IMG/VR virus record: IMGVR_UViG_3300037070_006927
Location: 1 to 39,759 of that record
Reading direction: 5' to 3' (one strand)
Source of the DNA: a virus
DNA length: 39,759 nucleotides
The position numbers were made by a program, and so were the translations under genes. The notes under the pieces were generated by a model. The model worked only from the letters and a program-made list of their open reading frames with translations. It had not been told where the DNA came from and made no database searches. Positions 1-39,759 of the stretch are shown piece by piece (the stretch's first letter is position 1; each line of letters begins with the position of its first letter).

Positions 1-238
1 AGAAATCAACGGTCTGTACACTCCCCGGATCGAACTCGCGCACATCCATAAGGTGTTGCACGATATCACTCTGGATATTCATGCGGATCTGCACGTCAAA
101 CAGGTGCCAGTACTCCCGCAGGTACATCGTGGTATGCTCCACGATATACGAGTGTCGCGGCAGGGAGTACCGTACACCGGCAAGCAGGATCAGATCGTCA
201 AAGGGAGGGGTACCGTGTTCATGCGCCATGTGCTGCAT
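1..238 (-). CDS. Hypothetical protein, C-terminus cut by the window edge
   Basis: An open leftward frame of 79 codons runs off the left edge. It begins MQHMAHEHGTPPFDDL and contains an aromatic-rich stretch with HSYIVEH and YLREYWHLFDV. The ATG at 238 lies just inside the end of the upstream gene, and a second ATG follows three codons later. No strong ribosome binding site is visible, so translation is probably coupled to the upstream gene. No family is recognised. That the frame is coding rests on the absence of stops, the overlap geometry and a non-biased composition. Confidence 0.6.
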   Translation of the reverse strand, partial: MQHMAHEHGTPPFDDLILLAGVRYSLPRHSYIVEHTTMYLREYWHLFDVQIRMNIQSDIVQHLMDVREFDPGSVQTVDF

Positions 239-623
239 CCTGGTCCGTGTGATACGCGGTAAAGAAAACGCTACCCGTCTCCGCCAGCACCATAACCGGG
301 TCGTCGATTGCATACGCGTCGTACGCATACACCGTACCGACAGAAACGAGCGTACCGTGATCGTCGCGCTCTGCCGTATCCGCCAGCAGGTACGGATTGT
401 CGGTCAACGCGCCGATATCCTCCGCACAAAGCGCATCCCATCCGTTGCCGAGCTGATGCTCTATCAGGTCAAAAAAGATGTCCGTCGTGCCGCGAACGTA
501 CCGCGCCCCGCGTGAGTGTGCATGCTCGCGCTCTACCAGCAACGCGCCCAACTCGTCGCGCCCCTCATCGGAGAGCGAGATCAATAGCCCCTTGTCCGTC
601 GTGTCGAATACTACGTAGCTCAT
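219..623 (-). CDS. Hypothetical protein, 134 aa
   Basis: Begins MSYVVFDTTDKG. The ATG overlaps the stop of the upstream zinc protein as ATGA, and AGAGGGG lies upstream. The protein is acidic, with a segment DIFFDLIEHQLGNGW near residue 50 and a hydrophobic stretch DPVMVLAETGSVFF near the C-terminus. An open extension of 44 codons upstream overlaps the zinc-protein gene and is not used. No family is recognised. It belongs to the leftward array of small genes and is probably translated coupled to its neighbours. Confidence 0.75.
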   Translation of the reverse strand: MSYVVFDTTDKGLLISLSDEGRDELGALLVEREHAHSRGARYVRGTTDIFFDLIEHQLGNGWDALCAEDIGALTDNPYLLADTAERDDHGTLVSVGTVYAYDAYAIDDPVMVLAETGSVFFTAYHTDQDAAHGA

Positions 624-937
624 ACCCGCCCCTCTTGCTGCTTGTGGATCTCTTTGCACTCCGCGCAGAGATCCCAATCCAGTTGATCGTGCTGTACGAA
701 TTCCATACACCCGGAGCAGCGCCCGATATGCTGCTCCTGTTGGCACGTCACGCACATCTGAAAGTGATCTCCGTTGTGGGTACCCTCTGCTACCCGCTCA
801 TCCTCCTGAACAATGCCGCACACGTAGCATTGTGCGTGTGTCGCAGCGAGATCGATCAAGTGCATCTCATTCGTATCCGTGTCTACCACGATCCATGCCG
901 AATCCGTGTTGATCCTGTCCTGCATTGCGATTGCCAT
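620..937 (-). CDS. Small zinc-knuckle protein with four CxxC pairs
   Basis: The 105-residue protein carries four Cys-x-x-Cys pairs at about residues 37/40, 62/65, 74/77 and 91/94, enough ligands for two structural zinc sites. The N-terminal third is acidic and lacks cysteine. The start is set by AGGAGAGGT eight bases upstream, which itself lies in the last codons of the preceding gene. The stop overlaps the next start as ATGA. Small multi-CxxC proteins in phages are often nucleic-acid or protein adaptors, but nothing here identifies the partner. Confidence 0.85.
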   Translation of the reverse strand: MAIAMQDRINTDSAWIVVDTDTNEMHLIDLAATHAQCYVCGIVQEDERVAEGTHNGDHFQMCVTCQQEQHIGRCSGCMEFVQHDQLDWDLCAECKEIHKQQEGRV

Positions 938-939
938 GT

Positions 940-1179
940 CTACCTCTCCTGCACTACTGCGCTGATCGCCGCCAGCTTGCCACCGTCCAGCGTGTAAAAC
1001 GCGCCGATCATCTGTGAGGCGAACCCGATCCCCCGATACGCTTTCCAGGGATTCGATGTCCGCCTATCGTCACGGTATTTGGTGATGATCCCGATCTCCC
1101 GCCCGTCCAGCACAACCGCATAGGCGATATCCACGCCGGGGATCGTGATCCGTTTCAACTCCGCGCCTGTACCCGCCAT
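940..1179 (-). CDS. Hypothetical protein, 79 aa
   Basis: The start follows the array's conserved start-associated word (AGGAGGGTACAGGG), so the ATG at 1179 is preferred to an open extension to 1212. The sequence looks like a small alpha/beta protein: VVLDGREIGIITKYRDD near residue 23, then NPWKAYRGIGFASQMIGAFYTLDGG. The tail GKLAAISAVVQER is encoded by DNA that also provides the ribosome binding site of the next gene. No family is recognised. The pattern resembles small phage proteins with a repeated beta-strand and W/Y core. Confidence 0.8.
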   Translation of the reverse strand: MAGTGAELKRITIPGVDIAYAVVLDGREIGIITKYRDDRRTSNPWKAYRGIGFASQMIGAFYTLDGGKLAAISAVVQER

Positions 1180-1243
1180 CCCTGTACCCTCCTGCATAAA
1201 CGCCCGATACATACACTCTACACCCGCCGGACATAAATACGCA

Positions 1244-1280
1244 TGATACGCGCCTTACGCGCTCCTGATACGCGCCTTAC
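1244..1280. repeat. 15-bp direct repeat between two array genes
   Basis: TGATACGCGCCTTAC occurs at 1244-1258 and again at 1266-1280. The second copy ends in the stop codon of the next gene. A related word, ATGATACGCGCCTCAC, occurs near 4591. The gap from 1180 to 1276 otherwise holds no open frame. Confidence 0.7.
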
Positions 1281-1540
1281 AGCGCGTTGTAGCGAGCAGC
1301 AATACCCTCTGCACGGAGCTTCGCATCCTCTACCGATGCGAGTAAACGCCCGGATACCCGCCCGGTGTCTACCTCTATCACCATGAGCCACGCGCGGCCC
1401 CGATCCCCGCATGGAATGATCTGCATATCAAGCCCGCCATACTCCGTTATCCACTCCCCGCGTATGGCGGGGTGCCACGTCACGAGATGCGCCGGATCGC
1501 GCATCTGTGCATCCAGGTCCATGCTGTCAAATACTGGCAT
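1277..1540 (-). CDS. Hypothetical protein, 87 aa
   Basis: Begins MPVFDSMDLDAQMRDPAH after the word AGGAGGGTACAGGG. The central segment GEWITEYGGLDMQIIPC is followed by a strand-rich part, GRAWLMVIEVDTGRVSG. The C-terminus, LLASVEDAKLRAEGIAARYNAL, is predicted helical and looks like the repeated DAK-RAE helix of short phage proteins. No family or function is recognised. The 112 bases upstream of the start region hold only pyrimidine-rich non-coding sequence. Confidence 0.8.
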   Translation of the reverse strand: MPVFDSMDLDAQMRDPAHLVTWHPAIRGEWITEYGGLDMQIIPCGDRGRAWLMVIEVDTGRVSGRLLASVEDAKLRAEGIAARYNAL

Positions 1541-1652
1541 CCCTGTACCCTCCTGATAAACGCCCTGTAGCGCGTCCAGTGGCGCGGAGAGAGGCGATAC
1601 CCTGTATACCCGCCCCTCTCTACCCTCTGCGCTCTACGCGCCTCTCACGCCC

Positions 1653-1865
1653 TTACAGCGAACCGTAGTGCTCTTTCCGCGCATGCTCCCAATCCTGTAT
1701 GTCCTGTGCTACCTCTGCTACCTGCTTCTGGATCGCCGTAAGGCGCTGCATCGGTGTCCGGTGTCCGTCCTCTGCGATGGTGCCGATATGGGCAACCGTC
1801 GCCTGTAGCCATCCCATCATGTAGGCATGCTCCAGACGGTACGTTGTGTCTTTGTCGAATTCCAT
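1653..1865 (-). CDS. Hypothetical helical protein, 70 aa
   Basis: The start at 1865 lies directly after the start-associated word. A 43-codon open extension upstream is only the antisense of the spacer and the previous gene. The product is almost entirely helical: RLEHAYMMGWLQATVAHIG, then PMQRLTAIQKQVAEVAQDI, ending EHYGSL. The heptad-like spacing suggests a coiled coil or helical hairpin. No family is recognised. Confidence 0.8.
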   Translation of the reverse strand: MEFDKDTTYRLEHAYMMGWLQATVAHIGTIAEDGHRTPMQRLTAIQKQVAEVAQDIQDWEHARKEHYGSL

Positions 1866-1884
1866 CCCTGTACCCTCCTGTACT

Positions 1885-2256
1885 CTATAGCGCCGGTATA
1901 CGTACCGACTCGGACCATGTGAACGGACCACGGAATACCCGCACCTTATATACCTGCTCCGCGCTGCTCCAGTATCGCGCCGTGATTTCGTCACGCGATC
2001 CGGTACTATTCCAGTAGTGCAGCGTGTACCACGTTCCCATCATGCATGGCACCATATACTCTGTACCGTAGCGGATACCGTTATCCCACGAGCGCACCCG
2101 ATCCCCGTTCTGAATGATGCGCGATGCGAGCAGATCGAGTCGTCGCTGGCGGGTATCGTGTGCGGCGTTGCGTACCTCTAGCTCATGTTCAAACGCGGCG
2201 AACCAATCCGCACCCGATTCCGTTCGCCGGATCGCGTCAATCTGCCATTGCTCCAT
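1885..2256 (-). CDS. Hypothetical protein, 123 aa
   Basis: Begins MEQWQIDAIRRTESGADWF after AGGAGGGTACAGGG. An N-terminal helical part of about 45 residues with RQRRLDLLASRIIQNGDRV is followed by a strand-rich half with many Tyr and Trp (YGTEYMVPCMMGTWYTLHYW, ARYWSSAEQVYKVRVFRG). The layout suggests a small beta-sheet domain behind a helix. No family is recognised. Confidence 0.8.
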   Translation of the reverse strand: MEQWQIDAIRRTESGADWFAAFEHELEVRNAAHDTRQRRLDLLASRIIQNGDRVRSWDNGIRYGTEYMVPCMMGTWYTLHYWNSTGSRDEITARYWSSAEQVYKVRVFRGPFTWSESVRIPAL

Positions 2257-2279
2257 CCCTGTACCCTCCTGTATACGTC

Positions 2280-2540
2280 CTACCAGATACGAAACGAATA
2301 CCCGCCGCTGTCGTCGTGATCCCGTACGTGTCGTACATCCCCGTCGCGGTCCAGGATACCCGGCGCATGCTCATACAGAGCTACCTCGTACTCGTACTGC
2401 TCCCATAGCGACTCCTGATCCTGCTCTAGTGCGAGGGTATACTCCCGCACCTCTTTCCGGTAATTGCTCCGCATCAGGCGATACGCGAGTCGCGCATCGT
2501 GGACGAGGACGGTAGTATGCTCTGCTGTGTACATGCTCAT
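2280..2540 (-). CDS. Hypothetical protein, 86 aa
   Basis: Starts MSMYTAEHTTVLVHDARLAY. The ribosome binding site AGGAGGATA is spaced ten bases from the first ATG and four from the internal third codon, so position 2540 is favoured. The middle (SNYRKEVREYTLALEQDQESLWEQYEYEVAL) is highly charged and helical. The C-terminus is Asp/Arg rich and ends SFRIW. No family is recognised. Confidence 0.75.
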   Translation of the reverse strand: MSMYTAEHTTVLVHDARLAYRLMRSNYRKEVREYTLALEQDQESLWEQYEYEVALYEHAPGILDRDGDVRHVRDHDDSGGYSFRIW

Positions 2541-2570
2541 AGCCGGGTATCCTCCTGTAGAGACGAGGTA

Positions 2571-3314
2571 CTACACCTCGTATACTGTCCGCATCCCCGC
2601 CCAATACCGGCGCAGAGCCGACTCTCTGCGCTGCTCCTTACGCCGCTGTACCCTCTCCTGCTGGACGAGGGACTCGGTATACAACTCCCACAGCACAGCA
2701 CGAACCGCCTCAAATGTCGCATCGTCCAGCGACTCCCATGCGCCCATGCCCGTATGCGTATCAAACAGGGGATTCAGGATCGCCGCTGCACGTTGCCATA
2801 CCTCCGGGAATAGCCGGATCGACTCGTCCGCTCGTCCACAGTACGATCCCGACTCGAACGTGATCGGAGATACACCGTGCTCACGGATCGACGCGCTAGC
2901 CCATACATAGGTACCCTCGTCCGCATCATGTACCCGGCATGAGCGAATCTCTCTCACTGGCGGGAGGAGTCGCATACGCATATTCCGCCGATCCCGCAGA
3001 GGTACCGCCCACGAGAGGAACGACTCCACATCCGCCATACCGCCCGGTAGCACCTCTACCCCCGGCGCATCAGCAGGATCAACGCGCATGGTACGCGCGT
3101 CGCCGCGCTGATGCTGGTACTTCCATCCTTGCCACGTTCCATCGGCGTACTGCTCTACAACCGGGTACCGGCGCGTATACCCGTAGTCGTCCAGACCTAG
3201 AGCGGGAGTACCGCCCACGATGATCCACAAGCGGACAACCTCCGTCGTATCGTCGTCACGGTGTACCCGCAACCGTGTAGCGCATGCCCCCGCCTCTAGT
3301 ACTTCTATTCTCAT
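2571..3314 (-). CDS. Hypothetical protein, 247 aa
   Basis: One of the longest array genes. The start at 3314 (MRIEVLEAGACATRL) follows AGGAGGGTACGGGC; the 79 open codons upstream are ignored. Residues 1-85 are strand-rich with a WQGWKYQHQRGDA motif. Residues 95-190 contain SFLSWAVPLRDRRNMRMRLL and GSYCGRADESIRLFPEVW. The C-terminal 60 residues form a basic helix (LVQQERVQRRKEQRRESALRR) typical of a coiled coil or nucleic-acid contact. No family is recognised. Confidence 0.8.
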   Translation of the reverse strand: MRIEVLEAGACATRLRVHRDDDTTEVVRLWIIVGGTPALGLDDYGYTRRYPVVEQYADGTWQGWKYQHQRGDARTMRVDPADAPGVEVLPGGMADVESFLSWAVPLRDRRNMRMRLLPPVREIRSCRVHDADEGTYVWASASIREHGVSPITFESGSYCGRADESIRLFPEVWQRAAAILNPLFDTHTGMGAWESLDDATFEAVRAVLWELYTESLVQQERVQRRKEQRRESALRRYWAGMRTVYEV

Positions 3315-3397
3315 GCCCGTACCCTCCTGTATGTGTTCTGTATCGGCTCTCCCGCCCGTTACGGGAGAGCACATACCGTTATCCCATAATCGCCGCG

Positions 3398-3763
3398 CTA
3401 GCTCTGCGCGTACGTCTCCGCTTTCAGCCACGAGTAAAACGCCGCTGTAAATCCGTGCCGCCGCATCTGGTACAGGTCTGAATCGGAGAGATTCGTGTGC
3501 CGGATGTCGCCTGTAGCGGGATTGAATTCCCACACGTTGATCGGATCGCACCCGTCCGGCGCGTTATGATTGTGTACCCGGAGGTAGATTTCCTGTGTCC
3601 CTGTGCTCACCTCCCGCACATGGTACACGCGGATATCCCGCAACGTATTACCGAATCCGCGCATAGTAGAGCGGTCAAAGAAATGTCTACCCGCTGCGAT
3701 ATTGATCCGTTTCACGTCCTGTAGCGTGTAGCGCCGATGCTGTACCGATCCTGATGTGCTCAT
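3398..3763 (-). CDS. Internal-start product of the fused frame, 121 aa
   Basis: The ATG at 3763 has its own start-associated word (CAGGAGGATACCAGC), as good as those of stand-alone genes. The product begins MSTSGSVQHRRYTLQDVK. It has a strand-rich centre with DIRVYHVREVSTGTQEIYL and DPINVWEFNPATGDIRH, and ends in a helix, DLYQMRRHGFTAAFYSWL. No family is recognised. It is probably the ancestral second gene of the pair and is expected to be made in excess over the fusion. Confidence 0.7.
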   Translation of the reverse strand: MSTSGSVQHRRYTLQDVKRINIAAGRHFFDRSTMRGFGNTLRDIRVYHVREVSTGTQEIYLRVHNHNAPDGCDPINVWEFNPATGDIRHTNLSDSDLYQMRRHGFTAAFYSWLKAETYAQS

Positions 3764-3979
3764 GCTGGTATCCTCCTGTAGAGCCGGAACCGGGGTACCC
3801 TCTTTCGGTACCCGGCGCTTAATGAGCCTGTAGATCCCCTGTCCAGAGGCGCGATACTCCCGGATATCCGCCCGTGCCTCTGCGCGGGTATCGTACGCCG
3901 CGCAATCCTCCCATCCGAACCGCGATCCGAAACACCCTTGTATGGTCCACTCGTCGCGCGTTTTGCGTACGTATCCCAT
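3398..3979 (-). CDS. In-frame fusion of two array genes, 193 aa
   Basis: The start at 3979 (MGYVRKTRDEWTIQGCFG) follows AGGAGGGTATACAG. Residues 1-62 match a common small phage protein pattern: WEDCAAYDTRAEARADIREY, then YRLIKRR, a family that normally ends soon after KRR. Here no stop appears. The frame continues through PKEGTPVPA and through the ribosome binding site of the next gene, read as LQEDTS, into that gene's own ATG at 3763. Translation can therefore give a 193-residue fusion and a separate 121-residue product. A one-base shift would end the first gene at a nearby TAA, so a sequencing or recent frameshift is an alternative. Confidence 0.7.
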   Translation of the reverse strand: MGYVRKTRDEWTIQGCFGSRFGWEDCAAYDTRAEARADIREYRASGQGIYRLIKRRVPKEGTPVPALQEDTSMSTSGSVQHRRYTLQDVKRINIAAGRHFFDRSTMRGFGNTLRDIRVYHVREVSTGTQEIYLRVHNHNAPDGCDPINVWEFNPATGDIRHTNLSDSDLYQMRRHGFTAAFYSWLKAETYAQS

Positions 3980-4038
3980 CTGTATACCCTCCTGTAGTGC
4001 GGGTACCATGCGGTACCCGCGTATCCGTCCGTCCAGTA

Positions 4039-4524
4039 TCAGATCAACGTAGAGCGGTTATTCTTTACATGTACCCGCCCGGACCACGGGTTAACCCATA
4101 CCCGCCGCATCGACTCATCGTCGTATCCAAGGATCGACTCCGGACTGTCACCGATCATCGCCGCGTCTACCTGTCCGTGTGCCGCATCAAGGAGATCCCC
4201 CGGCTGTACATTGAACCCGCACCCGTCTATCAGCACGAGTCGGTACGCGGGGAATTGTGCGGCCAGCTCACGCTGTAGCATCCACTGGACCGGGCCGGTA
4301 GTCGCGCTGTACTTCGTGGTATTTACTACCACCATCTCCCATACCGAATCCACAACGGCGATACACGTCGAATAGGACCAGTAGACGCCGGGAGTACCCT
4401 CTACCGTGTAGAGCTTTGCTCCCTTGCGCCCCTCTCCCATAGCCGGGATCGATCCGTCCTGAATCCGTGCCGCTACGTCCGCACTCACTACCCGCACATC
4501 CGCGAACCGTGGTGATCGTGCCAT
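4039..4524 (-). CDS. DUF8033-like small phage protein, 161 aa
   Basis: Residues 48-81 hold the pattern VYWSYSTCIAVV, a spacer, then NTTKYSATTGPVQW. I recall this SYxTxVA plus KYSxTT arrangement from small phage and mobile-element proteins named DUF8033; function unknown. The usual His of KYSxTTSxH is replaced here by GPVQ. A second, more canonical copy is encoded at 5851-6093. The N-terminal 45 residues contain ADVAARIQDGSIPAMG. The start at 4524 follows AGGAGGGATACGGGT and lies 34 bases below a TATAAT promoter element. Confidence 0.75.
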   Translation of the reverse strand: MARSPRFADVRVVSADVAARIQDGSIPAMGEGRKGAKLYTVEGTPGVYWSYSTCIAVVDSVWEMVVVNTTKYSATTGPVQWMLQRELAAQFPAYRLVLIDGCGFNVQPGDLLDAAHGQVDAAMIGDSPESILGYDDESMRRVWVNPWSGRVHVKNNRSTLI

Positions 4525-4563
4525 ACCCGTATCCCTCCTGTATAAAAAATGTATCTACCCCTG

Positions 4564-4598
4564 ATTATAGACCATTGGATATAAACGCTAATGATACG
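4564..4598 (-). promoter_or_regulatory. Leftward promoter candidate with perfect TATAAT
   Basis: On the minus strand TATAAT occupies 4569 to 4564 in a locally AT-rich spacer. The best -35 position, 16-18 bases upstream, is only TTAGCG-like. No extended -10 TG is present. Transcription would start near 4557, about 33 bases before the DUF8033-like gene. The 129-base gap 4525-4653 contains no gene. Confidence 0.45.
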
Positions 4599-4653
4599 CG
4601 CCTCACAATTCCCTGATACGACGGTGATAAACGCGCAAGGTAAACGCCGTCCG

Positions 4654-4872
4654 CTACTTTGCCTGTACCCGCGCTATAAACGCCTGTAGCGCCTCTACAG
4701 CCGCCGACTCGGTATCGTGTGCAGAGCTGGTCACGTATTGCCCGATCCCGCTCTGCTGGACTATCGCGCTACGCCGCCATACCATCAGCGCATAGCGCGA
4801 TCCGATCCTGTCTACATATGACCATACTGTAGGTAAACGCCGCGCAAGGTCCGACTCTCTACCGTGTCGCAT
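4654..4872 (-). CDS. Hypothetical protein, 72 aa
   Basis: The start at 4872 (MRHGRESDLARRLPTVWSYV) is chosen because CGGAGGGG lies seven bases upstream; an in-frame ATG seven codons earlier lacks a site. The second half (SSAHDTESAAVEALQAFIARV) is a predicted amphipathic helix. No family is recognised. The leader can fold in two exclusive ways that expose or hide the ribosome binding site; see the hairpin at 4902-4940. Confidence 0.75.
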   Translation of the reverse strand: MRHGRESDLARRLPTVWSYVDRIGSRYALMVWRRSAIVQQSGIGQYVTSSAHDTESAAVEALQAFIARVQAK

Positions 4873-4901
4873 GCTATACCCCTCCGATTCCATCAGGCAA
4901 T

Positions 4902-4940
4902 GAGCGGAGGGTATCGTACTCGTGTACTCCCTCCGTGCTC
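4902..4940 (-). promoter_or_regulatory. Leader hairpin that can compete for a ribosome binding site
   Basis: In the minus-strand RNA, GAGCACGGAGGG (4940-4929) pairs with CCCTCCGCTC (4911-4902) around a 17-base loop. The same CCCTCCG segment, extended as ATACCCTCCG, is also complementary to the ribosome binding site CGGAGGGGTAT of the next gene. The two pairings exclude each other, as in a translational attenuator. No U-run follows, so it is not a typical terminator. Confidence 0.4.
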
Positions 4941-4945
4941 CCGGA

Positions 4946-5110
4946 TCATCCCCGGCCCATAGCGCGCGCCATGTCGATTTGACTCGCCCATGCGTACATC
5001 ATGTACCCTCCACGGATGCGCCGGAATATACCCGGCGCAATTCCGATCCCTCTCTCAAGGTACCTATCACGAGCGAACCGTGATACCTTGCCACATGTAA
5101 ACGACTCCAT
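4946..5110 (-). CDS. Hypothetical basic protein, 54 aa
   Basis: The start at 5110 (MESFTCGKVSRFARDRYLER) follows CAGGAGGGGTAGGT, whose TAG is the stop of the upstream gene two bases away. The protein is basic, with GIFRRIRGGYMMYAWASQID, and ends in MARAMGRG. It looks like a short helix-loop-helix, but no family is recognised. A longer frame to 5164 overlaps the upstream gene and is not preferred. Confidence 0.75.
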   Translation of the reverse strand: MESFTCGKVSRFARDRYLERGIGIAPGIFRRIRGGYMMYAWASQIDMARAMGRG

Positions 5111-5112
5111 AC

Positions 5113-5430
5113 CTACCCCTCCTGTAGCACGGCGATAGCCGCTAGCAATTCCCCGGCTGTACACGCAAAGTACAGATCCCGTGTGCGGATGTATGCATTG
5201 TGTCCGCTCTGCGCTAGAACACTCATGCGGATACCTGTTATACGTTTACCCGCTAGCGTGTTCATTGTGTGCCATGTAACCCCGATCCCGTACTCGTCGC
5301 AGAGCCGATCCGTAGCCGCACACAATGACGGTACCCCTAGCACATTGCAGAGATCCCGCGCATTGTGGATCGGCCATTGGTCCACCGGATCGCCATTCCG
5401 GATCGCCGTCTGTAGTCCGTACTGAACCAT
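5113..5430 (-). CDS. Hypothetical protein, 105 aa
   Basis: The start at 5430 (MVQYGLQTAIRNGDPVDQW) follows AGGGAGGGTAGCAGG. The middle region ARDLCNVLGVPSLCAATDRL is hydrophobic and helical. A strand-rich part, GKRITGIRMSVLAQSGHNAY, follows. The last helix (TAGELLAAIAVLQEG) ends inside the ribosome binding site of the next gene. The balanced alpha/beta composition suggests a folded globular protein, but no family is recognised. Confidence 0.75.
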   Translation of the reverse strand: MVQYGLQTAIRNGDPVDQWPIHNARDLCNVLGVPSLCAATDRLCDEYGIGVTWHTMNTLAGKRITGIRMSVLAQSGHNAYIRTRDLYFACTAGELLAAIAVLQEG

Positions 5431-5446
5431 CCTGCTACCCTCCCTA

Positions 5447-5758
5447 TTAATCGTGTTCATATTCCCATCCTCCCCATATACCCGTAGCGAAGTCGTACGA
5501 CTGATGTACTTCGGTACCCGGTAGCTCTGTACCATCCGCAAGATACGATCTCCCCCAACACCGTAACCATAGAGTCGGCGTACCGTCGTACTCCTGATAC
5601 GATATTGATCCGCGTACGTTCTGCTGCTCATAGCGCCAATGCATATTTACCGCGCTACTACCATGCATGTACGTTTCATGCTCCGCGCTACGACTCCATA
5701 TTCCTAACGCGTCTAGGCGCGCCTGAATCGCCGCTAGTATCTGCTCCGACTCGATCAT
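5447..5758 (-). CDS. Hypothetical protein, 103 aa
   Basis: Two candidate ATGs follow GGAGGGT; the one at 5758 (MIESEQILAAIQARL) has normal spacing and is chosen. Residues 1-25 are helical. The rest is rich in Trp and Tyr (MHWRYEQQNVRGSISYQEYD, LWLRCWGRSYLADGTELPG) and ends DFATGIWGGWEYEHD, a pattern like small beta-sheet phage proteins with WxGW motifs. A comparable WQGWKYQ motif occurs in the product of 2571-3314. Function unknown. Confidence 0.75.
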   Translation of the reverse strand: MIESEQILAAIQARLDALGIWSRSAEHETYMHGSSAVNMHWRYEQQNVRGSISYQEYDGTPTLWLRCWGRSYLADGTELPGTEVHQSYDFATGIWGGWEYEHD

Positions 5759-5763
5759 CCTCA

Positions 5764-5823
5764 TACCCTCCTGTACCGTACGTATGCTGTATTGCATACG
5801 CCGCGCATGTACCCCGGAGGGTA
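5764..5823 (-). promoter_or_regulatory. Leader hairpin burying a ribosome binding site
   Basis: In the minus-strand RNA TACCCTCC (5823-5816) is perfectly complementary to GGAGGGTA (5771-5764), the ribosome binding site of the gene starting at 5758. Between them CGTATGC (5800-5794) pairs with GCATACG (5787-5781) around a six-base loop. The whole spacer 5759-5850 can thus fold into one long structure that hides the site. It may be thermosensitive or relieved by a protein; this is inference from pairing alone. Confidence 0.45.
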
Positions 5824-5850
5824 CAGCGTAGCGTCTGAAATAGAGCCGGA

Positions 5851-6093
5851 CTACTCTACCGCTGTACCGTCCGCCAGTTGTGCGAACCATGCCGGATCGC
5901 GCTGTTCTGCGCGTCGTCCGGCGATCCATGCGTTGATGTGCTTTGACGTGGTAGAGCTGTATTTCTTATTGGTCCGGTAGTACGTACCCTGTACGCGTGC
6001 TGCTACCGGAGTCGAATACGAAAACAGGATCTGTGCATGCGGGAGTGTGAGTAGTGTTTGATTCGATCCCAACTGTACGACTGATAACGCCAT
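5851..6093 (-). CDS. DUF8033-like small phage protein, 80 aa
   Basis: A compact version of the family also seen at 4039-4524. It has QILFSYSTPVAARV (residues 21-34), then YYRTNKKYSSTTSKHINAW (38-56), with the expected His after KYSxTTS. The C-terminus, AEQRDPAWFAQLADG, is helical. The start at 6093 follows AGGAGGGATAACACA. The family is widespread in phages and mobile elements as far as I recall, without a known activity. The assignment is from memory of the motif and was not checked against a database. Confidence 0.8.
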   Translation of the reverse strand: MALSVVQLGSNQTLLTLPHAQILFSYSTPVAARVQGTYYRTNKKYSSTTSKHINAWIAGRRAEQRDPAWFAQLADGTAVE

Positions 6094-6097
6094 TGTG

Positions 6098-6274
6098 TTA
6101 TCCCTCCTGTACTGCTGTAGCGCCAGTATCGCGCCACGCATTGATAGCGCGCTGGTACTGATTCATAGCCGTCTGTAGCGCGTCAAAGTGTGTAAAGGAC
6201 GGATCAGCACGGAATAGCTGATACGCTATATCTAGTGCCTGTCTCATAGCCGGGAGTCCGTCTACCCTTGCCAT
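6098..6274 (-). CDS. Hypothetical helical protein, 58 aa
   Basis: Reading the minus strand gives MARVDGLPAMRQALDIAYQL, a short turn DPSFTHFDALQTAMNQY, then QRAINAWRDTGATAVQEG and TAA. CGGAGGGTAGAGCT precedes the ATG. The last codons VQEG come from the start-associated word of the next gene, four bases away. The protein is two or three helices. The first 13 bases overlap the end of the upstream gene. No family is recognised, but spacing and start signal match the other array genes. Confidence 0.8.
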   Translation of the reverse strand: MARVDGLPAMRQALDIAYQLFRADPSFTHFDALQTAMNQYQRAINAWRDTGATAVQEG

Positions 6275-6558
6275 AGCTCTACCCTCCGATCCGCACCGAT
6301 GATCCGCAACGGGAGTCCCCGGAGTACTGGACGGTTAACCCATTGTCGGCACACGTCAAACGATGCAAAACGGCACGTAAAATACCGATCCGTCCGGAGC
6401 TTTACGCATAGTTCACACTCCGATCCCGCCTGATGCATCGACTCGCCGCTGTACCTCGTAATCGTGATTACCTCGCACTCCCGCGCATGTCGCAGTAACC
6501 ATCCTAGATTCTTTACCTCTGTACATGTACCGTCTGTCCGTGTAACGTATGCCGCCAT
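6262..6558 (-). CDS. Hypothetical protein, 98 aa
   Basis: Starts MAAYVTRTDGTCTEVKNLGW after CAGGAGGTATACAGGC. The segment NLGWLLRHARECEVITI resembles small phage proteins that share an NLGWLLRH motif. Five cysteines are present (GSECELCVKLRTDRYFTC, then FDVC), possibly a metal site. The C-terminus, NRPVLRGLPLRIIG, is basic. The stop overlaps the next start region by 13 bases. Confidence 0.78.
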   Translation of the reverse strand: MAAYVTRTDGTCTEVKNLGWLLRHARECEVITITRYSGESMHQAGSECELCVKLRTDRYFTCRFASFDVCRQWVNRPVLRGLPLRIIGADRRVELWQG

Positions 6559-6622
6559 GCCTGTATACCTCCTGTGACGAGGTACCCGATCCAACCGTAC
6601 CGGGTACCTATCCCATAATCCG

Positions 6623-7279
6623 CTATCCGAACCGTTTACCCGACTCTGTAAAGGTGTATTCGTTTGCCTCTATACTTTCGTCTACCGACTCGTTGCTGTT
6701 CTGGTACTCGTACTCCGATTCCAAACTGGAGTAGATCCAATCTGCAAATTCCCGGAGTACCTGTACTACCTCGTATCCGTCCGAATCGGTATCACGCTCA
6801 TACGAGGTATAGAAATCGTCGTCATGCCGGGATACCGTAATTGCCATACTCCCGCTATGCTGGTACCGTCCGCTCTGCGATACATGCGCAGAGAGGGAAT
6901 AGAAATTCCGGCGCTGTACCCGGTACAGGCGATCAGCGATCCCGTGTAGCTCTGTGTCCTGTGGGAATTCAGCACGGACAGCCGCACACGATCCGCGCTT
7001 GTACTGGTACTCTCCCTCCCATGATGCGCCGTCCCCTTGCGACGCGAATCCGCTGAACCATATACGAGGGGAATACCCGGTACTCCCTCCCATAGTTTTA
7101 TGCGACTTTGTACCGATCTCAATCCCTAGCAGCGTTGCGGCTGTAGTCGCGGCCTCATACACGAACTCGTACCAGTCCGAGTCGGTACATACTCCCTCTC
7201 TGTACCATTCCCTAGCGCGATCCTTTGCGGACTCGTCCAGTTCGCTGAACTGGTACACCTTTGTCTCTACTACGTGCAT
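6623..7279 (-). CDS. Phage protein of the family often named antitoxin of TA stability system
   Basis: Starts MHVVETKVYQFSELDESAKD after AGGAGGGTACGGGT. The N-terminus VYxFxELxxxAKxxAxxWYREG, followed by a segment SDWYEFVYEAATTAATLLGI and then IWFSGFASQGDGASWEGEY near residue 90, matches a family common in phages and plasmids. It is often labelled antitoxin of toxin-antitoxin stability system, a name I consider unproven. The C-terminal third is very acidic (ESEYEYQNSNESVDES). No partner toxin is obvious next door. Confidence 0.8.
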   Translation of the reverse strand: MHVVETKVYQFSELDESAKDRAREWYREGVCTDSDWYEFVYEAATTAATLLGIEIGTKSHKTMGGSTGYSPRIWFSGFASQGDGASWEGEYQYKRGSCAAVRAEFPQDTELHGIADRLYRVQRRNFYSLSAHVSQSGRYQHSGSMAITVSRHDDDFYTSYERDTDSDGYEVVQVLREFADWIYSSLESEYEYQNSNESVDESIEANEYTFTESGKRFG

Positions 7280-7302
7280 ACCCGTACCCTCCTGTATCAC
7301 GA

Positions 7303-7614
7303 TCAATAATTCCGTGCTGCAAAGGACTCCCACGAGTCCATGTGTACACAATCGCTGTAGTCCGGCTCTGTGTCGTCTACCGGACACATATACAGCGGTC
7401 TATCATGCTCGTCCGTGCCGACACACACGAGCGTACCCGCGTCTATCAGCCGTCGCATATGGGGAGGGTTAACCCGTCCCTCATACACATCACGAGCGGA
7501 GTACAGACAATAGTGAGTCTGTCCGCTGTAGGTATGCCATTCCGTCACATAGGCGATCCGTGTGCCGTGCTCGTCACAGCGGACAATGATCCGATCTACC
7601 TCTGCGTTAAGCAT
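7303..7614 (-). CDS. Hypothetical protein, 103 aa
   Basis: Starts MLNAEVDRIIVRCDEHGTRI. The ATG overlaps the upstream stop as TGATG, so translation is coupled; an AAGGGG lies a little further up. The pattern is strand-rich (IAYVTEWHTYSGQTHYCLYS), followed by HMRRLIDAGTLVCVGTDEHD and an acidic C-terminus ending ESFAARNY. No family is recognised. Confidence 0.75.
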   Translation of the reverse strand: MLNAEVDRIIVRCDEHGTRIAYVTEWHTYSGQTHYCLYSARDVYEGRVNPPHMRRLIDAGTLVCVGTDEHDRPLYMCPVDDTEPDYSDCVHMDSWESFAARNY

Positions 7615-7826
7615 CAGAATCCGATCCCCTTAAGCGCCGTGATATCCTTATGTGCCGCTGTCCTGTCCAGTACCCGGAATACCCGATCCCACATACGCGC
7701 CATAGCAGGATCATCCCATGTAGACCGGACGTGCTCCGCTTTATCCGCGCATACGTCCGCTAGCATCCGGAGTACTCCCGCCATACCGATCCGATCTACC
7801 AGCATCTCTAGATCCGCCTGATCCAT
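7614..7826 (-). CDS. Conserved small helical phage protein, 70 aa
   Basis: Starts MDQADLEMLVDRIGMAGVLR after AGGAGGGTATAGGA. The arrangement LVDRxGMAGVLRMLADVCADKAEHVRSTW matches a short helical protein I have seen annotated as hypothetical in many phages and plasmids; its role is not known. It is the first gene left of the gene-free repeat region. Confidence 0.8.
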   Translation of the reverse strand: MDQADLEMLVDRIGMAGVLRMLADVCADKAEHVRSTWDDPAMARMWDRVFRVLDRTAAHKDITALKGIGF

Positions 7827-8714
7827 TCCTATACCCTCCTGTATACGTGCCGTCCGGCTGTCCTATCCCATAACCGAACCTGATAGTATCCTACTCCTTA
7901 ACCCGCCGATCCGATCTGATAGAGAGGTGATATTCTCCTGATACGTAGCATCACAGTCCTGTATGGGATAAACGCGGGATAAACGCGGGATTCTGTCCAG
8001 TCTGATCGCGGGATGATCGCCGGGTACCCTCGTGTGTACCCGTCCGGTACCCTCCGTGTACCCTCCGCTGTACCGGGTACCCTCGTGATAAACGCGGGAT
8101 AAACGCGGGATACCCTCCGCGATAAACGCGGGATAAACGCGGGAATCCTCGTCCGGTACCCGCGTGTCCGGTACCCGGTACCCTCGTCCGTCTGGACAGC
8201 CGGGTACCCTCCTGTCCGGACGAGGTACAGAGCCGGGTACCCTCGTCCGTCCAGTGGACGAGGGACAGAGCACGGACCATACCCGGCTGTCTGGTACCCT
8301 CGTCCGCTGTACCCTCCTGTCCGGCTGTCTGTGTATGAGGGTATGAGGGTAGAGCCGGGTATTGTGTCCAGTGACAGGATTCGTCACAGTCCGGAGCTTT
8401 TTAATGTGACGTGCTCTGTCACAGAGGGACAGCACAGAGCCGGGTAGAGACGAGGTAGAGCCGTCCGGTATGGACTGGACGAGGGACAGCACAGAGCACG
8501 GTACAGCCGGACAGAGCCGGGTACAGTACCTCGTGTGTCCGGACAGCGGACAGCACGATACAGCCGGGTATAGTCCGGCTGTACCTCGTGTGTAGCTGTA
8601 CTGGTCTACAGCTCTACCATACGGTACCGTGTCTCTGTCCGTGTGCGGGAATCACAGTACCGGGTATGAGGTACCCGGTACTGTGTCCACTGGACGGTAT
8701 GAGCGTATGTCAAT
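7827..8714. repeat. Gene-free, word-repetitive region
   Basis: No supported gene. The sequence is built from a few words used over and over on both strands: GGTACCC, CCGGGTA, ACCCTCGTCC, GACGAGG, ACAGAGC, GTCCGG. Tandem copies of the 11-mer GATAAACGCGG form three doublets at about 7966-7991, 8086-8111 and 8121-8144. Two dyads of the form GTGAC-N7-GTCAC lie at 8371-8387 and 8406-8422. Long open frames here encode only low-complexity peptide and lack start signals. Confidence 0.8.
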
Positions 8715-9032
8715 CTAGATCGTGTCCGTATCATAGAACGGGTAGAGCCGGGTAGCATCTTTGTAGGTATAGGGTACAGAGCCGGAGTACCCGTATATCG
8801 CTGTGTATTCGGCATTCCCTGTCCGCACAAAGAGTCCACGCATGTCATTATCACGCATGTACCGCTGTGCTGTCTGTGACAGGTACGATCCTGCTATGCT
8901 GTCCGGATTCCGCGTGTCCGTATCCTGTGAGTCTGTGACAAGGGACCAGTCCGGACCATTAAAGAATTCTGATCCTAGGCATACATGTACTGGTAGTCCG
9001 GCTCTGTCCGTCCGTTTCTTTCGTGCTGTCAT
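8715..9032 (-). CDS. Hypothetical protein, 105 aa
   Basis: Starts MTARKKRTDRAGLPVHVCLG after AGGAGGGATACGGAC. The first ten residues are basic. The segment SIAGSYLSQTAQRYMRDN looks helical, and the C-terminus GNAEYTAIYGYSGSVPYTY is rich in Tyr. No family is recognised. It is the first gene right of the repetitive region, and a hairpin lies 64 bases upstream of its start. Confidence 0.75.
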   Translation of the reverse strand: MTARKKRTDRAGLPVHVCLGSEFFNGPDWSLVTDSQDTDTRNPDSIAGSYLSQTAQRYMRDNDMRGLFVRTGNAEYTAIYGYSGSVPYTYKDATRLYPFYDTDTI

Positions 9033-9095
9033 GTCCGTATCCCTCCTGTAATGCCTCTGTGACGTGCTGTACTGCTCTGTACGGCTCTGTAGCGC

Positions 9096-9125
9096 ATACA
9101 GCCGGGTATTTGTACCCGGCTGTAT
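9096..9125. repeat. Intergenic 13-bp-stem hairpin
   Basis: ATACAGCCGGGTA (9096-9108) and its exact complement TACCCGGCTGTAT (9113-9125) flank the loop TTTG. It lies just after the stop of the gene at 9135-9728 and 64 bases upstream of the start at 9032. No U-run follows on the minus strand. It may terminate or process RNA, or act like the extended start-associated inverted repeats of some phages. Confidence 0.7.
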
Positions 9126-9134
9126 CAGCGTGTC

Positions 9135-9728
9135 TTATAGCGTGTCTGTAGCTGTAGCTGTCCGTACCTCGTCCGTGTCCCTGTCCGTCCGTCCGTCTGT
9201 GGTCCGGACAGCGATTCCGGAATCGTACCAGTGTCCACAGGGACACAGATACGGGTACGGATTCAGGGAATCGGCTCTGTCCAGACGATTCGATCCACAG
9301 GAGGGACACACGAGTACAGCGTAGAAGATGTGTGCACCATTCCACAGTACAGAGCGAATCCCGTTGATCCACGCGGAATCCCATGTATAGGTACCGTCCG
9401 GCTGTACCAGACGGACTCTGTACCCTGTGTACCCGGCTGTCCGCATGGTGATTCCCTCGTGTGTCCGGCTGTCTACGTAGAATTCAGGCATGTCTACAGC
9501 GGACAGATACCCGGTATCGTATAGTCCGTGTTTATACCCGATCTGTACCCTGTCCGGAGTACGTTTCCATGTCTTGACACTGGTAATCCGTCCACGCATG
9601 GCGGTACCGTCCGCATTAACGCGGGTACCGTGATAGAGCATGTTACCTACACAGAGGTACCGTGCATTGTCCGGCTGTAGCTGTACCATACCGTCTAGTC
9701 TGTCCGTCCGTCCGATTCTTTGTACCAT
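9135..9728 (-). CDS. Hypothetical protein with C-terminal zinc ribbon, 197 aa
   Basis: Starts MVQRIGRTDRLDGMVQLQPD after AGGAGGGATACGGAC. Residues 25-85 are strand-rich (RGRITSVKTWKRTPDRVQIG). Residues 141-165 hold CPSC and CPC around SNRLDRADSLNPYPYL, a zinc-ribbon arrangement. The last 30 residues are Arg/Asp/Thr repeats encoded by the local GTCCGT words, and may be a low-complexity extension. No family is recognised; a nucleic-acid or protein-binding role is possible. Confidence 0.75.
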   Translation of the reverse strand: MVQRIGRTDRLDGMVQLQPDNARYLCVGNMLYHGTRVNADGTAMRGRITSVKTWKRTPDRVQIGYKHGLYDTGYLSAVDMPEFYVDSRTHEGITMRTAGYTGYRVRLVQPDGTYTWDSAWINGIRSVLWNGAHIFYAVLVCPSCGSNRLDRADSLNPYPYLCPCGHWYDSGIAVRTTDGRTDRDTDEVRTATATDTL

Positions 9729-9769
9729 GTCCGTATCCCTCCTGTATTGTGTGCTCTGTCCGATCTGTT

Positions 9770-9822
9770 ATGAGCACGTCACAGAGCACAGAGGTACACA
9801 CGAGGTACCTATTGTGCTCTGT
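9770..9822. repeat. Intergenic hairpin with shared 18-bp flank
   Basis: ACAGAGCACA (9781-9790) pairs with TGTGCTCTGT (9813-9822); nested inside, AGGTAC (9792-9797) pairs with GTACCT (9805-9810). The left edge includes ATGAGCACGTCACAGAGC (9770-9787), which recurs exactly at 10777-10794. The stem begins 53 bases upstream of the start at 9728. Confidence 0.7.
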
Positions 9823-9833
9823 ACCTGTCCGTA

Positions 9834-10181
9834 TCAGACGGCTGTACCTCGTGATAGACGACTCTGTACAATGGACGTTCTTTCCTCGTCTGATAGAAGC
9901 ATGCGCATCCACAGGAATCGCCATGAAAGAATGAAATAGCATGCTGCTACCTGTCCGTACAGCACACTGTACCGTCTGTAGAGCCGGGTACTATTCCGTA
10001 TCATGTACCTGTGCTGTCTGTAATCGCTCATACGTTCGCCGTAATAGTCCGATTCTCCACACCATAGACCACGCATGCCATTATTGTATTGTGTCCAGTA
10101 CTGTCTATCCCATAGGATCGGCTGTAGCACGTGCTGTCTATGTGTCCGTTTCATACCTGTCCGTCCGATGTACCCGATCAT
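9834..10181 (-). CDS. Hypothetical basic protein, 115 aa
   Basis: Starts MIGYIGRTGMKRTHRQHVLQ. The ATG overlaps the upstream stop as ATGA and has AGGAGGGTACGGGA in front. The protein is basic and rich in Tyr, Trp and Arg (RQYWTQYNNGMRGLW, then YYGERMSDYRQHRY). The last third, VAACYFILSWRFLWMRML, is hydrophobic enough for a membrane segment, though it is encoded by atypical DNA and may be a read-through tail. No family is recognised. Confidence 0.65.
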   Translation of the reverse strand: MIGYIGRTGMKRTHRQHVLQPILWDRQYWTQYNNGMRGLWCGESDYYGERMSDYRQHRYMIRNSTRLYRRYSVLYGQVAACYFILSWRFLWMRMLLSDEERTSIVQSRLSRGTAV

Positions 10182-10501
10182 TCCCGTACCCTCCTGTGTC
10201 TACGCGGGATTCGTTTCACGTGCGGCATATCTGTCTCTGATAGGTAGAGACAGTGATTCCCGCCATTGTAGTACTCGTCTAGATATCCCTCTGATTCCAA
10301 TTCCTGTATGCTGTCCGCGTCTAGAAAATACCCGATCCAGCCCATAGATTCCGCGTGGTCTATAGCAGCGTCTATAGCGTCTGATTCTGTGGATTCGTCC
10401 ACTATGATCGGACCACTGATAGCAGACAACCATACCGCGTAGAGCCGTCCGTAGAATACCTGTCCCTCGTCCGTGTCCGGTACATTGTAGATAATGCTCA
10501 T
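10178..10501 (-). CDS. Hypothetical acidic protein, 107 aa
   Basis: Starts MSIIYNVPDTDEGQVFYGRL after AGGAGGGATACGGGA; the 51 open codons before it are ignored. The protein has ESDAIDAAIDHAESMGWIGY and DSIQELESEGYLDEYYNGG, a strongly acidic surface of the kind found in DNA-mimic and other phage host-takeover proteins. The last 15 residues are basic and encoded by the next gene's start-associated word (RRHRRVRE). Function unknown. Confidence 0.75.
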   Translation of the reverse strand: MSIIYNVPDTDEGQVFYGRLYAVWLSAISGPIIVDESTESDAIDAAIDHAESMGWIGYFLDADSIQELESEGYLDEYYNGGNHCLYLSETDMPHVKRIPRRHRRVRE

Positions 10502-10539
10502 TCCCGTATCCCTCCTGTATGTATCCCTATTCCGTCCGT

Positions 10540-10734
10540 CTACGGGTATATGAATCCGCATGCTGTAGCAGCGGACTCTATAACGCGTAGTGCCTCTGTC
10601 CGATTCCGGCTGTAGACAATAGCCACTTCGTACCCGGTATTCAGGGAATCGCATTCATTCCCTGTAGCTGTCCAGACGGACAGAATCACAGAGCACACCA
10701 TGTCTACCAGATCAGAGAATCCATACCGTACCAT
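10540..10734 (-). CDS. Hypothetical protein, 64 aa
   Basis: Starts MVRYGFSDLVDMVCSVILSV after AGGAGGGTACGGGA. A strand GYEVAIVYSRNRTEALRVI follows, and the end AATACGFIYP is hydrophobic. The alternation of helix and strand suggests a small alpha/beta fold. A hairpin sits 54 bases upstream of the start. No family is recognised. Confidence 0.75.
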   Translation of the reverse strand: MVRYGFSDLVDMVCSVILSVWTATGNECDSLNTGYEVAIVYSRNRTEALRVIESAATACGFIYP

Positions 10735-10776
10735 TCCCGTACCCTCCTGTAGTGTCCGTGTGCATCATTCCAAATA

Positions 10777-10814
10777 ATGAGCACGTCACAGAGCCGGACT
10801 GTACCCGGCTCTGT
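10777..10814. repeat. Intergenic 10-bp-stem hairpin with shared 18-bp flank
   Basis: ACAGAGCCGG (10788-10797) and CCGGCTCTGT (10805-10814) are perfectly complementary around a seven-base loop. The flank 10777-10794 is identical over 18 bases to 9770-9787. It lies between the stop at 10824 and the start at 10734. Confidence 0.7.
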
Positions 10815-10823
10815 ATCTGATCA

Positions 10824-11003
10824 TTAGACGGGTATGTATAGACGGAATTCCCACGCGCTATATGTACCGTGTGCTATTTTCAATTGGTATAGCCATGCGG
10901 TACCGATCCATGTGGAGCGGATAATTATTCCCTGTCCGCGTCCGAAAGAATCGGACCACTGTACCGATTGTCCGATTGTGAATAATGGCTCTGTCCGTTT
11001 CAT
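10824..11003 (-). CDS. Hypothetical SH3-like small protein, 59 aa
   Basis: The minus strand reads MKRTEPLFTIGQSVQWSDSF, then GRGQGIIIRSTWIGTAWLYQ, then AWEFRLYIPV and TAA. AGGAGGGATAGGGAC precedes the ATG. The pattern FTIGQSVQW...GxGIIIRSxWIG...YQL resembles small barrel proteins that read a G-Q-x-V start and a glycine turn, seen often among phage proteins. That fold assignment is inference. Confidence 0.78.
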   Translation of the reverse strand: MKRTEPLFTIGQSVQWSDSFGRGQGIIIRSTWIGTAWLYQLKIAHGTYSAWEFRLYIPV

Positions 11004-11044
11004 GTCCCTATCCCTCCTGTATGTATCCCTCGTCCGTCCGTGCT

Positions 11045-11839
11045 CTACTCGTCCGTGTCCCTATTCCGGTATGCCACTAACGCGCGTATGAATTCCGTCC
11101 GTAATTCCCGCACACGGTACCGGAGTACAGCGGACACGGTATCCTGTCCACGTACTGTAGCATCGTGCTCTACCCGTCCAGTCCGGACCAGACGATCATA
11201 CAGATCACAGAGCACAGAGGGTACCTGTAGCTGTACAGCACAGAGCACACGATCATAATCGTATCGTGCATCAGAACGTAGATTCCGTGCCTCAAAGTAC
11301 GGATTCCATGTGTCCGGCTCTACCCGATCTACAGCCGATTCGCATGCAGACAGACGACTGTGGACAGTGTACAGAGACAGGAATGTATCAGAGTCCATAG
11401 TCCGTGCATTGTCCAGATCATACCGTGCTGTCTCTACCTCCTGTCCGATCTGTAGCATGCTCTGTAGAGCCATACGGACGGCTGTACCGTGTGTAGACGA
11501 GGGTACAGCACAGTACCGCTGATAGAGCGAATCGTAGTCCGTCCGTGCTGTCTGGTATGCATACTCCAGATCACGGACACGCTGGACCAGTGGATCAGGA
11601 GTACCACAGAGCCACGAGGGTATTCCGCTGTCCGATTCCATGTCCAGACGATCTACGAGGATATCTGCGGCCACTGTGATAGCGTCTAGAATGTTAATGC
11701 AGTCGTCCAGCATTGCGCGCGATACATTCCCGCGATTCATGATTCCCTGCGTGTACCCGATCCATACGCTGATCTGTCCAGACAGAGTCTCTATGCTCTG
11801 TCTACCTGATACCGTCCGTACCTCGTCCAGATTGTACAT
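11045..11839 (-). CDS. Internal-start helical protein, 264 aa
   Basis: The ATG at 11839 (MYNLDEVRTVSGRQSIETLS) follows AGGAGGGACGAGGT. An additional in-frame ATG at 11890, also with a start word, would add MITTDGRVQLSLQEGRG. The product is helical throughout: GNVSRAMLDDCINILDAITV, QRVRDLEYAYQTARTDYDSL, GQEVETARYDLDNARTM. A coiled-coil rod or helical bundle is likely. The C-terminus has YRVRELRTEFIRALVAYRNR. No family is recognised. Confidence 0.72.
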   Translation of the reverse strand: MYNLDEVRTVSGRQSIETLSGQISVWIGYTQGIMNRGNVSRAMLDDCINILDAITVAADILVDRLDMESDSGIPSWLCGTPDPLVQRVRDLEYAYQTARTDYDSLYQRYCAVPSSTHGTAVRMALQSMLQIGQEVETARYDLDNARTMDSDTFLSLYTVHSRLSACESAVDRVEPDTWNPYFEARNLRSDARYDYDRVLCAVQLQVPSVLCDLYDRLVRTGRVEHDATVRGQDTVSAVLRYRVRELRTEFIRALVAYRNRDTDE

Positions 11840-12154
11840 ACCTCGTCCCTCCTGTAGTGATAGCTGTACCCGTCCGTCTGTAGTGATCATTCCCGTATCC
11901 TCCTGTATGAGCGTCTGATCCCATGATCTGAGACAATGCGGACAGCGTACCTGTCCCTCCGTCCGTAGACTGTGGTATGCCACTGTGCATACCGTGCATA
12001 CAGCCGTCTGTACCGTGCTGTCCGGCTGTACTGATGCCACTGTGTAGCAGTACCAGCAATGCCACTGTGATTCACGAGGTACATACAGCACACGGACTAC
12101 CTTTCCGTGCTCTGGACATGTACCGTACCTCTGTAGTCTGTCCGTCCCTGTCAT
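11045..12154 (-). CDS. In-frame fusion: zinc domain plus helical protein, 369 aa
   Basis: The start at 12154 (MTGTDRLQRYGTCPEHGK) follows AGGAGGATACGGGA. Residues 1-76 carry C13, H16 and the pairs 33/36, 53/56 and 71/74, ending RCPHCLRSWDQ, where such a protein would normally stop. The frame instead continues as TLIQEDTG into a second ATG (11890), runs 17 codons to a third (11839), and goes on for 264 residues. Both internal starts carry a full start-associated word. The sequence thus predicts a fusion plus separately started products. A lost stop codon is the simplest origin. Confidence 0.7.
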   Translation of the reverse strand: MTGTDRLQRYGTCPEHGKVVRVLYVPRESQWHCWYCYTVASVQPDSTVQTAVCTVCTVAYHSLRTEGQVRCPHCLRSWDQTLIQEDTGMITTDGRVQLSLQEGRGMYNLDEVRTVSGRQSIETLSGQISVWIGYTQGIMNRGNVSRAMLDDCINILDAITVAADILVDRLDMESDSGIPSWLCGTPDPLVQRVRDLEYAYQTARTDYDSLYQRYCAVPSSTHGTAVRMALQSMLQIGQEVETARYDLDNARTMDSDTFLSLYTVHSRLSACESAVDRVEPDTWNPYFEARNLRSDARYDYDRVLCAVQLQVPSVLCDLYDRLVRTGRVEHDATVRGQDTVSAVLRYRVRELRTEFIRALVAYRNRDTDE

Positions 12155-12190
12155 TCCCGTATCCTCCTGTAGTGTGTCTGTATCACGATG

Positions 12191-12238
12191 ATAGACACGT
12201 CACAGAGCACAGAGGGTACCGTACCTCCTGTGTTCTGT
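12191..12238. repeat. Intergenic hairpin with a decayed start-associated word
   Basis: ACAGAGCACAG (12202-12212) pairs with CTGTGTTCTGT (12228-12238) with one G-T position. The flank 12191-12208 differs at two bases from the 18-bp flank shared by 9770 and 10777. On the minus strand the stem contains CACAGGAGGTACGG followed by no start codon, like a start word whose gene is gone. It lies 48 bases upstream of the start at 12154. Confidence 0.6.
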
Positions 12239-12244
12239 ATGTAC

Positions 12245-12442
12245 CTATGATCGATTCTTTGTGACGCGCTGGTAGCTGTACATGGTCCGCTGTAGACTCT
12301 TGAAATTGTCCGCACTAGGATTCTTTCGAAAGTCCGCTGTACTGGTATTGAACCATTCGCGGATGATTCGCCGTGCCTCTTTAATTCCGTAGACTGTGAC
12401 GAGGGTATCGACGAGGGTATCAGCGTACTCTGTCTCTGTCAT
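12245..12442 (-). CDS. Hypothetical helical protein, 65 aa
   Basis: Starts MTETEYADTLVDTLVTVYGI. ACAGGAGGTACCCGGAC precedes the ATG, which overlaps the upstream stop as ATGA. It continues KEARRIIREWFNTST, FRKNPSADNFKSLQRTMYSY. It is a basic helical protein of the size of a small DNA- or RNA-binding factor, but no HTH signature is clear. No family is recognised. Confidence 0.75.
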   Translation of the reverse strand: MTETEYADTLVDTLVTVYGIKEARRIIREWFNTSTADFRKNPSADNFKSLQRTMYSYQRVTKNRS

Positions 12443-12666
12443 GTCCGGGTACCTCCTGTGTAGACCACTGTGAACCGTACACACTCATATTTTCGGCTGT
12501 AATTCCGGACCAGTCCGTATGCACGTTCTAGAGTGTCCGTCCGTGTCCCTAGATCGATCCATGTCCCTGTGTCCAGACAAAGCGCCTGTAGCTGGTACAT
12601 GCATGTCATGTCCGGCTCTACCCGATCCTGTGTCCAGTGTGTTACTCGTCCGATCCACTTAAGCAT
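12439..12666 (-). CDS. Hypothetical protein, 75 aa
   Basis: Starts MLKWIGRVTHWTQDRVEPDM after AGGAGGGACAGGGAC. A strand-rich body with YQLQALCLDTGTWIDLGTRT leads into a helix TLERAYGLVRNYSRKY and a final strand RFTVVYTG. This beta-beta-beta-alpha-beta layout is typical of small phage proteins of unknown role. The final residues GGTRT are encoded by the next start word. Confidence 0.75.
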   Translation of the reverse strand: MLKWIGRVTHWTQDRVEPDMTCMYQLQALCLDTGTWIDLGTRTDTLERAYGLVRNYSRKYECVRFTVVYTGGTRT

Positions 12667-12886
12667 GTCCCTGTCCCTCCTGTGTCCGTACCCGATTCCG
12701 TGCCTGTGCTGTCCACGATCTACGCATGCTCTGTAGGCACGAGGTACACACAAAGTACACAGCGTCTACAGCGTGATTGTGCAGCGTGGTAGATGCCTGT
12801 CCGTGCTCTGTCCGGATATCGCATGTATGACCGTCCGTGTGTCTGGACAGTGTTACATGGTCCGGCTGTCCGATGTACCGTTTCAT
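12659..12886 (-). CDS. First gene of the leftward array, 75 aa
   Basis: Starts MKRYIGQPDHVTLSRHTDGH after AGGAGGGATACGGGA. It contains CTSCLQSMRRSW and several His and Cys (HTCDIRTEHG), so metal binding is possible. The C-terminus RTQEGQGHA comes from the start word of the next gene and overlaps that gene by eight bases. The promoter candidate at 12954-12980 would make this the promoter-proximal gene of the whole array. Confidence 0.75.
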   Translation of the reverse strand: MKRYIGQPDHVTLSRHTDGHTCDIRTEHGQASTTLHNHAVDAVYFVCTSCLQSMRRSWTAQARNRVRTQEGQGHA

Positions 12887-12953
12887 TCCCGTATCCCTCC
12901 TGTGTCCGTGTGCTGTCCGTCCGTCCGGACCAAAGAACAAATTGACCATTCGC

Positions 12954-12980
12954 ATCATAATATGCGCGGGAGTATGTCAA
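12954..12980 (-). promoter_or_regulatory. Leftward promoter candidate of the small-gene array
   Basis: On the minus strand TTGACA (12980-12975) is followed after 15 bases by TATGAT (12959-12954), with TATTAT overlapping at 12 bases. The -35 is perfect, the spacing short. Transcription would begin about 60 bases upstream of the first array gene at 12886. Confidence 0.45.
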
Positions 12981-13379
12981 TGGGGAGATTACATGATAAT
13001 TGCATGAGATTCTCCTGATCCCATAGATTCCGTCTATGAGTCCGGACGATAGAGCCATAGGTAGAGCCTATGAATATGGCATTACAGAGCCATATACAGC
13101 ACAGGAGGGTAGAGCACAGGAGGTAGAGCCGGACCACAGAGCACAGGGTAGAGCCATGCGGACAGGGTAGTACCTCGTCCGGCTGTAGATGGTCCGGACT
13201 GTGGACAGGAGGGACGAGGGACCAGCACAGGGACGAGTACCGGGTACCCGATGGACACACGAGATTCCCTAGTTCAGACTGCGCAGAATGGACCAGAATC
13301 GATGGAATGGACGAATCGCGACACGTGGATCGTCCAGACGCCATATGCCCTGTAACGCGTCCAGAGACACGCTCATGCG
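12981..13379. other. Gene-free control region, word-rich
   Basis: No supported gene. From 13060 to 13260 the plus strand repeats AGAGC, CACAGGAGG, GTAGAGCC and GTCCGGAC words. These include ribosome-binding-site-like ACAGGAGGG at about 13101 and ACAGGAGG at about 13115, with no start codon behind them. An open minus frame from 13533 exists but has no start signal and consists of spacer sequence. Confidence 0.6.
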
Positions 13380-13472
13380 TTATCCCCAAGTTATCCACAA
13401 TCCCGCAAGCCATTTCTGATTCCTCTTTACATAATAGCCCGATTCCCGCAATAAATGAGTGAATCCCGCAAT
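13380..13472. other. Candidate replication origin: DnaA boxes and iterons
   Basis: A perfect DnaA box TTATCCACA lies at 13391-13399, preceded 11 bases earlier by TTATCCCCA (13380-13388). Three copies of A(A/T)TCCCGCAA follow at 13399-13408, 13442-13451 and 13462-13471; the last two are 20 bases apart. The DNA around is more AT-rich than its surroundings. Position at the divergence of leftward and rightward transcription fits an origin. No replication protein is encoded in the window, so the initiator is unknown. Confidence 0.55.
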
Positions 13473-13490
13473 CAGACCAGGAGTATAACC

Positions 13491-13580
13491 CTTTACAGTT
13501 TGTAAAGAGTTTGTAATCGATTACATGTGACACATCATGTCACAGAGCACAGCTCTGGACTGTGACACAATCTGTCACAG
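13491..13580. promoter_or_regulatory. Cluster of four dyads, operator-like
   Basis: Four inverted repeats follow one another: CTTTACAGTTTGTAAAG (13491-13507), the perfect palindrome TGTAATCGATTACA (13512-13525), TGTGACA-N5-TGTCACA (13526-13544) and CTGTGACA-N5-TGTCACAG (13560-13580). The last two are related to each other and to the GTGAC-N7-GTCAC dyads at 8371 and 8406. Such packing suggests binding sites for one or more dimeric regulators or an origin-binding protein. Confidence 0.6.
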
Positions 13581-13592
13581 TACAGCCGGACG

Positions 13593-13642
13593 GCCGGAGG
13601 ATAGGTAATGAAAAGAGTTCTTTTCAACAGGTATCCTCCGGC
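13593..13642 (+). promoter_or_regulatory. Nested hairpin hiding a ribosome binding site
   Basis: GCCGGAGGATA (13593-13603) pairs with TATCCTCCGGC (13632-13642). Inside, TGAAAAGA (13609-13616) pairs with TCTTTTCA (13619-13626). The outer left arm contains GGAGGATA seven bases before the ATG at 13608, so the site would be buried in the folded RNA. A perfect 12-bp palindrome CTGTCCGGACAG follows at 13642-13653. Confidence 0.5.
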
Positions 13643-13748
13643 TGTCCGGACAGAGCCGGGTACCTCGTCCAGTGGACAGAGCCGGGTAGCTGTCCGGCTG
13701 TCCGGACGAGGTATCCTAACTCACTTTGGATTCCGTCACATTATGTAA
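13608..13748 (+). CDS. Possible 46-codon leader ORF
   Basis: GGAGGATA is correctly spaced before an ATG, and the frame MKRVLFNRYPPAVRTEPG stays open for 46 codons. The middle is encoded by the local GTCCGG/GAGCCGG words and is low complexity, so this may be a leader peptide or nothing. Coding is uncertain. Confidence 0.25.
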   Translation: MKRVLFNRYPPAVRTEPGTSSSGQSRVAVRLSGRGILTHFGFRHIM

Positions 13749-13794
13749 AGCTGGCTCAAGATCCCTCCCAAACCGCGCCCGCATCTCAATCAAT

Positions 13795-13848
13795 ACCCAC
13801 TGGACACAAACCGAGCGCACTCCCCATCTAACCCACTGGACACAAACC
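13795..13848 (+). repeat. 18-bp direct repeat upstream of the tail-fibre gene
   Basis: ACCCACTGGACACAAACC occurs at 13795-13812 and 13831-13848, exactly 36 bases apart. The second copy abuts the promoter-like motif at 13849. Tandem sites at this distance from a start suggest an activator or terminal-redundancy related site. Confidence 0.7.
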
Positions 13849-13867
13849 TTGACGCACCCTGTACAAT
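13849..13867 (+). promoter_or_regulatory. Promoter-like motif TTGAC-N8-TACAAT, copy 1
   Basis: TTGACG (13849-13854) and TACAAT (13862-13867) are only seven bases apart, too close for sigma70. Nineteen of 20 to 17 of 19 positions agree with copy 2 at 16844, allowing for two substitutions, and a looser copy lies at 25677. The start codon at 13887 follows 19 bases later. Confidence 0.5.
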
Positions 13868-13886
13868 ACGAAGAAAGGATCACCAG

Positions 13887-16319
13887 ATGACGATTCGTAA
13901 GGTATACGATACGTTCTTGCACAGCGATGACACACCGTGGGTAGGCGCTCCGGTGATCTTCAAGCGACTTCCAGGAACGTGGAGTGCGTCGGAGCAGTAT
14001 CCGGCAGATAGCGCGATCACCGTGTTGACGAATGGGGCGGGCTACGCGGAAGCGCTGCTCTCGATCAATACGGAGGGTGTGAGTGAATCCCTCTGGTACT
14101 GTACGACGCCCGATGGAGTGATGCGCTGTTTCCTGCTCCCTGCTGGTGGAGACGTGTCGCTGCGATCCCTGTTCCAGAGCGGGGTCACGACGGGGTGGCC
14201 CACGGACACACTCCAGACCCTCCTCGACATACACACAGCGGAGGCAGATCCCCACCCGCAGTACCTCCTCGCGGCGGAGACGGACCTGCTCTACGCGCCC
14301 CTCGCCCACGTCACGGACACGCTGAACCCGCACGCGGTTACTGCCGCGCAGGTCGGCGCGTACACCACAGCGCAGGTGGATTCGTCCCTCGCGCTCAAGG
14401 CGAACCTTGCAGGCGGCAACACGTTCGGGGGAGCACAGGTACTTACGCAGGCAACGGGCAACGCCATTGTTGTCGATACCAACGCTTTCGTTGTGGATGC
14501 GACGAATGACCGCGTGGGCATCGGCACAACGAGTCCTAGTTACAGACTTGATATTGCTGAAACGGTCAATGCGTTTCGATCAGGTGGAGCCTTTCATCGA
14601 TTCAGCCGGACCAACAGTGATCCGAACATTGAGGTTTTCTACAACGGTCAACCTGCCGCTGCCGCTGTCGTGGGCAGAATCAAGTTCCTATCGAACAACA
14701 CGACACCCGCTGAGGTCCAGCTTGCGGGAATAGAAGGTGTATCCGGTGGTGTCACCGCTGGTGCTGAAAGTGCGTACCTTTCATTCCTCACGCGCAATTC
14801 TGGAGCACTAACCGAGCGTTTGCGTATCTCAGCACCCGGCAACGTGCAACTGTTTGCTTCTGATGTGCAACTTGCGGGCGCGACAGCAAACGGATTTTTG
14901 CAGTTCGGAGCATCGTACACGCGGGTCAACGGACCTACAACTGTCAACCTCTACGCGAGCACGCTTGAGGCAGTACGTCTTGGAACCGCTGCGCTGGTAA
15001 ACGCTAATCCGACAGGTGACGCGAATCCGCCTGGCAATGTTTTCTTTCAGGTACTTGGCGCAAGCTCTGTTCCATTGATTTACGCCTATGCAAACGGTCG
15101 CAACTCGGTAAACTTTGGAGCGGCAGACACCGCTACAGGGCATTTCGTTGGCATCAATGCTCCCTCCGCTAGCGTCGTCGCACTCAAGGTCAAGGCAGCA
15201 GTATCTCAGTCGGCAAACCTCACGGAATGGCAGAGCAGCGCGGGTGGTGTCTACTCGTCTGTTGACGCAACCGGCAGACTCGGCCTTGGCGTGGCACCGT
15301 CCTACATGCTGCACGTCCTGGGCGGCGGAGCAGAGACTGCTCGCTTTGTCTCCCCAAGCACGGCGGCAACGTCGATTTCCATCCAGAACACATCCCCGAG
15401 TGGGAGGTTGTGGACATTCCACACCATTGGTGGAACGCCTGTTGCCCGCGCACCAACAGGACACTTCTCGATCTACGATGGAACGTCGGGGGTCGCTCGC
15501 ATCAGCATCGAGGCTCCAGCAGGCAACGTGGGCATCGGCACGGACAACGGAACGGTATACACGACGCCTACGGCGAAGCTCCAGGTACACTCCACGTTCG
15601 CGTCAACTGTTGGCGTGATTGTGCGCGGGATGACATCACAGACGGCAGACCTGTTGCAGACACAAACATCGGCGGGGGCCGTCAATTTCTCAGTCGATAA
15701 GTTCGGTCGGACGATGATCAATCCGAGCACGGCGGGCGGTATTCTCGGTGCGTTCACAGTCTACACACAGGCAGGCGACATCGGCGCGGTCATTCGTGCT
15801 GCTGCATCGCAGACAGCCAACCTGCAAGAGTGGCAGGACAGCGCAGGGACGGTCCTCGGAGCAGTAACCAAGGACGGTTGGCACGCCGTTGGCGCACTTG
15901 CGCCCCAGGCACCGATACACGTGCAACGCGCCGTCAGCGGCAGTTATCAGCCCGCGTTGAGACTCCAAAACATCGATGCACCAACCGCACAGACGTTCGA
16001 CATTGGCTTTACGGGCGTAGACAAGAACATCGTTATGAAGGGCGGAAGTGCGAGCTACGCCATCCAGTTCCAGACAACCGCAGGCGATGTGCCACTGTTT
16101 ATAGGCATGGCGCGGTGGAGTGACGGAACAGGCGCAGCGCGTAACATCGGCCTGTTCACCACGACACAATTCGGAACGGGGCTAGGGGTCGTGGGACTTG
16201 CCAACGCAGCGACCGTCCCGTCAACGAACCCGTCAGGTGGCGGGGTGCTGTATGCGGAAGGTGGAGCGCTCAAGTGGCGCGGGTCCAGTGGAACAGTAAC
16301 GACGATAGCACCAGCATAA
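13887..16319 (+). CDS. Tail fibre protein, 810 aa
   Basis: The N-terminal part (1-110) resembles a virion-anchoring domain. DPHPQYL at 121-127 is a motif found in many phage tail fibres and collars. Then come repeated glycine-rich units: DRVGIGTTSPSYRLDI near 209, a GLGVAPSYMLHV unit and a GNVGIGTDNG unit. Three copies of SQ(T/S)A(N/D)L...S(A)G...DxxG follow, for example SQTANLQEWQDSAG. These repeats are typical of trimeric fibre shafts. The C-terminus GGGVLYAEGGALKWRGSSG matches a recurrent fibre end. AGAAAGGATC precedes the start. It should set host-surface recognition. Confidence 0.88.
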   Translation: MTIRKVYDTFLHSDDTPWVGAPVIFKRLPGTWSASEQYPADSAITVLTNGAGYAEALLSINTEGVSESLWYCTTPDGVMRCFLLPAGGDVSLRSLFQSGVTTGWPTDTLQTLLDIHTAEADPHPQYLLAAETDLLYAPLAHVTDTLNPHAVTAAQVGAYTTAQVDSSLALKANLAGGNTFGGAQVLTQATGNAIVVDTNAFVVDATNDRVGIGTTSPSYRLDIAETVNAFRSGGAFHRFSRTNSDPNIEVFYNGQPAAAAVVGRIKFLSNNTTPAEVQLAGIEGVSGGVTAGAESAYLSFLTRNSGALTERLRISAPGNVQLFASDVQLAGATANGFLQFGASYTRVNGPTTVNLYASTLEAVRLGTAALVNANPTGDANPPGNVFFQVLGASSVPLIYAYANGRNSVNFGAADTATGHFVGINAPSASVVALKVKAAVSQSANLTEWQSSAGGVYSSVDATGRLGLGVAPSYMLHVLGGGAETARFVSPSTAATSISIQNTSPSGRLWTFHTIGGTPVARAPTGHFSIYDGTSGVARISIEAPAGNVGIGTDNGTVYTTPTAKLQVHSTFASTVGVIVRGMTSQTADLLQTQTSAGAVNFSVDKFGRTMINPSTAGGILGAFTVYTQAGDIGAVIRAAASQTANLQEWQDSAGTVLGAVTKDGWHAVGALAPQAPIHVQRAVSGSYQPALRLQNIDAPTAQTFDIGFTGVDKNIVMKGGSASYAIQFQTTAGDVPLFIGMARWSDGTGAARNIGLFTTTQFGTGLGVVGLANAATVPSTNPSGGGVLYAEGGALKWRGSSGTVTTIAPA

Positions 16320-16329
16320 GGAGAGACAC

Positions 16330-16593
16330 ATGCCCGATATTACGATCTCGGTACCAGCAGGACAGGCAACGCGAGTACTCAACGGGTTCGCGCAGGCACA
16401 CGGGTACGAAGCGCAGGTCACGGGAGAGGACGGAACCCTCTCCCCCAACCCGGAGAACAAGCAGGAGTTCATGCGCCGGAAGATCAAAGGGTTCGTCATG
16501 GATTCCGTGCGAAGCGCAGAGGCATCGGCAGCAGCAGAGACGGCTCGGCAGGCGGCACTCGACGCGGTGGACGCAGGTATCGTACTCACATAG
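16330..16593 (+). CDS. Conserved small protein after the tail fibre, 87 aa
   Basis: Starts MPDITISVPAGQATRVLNGF after AAGGAGAG. The first half ends SPNPENKQEFMRRKIKGFV; the second is a long Ala-rich helix (ASAAAETARQAALDAVDAG). I have seen short proteins of this shape next to tail fibres in other phages, listed as hypothetical. It may be a virion minor protein or a fibre-assembly factor; neither is shown by the sequence. Confidence 0.75.
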   Translation: MPDITISVPAGQATRVLNGFAQAHGYEAQVTGEDGTLSPNPENKQEFMRRKIKGFVMDSVRSAEASAAAETARQAALDAVDAGIVLT

Positions 16594-16601
16594 GAGGCAT
16601 T

Positions 16602-16847
16602 GTGACACAGCAAGAGGTAGACACAACGGAAGCCCCGGTTCCGGTCGAGGTCATGCGCGCTATTCTCGATCAGGAGATCAAGGTGTGGCTCAACACGAGG
16701 TACCTGACGCAGGTCCGCAGGCGCGTGCAGAAGGCGATAGGCAACACCGAGCAGGAAGCGGAATTGATCAAGGAATTGGAGCGCATCGAGCGTGGTCTGG
16801 ACACGCTCCAGCAGGAATACGCCGCGCTCGCGCCCGCGCCTGCTTGA
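16602..16847 (+). CDS. Coiled-coil hypothetical protein, 81 aa
   Basis: Begins at a GTG eight bases after the previous stop, with AGGAGG upstream. Residues 20-70 form one long helix (MRAILDQEIKVWLNTRYLTQ, EQEAELIKELERIERGLDTL) with heptad spacing. It ends APAPA. It has the form of a small chaperone or scaffold, and its place between fibre and appendage genes suggests an assembly role. No family is recognised. Confidence 0.72.
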   Translation: MTQQEVDTTEAPVPVEVMRAILDQEIKVWLNTRYLTQVRRRVQKAIGNTEQEAELIKELERIERGLDTLQQEYAALAPAPA

Positions 16848-16862
16848 CCCTCCCTGTACAAT
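16844..16862 (+). promoter_or_regulatory. Promoter-like motif TTGAC-N8-TACAAT, copy 2
   Basis: TTGACC (16844-16849) and TACAAT (16857-16862) with seven bases between, sharing CCCTGTACAATA with copy 1 at 13849. It starts inside the stop codon of the preceding gene. The next start codon is 26 bases beyond. Confidence 0.5.
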
Positions 16863-16888
16863 AGAGTACGAGCACGTAGGAGCACACT

Positions 16889-17455
16889 ATGCCACAGGAA
16901 GTATCGCGCCAGCAGGTGTCCCTCGCGGACCCGTCGCTTATACAGCTCACCCTGGCGACGTATGACGACGGGAGCAAGGCGATCCTGTCGGGTGGCGCGG
17001 CGAGCAGCGACGATACCGTGGTTACAGCGCTGACTGTCTCGACCGCCATCTACGCGGCAAAAGAGAGCATCGGCGGCAAGATCACGATTGCCAATGCGGT
17101 GCGCGCCGTAGGCGCGACCAGCATCCTCCACTCGCTGATGCTGATGGACCGCTCCGGGCAGAAGCCCACCGGGTTCATCGTCGTGTTCAACACGGACCCG
17201 ACAGCGGCGACGATCACGGATAACGCGGCGTTCGATAGCAGCACGAACGACGCGAACATCTGCGCCATCATCCCGATCACGGGTGGCGACTGGTACACGC
17301 CGGGAACCACCAAGGCGTATGCCAACATACGTAACATCGGTGCATTGGTGGAACCGCTCACCGGCACATCCCTCTATGCCGTGTTCGTGTCGGACGGCAC
17401 GCCCGACTTCGTGGCGGGGACGGACCTCCAGGTGATCTGGGGATTCCTGCGGTGA
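16889..17455 (+). CDS. Predicted virion-associated protein, 188 aa
   Basis: Starts MPQEVSRQQVSLADPSLIQL after GTAGGAGC. The strand-rich body ALTVSTAIYAAKESIGGKIT, then AGATSILHSLMLMDRSGQK-like and DPTAATITDNAAF, matches a phage structural protein pattern I know only as hypothetical, usually encoded near fibre or baseplate genes. The C-terminus YAVFVSDGTPDFVAGTDLQV fits a beta-sandwich. Its GTGA overlap with the next gene couples the two. Confidence 0.75.
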   Translation: MPQEVSRQQVSLADPSLIQLTLATYDDGSKAILSGGAASSDDTVVTALTVSTAIYAAKESIGGKITIANAVRAVGATSILHSLMLMDRSGQKPTGFIVVFNTDPTAATITDNAAFDSSTNDANICAIIPITGGDWYTPGTTKAYANIRNIGALVEPLTGTSLYAVFVSDGTPDFVAGTDLQVIWGFLR

Positions 17456-19209
17456 GCATCGCGGGAACACGCCGCGCGCTTCTGCGCACAGGGCGTCCGC
17501 GTCCGCTGCTCCTCGCCACATTCTCGCACGAGCGAGGCGCTCCTCTCGATTCCCACGGCACGAACCACCTCACGAAGAACGGGCCGATCCTTGAGGTCGC
17601 AGGCAAGGTCGGCAACGCGGCACAGCTCACCGCTGCGAGCAGCACGTACCTGTCGATTGCAGATAACGCCTCCCTGAGCATGGGTGATATTGACTTCACG
17701 GTGGGCGCGTGGGTGTATCTCGATAGTAAGCCAACAACAGGGACAATTCTTGCCAAGACGGTAACAGGGAGTGTCGCAAACAACGAATACATTCTCGAAT
17801 ATCTTGCATCGACCGATAGGTTCCGTTTTCGCGTAAGCAACGGAACAACACAGACAATCGTAAGCTCAACAACATTCGGAGCACCATCACTCTCAACATG
17901 GTACTTCGTCGTCGGATGGCATGACAGCGTTGGAAACGTTATTGGCATCTCTGTCAATGCAGGAACAGCAGACACCGCCGCACACACAGTCGGTGTTCAG
18001 GACGCTGCTGCTGCGTTCGCTCTAGGGGCGAACAGCACACCGGCAGGCACGCTGTTCGATGGTCGTATCGACAACGCCTTCGTCTCCAAGCGCGTCCTCA
18101 CCGCACAGGAGCGCACCGACTTCTACAACAGTGGCAACGGTATCACCTACGACCAACTGACCACCGCGCACAAGGTATCGCTCGTCTCCTGGTGGTCCCT
18201 GGATAGCGTGCAACTGCCTGCCTTGCTGCCTACCGACGTGGGCGGGCCGCTGACGGTGACGGATACCCTGAACAAGATGAGCCAGAGCGGCGGTATGACC
18301 GTGATCGGGACAGGGACGGCAACAGGTGATCCTGGCGAGTGGGGGCCAGCCGTTGCGCGTAAAGTGGGACTCGCTCTCCTTGCGACCTTTATGCCGGTAT
18401 CAACACCAGTACGCCAGATTGGATTCGATACCAACACGTCCGGCGTTCTTGTTACAGGTATCTACTTCGTTGCGGGTGGGGAGATACGAGCATATGACGG
18501 GACAGCAGCTACAGGGAATATCGCCACCTATGGAGCATTGGTCGTCTATCAGGTCGCAGTTATTCTCCGCAACACCGGCTCACTCATTCTGATCAGAGGT
18601 GGCGCGTTCGTCAATTGGACACTCATATGGGTTGGGATTCTTGATACCGGCGCATCCGTCTTTCCTGCTCATACGCCTCCAACGAATGCAGGGGCAGCAG
18701 GATCGACCCTCGATGATTTCCGTACAATCGACCTTGCCCCGCTCGATGCTCGATTCGCCTCCGACTACGGCCTTTGCACGAACCGCCTCGTCTCCCCCGC
18801 AGCAGGCGCGACGACGACCAGCACGGCAGATGCGGTGATTGACTTCACGATGCCGACAGCACCAACTGCTGGTGCTGCAAGCATCAGATTCCGTAAGCAG
18901 GACACGAATAACTACTGGCAACTTGATATTCAGTCAAGCGGAGCACTTACGCTCTACGAACGGGTTGCAGGGACGCCAACACTCAGAGCGAACGCTGCTG
19001 CGTCGGTCGCTGACGGCTACAGATATATAGTTGTCACAGAGGGAACGACGATCAAGGGCTATAGCAACAATACGCTTCGCTGGACATATTCGAGTGCATC
19101 GAACTTCCAAACGCAAACAGCAGTCGAGGTTGCCTCACTCGGAACTGGCGGTGTGATGTCTGAATTGATATGTTGGCCGCGTACCCTCTCGCTCCCAGGA
19201 GGGTTATAG
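17452..19209 (+). CDS. LamG/concanavalin-A-like appendage protein, 585 aa
   Basis: Starts at GTG overlapping the previous stop (GTGA). Residues about 35-225 form a LamG-like lectin domain: GNAAQLTAASSTYLSIADN, DIDFTVGAWVYLD, STWYFVVGWHDS, LFDGRIDNAFVSKRVLTAQE. A linker with WWSLDSVQLPALL leads to a second strand-rich domain (residues 430-560) with FRKQDTNNYWQLDIQSSGAL and GTTIKGYSNNTLRWTY, also jelly-roll like. Such two-domain proteins bind surface glycans on the virion. Together with the fibre it probably forms the adsorption apparatus. Confidence 0.82.
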   Translation: MSIAGTRRALLRTGRPRPLLLATFSHERGAPLDSHGTNHLTKNGPILEVAGKVGNAAQLTAASSTYLSIADNASLSMGDIDFTVGAWVYLDSKPTTGTILAKTVTGSVANNEYILEYLASTDRFRFRVSNGTTQTIVSSTTFGAPSLSTWYFVVGWHDSVGNVIGISVNAGTADTAAHTVGVQDAAAAFALGANSTPAGTLFDGRIDNAFVSKRVLTAQERTDFYNSGNGITYDQLTTAHKVSLVSWWSLDSVQLPALLPTDVGGPLTVTDTLNKMSQSGGMTVIGTGTATGDPGEWGPAVARKVGLALLATFMPVSTPVRQIGFDTNTSGVLVTGIYFVAGGEIRAYDGTAATGNIATYGALVVYQVAVILRNTGSLILIRGGAFVNWTLIWVGILDTGASVFPAHTPPTNAGAAGSTLDDFRTIDLAPLDARFASDYGLCTNRLVSPAAGATTTSTADAVIDFTMPTAPTAGAASIRFRKQDTNNYWQLDIQSSGALTLYERVAGTPTLRANAAASVADGYRYIVVTEGTTIKGYSNNTLRWTYSSASNFQTQTAVEVASLGTGGVMSELICWPRTLSLPGGL

Positions 19210-19212
19210 GTG

Positions 19213-19746
19213 TCAGTCAATATGTCGCCAGAGAGTACGATGTATCACGCGGCTGACTGTCTGGACGCTTACGCCGTACTCACGCGCAAGTTTGCCCATC
19301 GAGGTGCCTTGTGTATGCCGAAAGCGGATCGCCTGCACTCCGCTTTCGGTCAACTTTGCAGAGTGGTGTGCTTCGCCATGAGGAAGCAATTCAGGATGCT
19401 GGCGAGACACGTTGCTGTCGCCATAGAAACGGGGCAGAGGATTTTGAACAAAACGTCCTTTGGTCTTGCAGTCTTGCATGTTCTCCTTCTGTGTGCCAAG
19501 AAAGAGGTGATCAGGACGGCAGCACAGTCGAACATCACAATGATGGCAGATCAACATACCAGCAGGAATGACGCCGTTAACTATTTGCCACGCGATACGA
19601 TGTGTTCCTTGGTTCTTGCCTTCAAACAGGGAAAGACCATACCCGTTGGGACGAACACAGCCAGTCCAGATCCAGCAGTTACCGGACCTGTCCAGTTTGT
19701 TCCAGAAGCGTTCAATTTGCTGTTCAGGGGTATACTTGAGAGGCAT
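19213..19746 (-). CDS. HNH homing endonuclease, 177 aa
   Basis: Starts MPLKYTPEQQIERFWNKLDR after AAAGGAGA; an open extension to 19815 is not used. The HNH core spans residues 49-98: HRIAWQIVNG, then LICHHCDVRLCCRPDHLFLG and KENMQDCKTKGR, with His49, His69, Cys70, Cys75/76 and His80. A C-terminal HTH part (KLTESGVQAIRF, KLAREYGVSVQTVSRVI) supplies sequence recognition. The gene is opposite to all neighbours and has its own promoter, as expected of a free-standing mobile gene. A paralogue is at 37533-38006. Confidence 0.9.
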   Translation of the reverse strand: MPLKYTPEQQIERFWNKLDRSGNCWIWTGCVRPNGYGLSLFEGKNQGTHRIAWQIVNGVIPAGMLICHHCDVRLCCRPDHLFLGTQKENMQDCKTKGRFVQNPLPRFYGDSNVSRQHPELLPHGEAHHSAKLTESGVQAIRFRHTQGTSMGKLAREYGVSVQTVSRVIHRTLWRHID

Positions 19747-19813
19747 CGGAATCTCCTTTCCGGTGTTGTGCCTCGGACTGTTCATAGCAGGATCGGGGCA
19801 TTTGCTTGCTTGC

Positions 19814-19819
19814 ATTATA
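19814..19819 (-). promoter_or_regulatory. Promoter element of HNH gene 1
   Basis: TATAAT on the minus strand, 68 bases before the HNH start. The leader GAGGCACAACACCGGAAAGGA resembles the leader GTGGCATGACACCGCGAAAGG of the second HNH gene, so promoter, leader and gene appear to travel together. No good -35 is visible. Confidence 0.5.
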
Positions 19820-19841
19820 CAGCATTGGGATGCGAAATACT

Positions 19842-20243
19842 ATGAAAAGGATAGCGTTGCTTCCGACGCAGGTTGACGCCGAAGGAACACGATCTCCTGT
19901 CGTGCCTGCGAGTGCTACAGGGTGGGTTTCGTTAGTGGACTTCGGGCCGCGCACCCTGGTCAAGTATGTCGTCCCTGATGGTACTCCCAAGACCGCCAAC
20001 ACCATAGCCGACGTGACCTTTGACGAGGACGGCAGGCAGGTCGATGTCAACGACGAGCCGCTGACACCCGCACAGCAGGCACAGGCAAAGACCTTCCTTG
20101 AGAACAATGGGATCAACACCGACCGATGGGACGAAGACGCCGTGGTCAGTCGTGGCAAGCTGCTGCGCTTCATTCTCAGACGCGCAGCAAAGTGGAACGA
20201 TATGCCCGTGCGCGAGATGCTGGATGGATGGGACGTGGCGTAG
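19842..20243 (+). CDS. Conserved hypothetical protein, 133 aa
   Basis: MKRIALLPTQVDAEGTRSPV is the preferred start; ATGs at 19830 and 19806 are in frame, and none has a strong ribosome binding site. Residues 20-75 are strand-rich (GWVSLVDFGPRTLVKYVVPD, ADVTFDEDGRQVDV). The C-terminal half is helical, with AQQAQAKTFLENNGINTDR and LLRFILRRAAKWNDMPVREM. It may be a virion or fibre-associated protein by position. It is convergent with the leftward operon, six bases apart. Confidence 0.7.
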   Translation: MKRIALLPTQVDAEGTRSPVVPASATGWVSLVDFGPRTLVKYVVPDGTPKTANTIADVTFDEDGRQVDVNDEPLTPAQQAQAKTFLENNGINTDRWDEDAVVSRGKLLRFILRRAAKWNDMPVREMLDGWDVA

Positions 20244-20254
20244 CCGATGCTACG
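20239..20254. terminator. Possible bidirectional hairpin between convergent genes
   Basis: CGTAGC (20239-20244) and GCTACG (20249-20254) pair around CGAT, spanning the two facing stop codons. No U-run is present on either side, so efficiency as a terminator is doubtful. Confidence 0.3.
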
Positions 20255-20465
20255 GGCGTACTTCCAGCGCGGCGGTCAGACGCTCGTACTCATCGGTACG
20301 CAGAGCGCGTAGCCCTTCAATATGAAACGGTGCGCCGTGATAGCCGGAGAGATCGCGGATGCCGGATAGAATGGTAGCGGCAAGTCCGGCAGGGTGAAAC
20401 GGATCGTTGATGGCACCTGCCAGATCATCGGGATACTCCAACTCAAAAATGATCGTTGCTTTCAT
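20250..20465 (-). CDS. Hypothetical protein, 71 aa, last gene of the leftward operon
   Basis: Starts MKATIIFELEYPDDLAGAIN after GGGAGGAGGACACGG. It continues DPFHPAGLAATILSGIRDLS, PFHIEGLRALRTDEYERLTA. The beta-alpha-beta pattern suggests a small ferredoxin-like fold. The first 23 bases overlap the end of the DUF4326 gene. No family is recognised. Confidence 0.75.
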   Translation of the reverse strand: MKATIIFELEYPDDLAGAINDPFHPAGLAATILSGIRDLSGYHGAPFHIEGLRALRTDEYERLTAALEVRP

Positions 20466-20772
20466 CCGTGTCCTCCTCCCTATCCGCCAATTCCGCCAAT
20501 TCCGCCAATTCCGCCAACACATGCCCGTGGCACGCGCCCCTCCCCACGCACCAGCACCCGAGGCGCTTCCCGCGCAGCTCCCCTACCCGCGCGAGCAGGG
20601 CAGGGCGCTTCTGTATCCACGCCCGGTACTTCTCCACGCACTCCGCCCGCGTCCCGTCCCTGCCGACGCGAAACGGGTTCGCCCACACGCTCCTGCGCCA
20701 CCCGCCCCACGTCCTCCCGATGTACACGTCGCACGCCGCGCCCCGCGACACGTTCACCACCGTCGTCCTCAC
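20443..20772 (-). CDS. DUF4326 domain protein, 109 aa
   Basis: Starts at GTG overlapping the previous stop (GTGA) with GGAGGGC upstream. The domain signature is complete: VVNVSRGAACDVYIGR (5-20), SVWANPF (28-34), RVGRDGTRAECVEKYRAW, then RGKRLGCWC (67-75) and CHGH (81-84). DUF4326 is common in phages and mobile elements; the Cys/His cluster suggests metal binding, and activity is unknown. The tail after the domain repeats AEL three times and ends REEDTDESNDHF. Confidence 0.88.
   Translation of the reverse strand: MRTTVVNVSRGAACDVYIGRTWGGWRRSVWANPFRVGRDGTRAECVEKYRAWIQKRPALLARVGELRGKRLGCWCVGRGACHGHVLAELAELAELADREEDTDESNDHF
20483..20518. repeat. Four tandem 9-bp repeats in the DUF4326 gene
   Basis: TCCGCCAAT is repeated four times (last unit with C at its end). 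On the minus strand it encodes Ala-Glu-Leu repeats. Gain or loss of units keeps the frame, so the tail length can vary by slippage. Confidence 0.85.
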
Positions 20773-20984
20773 GCGCCCTCCACATGCCGCCGCAGGGCAG
20801 CGGCGAGCGTCACCCACACCCGCATATCGTCCTCTCCCTGCGCATCGCGCGCCAGATCGTCGAACTCTGCCGCCATGCGTAGCAGGTTCTCTCCGCCGTT
20901 GATTGCGGTGAGTCCCATCGCCCACGTGTCGGCATCGCGCGCGATCCGCCTGTAGTATTCTTCCACCGCTATGCGCTCCATCAC
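20769..20984 (-). CDS. Hypothetical protein, 71 aa
   Basis: AGGAG is seven bases before a GTG at 20984 and ten before an ATG at 20981. Sequence: MERIAVEEYYRRIARDADTW, then AMGLTAINGGENLLRMAAEF, DDLARDAQGEDDMRVWVTLA. It is an all-helical acidic protein. No family is recognised. The stop overlaps the DUF4326 start. Confidence 0.72.
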   Translation of the reverse strand: MMERIAVEEYYRRIARDADTWAMGLTAINGGENLLRMAAEFDDLARDAQGEDDMRVWVTLAAALRRHVEGA

Positions 20985-20999
20985 GCGCCATCTCCTCTC

Positions 21000-21293
21000 T
21001 CACGCTCTCACGCTCTCACGCTCCCATTGCCGCACCATCGTGCGCCCATGCTCCAGCGTCCAGTACCAGAGCGGCAGCGTGCTGCCCTCGATATGCCGTC
21101 GCAACACGCAGGATGCAACCACCCATGTTCCCGCGTGGAGCGCAATGCGTATCCACCCATCATCTTCCTCCGCCCGCACCCGCCATCTGTAGGCAGGAAA
21201 GAACCCCTGCAAGAGATCCTGTATGCTCGCGGCAAGATCGCTATCGGTTCGCTCGTCGCCCACCGCGTGCGCTATCCCCGCCCTCTCGTCCAT
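21000..21293 (-). CDS. Hypothetical protein, 97 aa
   Basis: Start at 21293 (MDERAGIAHAVGDERTDSDL) has AAGGAG upstream; an in-frame ATG at 21311 includes that site in its codons and is the alternative. It continues AASIQDLLQGFFPAYRWRVR, GWIRIALHAGTWVVASCVLR and ends QWERESVRA. The centre is strand-rich with several Trp. No family is recognised. Confidence 0.72.
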   Translation of the reverse strand: MDERAGIAHAVGDERTDSDLAASIQDLLQGFFPAYRWRVRAEEDDGWIRIALHAGTWVVASCVLRRHIEGSTLPLWYWTLEHGRTMVRQWERESVRA

Positions 21294-21334
21294 GCTCCCG
21301 TTCTCCTTCATAGAAATCGGTGCTCTGCATTATG

Positions 21335-21685
21335 TCAACACCCGCGCAGGACGACCCGCACACTGTCCGTCTCCAGGCGCACGACGAGCACGCGCTCCGA
21401 CAGCCACACGTCCGGCCCCTCGATCCCGCAGCTCGCCGCGAGCAGACGCCGCGCCTCGCCCGTCGTGCGCGCCGACACGACGGCGCGTTGCCCGCTCGCT
21501 CTCTGCACCATCCACAGGCGCGGCCCCGCGATCCACTCCGCAATCGCGGCAGCAGGGATACGCCAGCGCGTCCCGTCCTTGTACGCCCCCGGCAGCACTC
21601 CGTCGCGGCAGTACTCGCTCACCGCCTCGCCGCCCACTCCAAGCACCGCTGCCGCCTCCTGGACCGTGTGCCACGTCTCATTCAT
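21335..21685 (-). CDS. Excisionase-type HTH protein, 116 aa
   Basis: The start at 21685 overlaps the previous stop as ATGA, with GGAGAG in front. Residues 4-46 match the MerR/excisionase winged-helix pattern: TWHTVQEAAAVLGVGGEAVS, YCRDGVLPGAYKDGTRWRIP, AAAIAEWI. Such domains bind DNA through the first helices and a wing starting at the GTRWRIP turn. The C-terminal 60 residues form an unknown strand-rich part with VVSARTTGEARRLLAASCGI. A role in regulating this operon or phage DNA is plausible but not shown. Confidence 0.82.
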   Translation of the reverse strand: MNETWHTVQEAAAVLGVGGEAVSEYCRDGVLPGAYKDGTRWRIPAAAIAEWIAGPRLWMVQRASGQRAVVSARTTGEARRLLAASCGIEGPDVWLSERVLVVRLETDSVRVVLRGC

Positions 21686-22041
21686 GCGTCTCTCCATCCT
21701 GTCACGCGATTAGCACTCGCGCTCGCGGGGGGCTGGCGCACCAGCATGTCCTCGATCCACAGCACCATGCCCACGTCCACCGCGCACGGCTCCACCCCGA
21801 TATCCGATGGCGTGCATCCCACCCGCGCCCCATCGGGGAGCACGACGAGGATGTAGGAGAGGAGTCCTGCCTCCGCCACGATGACCTGCACGGGAGGCAC
21901 ACTCCACCCCACCACGCTCCCGTCTCCCCCTACGCCCGGTATCTCGCGGCACTCCCTCACGGGAATAGCGGTCCATCCCAACTCCCTGCGCTGCGCCGAC
22001 ATCGCGACGATGAAGATGTGGTCCGACGTGTCACGCTCCAT
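21682..22041 (-). CDS. Hypothetical protein, 119 aa
   Basis: Start at 22041 (MERDTSDHIFIVAMSAQRRE) with GGAGATGCGAC upstream. The body is strand-rich and hydrophobic (VPPVQVIVAEAGLLSYILVV, VDVGMVLWIEDMLVRQPP). Long GC-rich open extensions upstream are antisense artefacts. No family is recognised. Confidence 0.7.
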   Translation of the reverse strand: MERDTSDHIFIVAMSAQRRELGWTAIPVRECREIPGVGGDGSVVGWSVPPVQVIVAEAGLLSYILVVLPDGARVGCTPSDIGVEPCAVDVGMVLWIEDMLVRQPPASASANRVTGWRDA

Positions 22042-22237
22042 GTCGCATCTCCACCCTCTCGCGCTCGACGCACACGCTACATATGTCCTGCCCGCCGCGC
22101 ACGCGCCACCCCCGCTGCCGTATCCTGTTATCCAGATGGCGCACGTTGCCGTCGAGAAAGGGAACCTCGATCTCCTCCACGCCGCACCTGTCGCACACCA
22201 CGCCCACCACCGGATCACTTCGCATCGCCACGCCCAT
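22031..22237 (-). CDS. Zinc-knuckle miniprotein, 68 aa
   Basis: CDRC (residues 15-18) and CSVC (53-56) flank FLDGNVRHLDNRIRQRGW, the usual arrangement of a four-cysteine zinc ribbon with an intervening helix. The start at 22237 follows GGAGTGGAGAG; an ATG at 22225 is possible. It overlaps both neighbours. Probably a nucleic-acid or protein-binding adaptor. Confidence 0.75.
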   Translation of the reverse strand: MGVAMRSDPVVGVVCDRCGVEEIEVPFLDGNVRHLDNRIRQRGWRVRGGQDICSVCVERERVEMRHGA

Positions 22238-22703
22238 CTCTCCACTCCGCCCGCTCCGCATCGGTTGCGAGACGGAACGCGCCTTCCTGATTCACGTAGA
22301 GCACCTGCTCCCCCGCCACGTCCACCACGAGGTCGATCCCCGTGTCTCCTGCCGCGTGTACCAGCGAGAGCACGATGGGAACCCTGTCCGCCCGCGCACC
22401 GAACAGGCGCGGCAGGACGAGCACACGCGCATCGTCCACGTTCCCCGCAGGGAATTCGATGACCGCAGGAACGCGATCCGCGTTGACCGCGATGAAGCGC
22501 GTTGGGTTTTCCGTGCTGTCGCCGTGCTCGACGACACCCGACAGGTGCATCGTCCTGGGGTACCCGTAGCGCCATGTGTCGATCCCGTCGCGCACTCTGC
22601 CCACGACCAGCGTCCCGAGCGTGGCGATGAGCAACGACAGGACCACAAACAGCACCGCGCCCTCGTACTTCTCGCGCATCCCGATCCATGCTCCAATACG
22701 CAC
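22215..22703 (-). CDS. Membrane-anchored phage protein with beta-propeller-like repeat, 162 aa
   Basis: A GTG at 22703 has GGAGGAATAGG directly upstream and is preferred over the later ATG at 22679. Residues 16-34 (LFVVLSLLIATLGTLVV) form one membrane span. The outer part begins TWRYGYPRTMHLSGVVEHGD, continues TRFIAVNADRVPAVIEFPAG, and ends in GDTGIDLVVDVAGEQVLYVN, a calcium-loop-like GDTGIDLVV segment as in FG-GAP repeats. I have seen this arrangement in other phages only as hypothetical. Possibly a surface or superinfection-related protein. Confidence 0.75.
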   Translation of the reverse strand: MRIGAWIGMREKYEGAVLFVVLSLLIATLGTLVVGRVRDGIDTWRYGYPRTMHLSGVVEHGDSTENPTRFIAVNADRVPAVIEFPAGNVDDARVLVLPRLFGARADRVPIVLSLVHAAGDTGIDLVVDVAGEQVLYVNQEGAFRLATDAERAEWRDGRGDAK

Positions 22704-22704
22704 C

Positions 22705-22986
22705 CTATTCCTCCCCCGTATACCGTCGCGCGCGGGGCAAGCCCTCTCCCCCCTGCACCCGCTCGTAGACCGACTCCCCAAACACCGCGAACTCGGCATC
22801 CGCCCGCTCCGCGCCCACGCGGAACACCACGTAGACCACCACCCCGCGTGGGTTCGTCCGCTCCACCACGAGGTCTGCCCCGCACGAGGGACACGGGATG
22901 CGGACGCGCTCCTTGCCGCTCTCTCGTATGCGGTCGAACCAGTGGTGCATCGCCGGTCCATGCGTGCAGGCGCTCCCACCGCTCAT
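22705..22986 (-). CDS. Hypothetical protein with CPSCG motif, 93 aa
   Basis: Starts MSGGSACTHGPAMHHWFDRI at an ATG overlapping the previous stop as ATGA. IPCPSCGADLVVERTNPRGV (residues 31-50) contains one CxxC pair; C7, H9 and H14/H15 may complete a metal site. A strand VVVYVVFRVGAERADAEFAV follows. An in-frame extension to 23130 overlaps a better gene. Function unknown. Confidence 0.75.
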   Translation of the reverse strand: MSGGSACTHGPAMHHWFDRIRESGKERVRIPCPSCGADLVVERTNPRGVVVYVVFRVGAERADAEFAVFGESVYERVQGGEGLPRARRYTGEE

Positions 22987-23150
22987 GGCGCGTGCGGTCC
23001 ATGCGAGCGCGTCGGTATCCGCTTCGCCTGCGGTCGCTCCGCCCCGCACCAGCAGCAGCGCTCCTGCAACTGCGCCGGAGTTGACAGCAGCACCAGCACG
23101 ATATGCCAGCAATGCCCGTGCGTCTCGCACGAGCGCGGAGCCGCGCTCAT
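22983..23150 (-). CDS. Small Cys/His-rich phage protein, 55 aa
   Basis: Minus strand translation starts MSAAPRSCETHGHCWHIVLV, then QLQERCCWCGAERP and ends RSHGPHAP. The spacing C-x5-C-W-H ... C-C-W-C-G ... HGPH matches a short zinc-binding phage protein family I recall from many genomes, always hypothetical. Both ends overlap neighbours as ATGA (23150 and 22986), which supports the frame strongly. Confidence 0.82.
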   Translation of the reverse strand: MSAAPRSCETHGHCWHIVLVLLSTPAQLQERCCWCGAERPQAKRIPTRSHGPHAP

Positions 23151-23383
23151 CCGTCCCTCTGCATCGGGTCGTAGATGGTCACACGCTCATCGCGCACTTC
23201 GACGTACCTGTTGTCGTATCCGCATCCACCGATACAGTGAAGAAACAACATGTCGCACTCGGTCCATTCTTCGTGAAACGTATCCGGTACGATGCGCCCG
23301 TCACCGAGTATCTTTCGCGATCCGCCGTAGGTTCCTGCTTCTGCAAGCACTAACTCCCCTCCACATTTCGGACACCTGTTCAT
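23147..23383 (-). CDS. Zinc-ribbon protein, 78 aa
   Basis: Starts MNRCPKCGGELVLAEAGTYG after GGAGGAACTG. CPKCGG at residues 4-9 and CDM...HCIGGCGYDNRYVEV (43-63) supply four or five cysteines for a zinc ribbon. Its start overlaps the upstream stop as TGATG. Probably structural zinc; partner unknown. Confidence 0.8.
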   Translation of the reverse strand: MNRCPKCGGELVLAEAGTYGGSRKILGDGRIVPDTFHEEWTECDMLFLHCIGGCGYDNRYVEVRDERVTIYDPMQRDG

Positions 23384-23652
23384 CAGTTCCTCCGTTCGTC
23401 GATGACCCTGAATATGACGGCAGGATGCTCCACACAGGATATCGTTACTCCTATCGCTCTCCTGCCCAATAGCAGCACACCGTAGCCCGTGAGCGCTGCG
23501 ACCTCCGCACACGCGGCAGGATCGAACACAAGCTCGATCATCGCTCCGTACTCGTCGCGCGACACGTACACCACCACGCCCGGATGCGGCGTCAGCACCC
23601 ACGACGACACATGTTCGTCGTCGGTCCACCCATCCCACGCGTCGTCGCTCAC
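23383..23652 (-). CDS. Hypothetical protein, 89 aa
   Basis: A GTG overlapping the upstream stop (GTGA) gives VSDDAWDGWTDDEHVSSWVL, read with Met. It continues PHPGVVVYVSRDEYGAMIEL, ACAEVAALTGYGVLLLGRRA, IGVTISCVEHPAVIF. The beta-alpha-beta hydrophobic pattern suggests a compact fold. An ATG further up would overlap the neighbour by 90 bases and is rejected. No family is recognised. Confidence 0.7.
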   Translation of the reverse strand: MSDDAWDGWTDDEHVSSWVLTPHPGVVVYVSRDEYGAMIELVFDPAACAEVAALTGYGVLLLGRRAIGVTISCVEHPAVIFRVIDERRN

Positions 23653-24032
23653 CGTAGCGTACCGCGCAGTAGCATACCTACCACCCTGCGCATCTCCAAC
23701 CACAACCAGCGAACAGCACCCAATATCGCCATCCACTCATCCCGCATCGTCACACGTCGTGTCGTGCTCTCCTTATACGCCACCATCCAGCGCTCCACCC
23801 CATCTACCATTCCCGTCTGTACATCGGTGTACACGTACCCGACAGGACACGTCATATTCCACTGGATCACCGCATCTATTGCACTCTGCGCCACGCAGCG
23901 GTAGATAATGCGCTCCCATCTACTATGCACATCCAGCGTGCTCTTATACACGAACACCACCCCATCCAATGCGTCGTTGCGTGTTATCGTCCACCATGAC
24001 GGCACGCAACCACCGCTATCTCCTGCACTCAC
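23649..24032 (-). CDS. Hypothetical protein, 127 aa
   Basis: A GTG at 24032 overlaps the previous stop (GTGA) and has GGAGGTGATC in front. It begins VSAGDSGGCVPSWWTITRND. Middle: GVVFVYKSTLDVHSRWERII and CVAQSAIDAVIQWNMTCPVG. The C-terminal WMAILGAVRWLWLEMRRVVG is a Trp-rich amphipathic or membrane-associated helix. No family is recognised. Confidence 0.72.
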   Translation of the reverse strand: MSAGDSGGCVPSWWTITRNDALDGVVFVYKSTLDVHSRWERIIYRCVAQSAIDAVIQWNMTCPVGYVYTDVQTGMVDGVERWMVAYKESTTRRVTMRDEWMAILGAVRWLWLEMRRVVGMLLRGTLR

Positions 24033-24328
24033 TCGATCACCTCCAGATGCCACGGAATACGCTCAACATGCCGCGTTTTCTTTCCTGTATCCTGCGGTTC
24101 AGCACGTGGGTATCCCTGTCGAAAGAACTTCCATCCGTTTTCGAGGATAATATAGTGCTCATTCACATCGACGACCACGGTTTCTCCCCTGTCATATCCC
24201 ATATCGTCAATACAGCGCACCTTCTTTCCGATCCAGCGGTGGTAGTACACCCCTCTGTACCTCTCCCTGTACCCGCGCATGTACCTGCCCTGCGGCTCAA
24301 CGTCTCTCTCCCTCTCCATCTCGCTCAT
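24029..24328 (-). CDS. Hypothetical SH3-like protein, 99 aa
   Basis: The ATG overlaps the previous stop as ATGA. The N-terminus is very charged (MSEMERERDVEPQGRYMRGY). Residues 32-70, WIGKKVRCIDDMGYDRGETV and EHYIILENGWKFF, fit a small beta barrel with the G-K-x-V-x-C-I-D-D start common to SH3-like phage proteins. That fold is inference. The C-terminus is HLEVIE, whose codons give the ribosome binding site for the next gene. Confidence 0.72.
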   Translation of the reverse strand: MSEMERERDVEPQGRYMRGYRERYRGVYYHRWIGKKVRCIDDMGYDRGETVVVDVNEHYIILENGWKFFRQGYPRAEPQDTGKKTRHVERIPWHLEVIE

Positions 24329-24552
24329 ACACGCTCATCCATCTCTTTCACATACGTCCACAACGCATCGGACAGCACCCGAAACGCGTCCCTGTTCTCC
24401 TGCGTGTACCTCCGATCATGCGCCATTCTCTGCAAGCGATATGCCATTTCTTCGATGTTGGATGTGCCGTCTTTACGAACGAGAACCGTTATTCCTCGCA
24501 CCCATGCAGCGGGGTGTTGCGCTGCTCTCTGATAGTAGGGCAGGCGCTTCAC
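24325..24552 (-). CDS. Hypothetical helical protein, 75 aa
   Basis: GTG start with GGAGGTGATCCAGG in front, overlapping the previous stop (GTGA). Sequence MKRLPYYQRAAQHPAAWVRG, then IEEMAYRLQRMAHDRRYTQE, DAFRVLSDALWTYVKEMDER. A basic helical protein; no family recognised. Confidence 0.75.
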   Translation of the reverse strand: MKRLPYYQRAAQHPAAWVRGITVLVRKDGTSNIEEMAYRLQRMAHDRRYTQENRDAFRVLSDALWTYVKEMDERV

Positions 24553-24827
24553 CCTGGATCACCTCCTGTGTGGATGTGAATATGGACCTCCACGCTCGGG
24601 GCGGATAGCGCATCTAACGCCAATTCGGGCATGTGCGGAAAGGCGGGCATGCTCTGTATCTGCGGCACATCCCGCTCCATACGCTCCCGGACCATCCGCT
24701 CATATGCGTCGTGGCGCTGCACAAGCCCGCGCACCACCTGCGGCAGATCGGTGTACCTCGTCCTGTCCGCCAGATTCACGATGCCCGCGAGTGTGACAAG
24801 GATACGCTCATACGCTTGTTCGTCCAT
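24549..24827 (-). CDS. Hypothetical helical protein with His-rich end, 92 aa
   Basis: Starts MDEQAYERILVTLAGIVNLA after GGAGGGAAGG. Residues 5-55 are helical. The C-terminus SVEVHIHIHTGGDPG contains three alternating histidines on a strand, a possible metal site also seen in unrelated small phage proteins. No family is recognised. Confidence 0.75.
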   Translation of the reverse strand: MDEQAYERILVTLAGIVNLADRTRYTDLPQVVRGLVQRHDAYERMVRERMERDVPQIQSMPAFPHMPELALDALSAPSVEVHIHIHTGGDPG

Positions 24828-25181
24828 CTATTCTTCCTTCCCTCCGAACACGAGCATGCCATCCTCCGCCGTTACCTCGAACGTGATCCGCTCCCGTGCC
24901 GGAGAGACACGCTTCGCCAGCGGGCGGCAGTTGAAGTACCCTGCGCTATGGGTCGGCGCGCGTGACACAGAGTACCCATGCATCTCCGGCTCGCCATCGC
25001 GCAGACGCCGTATCCCGCCTCTGCCCGTCTCCGCATCGTACATCACCATCACATACAGGGGATACCCGAGCAGCGCATACGCATCCTTGTTCAGATACCA
25101 TGTGCCGTTCTTCCCCACCGTCACGGTTGCTACCCCGTCCCACCCGTTCCCGCGTTGCTTCTCAATCACTTCAAAAGGCAT
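24828..25181 (-). CDS. Hypothetical protein, 117 aa, faintly AbrB-like
   Basis: Start at 25181 (MPFEVIEKQRGNGWDGVATV) after GGGAGGGTGAGC. The segment VTVGKNGTWYLNKDAYALLG, then YPLYVMVMYDAETGRGGIRR recalls the KxGxxxLPxxxxxxLG then vxv.yd pattern of AbrB/MraZ-type swapped-hairpin proteins, but this is a loose resemblance. The C-terminus RITFEVTAEDGMLVFGGKEE is strand-rich. The stop directly precedes the next ATG. Confidence 0.7.
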   Translation of the reverse strand: MPFEVIEKQRGNGWDGVATVTVGKNGTWYLNKDAYALLGYPLYVMVMYDAETGRGGIRRLRDGEPEMHGYSVSRAPTHSAGYFNCRPLAKRVSPARERITFEVTAEDGMLVFGGKEE

Positions 25182-25183
25182 GC

Positions 25184-25372
25184 TCACCCTCCCACCGTTA
25201 TCCCGACCGCCACGATCAGCGCCGTCACGAGAAGAAACACAATAAAGACGCACGCGCTGATAATCGCGCTGGCGATACTGAAACCGATCAGGAAACGAAA
25301 CCAGAACGCGATGTAGTAGCCGATGCCCTGATCCCCGAACGGACGCTCCCCTGCTCCTCTGTTACTCACCAT
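25184..25372 (-). CDS. Small membrane protein, 62 aa
   Basis: Starts MVSNRGAGERPFGDQGIGYY after CAGGAGGATCGG. Residues 20-37 (YIAFWFRFLIGFSIASAI) and 38-60 (ISACVFIVFLLVTALIVAVG) form one long or two short membrane spans with a short polar N-terminus. It could modify the host membrane or exclude superinfection; the sequence does not decide. Confidence 0.75.
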   Translation of the reverse strand: MVSNRGAGERPFGDQGIGYYIAFWFRFLIGFSIASAIISACVFIVFLLVTALIVAVGITVGG

Positions 25373-25592
25373 CCGATCCTCCTGCCCCTGCCCCTTCCTG
25401 CCGCTGCACCCATTCGCCGCGAATGGTCCACCTGCCCCCGATCTTGCGCCTCTGCGCGAACTCCTGCGTGTGAATCCGCGCGTACTCGATCATCGCCAGC
25501 GCGCGCTCTCGTGGTGTCAATATCGCGACCTGCTCACGCTCCTCGTCCGAACAGAGCACGATGCGCGTGTGCGTGGCTCTCTCGCTCGTCAT
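25362..25592 (-). CDS. First gene of the leftward operon, 76 aa
   Basis: Start at 25592 (MTSERATHTRIVLCSDEERE) with CAGGAGAACGT upstream. It continues TPRERALAMIEYARIHTQEF, QRRKIGGRWTIRGEWVQRQE. The protein is basic with a possible DNA-contact surface in WTIRGEWVQRQ, but no HTH is clear. It is promoter-proximal, 39 bases after the -10 element. Confidence 0.72.
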   Translation of the reverse strand: MTSERATHTRIVLCSDEEREQVAILTPRERALAMIEYARIHTQEFAQRRKIGGRWTIRGEWVQRQEGAGAGGSDGE

Positions 25593-25630
25593 ACGTTCTC
25601 CTGTCATGGGAATGTTTCGATTGCGTTACC

Positions 25631-25659
25631 ATTGTACCGCGTTACCCACGTTCCGTCAA
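25631..25659 (-). promoter_or_regulatory. Strong leftward sigma70 promoter
   Basis: Minus strand TTGACG (25659-25654), 17 bases, TACAAT (25636-25631). Ideal spacing. It drives the 19-gene operon 25592 to 20250. Confidence 0.75.
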
Positions 25660-25676
25660 CCCGCGCCCGCCATCCC

Positions 25677-25695
25677 TTTACACGACGTGTATACT
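25677..25695 (+). promoter_or_regulatory. Promoter-like motif, copy 3, before the lysis genes
   Basis: TTTACA (25677-25682), seven bases, TATACT (25690-25695). Same short spacing and TGTA junction as the motifs at 13849 and 16844. No -35 lies 16-18 bases upstream. It is the only promoter-like signal between the divergent leftward operon and the rightward lysis-structural genes. Confidence 0.45.
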
Positions 25696-25720
25696 CAAAA
25701 GAAAGGAGAGGGGCAGATGA

Positions 25721-26035
25721 ATGGATTGGGGGGCTATCGCATCTCAGAATGGACCGCTCGGGATATTTCTTGGCGCATTGTTTTACCTCTATGTGCGCAA
25801 GCATATCGCCACCGGCAGAGAACTCGCTCTGCGCGAGGGCGAGCTGCAACGCGAGCGCGATGAGAGGAAGCGCGAGCGTGACGAGTGCGAGCGGGATAAG
25901 ATCGAGCTGCGACGAGAACTTGCATTCTGGCGCGACCTCGCCTGGTCGTCATCCAAGCTCGCGGATCACGTTATCGGCGCGATCCCGTCGAGCAACGGGC
26001 CTCCGAGCGGATCTCCACGACAGGGACAGGATTGA
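25721..26035 (+). CDS. Membrane-anchored coiled-coil protein, 104 aa
   Basis: Starts MDWGAIASQNGPLGIFLGAL after AAAGGAG. Residues 12-26 (PLGIFLGALFYLYV) form one membrane span. Residues 34-75 are a charged coiled coil (GELQRERDERKRERDECERD). This layout is found in phage lysis cassettes upstream of holins and amidases. An accessory holin or spanin-like role is possible. Confidence 0.75.
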   Translation: MDWGAIASQNGPLGIFLGALFYLYVRKHIATGRELALREGELQRERDERKRERDECERDKIELRRELAFWRDLAWSSSKLADHVIGAIPSSNGPPSGSPRQGQD

Positions 26036-26037
26036 GT

Positions 26038-26289
26038 ATGATGTGGTCACATGCGATCCTGGAAAGGATACGTCGAATGCGTCGCAGCAGGGAATCGACC
26101 CTGCCGCCGATAGAACCGCTCCATCTGCTTGCACACGACGACACGTATCTGCGCGATAAACAGGTATACGAGCGCGAAAAGCGCGTGCTGATTGCAAAAC
26201 AGGCGGATCGTGTGGCGCGCGTGAAGCGTTTGGGGTACGATCTGAGCGTATTAACACAACGTCCTATTCCTGACGAGGTACATGAATGA
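26038..26289 (+). CDS. Hypothetical protein of the lysis region, 83 aa
   Basis: ATG at 26038 or 26041 just after the previous stop; ACAGG supports 26038. Sequence MMWSHAILERIRRMRRSRES, then PPIEPLHLLAHDDTYLRDKQ, YEREKRVLIAKQADRVARVK. It is basic and helical without a membrane span. The stop overlaps the next ATG. Confidence 0.7.
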   Translation: MMWSHAILERIRRMRRSRESTLPPIEPLHLLAHDDTYLRDKQVYEREKRVLIAKQADRVARVKRLGYDLSVLTQRPIPDEVHE

Positions 26290-26819
26290 TACCTATCGTG
26301 CTGCTGCTGGTTCTTGCAGGGTGGATACTCTCATCGGCGTACTACATGATGTACTCCCTCTTTGTGCGTAACGACGGCATGCGCGACGTGCAGGCGCGGC
26401 ATGAGATGGGGATCAACACCGGCAGGGAGCGCCTTGCGCAACTCGTCGTCACGATGGGAACGTACAAGGCATGGGCGTTCGGTATCTGGCTCCTGTGCGG
26501 TCTGTACTTTGCCTACGAGATCACTCCGTGGGGGCGCGAAGAAGTACATGGACCGTGGCGGAATCTGATCATCCCCGTGTGCCTGATCGTCGGGCAGCAG
26601 TTGATCGGACGCTCGCTGCTGCGGTTCCACACCGAGCGCAAGCGCGTGCTGGATACAGACCGGCAGCACGAACAGCAGCGCCTCCTTGCTGCCGCGCGGG
26701 TGACGGCACAGAGCCTCGATAACAACACCGCCGCGCTCAACTCCCTCACCGATGCTACCAATGCCGTCACAGACACGATGCAGCAGCGCAACGATATGCG
26801 TGCGGATATGGAAGGATAG
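26286..26819 (+). CDS. Polytopic membrane protein, 177 aa
   Basis: Three hydrophobic segments: residues 2-24 (IPIVLLLVLAGWILSSAYYM), about 62-80 (AWAFGIWLLCGLYFAYEI) and 93-107 (LIIPVCLIVGQQLIG). The last 70 residues are a cytoplasmic-type helix with QHEQQRLLAAARVTAQSLDN. It is neither a typical holin length nor topology. A membrane-remodelling or lysis-timing role is suggested by place only. Confidence 0.72.
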   Translation: MIPIVLLLVLAGWILSSAYYMMYSLFVRNDGMRDVQARHEMGINTGRERLAQLVVTMGTYKAWAFGIWLLCGLYFAYEITPWGREEVHGPWRNLIIPVCLIVGQQLIGRSLLRFHTERKRVLDTDRQHEQQRLLAAARVTAQSLDNNTAALNSLTDATNAVTDTMQQRNDMRADMEG

Positions 26820-26834
26820 GAAAGGAATACATCT

Positions 26835-27224
26835 ATGCAATCCCTATTCGAGAGCGAGTACTTCGGAACGATACTCAGTCTGATAGCGGGGCAGTTCGTG
26901 CCGGGGTTGATATCGTTCATCAAGAACAAGGAATGGAGCGACGCGCAGAAGATGGCACTCACCATAGGCGTGTGTGCGCTCGTCGGTGTCCTTACCGCGC
27001 TCGGGGAGAACGCGCTCAAGGTCAACGGCACGCTCACCATCGACGATTGGCTCAAAAACGCCCTCGCGGTGTACGGAAGCGCTACAGCCGCTTACAAAAT
27101 ATACTTCCAGGACACCCGTACCAACGAGACGCTAGAGCGGATCGGGCCGTTTGCGGATGTGTCGATGCCTGACGTTCCCCCTCCCCCGCCGTTCACGCCA
27201 CCCATCCCCCCGCAAGGAGAATGA
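26835..27224 (+). CDS. Putative holin, 129 aa
   Basis: Starts MQSLFESEYFGTILSLIAGQ after GGAAAGGAA. Hydrophobic segments at 10-28 and 39-57 (KMALTIGVCALVGVLTALG) and a weaker one around 75-88. The end is proline-rich (PDVPPPPPFTPPIPPQGE). Located two genes before the amidase, it is the best holin candidate; the call rests on topology and context, not a named family. Confidence 0.55.
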   Translation: MQSLFESEYFGTILSLIAGQFVPGLISFIKNKEWSDAQKMALTIGVCALVGVLTALGENALKVNGTLTIDDWLKNALAVYGSATAAYKIYFQDTRTNETLERIGPFADVSMPDVPPPPPFTPPIPPQGE

Positions 27225-27225
27225 T

Positions 27226-27420
27226 ATGTTAGAAACGCTTTTACTCATGCTGGTGTTCATCGTTGCAGCAGCGATTATTCTATGGCTCATACGCGCTGCG
27301 GTCAACAGCATACCCGCGCTAGACAGTACGGTGCGCGGGATGATCATCGCGCTGGTGGTTATCATCCTGCTGGTCGTGTTCGTGATGTTGATATTTCCAC
27401 GTTTGGGGGTTGATCTGTGA
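27226..27420 (+). CDS. Two-span membrane protein, possible second holin, 64 aa
   Basis: Starts MLETLLLMLVFIVAAAIILW after CAAGGAGAATGAT, one base after the previous stop. Spans at 4-24 and 40-58 (GMIIALVVIILLVVFVMLIF) with a short polar loop, the shape of class II holins. Its stop overlaps the amidase start as GTGA. Confidence 0.65.
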   Translation: MLETLLLMLVFIVAAAIILWLIRAAVNSIPALDSTVRGMIIALVVIILLVVFVMLIFPRLGVDL

Positions 27421-28208
27421 GTTTTACGATTGAAACGAAGGTCTACTCGAAGTTGCGTCGCCTGCAACAGGGCATGGTCGTCGGACAGCCGGTCGGTAAG
27501 GGCTACTCTGTCAGAAGCAAGCCGCCGACTCATTGCATCATTCACTCGACGAACGGACCCCGCCGACCAAGCTCGTTTCGTGCGGAAGCGACGTTTATCC
27601 GTGACAGTCCCGCCATCGGCGCGGAGTATTGTGTCGGGAAGGGTGGCGAGATTGCGGAGATCGTCAATCCCGACACGCACTACGCGTGGCAGTCCGGCAC
27701 CACCATTCCCGGCTTCTCCAACCCGCACTCCCTCGGCATCGAGGTCCAGAACAGCGCCGTCTACACAAAGGCGGGCGTGCTTATATGGGAGGAGGCATGG
27801 ACCGCATCTCAGTGGGCTGCACTCGACTGGCTCATGCGCGACGTGCTGATCCCAAAGTACGGCATCCTGCGCGAGCACATTGAGACGCACCGTGCCGTGG
27901 CGCTCCCTAAAGGACGCAAGCCCGACCCGAGCGGCTGCAACGACCAGACCTTCTACGCATGGCGCACGCGTCTGTACGCTCCTGTGCCGCCCGCCCCGAC
28001 CCCTGCTCCCCACTCGCCCTCACCGCGCTTTGTGGCGTCGTGGAACGCCTCCGGGGGCATCTGGCAACCTGACCGTCTGACCCCCGGCTTTGCGACCAGC
28101 GACGAATACGTGCGTGACGGCAGACCGCACCAAAATTTCGAGCGCGGTGTCGTTCGTGCCAACCCCGATAACACGGTCAGTTGGCTTTTACTTTCGGAGA
28201 TAGCATGA
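27417..28208 (+). CDS. Endolysin: N-acetylmuramoyl-L-alanine amidase, 263 aa
   Basis: Amidase_2 fold in residues 30-185. Zinc ligands are visible as His43 (CIIHST), His158 (EHIETHRAVALPKG) and Cys174 (KPDPSGC), with Lys168 where T7 lysozyme has its catalytic Lys. SLGIEVQNS (105-113) is the usual central strand. It cleaves the amide between MurNAc and L-Ala of peptidoglycan. After a Pro-rich linker (VPPAPTPAPHSPSP) the last 60 residues form an extra domain, perhaps wall binding. The GTG start overlaps the previous gene. Confidence 0.9.
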   Translation: MSFTIETKVYSKLRRLQQGMVVGQPVGKGYSVRSKPPTHCIIHSTNGPRRPSSFRAEATFIRDSPAIGAEYCVGKGGEIAEIVNPDTHYAWQSGTTIPGFSNPHSLGIEVQNSAVYTKAGVLIWEEAWTASQWAALDWLMRDVLIPKYGILREHIETHRAVALPKGRKPDPSGCNDQTFYAWRTRLYAPVPPAPTPAPHSPSPRFVASWNASGGIWQPDRLTPGFATSDEYVRDGRPHQNFERGVVRANPDNTVSWLLLSEIA

Positions 28209-28432
28209 ACACGGAAACCGGAAATATCTACCGCACCCAACTCGATATCGACGCGGCACGCCAGCGTGGAGAGCCTGTCGTCGATGTGAGCGAGCACGTT
28301 GCGGATGCGGTCGAGATCGGGATGCAGGCGTTACAGCGTGCGGAGCGCAGGGTGATAGCGCGGTACGGTCCACGTAAGCCGTTGCGTGAGGTCCGAGCAG
28401 AACTCCGTGCGGCACGCGAGAACGCGGAATAA
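28205..28432 (+). CDS. Hypothetical helical protein, 75 aa
   Basis: ATG overlaps the amidase stop (ATGA). Sequence MNTETGNIYRTQLDIDAARQ, then VVDVSEHVADAVEIGMQALQ, RAERRVIARYGPRKPLREVR. Helical with a basic end. No family is recognised; coupled translation suggests a lysis-linked or virion role. Confidence 0.72.
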   Translation: MNTETGNIYRTQLDIDAARQRGEPVVDVSEHVADAVEIGMQALQRAERRVIARYGPRKPLREVRAELRAARENAE

Positions 28433-28444
28433 CAGGAGCCTATC

Positions 28445-28882
28445 ATGCAGCACATGCCGCGCCTCGCTCTATTCGGTGCGATCCTGTTCCCTCTGATACT
28501 CGGGAGTGCCGTCGTGTCGCAGGAGTATACCTACCCGCCCTTCGTCTCCGTTCCCCTCCCCCTCGGACTCACCGTGCACCTGGAGAACCCGCAGATGGAG
28601 TTCCGCAGCGACGGTACGATCATCGCATCTACCCGTCCGAACAGTGGCATTGGCACCTTCGTCTGGTACTCAACACCCGGACAGTGGACCGGAAGCGACG
28701 ATATTCTCCAGTGGGATGCGAACCATGCCCTTCCCACGAACCCTCGCGCCCGGTACGCCCTCGCGGAGTTCGTGCGCGACAACCGAGGACGCCTGTACGT
28801 CCTGACCGTGCCGGACCCTATCGAGGGGCAGGGCGGCGACAACCGCAGCATCGACGCCTACCTCGTACCGGAGGTACCATGA
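28445..28882 (+). CDS. Exported protein with Sec-type signal, 145 aa
   Basis: Starts MQHMPRLALFGAILFPLILG after CAGGAG. Residues 6-25 form a signal peptide or anchor with a likely cleavage near AVVSQ. The mature part is strand-rich (VSVPLPLGLTVHLENPQMEF) with WYSTPGQWTGSDDILQWDAN. No lipobox Cys. It precedes a Tat-signal protein and follows the endolysin, so it may act in the envelope during lysis or exclusion. No family is recognised. Confidence 0.7.
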   Translation: MQHMPRLALFGAILFPLILGSAVVSQEYTYPPFVSVPLPLGLTVHLENPQMEFRSDGTIIASTRPNSGIGTFVWYSTPGQWTGSDDILQWDANHALPTNPRARYALAEFVRDNRGRLYVLTVPDPIEGQGGDNRSIDAYLVPEVP

Positions 28883-29361
28883 ACCGACGCACATTCTTCA
28901 AAAGTATAGGGGTAGCACTCAGCGCTAGTGTGTTACCGGAATACAACGCATCTGCTACATCGTATATCCCGACAGTACGTAACCATATCTACAAAGCAGC
29001 GCTTCGTTGCGTGTCTCCAACGTATCTTGCGCGGGTGCAGGAGCGGGGTCACACACTGGATCTGTATCTGGTACATTCGGGATTAGGTGTGAATAATTGC
29101 TGTGTATACTGCGGAAAACATTTGAACCATCCGTACTATACAGATATGGTGCATAGCGATGTGGTATTAAACAATGCCCTGCATGAACAGCATCTCTCCC
29201 ATCCTCCTATACTATTTTTTGACGAAACACCAGATGTGGTTCGCGGGCATAGCGCAGAGCGGTTCAATGATCAGATTGTCGCAACCGAAGGGTTCCGTGT
29301 GGTCCTTTTTGATTATCCGTTTACGCTTGACGTGCTTCCCGATGGCACTATCGCGGTATAG
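28879..29361 (+). CDS. Protein with twin-arginine (Tat) export signal, 160 aa
   Basis: Starts MNRRTFFKSIGVALSASVLP at an ATG overlapping the previous stop. NRRTFFK is a near-consensus Tat motif, followed by a short hydrophobic stretch and a probable cleavage site after NASA (residue 26). The mature part has CCVYCGKHLNHP (74-85) and several further His, suggesting metal binding, and ends in LFDYPFTLDVLPDGTI. The Tat pathway exports folded, often cofactor-bearing proteins; phage substrates are rare. Base composition is more AT-rich than the neighbours, pointing to separate acquisition. Confidence 0.72.
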   Translation: MNRRTFFKSIGVALSASVLPEYNASATSYIPTVRNHIYKAALRCVSPTYLARVQERGHTLDLYLVHSGLGVNNCCVYCGKHLNHPYYTDMVHSDVVLNNALHEQHLSHPPILFFDETPDVVRGHSAERFNDQIVATEGFRVVLFDYPFTLDVLPDGTIAV

Positions 29362-29370
29362 GGGTGTGTA

Positions 29371-29772
29371 ATGCCGAAACGCCGTAATCTGGACTTCACA
29401 TTGGCGGGCTGTGGCGTGTACCGGATTACGAACCGCAAAACCGGGCGGTTCTACATCGGCTCAACATCCTCCTTCGCCCGTCGCTGGCAAGAGCACCAGG
29501 AGCAGTTGAACACGGGGATTCATCCGAACTTCCGCCTCCAGGCGGACTGGCGCATCTTTGGACCAGACGCCTTCGTGTTCTCCATCATCGAGCGCTGCGA
29601 TCCGCAGGACCGCCTCGATAGAGAGCAATACTATATAGATACGATGCGGGCGACCGTCGCGGGATACAATATCAACCCATTCACGCGCCCGCCCATTCCT
29701 GCCGACGCTACAGCGCGTGGTATGCTACAAAAACACGCTCGTAAACAGCTTAAAACCCTACGGAGGCGCTAA
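29371..29772 (+). CDS. GIY-YIG homing endonuclease, 133 aa
   Basis: GVYRITNRKTGRFYIGSTSS (15-34) is the GIY-YIG core, followed by Arg37/Arg38 and His42 (ARRWQEH) and the metal-binding Glu85 in LDREQYYID. It is a nuclease domain with only a short basic tail (HARKQLKTLRRR), no separate DNA-binding domain. It lies directly before the terminase genes and overlaps the small subunit start as TAATG. A free-standing mobile gene is likely, though it reads with its neighbours. Confidence 0.88.
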   Translation: MPKRRNLDFTLAGCGVYRITNRKTGRFYIGSTSSFARRWQEHQEQLNTGIHPNFRLQADWRIFGPDAFVFSIIERCDPQDRLDREQYYIDTMRATVAGYNINPFTRPPIPADATARGMLQKHARKQLKTLRRR

Positions 29773-30284
29773 TGGCACGCGGCGGAGCACGCACACAGTA
29801 TCCGGACACGTTTAAGGCAGAAGTCCTCGCTGAGTATGCCGCTGGAGCGTCGCTGTTTGCGTTGCAGCGCAAATACGGTGTATCCCCCGAAGCGATCCAG
29901 ATGTGGGCGGGGAAGTACGAAGTGTCTCGCGCCGGATCGGGCGTGACCTCGATGCAACGCGACGAGATCGGCTCGCTCGTCGTGAAGTACATGCAGGCGA
30001 ACCTCAGAGGACTCGTTTCCGGCGCGGAGATGTTGGAGGACAAGGAGTGGATGCGCCAGCAGAGCGCAGAGGGGATCGCCCTGTTCATCTCCACCGTCCA
30101 TGACAAAACGGTTCATCTTCTGTCCAGTATGCAGGCGAATGCCGACGCACAAAAGCTCCTGGCGATGGAGGCAAACGCGCAACACGTACTTGAGGTCGAT
30201 GCGGACGTGGACGAGGACGACGTGGACGCGGAGGAGGAGGACGCGGAATACGACGTGCAGGATACGGACTACGATGCCGCGTAA
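29772..30284 (+). CDS. Terminase small subunit, 170 aa
   Basis: Residues 5-50 contain an HTH (FKAEVLAEYAAGASLFALQR, KYGVSPEAIQMWAGKY) like transposase/terminase DNA-binding domains. Residues 60-140 are helical (oligomerisation part). The C-terminus is strongly acidic (EDDVDAEEEDAEYD). It recognises packaging sites and recruits the large subunit, whose gene overlaps by 11 bases. Confidence 0.82.
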   Translation: MARGGARTQYPDTFKAEVLAEYAAGASLFALQRKYGVSPEAIQMWAGKYEVSRAGSGVTSMQRDEIGSLVVKYMQANLRGLVSGAEMLEDKEWMRQQSAEGIALFISTVHDKTVHLLSSMQANADAQKLLAMEANAQHVLEVDADVDEDDVDAEEEDAEYDVQDTDYDAA

Positions 30285-32028
30285 AGGCGCGTACGGCGCG
30301 ACCGCCGCACCAGCGCTCCTTCCGTTCGGGATCGATATAAGCGGGTTCAACTTTGCGACCATGAACGAGGTCGTCGCGCCGTTGCACGTCGATCACCGCA
30401 CCCCGCGTACGAAAGAGAGTGCAGATGCCCTTCCTCCCCTCGCGTGGGCGCAGAAATACCGTCGCATCAAGGGTCGTCCGTTCACCCTCTCCAGACACAA
30501 GCCCTTAGAGCAGATATACAACGACGATCACCCGCATATCGTCGTGATGAAACCGGCACAGGTGGGCATCTCGGAACTCACGCTCACGCGCACCATGTGG
30601 GCGCTCGACGTTGGCGCGCAGTACTGGGGCATCGAGCAGGACGGGATCAACGTGGCGTACCTGTTTCCCACCGAGACGGCGCTCCGCGACTTCTCCAAGG
30701 AGCGCTTCGCCAAGTTGCGACGCGAGAACGACTACCTGGAGCAACTGTTCACCGACTACGACGATGTAACCTTCAAACAGGCGGGGGATTCGTTTCTGTA
30801 TCTCCGTGGCGCATCCTCTCCCACCCAACTGCTCTCCTTCCCCGCTGACCTGCTGATACTGGACGAATATGACCGGATGCCCGAAGAAAGCATCTCCCTC
30901 GCCCGTCAGCGGCTTCGGGCATCCAGTGTCAAGAGAGAGATCGACATTTCCACTCCCACGCTCCCCGCTATCGGCATCGACGCCGCGTTCCAACAGAGCG
31001 ACCAGAACGTATGGCAGGTGCATTGCGCGCGTTGCGGCGGATGGGTCGAGATGGATTTCTTCAACGACGTGCGCCTGAATGACACGCAGTTCTCCGAGTG
31101 GAGCGAGTGGGAGGTTCCCGCGATACGCAAAGCAGTCATCGCGATGCATTGTCCGGAGTGTACAGCGCAGATCGATCCCTTCGCGGAAGGACGCTGGCAC
31201 ACGCGCTTTCCCGACCGCACATCCCTTCGCGGCTACCATGTGCCGTGGTATGCCTTCCCTGCGGTCAACGTACATACCCTTTGCATCGACAGCGTGTCGC
31301 CCAACCCGACTCGCAGGGTTGAGTTCTTCCGCTCGGGGCTTGGACTTCCCTACTCTGAAAGCGGCTCCCATATCACCGAGGAGATGCTGCACGCGCTTTG
31401 CGCGTCGATTCCCAACGGCATCCCGAAGAACATAACATGGCGCAAGACGGTAATGGGTGTCGATGTTGGCGCAGTATTCCACTATCAGGTGCGGTCCCTC
31501 GGCAGCGATGGCTACACCTACGTTCGCATGATGGGCAAGGCGCGTACCCTGGCGGAACTGGACCTCATCATACGGCAATTCAAGGTGCGTCGCGTGGTGG
31601 TCGATGGACAGCCCGAGACGCATCTGGTCAACGAATGGATGGTCAAGCATCGGGGCAGGGTGATCAAGGCGTACTATACGACCGGACCCCGCCAGCAGGT
31701 CAACGTCCTGTTGAAGCACGACGTGAAACTCAGGAAAGTTACCATAAATCGCACAATGGGGATGGATCTGGTGTATGCTGGTGTCGCAGAAGGCAACGAG
31801 CGCTGGCCGAAGGATGTGGTGCATAACCGCGAGATCGTCATAAACATGACCGCACCCGTACGCATGGAAAAACTCGACGAGCACGGGCAGGCGTTCGCGA
31901 CGTGGGAACACACCGCGCCAGATCACGGATTCCATGCCGCACTTTATGCCACATGCGCCAGTATGCTTGGAACAGACACCATTCCGGGTGTTATCGGGCA
32001 AGCCGCAACAAAGGGATGGTCGCCATGA
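30274..32028 (+). CDS. Terminase large subunit, 584 aa
   Basis: The ATP-binding region has VMKPAQVGIS (91-100) as a variant Walker A and LLILDEYDRMPEE (193-205) as Walker B. Four cysteines, CARC (251-254) and CPEC (293-296), form a zinc site as in lambda gpA-type terminases. The nuclease part includes MGVDVGA (Asp397) and VVVDGQ (Asp444). It powers DNA packaging and cuts the genome. MPRKGAYG at 30274 is chosen as start; the frame is open 58 codons further up inside the small-subunit gene. Confidence 0.9.
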   Translation: MPRKGAYGATAAPALLPFGIDISGFNFATMNEVVAPLHVDHRTPRTKESADALPPLAWAQKYRRIKGRPFTLSRHKPLEQIYNDDHPHIVVMKPAQVGISELTLTRTMWALDVGAQYWGIEQDGINVAYLFPTETALRDFSKERFAKLRRENDYLEQLFTDYDDVTFKQAGDSFLYLRGASSPTQLLSFPADLLILDEYDRMPEESISLARQRLRASSVKREIDISTPTLPAIGIDAAFQQSDQNVWQVHCARCGGWVEMDFFNDVRLNDTQFSEWSEWEVPAIRKAVIAMHCPECTAQIDPFAEGRWHTRFPDRTSLRGYHVPWYAFPAVNVHTLCIDSVSPNPTRRVEFFRSGLGLPYSESGSHITEEMLHALCASIPNGIPKNITWRKTVMGVDVGAVFHYQVRSLGSDGYTYVRMMGKARTLAELDLIIRQFKVRRVVVDGQPETHLVNEWMVKHRGRVIKAYYTTGPRQQVNVLLKHDVKLRKVTINRTMGMDLVYAGVAEGNERWPKDVVHNREIVINMTAPVRMEKLDEHGQAFATWEHTAPDHGFHAALYATCASMLGTDTIPGVIGQAATKGWSP

Positions 32029-33566
32029 GCAACGGCAGCGTACATACAGAGATCCACACGACAGACACCGCAACACACACCGCAACGCACACCGTCGCGC
32101 TCCAGGCGCTCTCGCGGGCGATGGGCGGGCGCATCACGAAAGAGTCCGCCAACGACCCGCTATTCTCGCTCAGTGGTATGGGCGCTATTGTCACGCCACC
32201 GAGTAACGCGGAGGATGTATGGCGTCTGGAGCGACTCGATATGCAGTCGTTCGAGAAGATGCCGCCGCACCGCCTGCTGGAACTCCTGTGCGAACTCAGC
32301 CCCGATATTTCTCGCGCCCTGTGGGATTTCCTGCGCATGTGCAACCCCGGTTGGACCTGCAAGGCGTATCGCATCAGCGCGACGGGACAGAACACCCTCG
32401 CCATCGACCTGCGCGCACAACAGGCGTGCGACGATTTCATATCCACCCTCAAGGCGCTGTACGGCGATTTCAACCTCGTCGTCAACAAGCTCTTTATTCA
32501 GGCGTTCTTGCGCGGGGCGATGTTCTCCGAGCTGATCATCGCGCCGGACGGCATGACTCCGGTGGATCTCGCCATGCCCGATCCGCTGCCGGTGCGCTTC
32601 GAGGCCACGAAGCATCCGATACGCGGCACCATATTCCGTCCGTTCGAGATGATCGGCGGCGAGCGGGTGTACATCGACATTCCGACGATCCTCTACCTGC
32701 CCATCGACCCATTCCCCGGCAACCCGTACGGCCGCGCGCTCGCATCCCCCGCCCTGTTCAGCACGCTCTTTCTGCTCGCCCTCTTACACGACATTCGCCG
32801 CGTCGTCCAGCAGCAGGGCTACCCGCGCATCGACATCTCCATCGATTTGGAAGTGATCCAGCAGACCTTCGAGGCGCTAGAGGACATGCCCAACGATATG
32901 GAGACGTGGAAGGGCGTGATCGACGCCGCAGTACAGCAGGTTGCGGACATGTACGCTCGCCTGCAACCCGACGAGGCGTACGTCCACACCAGTATGATCA
33001 CCATCAATCGCCCGGTAGGGACCGTGGACTCGTCATCCCTCTCCGGCATCCAGGGCATCATCGACGTGCTGGAGCGCTGGTCGATACGCGCGCTCAAGAC
33101 GGTGCCTATCGTCCACGGGCAGGCAGGCGCGGTCACGGAGAGTAACGCGAACCGCCAGTGGGAGATATTCGCGGCCGGAGTGAAGTCGATCCAACATGCG
33201 GCGGAAGTCCTCTTAGAAGGCATGTTCCAATTCGCGCTTCGGACACAGGGTATCGCGTCGAAGGTCGAATTCCGCTTCTCGGAACTCCGTGTCGCGGAAC
33301 TGCTGCGCGATACGCAGGTGGACCTCCTGCGCATGCAGGTCGCCAAGGCGCGCTACGATCAGGGCTACGAAAGTCAGGACGAGGGCGCGCTCTACGCGAC
33401 GGGCAAGGAAAAAGCGGACCAGGAGGAGCCACGCGTCAATGCGGACGTGGATACCACGGGTGCGGGCGCTATCGCCTCCGCGCAACCCGATCCCGGCTCG
33501 ACACGCGGCGTGTGGGACTACCTCCTCGCCGCAGCACAAGGAGAACAGCATGCAAGAAGTGCGTGA
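32025..33566 (+). CDS. Portal protein, 513 aa
   Basis: ATG overlaps the terminase stop (ATGA). Size and context fit a portal. Visible features: an N-terminal ADMGAIVTPPSN-like arm, a helical region with ALWDFLRMCNPGWTCKAYRI, a strand-rich wing YIDIPTILYLPIDPFPGNPY, a long helix ALLHDIRRVVQQQGYP, and HGQAGAVTESNANRQWEIFA near 370, common in this portal type. It forms the ring through which DNA enters. The C-terminus is disordered. Confidence 0.85.
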   Translation: MSNGSVHTEIHTTDTATHTATHTVALQALSRAMGGRITKESANDPLFSLSGMGAIVTPPSNAEDVWRLERLDMQSFEKMPPHRLLELLCELSPDISRALWDFLRMCNPGWTCKAYRISATGQNTLAIDLRAQQACDDFISTLKALYGDFNLVVNKLFIQAFLRGAMFSELIIAPDGMTPVDLAMPDPLPVRFEATKHPIRGTIFRPFEMIGGERVYIDIPTILYLPIDPFPGNPYGRALASPALFSTLFLLALLHDIRRVVQQQGYPRIDISIDLEVIQQTFEALEDMPNDMETWKGVIDAAVQQVADMYARLQPDEAYVHTSMITINRPVGTVDSSSLSGIQGIIDVLERWSIRALKTVPIVHGQAGAVTESNANRQWEIFAAGVKSIQHAAEVLLEGMFQFALRTQGIASKVEFRFSELRVAELLRDTQVDLLRMQVAKARYDQGYESQDEGALYATGKEKADQEEPRVNADVDTTGAGAIASAQPDPGSTRGVWDYLLAAAQGEQHARSA

Positions 33567-33714
33567 CGACAAGGACGAGCAGGACGAGCAGGACGAGCAG
33601 GACACCCCCGCTCCCGCCCCTCCCCCTCCCGTATTCCCGTGGCGTTTCGTGACGCCTGCTCGCGACCCGCGCATACAGCGACCGCAAGGGAATCGCATCG
33701 TGCATCCAACGTGA
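33550..33714 (+). CDS. Small acidic and proline-rich protein, 54 aa
   Basis: AAGGAG sits well before the ATG at 33550, inside the portal's last codons. Sequence MQEVRDDKDEQDEQDEQDTP, then PAPPPPVFPWRFVTPARD. Three exact 9-bp repeats (GACGAGCAG at 33574-33600) encode DEQ repeats. The GTG of the next gene overlaps its stop. It could be a short linker protein; coding is supported by start signal and overlap, not by homology. Confidence 0.6.
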   Translation: MQEVRDDKDEQDEQDEQDTPAPAPPPPVFPWRFVTPARDPRIQRPQGNRIVHPT

Positions 33715-33971
33715 GCACCGAGCGGGTAGCCCCAGACACCCACGGCAAGCAACGCGTCAAGGATGCGCTGTTCGTATGGAAATGCCAGATATGCTCCGTG
33801 CCTATCGGCGTGGTGAAGCAAACGGGCGTGCAGATACGCTACAAAGGGTTGGTGGTAGAGGGCGCGTTTCCCGTTTTACGCAAGTGCGTAGAATGTCAGA
33901 CGGTGAATCGTATTACCGCTGGAAACAAGGAATCCACCAGCATCGTGACCATAGATACCAGTAGCGCGTAA
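33711..33971 (+). CDS. Zinc-ribbon protein, Com-like, 86 aa
   Basis: GTG start overlapping the previous stop. KCQIC (24-28) and KCVEC (58-62) flank a strand-rich stretch QIRYKGLVVEGAFP. This is the layout of the phage Mu Com zinc finger, a translational activator that binds mRNA, but similarity is limited to spacing and size. No mom-like gene is near. The alternative is a structural zinc ribbon of the head region. Confidence 0.7.
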   Translation: MSTERVAPDTHGKQRVKDALFVWKCQICSVPIGVVKQTGVQIRYKGLVVEGAFPVLRKCVECQTVNRITAGNKESTSIVTIDTSSA

Positions 33972-33981
33972 TAGTGCGTTA

Positions 33982-34010
33982 TTGACACACGTCACAAGAA
34001 CGTGTACTGT
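33982..34010 (+). promoter_or_regulatory. Sigma70 promoter with internal inverted repeat
   Basis: TTGACA (33982-33987), 17 bases, TACTGT (34005-34010). Between the hexamers ACACGT (33987-33992) and ACGTGT (34000-34005) form an inverted repeat, an operator position. It would add transcription for protease, decoration and capsid genes; the leader to 34085 is about 68 bases. Confidence 0.6.
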
Positions 34011-34084
34011 AAGACATAATCCTTCCGAGCGCATCTTCCGCGCCACACAGCAGGGTCATACAACGTATTATGCGGAGTACAGGC

Positions 34085-35368
34085 ATGAGCGATACTCAGG
34101 ACTTGACTACACACCGTTTCCCTGCCCATGTATCGCTTTATCGTGCGACGGACGAGAAACTATTATCCTTGCTAGAGAAACGTATTGATGCGTCAATGAT
34201 GGAAAGCAATCAGCCTGTTTTCTGGAGGGCGCGTATATCAAACAACGAATTAGATAGTTACTTCACTAAAATGGCTGTAAGTTCTCTAAAGAATTATGCA
34301 GCAGACGCTAAAACCGGCGTTCCGTTTCAGGACAGTCACAACACACGGAGCATAACGTACACATTAGGGCGCTCTCTTGCCGGAGAGTATATTTCTTTAG
34401 ATGAGAACAAACGGGCATCCGTTGAGGCTGATTTCTATACGCTGCAAGGCATTGATCCTATTATTGACACGTTCATCAATAAAATGCGTGCTGACCTTGT
34501 ATCCGACGTAAGCATCGGGTTCATTCCCGGCGAATATCGCTGTTCGATCTGCGGTCGAGATATGCTTGACTGGAACTGGGATAATTGGGAAGATGCATGC
34601 ATGCACTGGCCGGGGGTAGAGTATGCCAAAGAAAAGGGCGGCGAAAAGATACTCTGCACCGCAACAGTTGAGCATGCAAGACTGTCAGAAGTCAGTGTTG
34701 TCGCGGACGGGGCAACTCCTGGCGCGATGATCCTCAAAGCAGAACGGATGATCGAAGCAGGCAAGATGCCGTCGCGCATGGCGCGCACGATTGAAAACAC
34801 CTACCACGTTCGTCTACTTGGCGCGAGGGAACTATTCCTCCCTGCGTCTCTTACGGAGGAAAGTATGGACCCAACCAAGCGGCAAGCACTCGGTGATGCC
34901 ACCGTTGAAGAAGCAGATGTGCCGGAAACACCTCCTGCGCCGGAGCCTGTAGCGGAACCCGCCGTCGCTCCTGTTGAGCGCAGCGCGTCCGAAGCGGAGC
35001 AGGGCTACGATGCGGCACGGGCGTTCTTGATGTCGAAGAACCTGATGCGCTCCACGTCGCTCGTGGACAGCATTCGCGCTCTCCTCGACGAGAACGACTC
35101 GCTCCGCGCAAAGGCGACAGACGGGGAGCAGTATCGGACTGACCTCGTTGCCGACGCGCTCACGCACGGCACCCGCGCCTACGGCAACACCTTCAAGGCA
35201 GACATGTATCGCGGCATGCTCCAGAGCATGAGTATCGAGAATATCCGGCAGATGCGCGACGACTGGAAGGGATTGGGCGATGCCGCGATCCCGACCGGAC
35301 GGCGCACCGTCGATGAACCCATCCCAACCACAAAAACCGCAGGCGATCCGTCCCTGCACCGGGCATAG
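34085..35368 (+). CDS. HK97-type prohead protease fused to scaffold, 427 aa
   Basis: Start at 34085 follows GGAGTACAGGC. The protease part (residues 40-220) shows FQDSHN (His85), VSIGF (Ser143) and LSEVSVVADGATPGAMIL, the order of the S78 prohead protease family. Between Ser and the final strand is an insertion with CSIC (153/156), C172, H174 and C191, a likely zinc knuckle. Residues 265-427 are acidic, Pro-rich, then helical (LVDSIRALLDENDSLRAKAT), matching a scaffold. Self-cleavage would free the scaffold during head assembly. The first 750 bases are AT-richer than the rest. Confidence 0.8.
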   Translation: MSDTQDLTTHRFPAHVSLYRATDEKLLSLLEKRIDASMMESNQPVFWRARISNNELDSYFTKMAVSSLKNYAADAKTGVPFQDSHNTRSITYTLGRSLAGEYISLDENKRASVEADFYTLQGIDPIIDTFINKMRADLVSDVSIGFIPGEYRCSICGRDMLDWNWDNWEDACMHWPGVEYAKEKGGEKILCTATVEHARLSEVSVVADGATPGAMILKAERMIEAGKMPSRMARTIENTYHVRLLGARELFLPASLTEESMDPTKRQALGDATVEEADVPETPPAPEPVAEPAVAPVERSASEAEQGYDAARAFLMSKNLMRSTSLVDSIRALLDENDSLRAKATDGEQYRTDLVADALTHGTRAYGNTFKADMYRGMLQSMSIENIRQMRDDWKGLGDAAIPTGRRTVDEPIPTTKTAGDPSLHRA

Positions 35369-35384
35369 GGCGTAGGAGGCTCAG

Positions 35385-35810
35385 ATGGCAAACCCACGCA
35401 ACACAACCGACTTTGGGGATCTGCTTGCGGAACAGGTAACGTATCTGCACGATTCCTCAATTGTGTTCGACCGGACAAAGGCGAACGGCAGCGCTCAAGT
35501 AGGACTCGCTGTTCGTCTCACGGCAGATCGCACCGTAGGACTGACGCAGGATGCGACCCCCGTCCACGGTAAGCTGATCAATGTCGAAGGCGATGGCAAG
35601 TGCGCCGTGCAGGTGCGCGGCTACTGCGAGCTGCCGGGAGGGACCGGCGCGACGTTCACCCTCGGTGCAGGCGTCGTGGGCGACCTCGATACCGCAGCAG
35701 AGGGCTACGTGCGCGGACGTGCCGCAGCAACCCTCGCGGAAGTCGCCGTGCAACGCGGGCGCGTGATCGACGACACGACCTTGACCGCCGTTATCATCGA
35801 CCTGGGATAA
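35385..35810 (+). CDS. Capsid decoration protein, 141 aa
   Basis: Starts MANPRNTTDFGDLLAEQVTY after AGGAGG. A strand-rich beta-barrel sequence: GLAVRLTADRTVGLTQDATP, GKCAVQVRGYCELPG, TFTLGAGVVGDLDTAAEGYV, RVIDDTTLTAVIIDLG. This matches small head proteins encoded between protease and capsid genes that trimerise on the shell (DUF2190-like). Family named by pattern and position. Confidence 0.72.
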   Translation: MANPRNTTDFGDLLAEQVTYLHDSSIVFDRTKANGSAQVGLAVRLTADRTVGLTQDATPVHGKLINVEGDGKCAVQVRGYCELPGGTGATFTLGAGVVGDLDTAAEGYVRGRAAATLAEVAVQRGRVIDDTTLTAVIIDLG

Positions 35811-35822
35811 GGAGACACCAGC

Positions 35823-37064
35823 ATGACTCCAGTAATCACGCCTGGTCGCCTGACACCAGGGGAAGCACGCGAGCGACTGTCGCGCAGCGACGGGCATCGC
35901 CTCTACGAAGAAGCCTACAAGAAAGGCTCCAATATCTCGGTCTGGTTGGATGACCAGATCGGCTTCGATAGGGAGCGTGGGCTAGACGGTTTCGAGCAGA
36001 TCCTCGCGGAAGCGGGTATCCGCACCGGAAGCCGTCTCGACCACGGCATCCAGGCAGACACGGTAGATACGTTCTTCCAGGACGAGAACCGCGCCCTGTT
36101 CCCCGAGTGGTTCGCCCGCCAGTGGCGCAAGGTGTCCTTCGCATCCGGCGCGCAACTGCGCGGCAGCGACGTGTACATGTCCTCGGACCTGAACGCGCTG
36201 ATCACCGGGAATGTGGATGGTGCCGTCACCGTGCAGCGCCCGCTCCCCTTGCTCGAAGCCGCCGTGCCGCTGAACGATATCGTCGCGCAGACGACGGGCA
36301 TCACCGGCAGCACGGTGTACCAGGCGCTCTATATCACGGAGCCTGCTGCGGCTGAGACGCGCATGGTGCGTATCGCAGAGACGGCGGAGATTCCACGCGC
36401 CAAGATCACGTCAGGCAAGAGCGCGATCAATCTGTATAAGTACGGTCGCGCGCTGGAAGCGAGTTACGAAGAACTCCGCCGCATGCGGATCGACCGTCTC
36501 GCCTTCCATATTCAGCGCATGGCGATCCAGTCGGAGATCGACAAGGTTGCCGCCGTGATCGACGTGCTGATCCTGGGCGATGGCAACACCAACCCGGCAG
36601 TTAGCACCAACATCTCAACCCTCGACGCCCTTGCGGTCGGCGGCATCATCACCGTCCTCGGGTGGGTGAGTTGGAAAGTGAAGCGCAATCAGGGCGCGTA
36701 TCGCCTGACCACCGTCTTAGTGCGCGAGGCAACGGCGATCAAGCTCCTGATGCTCAATATGGGCAGCTCCAACTATCCGGTCAACGTCGTCGCCGGTCCT
36801 ATGGGCATCGGTGAACTGGTGCCGATGGGCAACTGGAACCGCACCAAGGACAACGTGCAGTACGGTGTCACCGAGGAAGTCGGCGCGACGCAGATCGTCG
36901 GTCTGGATGCGCGACAGGCTATAGAGCGCGTGTTCGAGATCGGCGGCACGGTGAACGAAATCGCACGGTTCGTGACACGTCAGACTGAGGTAATGACTTT
37001 CACTGAGATCGAGGGTTTTTCGAAGATCGATGTCAATGCGGCGTGGATCTTGAACCTTGCGTGA
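35823..37064 (+). CDS. Major capsid protein, 413 aa
   Basis: AAGGAG precedes the start, 12 bases after the decoration gene. Residues 1-115 form the N-arm with helices. The spine helix region is ALEASYEELRRMRIDRLAFH near 210. The C-terminal part has LTTVLVREATAIKLLMLNMG and PVNVVAGPMGIGELVPMGNW, a typical P/A-domain segment, ending EIEGFSKIDVNAAWILNL. The length fits HK97-fold capsids without a fused delta domain, since the scaffold is fused to the protease. A 10-bp stem hairpin follows the gene. Confidence 0.85.
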   Translation: MTPVITPGRLTPGEARERLSRSDGHRLYEEAYKKGSNISVWLDDQIGFDRERGLDGFEQILAEAGIRTGSRLDHGIQADTVDTFFQDENRALFPEWFARQWRKVSFASGAQLRGSDVYMSSDLNALITGNVDGAVTVQRPLPLLEAAVPLNDIVAQTTGITGSTVYQALYITEPAAAETRMVRIAETAEIPRAKITSGKSAINLYKYGRALEASYEELRRMRIDRLAFHIQRMAIQSEIDKVAAVIDVLILGDGNTNPAVSTNISTLDALAVGGIITVLGWVSWKVKRNQGAYRLTTVLVREATAIKLLMLNMGSSNYPVNVVAGPMGIGELVPMGNWNRTKDNVQYGVTEEVGATQIVGLDARQAIERVFEIGGTVNEIARFVTRQTEVMTFTEIEGFSKIDVNAAWILNLA

Positions 37065-37070
37065 ATCAAA

Positions 37071-37097
37071 GGAGCAGTTGAGTTCAACAACTGCTCC
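37071..37097 (+). terminator. Hairpin after the capsid gene
   Basis: GGAGCAGTTG (37071-37080) and CAACTGCTCC (37088-37097) pair perfectly around a seven-base loop, seven bases after the capsid stop. No U-run follows; instead ATAAGTATACT includes a TATACT that could be a weak -10 for the next gene. It may act as a partial terminator or as an RNA stabiliser for capsid mRNA. Confidence 0.55.
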
Positions 37098-37128
37098 ATA
37101 AGTATACTATACGTGCGAGAGGGTAGAT

Positions 37129-37494
37129 ATGGCTAAGAACAAAACCCTATGGGTGAAAGCGGTCAAGGGCATCGATCATAACGGCAAGGTAGGCGAGCAT
37201 CAGGTGCTCCTATTCGAGCGCGATCCGGCACACCCTTCCGGCGAGGCGTTCATCGCTGGACCCCTTCCCGTCGAGGTAGGCGATACCACCGCTGTTGTGA
37301 CCCTGCTCAAAGACGGCGCTATCGAGGAGACGGAAGCGCCTGCCGATGCCGCCGCTCCTGTCACGGCGGAGCAGTTGGAGGCGCAGATCGCTAACCTCCA
37401 GGCGCAACTGACCGCGAAGCGTGCCGATGCACAGGTGCAGTTGCAGGCGAAGGCAGACGCGAAGAAGGCATCGACCACGCCTCCACCGGCATAA
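37129..37494 (+). CDS. Hypothetical head-region protein, 121 aa
   Basis: Starts MAKNKTLWVKAVKGIDHNGK after GAGAGGGTA. Residues 1-70 are strand-rich (HQVLLFERDPAHPSGEAF). The second half is a coiled coil, EQLEAQIANLQAQLTAKRAD, then AQVQLQAKADAKKAS. It is a frequent type of small protein after the capsid gene, role unknown. TAAGGACG at its stop forms the original ribosome binding site for the displaced connector start at 37504. Confidence 0.75.
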   Translation: MAKNKTLWVKAVKGIDHNGKVGEHQVLLFERDPAHPSGEAFIAGPLPVEVGDTTAVVTLLKDGAIEETEAPADAAAPVTAEQLEAQIANLQAQLTAKRADAQVQLQAKADAKKASTTPPPA

Positions 37495-37503
37495 GGACGT
37501 ATC

Positions 37504-37518
37504 ATGCCCCACACGACA
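37504..37518 (+). pseudogene. Orphaned first five codons of the connector gene
   Basis: After AAGGACGTATC comes ATG CCC CAC ACG ACA (MPHTT), the same five residues with which the connector gene starts at 38089 (ATGCCGCATACTACT). Four of the four non-Met codons differ only at the third base. The frame then runs into HNH antisense sequence. It is best explained as the gene's original 5-prime end, cut off by insertion of the HNH cassette. Confidence 0.65.
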
Positions 37519-37532
37519 GAGGGAGAGTATGT

Positions 37533-38006
37533 TCAGGGTAAATGTTTCCACGCAGTACGAGCAATAATGCGTTGTGTATGTTCGTACGATATGTGGAACA
37601 TTTCTGCTAACTCAGAGATCAGCATTGTGCGATGCACACGTTGTTCTCTGATAAAGCGTACATCTTCCTCTGTTAGTTTGGAATTATGGTGGAGTTCTCC
37701 TTTGCAGGGATTAGACCGTTCACGAGAATACATGTCGTCGGAGTTATCTTGATACGTACCTGGAAGAAGATGCGACGGATTACAGCACAATCGAACATCG
37801 CACGTATGCCGTATAATCATGCCATCGGGAATACTTCCGTAGGTCAATTGGTATGCAAGACGGTGAACGAGAATCTGAGTATTGTGCCATCTCACCAAAG
37901 AATAACCGTTGACTCTTCGCTTTCCTTGCCACAGCCAGCAGTCGGTAGAGGATCGTCGATCAACTTTGTTCCAGAACTTTGCAGGTGTGTTAGTATTTGG
38001 GTGCAT
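37533..38006 (-). CDS. HNH homing endonuclease, 157 aa
   Basis: Start at 38006 (MHPNTNTPAKFWNKVDRRSS) after GAAAGGAA. The HNH core has VHRLAYQLTYGSIPDG (His48), MIIRHTCDVRLCCNPSHLLP (His67, Cys69, Cys75, Asn76, His79) and YSRERSN. An HTH end (KLTEEDVRFIREQ, LAEMFHISYEHTQRII) follows. It is homologous over its length to 19213-19746, including FWNKVDR/FWNKLDR and RHTCDVRLCC/CHHCDVRLCC. It lies opposite to the structural genes at the start of the connector gene. Confidence 0.88.
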   Translation of the reverse strand: MHPNTNTPAKFWNKVDRRSSTDCWLWQGKRRVNGYSLVRWHNTQILVHRLAYQLTYGSIPDGMIIRHTCDVRLCCNPSHLLPGTYQDNSDDMYSRERSNPCKGELHHNSKLTEEDVRFIREQRVHRTMLISELAEMFHISYEHTQRIIARTAWKHLP

Positions 38007-38080
38007 CACGAGTTCCTTTCGCGGTGTCATGCCACGGCTGTTGACGCAGCGCGTGGCTTTGCTATGCGTAGTATAGGGGT

Positions 38081-38089
38081 ATTATAACA
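38081..38089 (-). promoter_or_regulatory. Promoter element of HNH gene 2
   Basis: Minus strand TGTTATAAT, a perfect extended -10 element, 75 bases before the HNH start. The leader shares GGCA-N2-ACACCG and AAAGGA with that of HNH gene 1. The element overlaps the start codon of the divergent connector gene at 38089. Confidence 0.6.
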
Positions 38090-38526
38090 TGCCGCATACT
38101 ACTCTTAGCGACTTCGCTCTGTACGCGGGAGAGGGATACGACTCGTCGAAAGACAGTCGTATCACCTACTACCTCCCCATCGCGGAGCGCGACCTCGTGC
38201 GACGAGTCGGTGTGGATTTCTACGATGCGTCGGACCCCACATCCGACGCGTCGCAGGACTGGATCTTCGTTACCTGCGCGCTGGTGGACTACTACCTGTT
38301 GTATGACGATCCCGAGCTACGTGCCGATGCGGGAGGTCCATACAAGAGCAAGCGGCTAGGAGACTACGCCTTTACGCTGCGTGACGATATGTGGACACCC
38401 TACCGCGACCCGCGTATCAGGGATATCATCTCCGACTACGACACGGTAGGTACTGCCTCGTCGCTGTTCTTCATCACCGCAGTAGGACCGGCACCCTATC
38501 CGCGTACGGAGACGACCGAGCTATGA
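38089..38526 (+). CDS. Head-tail connector (adaptor), 145 aa
   Basis: Starts MPHTTLSDFALYAGEGYDSS. The ribosome binding site is weak (AGGGG, nine bases away), consistent with the original start region having been separated at 37504. RITYYLPIAERDLVRRVGVD and ASQDWIFVTCALVDYYLLYD are the helices expected of a gp6/gp15-like adaptor. The C-terminus is LFFITAVGPAPYPRTETTEL. It binds under the portal. ATGA overlap with the next gene. Confidence 0.75.
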   Translation: MPHTTLSDFALYAGEGYDSSKDSRITYYLPIAERDLVRRVGVDFYDASDPTSDASQDWIFVTCALVDYYLLYDDPELRADAGGPYKSKRLGDYAFTLRDDMWTPYRDPRIRDIISDYDTVGTASSLFFITAVGPAPYPRTETTEL

Positions 38527-38861
38527 GCTTCCGTTCGTCACTCTCGCAGCGCTGCGCGGTGCTCAAGCCGCAGATTGGCTCGATGTCCTCGTGGAACACG
38601 ATCCAGACGACATACGTCGCGCCGGTTGGGTTGCAGAGTGTGCCGTGCTTCTTCTATCCCGAGCGGGGCGGAGAGTACCCGGATACGGAGCGTACCGTGG
38701 CACTCGATACGGTCGTGTTCGACTTCCTGCCCACCGTCTCCGTGGAAGCGACAGACAGGATCTCTTTCGACGGCGCGGAGTACCATGTGATCCAGAGTGT
38801 TCTCGTCGGGGGCGGGCATCACCGCAAAGTGCGGGCGCAGAAGATCGTGGTGTCGAAATAA
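38523..38861 (+). CDS. Head closure protein, 112 aa
   Basis: Starts MSFRSSLSQRCAVLKPQIGS. The strand-rich sequence has TTYVAPVGLQSVPCFFYPER, TVVFDFLPTVSVEATDRISF, then EYHVIQSVLVGGGHHRKVRA, the SPP1 gp16-like stopper pattern of a beta barrel with a Y-H-V-x-x-V core and a final strand. Position between adaptor and gp10-like gene supports it. Confidence 0.75.
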   Translation: MSFRSSLSQRCAVLKPQIGSMSSWNTIQTTYVAPVGLQSVPCFFYPERGGEYPDTERTVALDTVVFDFLPTVSVEATDRISFDGAEYHVIQSVLVGGGHHRKVRAQKIVVSK

Positions 38862-39277
38862 TGGCACGCTTCGTATTGAACAAGAAATTCATGCCCGATA
38901 TAGAGGATCGTGTCGTGCGTGCGTTGAACAAGACAAGCCAGCGCTCCAAGCCCACGGTCAAGGCGCTCACGCCGGTTCTGACCGGATACGCACGGCGCTC
39001 CGTGCATGCCATCGTGCTCTACCCGAACGGACAGTGGGCGGGTGATGTGGTGGACGACAACTCGCTGCCCATCCCACCTTACGATCCGGTGGCGATGCAC
39101 ACGGCGATCATCGGGAGCAACACGGAGCCACGTCCAGACAACTTCACCGGACCTGGAGGATACTACCTCGGTCTGGAGATGGGGATCTTCTCGAAAAAGG
39201 GCAGCAACATGCTCGCGACCGGCTATAACGAGATGGTATCGAATGTGATGCAGGACGTGAAAGACGCGCTGAAATGA
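38861..39277 (+). CDS. HK97 gp10-like tail-joining protein, 138 aa
   Basis: TAATG overlap with the closure gene. Sequence MARFVLNKKFMPDIEDRVVR, SKPTVKALTPVLTGYARRSV (the P-x-x-T-G-x-x-R-x-S segment is characteristic), then YYLGLEMGIFSKKGSNMLAT and a final helix NEMVSNVMQDVKDAL. It acts at the head-tail junction or in tail completion. Confidence 0.82.
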   Translation: MARFVLNKKFMPDIEDRVVRALNKTSQRSKPTVKALTPVLTGYARRSVHAIVLYPNGQWAGDVVDDNSLPIPPYDPVAMHTAIIGSNTEPRPDNFTGPGGYYLGLEMGIFSKKGSNMLATGYNEMVSNVMQDVKDALK

Positions 39278-39744
39278 GTGGTTTTATCGATCCGATTGAA
39301 GCATTTGTCGCGTACTGCCTCTCCGACTTCACATTCAACGCCGTCGTCGATGGGCGCGTGTGCGGCTCCCCGCCCGGACTGTCGGGCATCGGTCCATCCG
39401 CGTTCGCTCCATCTGGCATCCCGTACGCATCGCTCGTCGTGTCGCAGGGTGGTGGAACCGTGGAACGCGCCTATCCGGTCATGTCTCCGATCCTGTACTT
39501 GCGCGCATACGGGCAGACCGCCAACGAAGCGGTCCAGGTGCTCCAGGCGCTCTCTCCTCTGCTGTACCACACGACGGGTGAACTCAAAGGGCGTCTCAGG
39601 GAGAACATCACCATCGCAAATCGCTGGCTCATGTACAAGGCGGAGTTTGGAGCGTTACCTGCTCCTGTCGTGGAACAGCAGAGTAATTGGCCCGTAGCGT
39701 ATACTACGCTACAGACGAAGTTCGATTCGTTACGGGGAGCATAA
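39274..39744 (+). CDS. Tail terminator protein, 156 aa
   Basis: ATGA overlap. MSGFIDPIEAFVAYCLSDFT, then ASLVVSQGGGTVERAYPVMS, ILYLRAYGQTANEAVQVLQA and ANRWLMYKAEFGALP match the gpU/gp17-like terminator layout: N-terminal helix, central strands and a helix with the YG-TANEAVQVLQAL pattern. It would cap the tail tube. Context supports the call. Confidence 0.75.
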   Translation: MSGFIDPIEAFVAYCLSDFTFNAVVDGRVCGSPPGLSGIGPSAFAPSGIPYASLVVSQGGGTVERAYPVMSPILYLRAYGQTANEAVQVLQALSPLLYHTTGELKGRLRENITIANRWLMYKAEFGALPAPVVEQQSNWPVAYTTLQTKFDSLRGA

Positions 39745-39747
39745 GAC

Positions 39748-39759
39748 ATGGCGCGTCCT
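39748..39759 (+). CDS. Start of the next gene, cut by the window edge
   Basis: GGGGAG lies eight bases before ATGGCGCGTCCT (MARP). In this gene order the next product would be a major tail protein, but four codons cannot show it. Confidence 0.5.

Follow-up and report, generated by a model that had tools for sequence, protein, structure and literature searches.

What is the extended sequence that stands before the leftward start codons of this phage, and what might read it? The window is the whole of a 39,759-base virus record (IMGVR_UViG_3300037070_006927). Its left third (1–13 kb) is a string of small leftward genes, and its rightward arm carries TerL (30.1 kb), portal, a possible protease and the major capsid gene.

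Form and distribution of the motif

We analysed 30 leftward starts between 1179 and 12886, all of which use ATG and have GGAGG 7–10 nt upstream. At 27 of them GGAGG is embedded in a motif with the consensus [T/C]ACA-GGAGG-(G)[A/G]TAC[G/A]GG-N-ATG, which is 16–19 letters long and lies directly 5' of the start codon in one block of about 30 small genes. Starts 6274, 5430 and 4872 have an ordinary Shine–Dalgarno (SD) sequence only. Sites and related features are listed below by window coordinates and strand.

12887..12904, minus: motif before ATG 12886 (CACAGGAGGGATACGGGA)
12667..12684, minus: motif before ATG 12666; core within upstream CDS, frame 2
12443..12460, minus: motif before ATG 12442; core within upstream CDS, frame 0
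12155..12171, minus: motif before ATG 12154
11891..11907, minus: motif before in-frame internal ATG 11890 of ORF 12154–11045
11840..11856, minus: motif before in-frame internal ATG 11839 of ORF 12154–11045
11004..11021, minus: motif before ATG 11003
10735..10751, minus: motif before ATG 10734, exact 15-mer
10502..10519, minus: motif before ATG 10501
10182..10198, minus: motif before ATG 10181, exact 15-mer; core within upstream CDS, frame 1
9729..9746, minus: motif before ATG 9728
9033..9050, minus: motif before ATG 9032
7827..7843, minus: motif before ATG 7826
7280..7296, minus: motif before ATG 7279 (gene 7279–6623, phrog_5162), exact 15-mer
6559..6576, minus: motif before ATG 6558
6275..6291, minus: weak site before ATG 6274 (GATCGGAGG, ordinary SD)
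6094..6111, minus: motif before ATG 6093; contains the stop codon of gene 6274–6098
5759..5775, minus: motif before ATG 5758
5431..5447, minus: weak site before ATG 5430 (ATAGGGAGG, ordinary SD)
5111..5126, minus: motif before ATG 5110; contains the stop codon of gene 5430–5113
4873..4889, minus: weak site before ATG 4872 (AATCGGAGG, ordinary SD)
4525..4542, minus: motif before ATG 4524
3980..3996, minus: motif before ATG 3979
3764..3780, minus: motif before in-frame internal ATG 3763 of ORF 3979–3398
3315..3331, minus: motif before ATG 3314, exact 15-mer
2541..2559, minus: motif before ATG 2540, spacing 10
2257..2273, minus: motif before ATG 2256, GTACAGGG variant
1866..1882, minus: motif before ATG 1865, GTACAGGG variant
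1541..1557, minus: motif before ATG 1540, GTACAGGG variant
1180..1196, minus: motif before ATG 1179, GTACAGGG variant
8201..8215, minus: off-start copy ACAGGAGGGTACCCG, noncoding array
8306..8320, minus: off-start copy ACAGGAGGGTACAGC, noncoding array
12217..12231, minus: off-start copy ACAGGAGGTACGGTA, intergenic gap
13101..13123, plus: two opposite-strand copies ACAGGAGGGTAGAGCACAGGAGG, divergent noncoding region
13205..13212, plus: opposite-strand copy of ACAGGAGG, divergent noncoding region
940..13730, no strand: word-biased island containing the motif; right edge set by eye, strongest at 8.0–13.5 kb and weaker leftward

Between 0.94 and 12.96 kb, 30 of the 47 minus-strand occurrences of GGAGG are at starts. 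The exact word ACAGGAGG is present at 25 starts, with four further minus-strand copies off-start in the region, and occurs 34 times across the whole window against 0.94 expected. The related word TACAGGAGG was found at 20 starts and at no off-start position on the minus strand of the region. The initial annotation had described nearly one word with few variants; a shared motif was confirmed, but the exact 15-mer ACAGGAGGGTACGGG occurs only four times and many sites differ in length by one base (GTAC versus GATAC), with a GGAGG-to-ATG spacing of 8 or 9 at most motif sites. Off-start copies of the motif were few but real.

The edges of the motif are sharp, with conservation absent at position −1 before ATG and 5' of TACA. 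Overlaps between the motif and an upstream CDS occur in all three frames, so what is constrained is the nucleotide sequence, not a peptide that it encodes. The proteins encoded downstream are unrelated, one short weak match excepted, which agrees with the initial description and led us to reject paralogous genes as the source of the motif.

It had also been proposed that the word serves recombination, whereby a repeat at gene junctions would provide homology for spreading and shuffling small genes. The short repeats do lie at junctions of small orphan genes, the word is retained in the in-frame fusions at 11890, 11839 and 3763, and starts 11003 and 10501 have common sequence 5' of the motif. 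Nevertheless, we regard this proposal as improbable, since conservation ends abruptly at both edges, the distance to ATG is fixed, neighbouring genes do not tend to carry similar variants (Mantel r −0.07, p 0.19) and shuffled junctions were seen in no relative. Spread by recent local copying was likewise rejected, given that the variants display no locality along the gene order.

Local word bias and statistical controls

The motif lies in an island with a marked vocabulary. In genes at 8.7–13 kb, TAC and ACA reach 2.85 and 2.74 times expectation, respectively, and AAG, GTT, AAC and TTG fall to 0.16–0.26 times; this bias is present in all three codon positions. The island favours TAC, ACA, GTA, CGG and GGA on both strands. 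A two-strand depletion index was 0.21 at 9–12 kb, 0.43 at 6–9 kb and approximately 0.55 at 0–6 kb. Most relatives and much of the right arm gave values close to 1, with exceptions of 0.55–0.8 in some right-arm and G012 windows. As the motif's own trinucleotides are among those enriched, some of the conservation in the spacer may stem from the bias, which we counted against reading the motif as an initiation signal.

Taken further, the motif could be a by-product of an island (1–13.7 kb) that surrounds any SD with these trinucleotides, as the strength of the bias across codon positions, its gradation along the leftward arm and five off-start minus-strand occurrences of GGAGGGTAC would allow. 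This is improbable in light of the controls. Flank information outside GGAGG amounted to 5.31 bits over the 6 nt on its 5' side and 5.42 bits over the 8 nt on its 3' side, whereas the maxima over 300 runs of an order-5 Markov model, trained on the same region with motif sites masked, were 1.57 and 3.33 bits. In a leave-one-out PSSM scan that ignores ATG, scores of at least 16 were reached at 24 known starts and at 5 positions elsewhere (both strands, whole window), and the absence of TACAGGAGG from off-start positions in the region argues in the same direction. The density of the word away from starts is therefore not equal to that at starts, and the bases beyond the SD exceed what local bias generates, upholding the initial claim of a start-associated sequence longer than an SD. 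Local word bias is real and accounts for part of the motif only.

In the rightward genes of this phage the SDs are ordinary, stand at a spacing of 4–5 and lack flank information, consistent with the annotated confinement of the word to one operon. Such SDs were also found in relatives, namely G001–G004, Lumi, Lana, G007, G008, G012 and the Kouleothrix contig. After correction for composition, the leftward cluster had 7.87 bits of flank information and ranked first of 44 strand sets, the others having a mean of 1.71, an sd of 1.35 and a maximum of 6.98 bits. The known SAS (start-associated sequence) phage Adephagia reached 3.3 in this comparison when scored across all its starts; its 16 SAS words were recovered directly.

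Pairing, structure and possible readers

The 16S tail in the genome of the nearest cellular relative is the standard GGATCACCTCCTTTCT. Duplexes between this tail and the sites had a mean energy of −11.5 kcal/mol versus −11.2 for AGGAGG alone, and a U after AGGAGG that could extend pairing is present at only 2 of the 30 sites. Extended anti-SD pairing was therefore rejected, as pairing explains AGGAGG only. Start regions were weakly structured (−6.1 versus −11.6 kcal/mol), and GGAGG was more accessible at starts than at non-start sites. Presentation of the SD in a hairpin loop (UAC-AGGAGG-GUA) was rejected as well, with UAC/GUA found at 8 of 30 sites and a stem sum of 85 against a permuted mean of 90.8. 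CsrA/RsmA sites present ANGGA in the loop of a hairpin; a site of this type was discarded, the core here being CAGGA with no stem conserved around it. Upstream of the motif, we found no ESAS-like repeats and no shared words above control, and stems were barely longer than control (5.6 versus 5.0). Rfam families gave no match, a scan for sigma-70-like promoters displayed no excess, and the search for a candidate RNA-binding protein yielded weak zinc-ribbon hints only.

Our leading reading, to which we give roughly even chances, is that the motif is an extended, SAS-like translation-initiation signal by which the non-structural genes of the leftward operon are set apart as a single translation regulon. 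AGGAGG would pair with 16S rRNA as usual, ACA may enhance translation, and something besides the anti-SD may read the spacer word. Such a reader would raise or gate translation of the leftward gene class together, and the likeliest candidates are an RNA-binding factor of phage or host origin or else an sRNA. We counted in support of this reading the fixed position relative to ATG and the uniform use of that codon, flank information far above the region-trained model, and the sharp edges, three-frame retention and unrelated downstream proteins. Further support came from the lack of flank information in rightward genes and relatives alongside the first rank of the leftward set, from the weakly structured starts with accessible GGAGG, from a pairing energy close to that of AGGAGG alone with U so seldom following, and from the observation in Salmonella that ACA 5' of the SD enhances translation without strict positioning (PMC3879156). 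Recognition by one protein at a contiguous site is harder to reconcile with the distance from GGAGG to TAC, which differs by one base among the sites.

We favour a putative factor as the reader of the spacer word. The main rival is a strong RBS acting solely in cis, selected for high early expression, which would combine an SD close to the optimum with an ACA enhancer and a favoured unstructured spacer and need no dedicated factor. The strong AGGAGG, the 8–9 nt spacing, the invariable ATG, the weak structure around starts and the known enhancer activity of ACA in enterics (PMC3879156) all suit such an arrangement. We nonetheless judge it rather unlikely, as no cis role is known for the spacer word TAC[G/A]GG, the structural genes, which need high expression, lack the word, and anti-SD pairing is not maximised at the sites. 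A more elaborate version of the factor-based reading is a long shot: a phage-encoded or recruited factor would read the word flanking the SD and switch about 30 early genes together in translation, the same factor (or avoidance elsewhere) would have shaped the two-strand vocabulary of the 13-kb arm, and the off-start noncoding copies would be decoys.

Comparison with known systems and relatives

SAS and their upstream repeats (ESAS) were described in cluster K mycobacteriophages by Pope et al. 2011 (PMC3203893). Three of the features by which SAS are recognised were found here, with a word over the RBS at 27 of 30 starts, conserved bases beyond 16S pairing, and non-structural genes in one orientation. 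As in cluster K, the word is asymmetric, contains the SD, lies directly 5' of ATG at non-structural genes that nearly all point the same way, and includes conserved bases unable to pair with 16S rRNA (PMC3203893). The initial annotation's view of an analogue of SAS with a different word was supported by this common position, orientation, gene class and presence of non-pairing bases. The consensus differs outside the SD core (GGGATAGGAGCCC in cluster K, (T)ACAGGAGG(G)RTACRGG here), and there are 27 copies here compared with 11–19. Cluster K SAS are nearly invariant, whereas the present word varies by one base in length, and about half of cluster K SAS genes have 17-bp upstream inverted repeats (ESAS), in contrast to none found here.

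Three other systems bear some resemblance. In Microbacterium cluster EF, a conserved 13-bp word (GGGAAAGGACCCC) is present at RBS positions in ten copies, but it is a different word, and those phages have an Actinobacterial host and linked ESAS (PMC7302621). The 26-bp start-proximal repeat of Citrobacter phage Mordin has an SD-like core before eight small hypothetical genes, yet is a different and longer word with fewer copies (PMC4611695). The yifK and dppA enhancers also have ACA 5' of the SD (PMC3879156), whereas here ACA sits directly against GGAGG and comes together with a spacer word. The setting in a word-biased island further sets the present motif apart from known SAS cases, and the motif is probably independent of them, with its own word.

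SAS have been known since 2011 without an assigned function, and a 2024 study found that ESAS contain putative promoters and left the role of SAS open (PMC11373665). An independent 27-copy case with a different word and no upstream repeats parts the SAS question from the ESAS question, and offers many natural variants for probing bases outside the SD core. The repetition of a word that extends well beyond the known needs of a ribosome suggests that the whole block of about 30 genes is marked for shared translation control. Reading by a factor would make the word an operon-wide translational switch; reading by the ribosome alone would reveal a sequence-specific role of the SD–AUG spacer.

The closest cellular terminase match was to Kouleothrix aurantiaca (Chloroflexota) at 44 % identity, which suggests a Chloroflexota host. 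TerL relatives in IMG/VR were 42–52 % identical and none of those found had the word array, though these records are fragments and absence from them is weak evidence. Homologues of the leftward genes were likewise not found in G001–G004, also fragment records. Searches by DNA, by single TerL or leftward protein and by exact word returned no close relatives; four contigs matched by exact word were set aside, being AT-rich phages with ordinary SDs and no array. One 5.8-kb contig was identical to positions 32389–38170 of the window.

Word bias and repeats in the left arm

Across window positions 1-13730, coding and noncoding DNA alike displayed a two-strand word bias, comprising depletion of triplets with AA/TT (except AAT/ATT) and of GCC/GGC, and enrichment of TAC, ACA, CGG and GGA. 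This bias peaked at 8-13.5 kb and weakened toward the left; most of the right arm and most relatives were without bias of this type. Between 1196 and 8140, GCGTTTAT was present in 11 copies versus 0.83 expected, exclusively on the minus strand, with six copies in tandem within an apparently noncoding 840-bp array:

7968-8140, minus strand, tandem 11-bp repeats

Internal starts and the divergent noncoding region

Two ORFs contained in-frame internal starts bearing the extended start signal, and perhaps represent fused genes or nested starts:

11045-12154, minus strand, internal starts at 11890 and 11839
3398-3979, minus strand, internal start at 3763

The divergent noncoding region (12960-13880), a possible origin or control region, carried three opposite-strand copies of ACAGGAGG, a DnaA-box-like word, TTATCCACA, near 13390, and one inverted repeat:

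13586-13649, 31-nt inverted repeat

Shine-Dalgarno hairpins in other records

In L069 (IMGVR_UViG_3300002242_002756; minus strand, 12.4-15.4 kb, reverse-complement coordinates), Shine-Dalgarno sequences were held in hairpin loops, whose stems differed in sequence while their arms were complementary. Similar hairpins were identified in L050 (IMGVR_UViG_3300033146_000857; minus strand, 13.3-17.1 kb, reverse-complement coordinates).

L069, minus strand, example, TATACT-GAGG-AGTATA
L069, minus strand, example, TTATTCT-GAGG-AGAATAA
L069, minus strand, example, AATATC-GAGGA-GATATT
L069, minus strand, example, TTATG-AGGAG-CATAA
L050, minus strand, recurring, AATCT-GAGG-AGATT
L050, minus strand, TATCT-GAGG-AGATA
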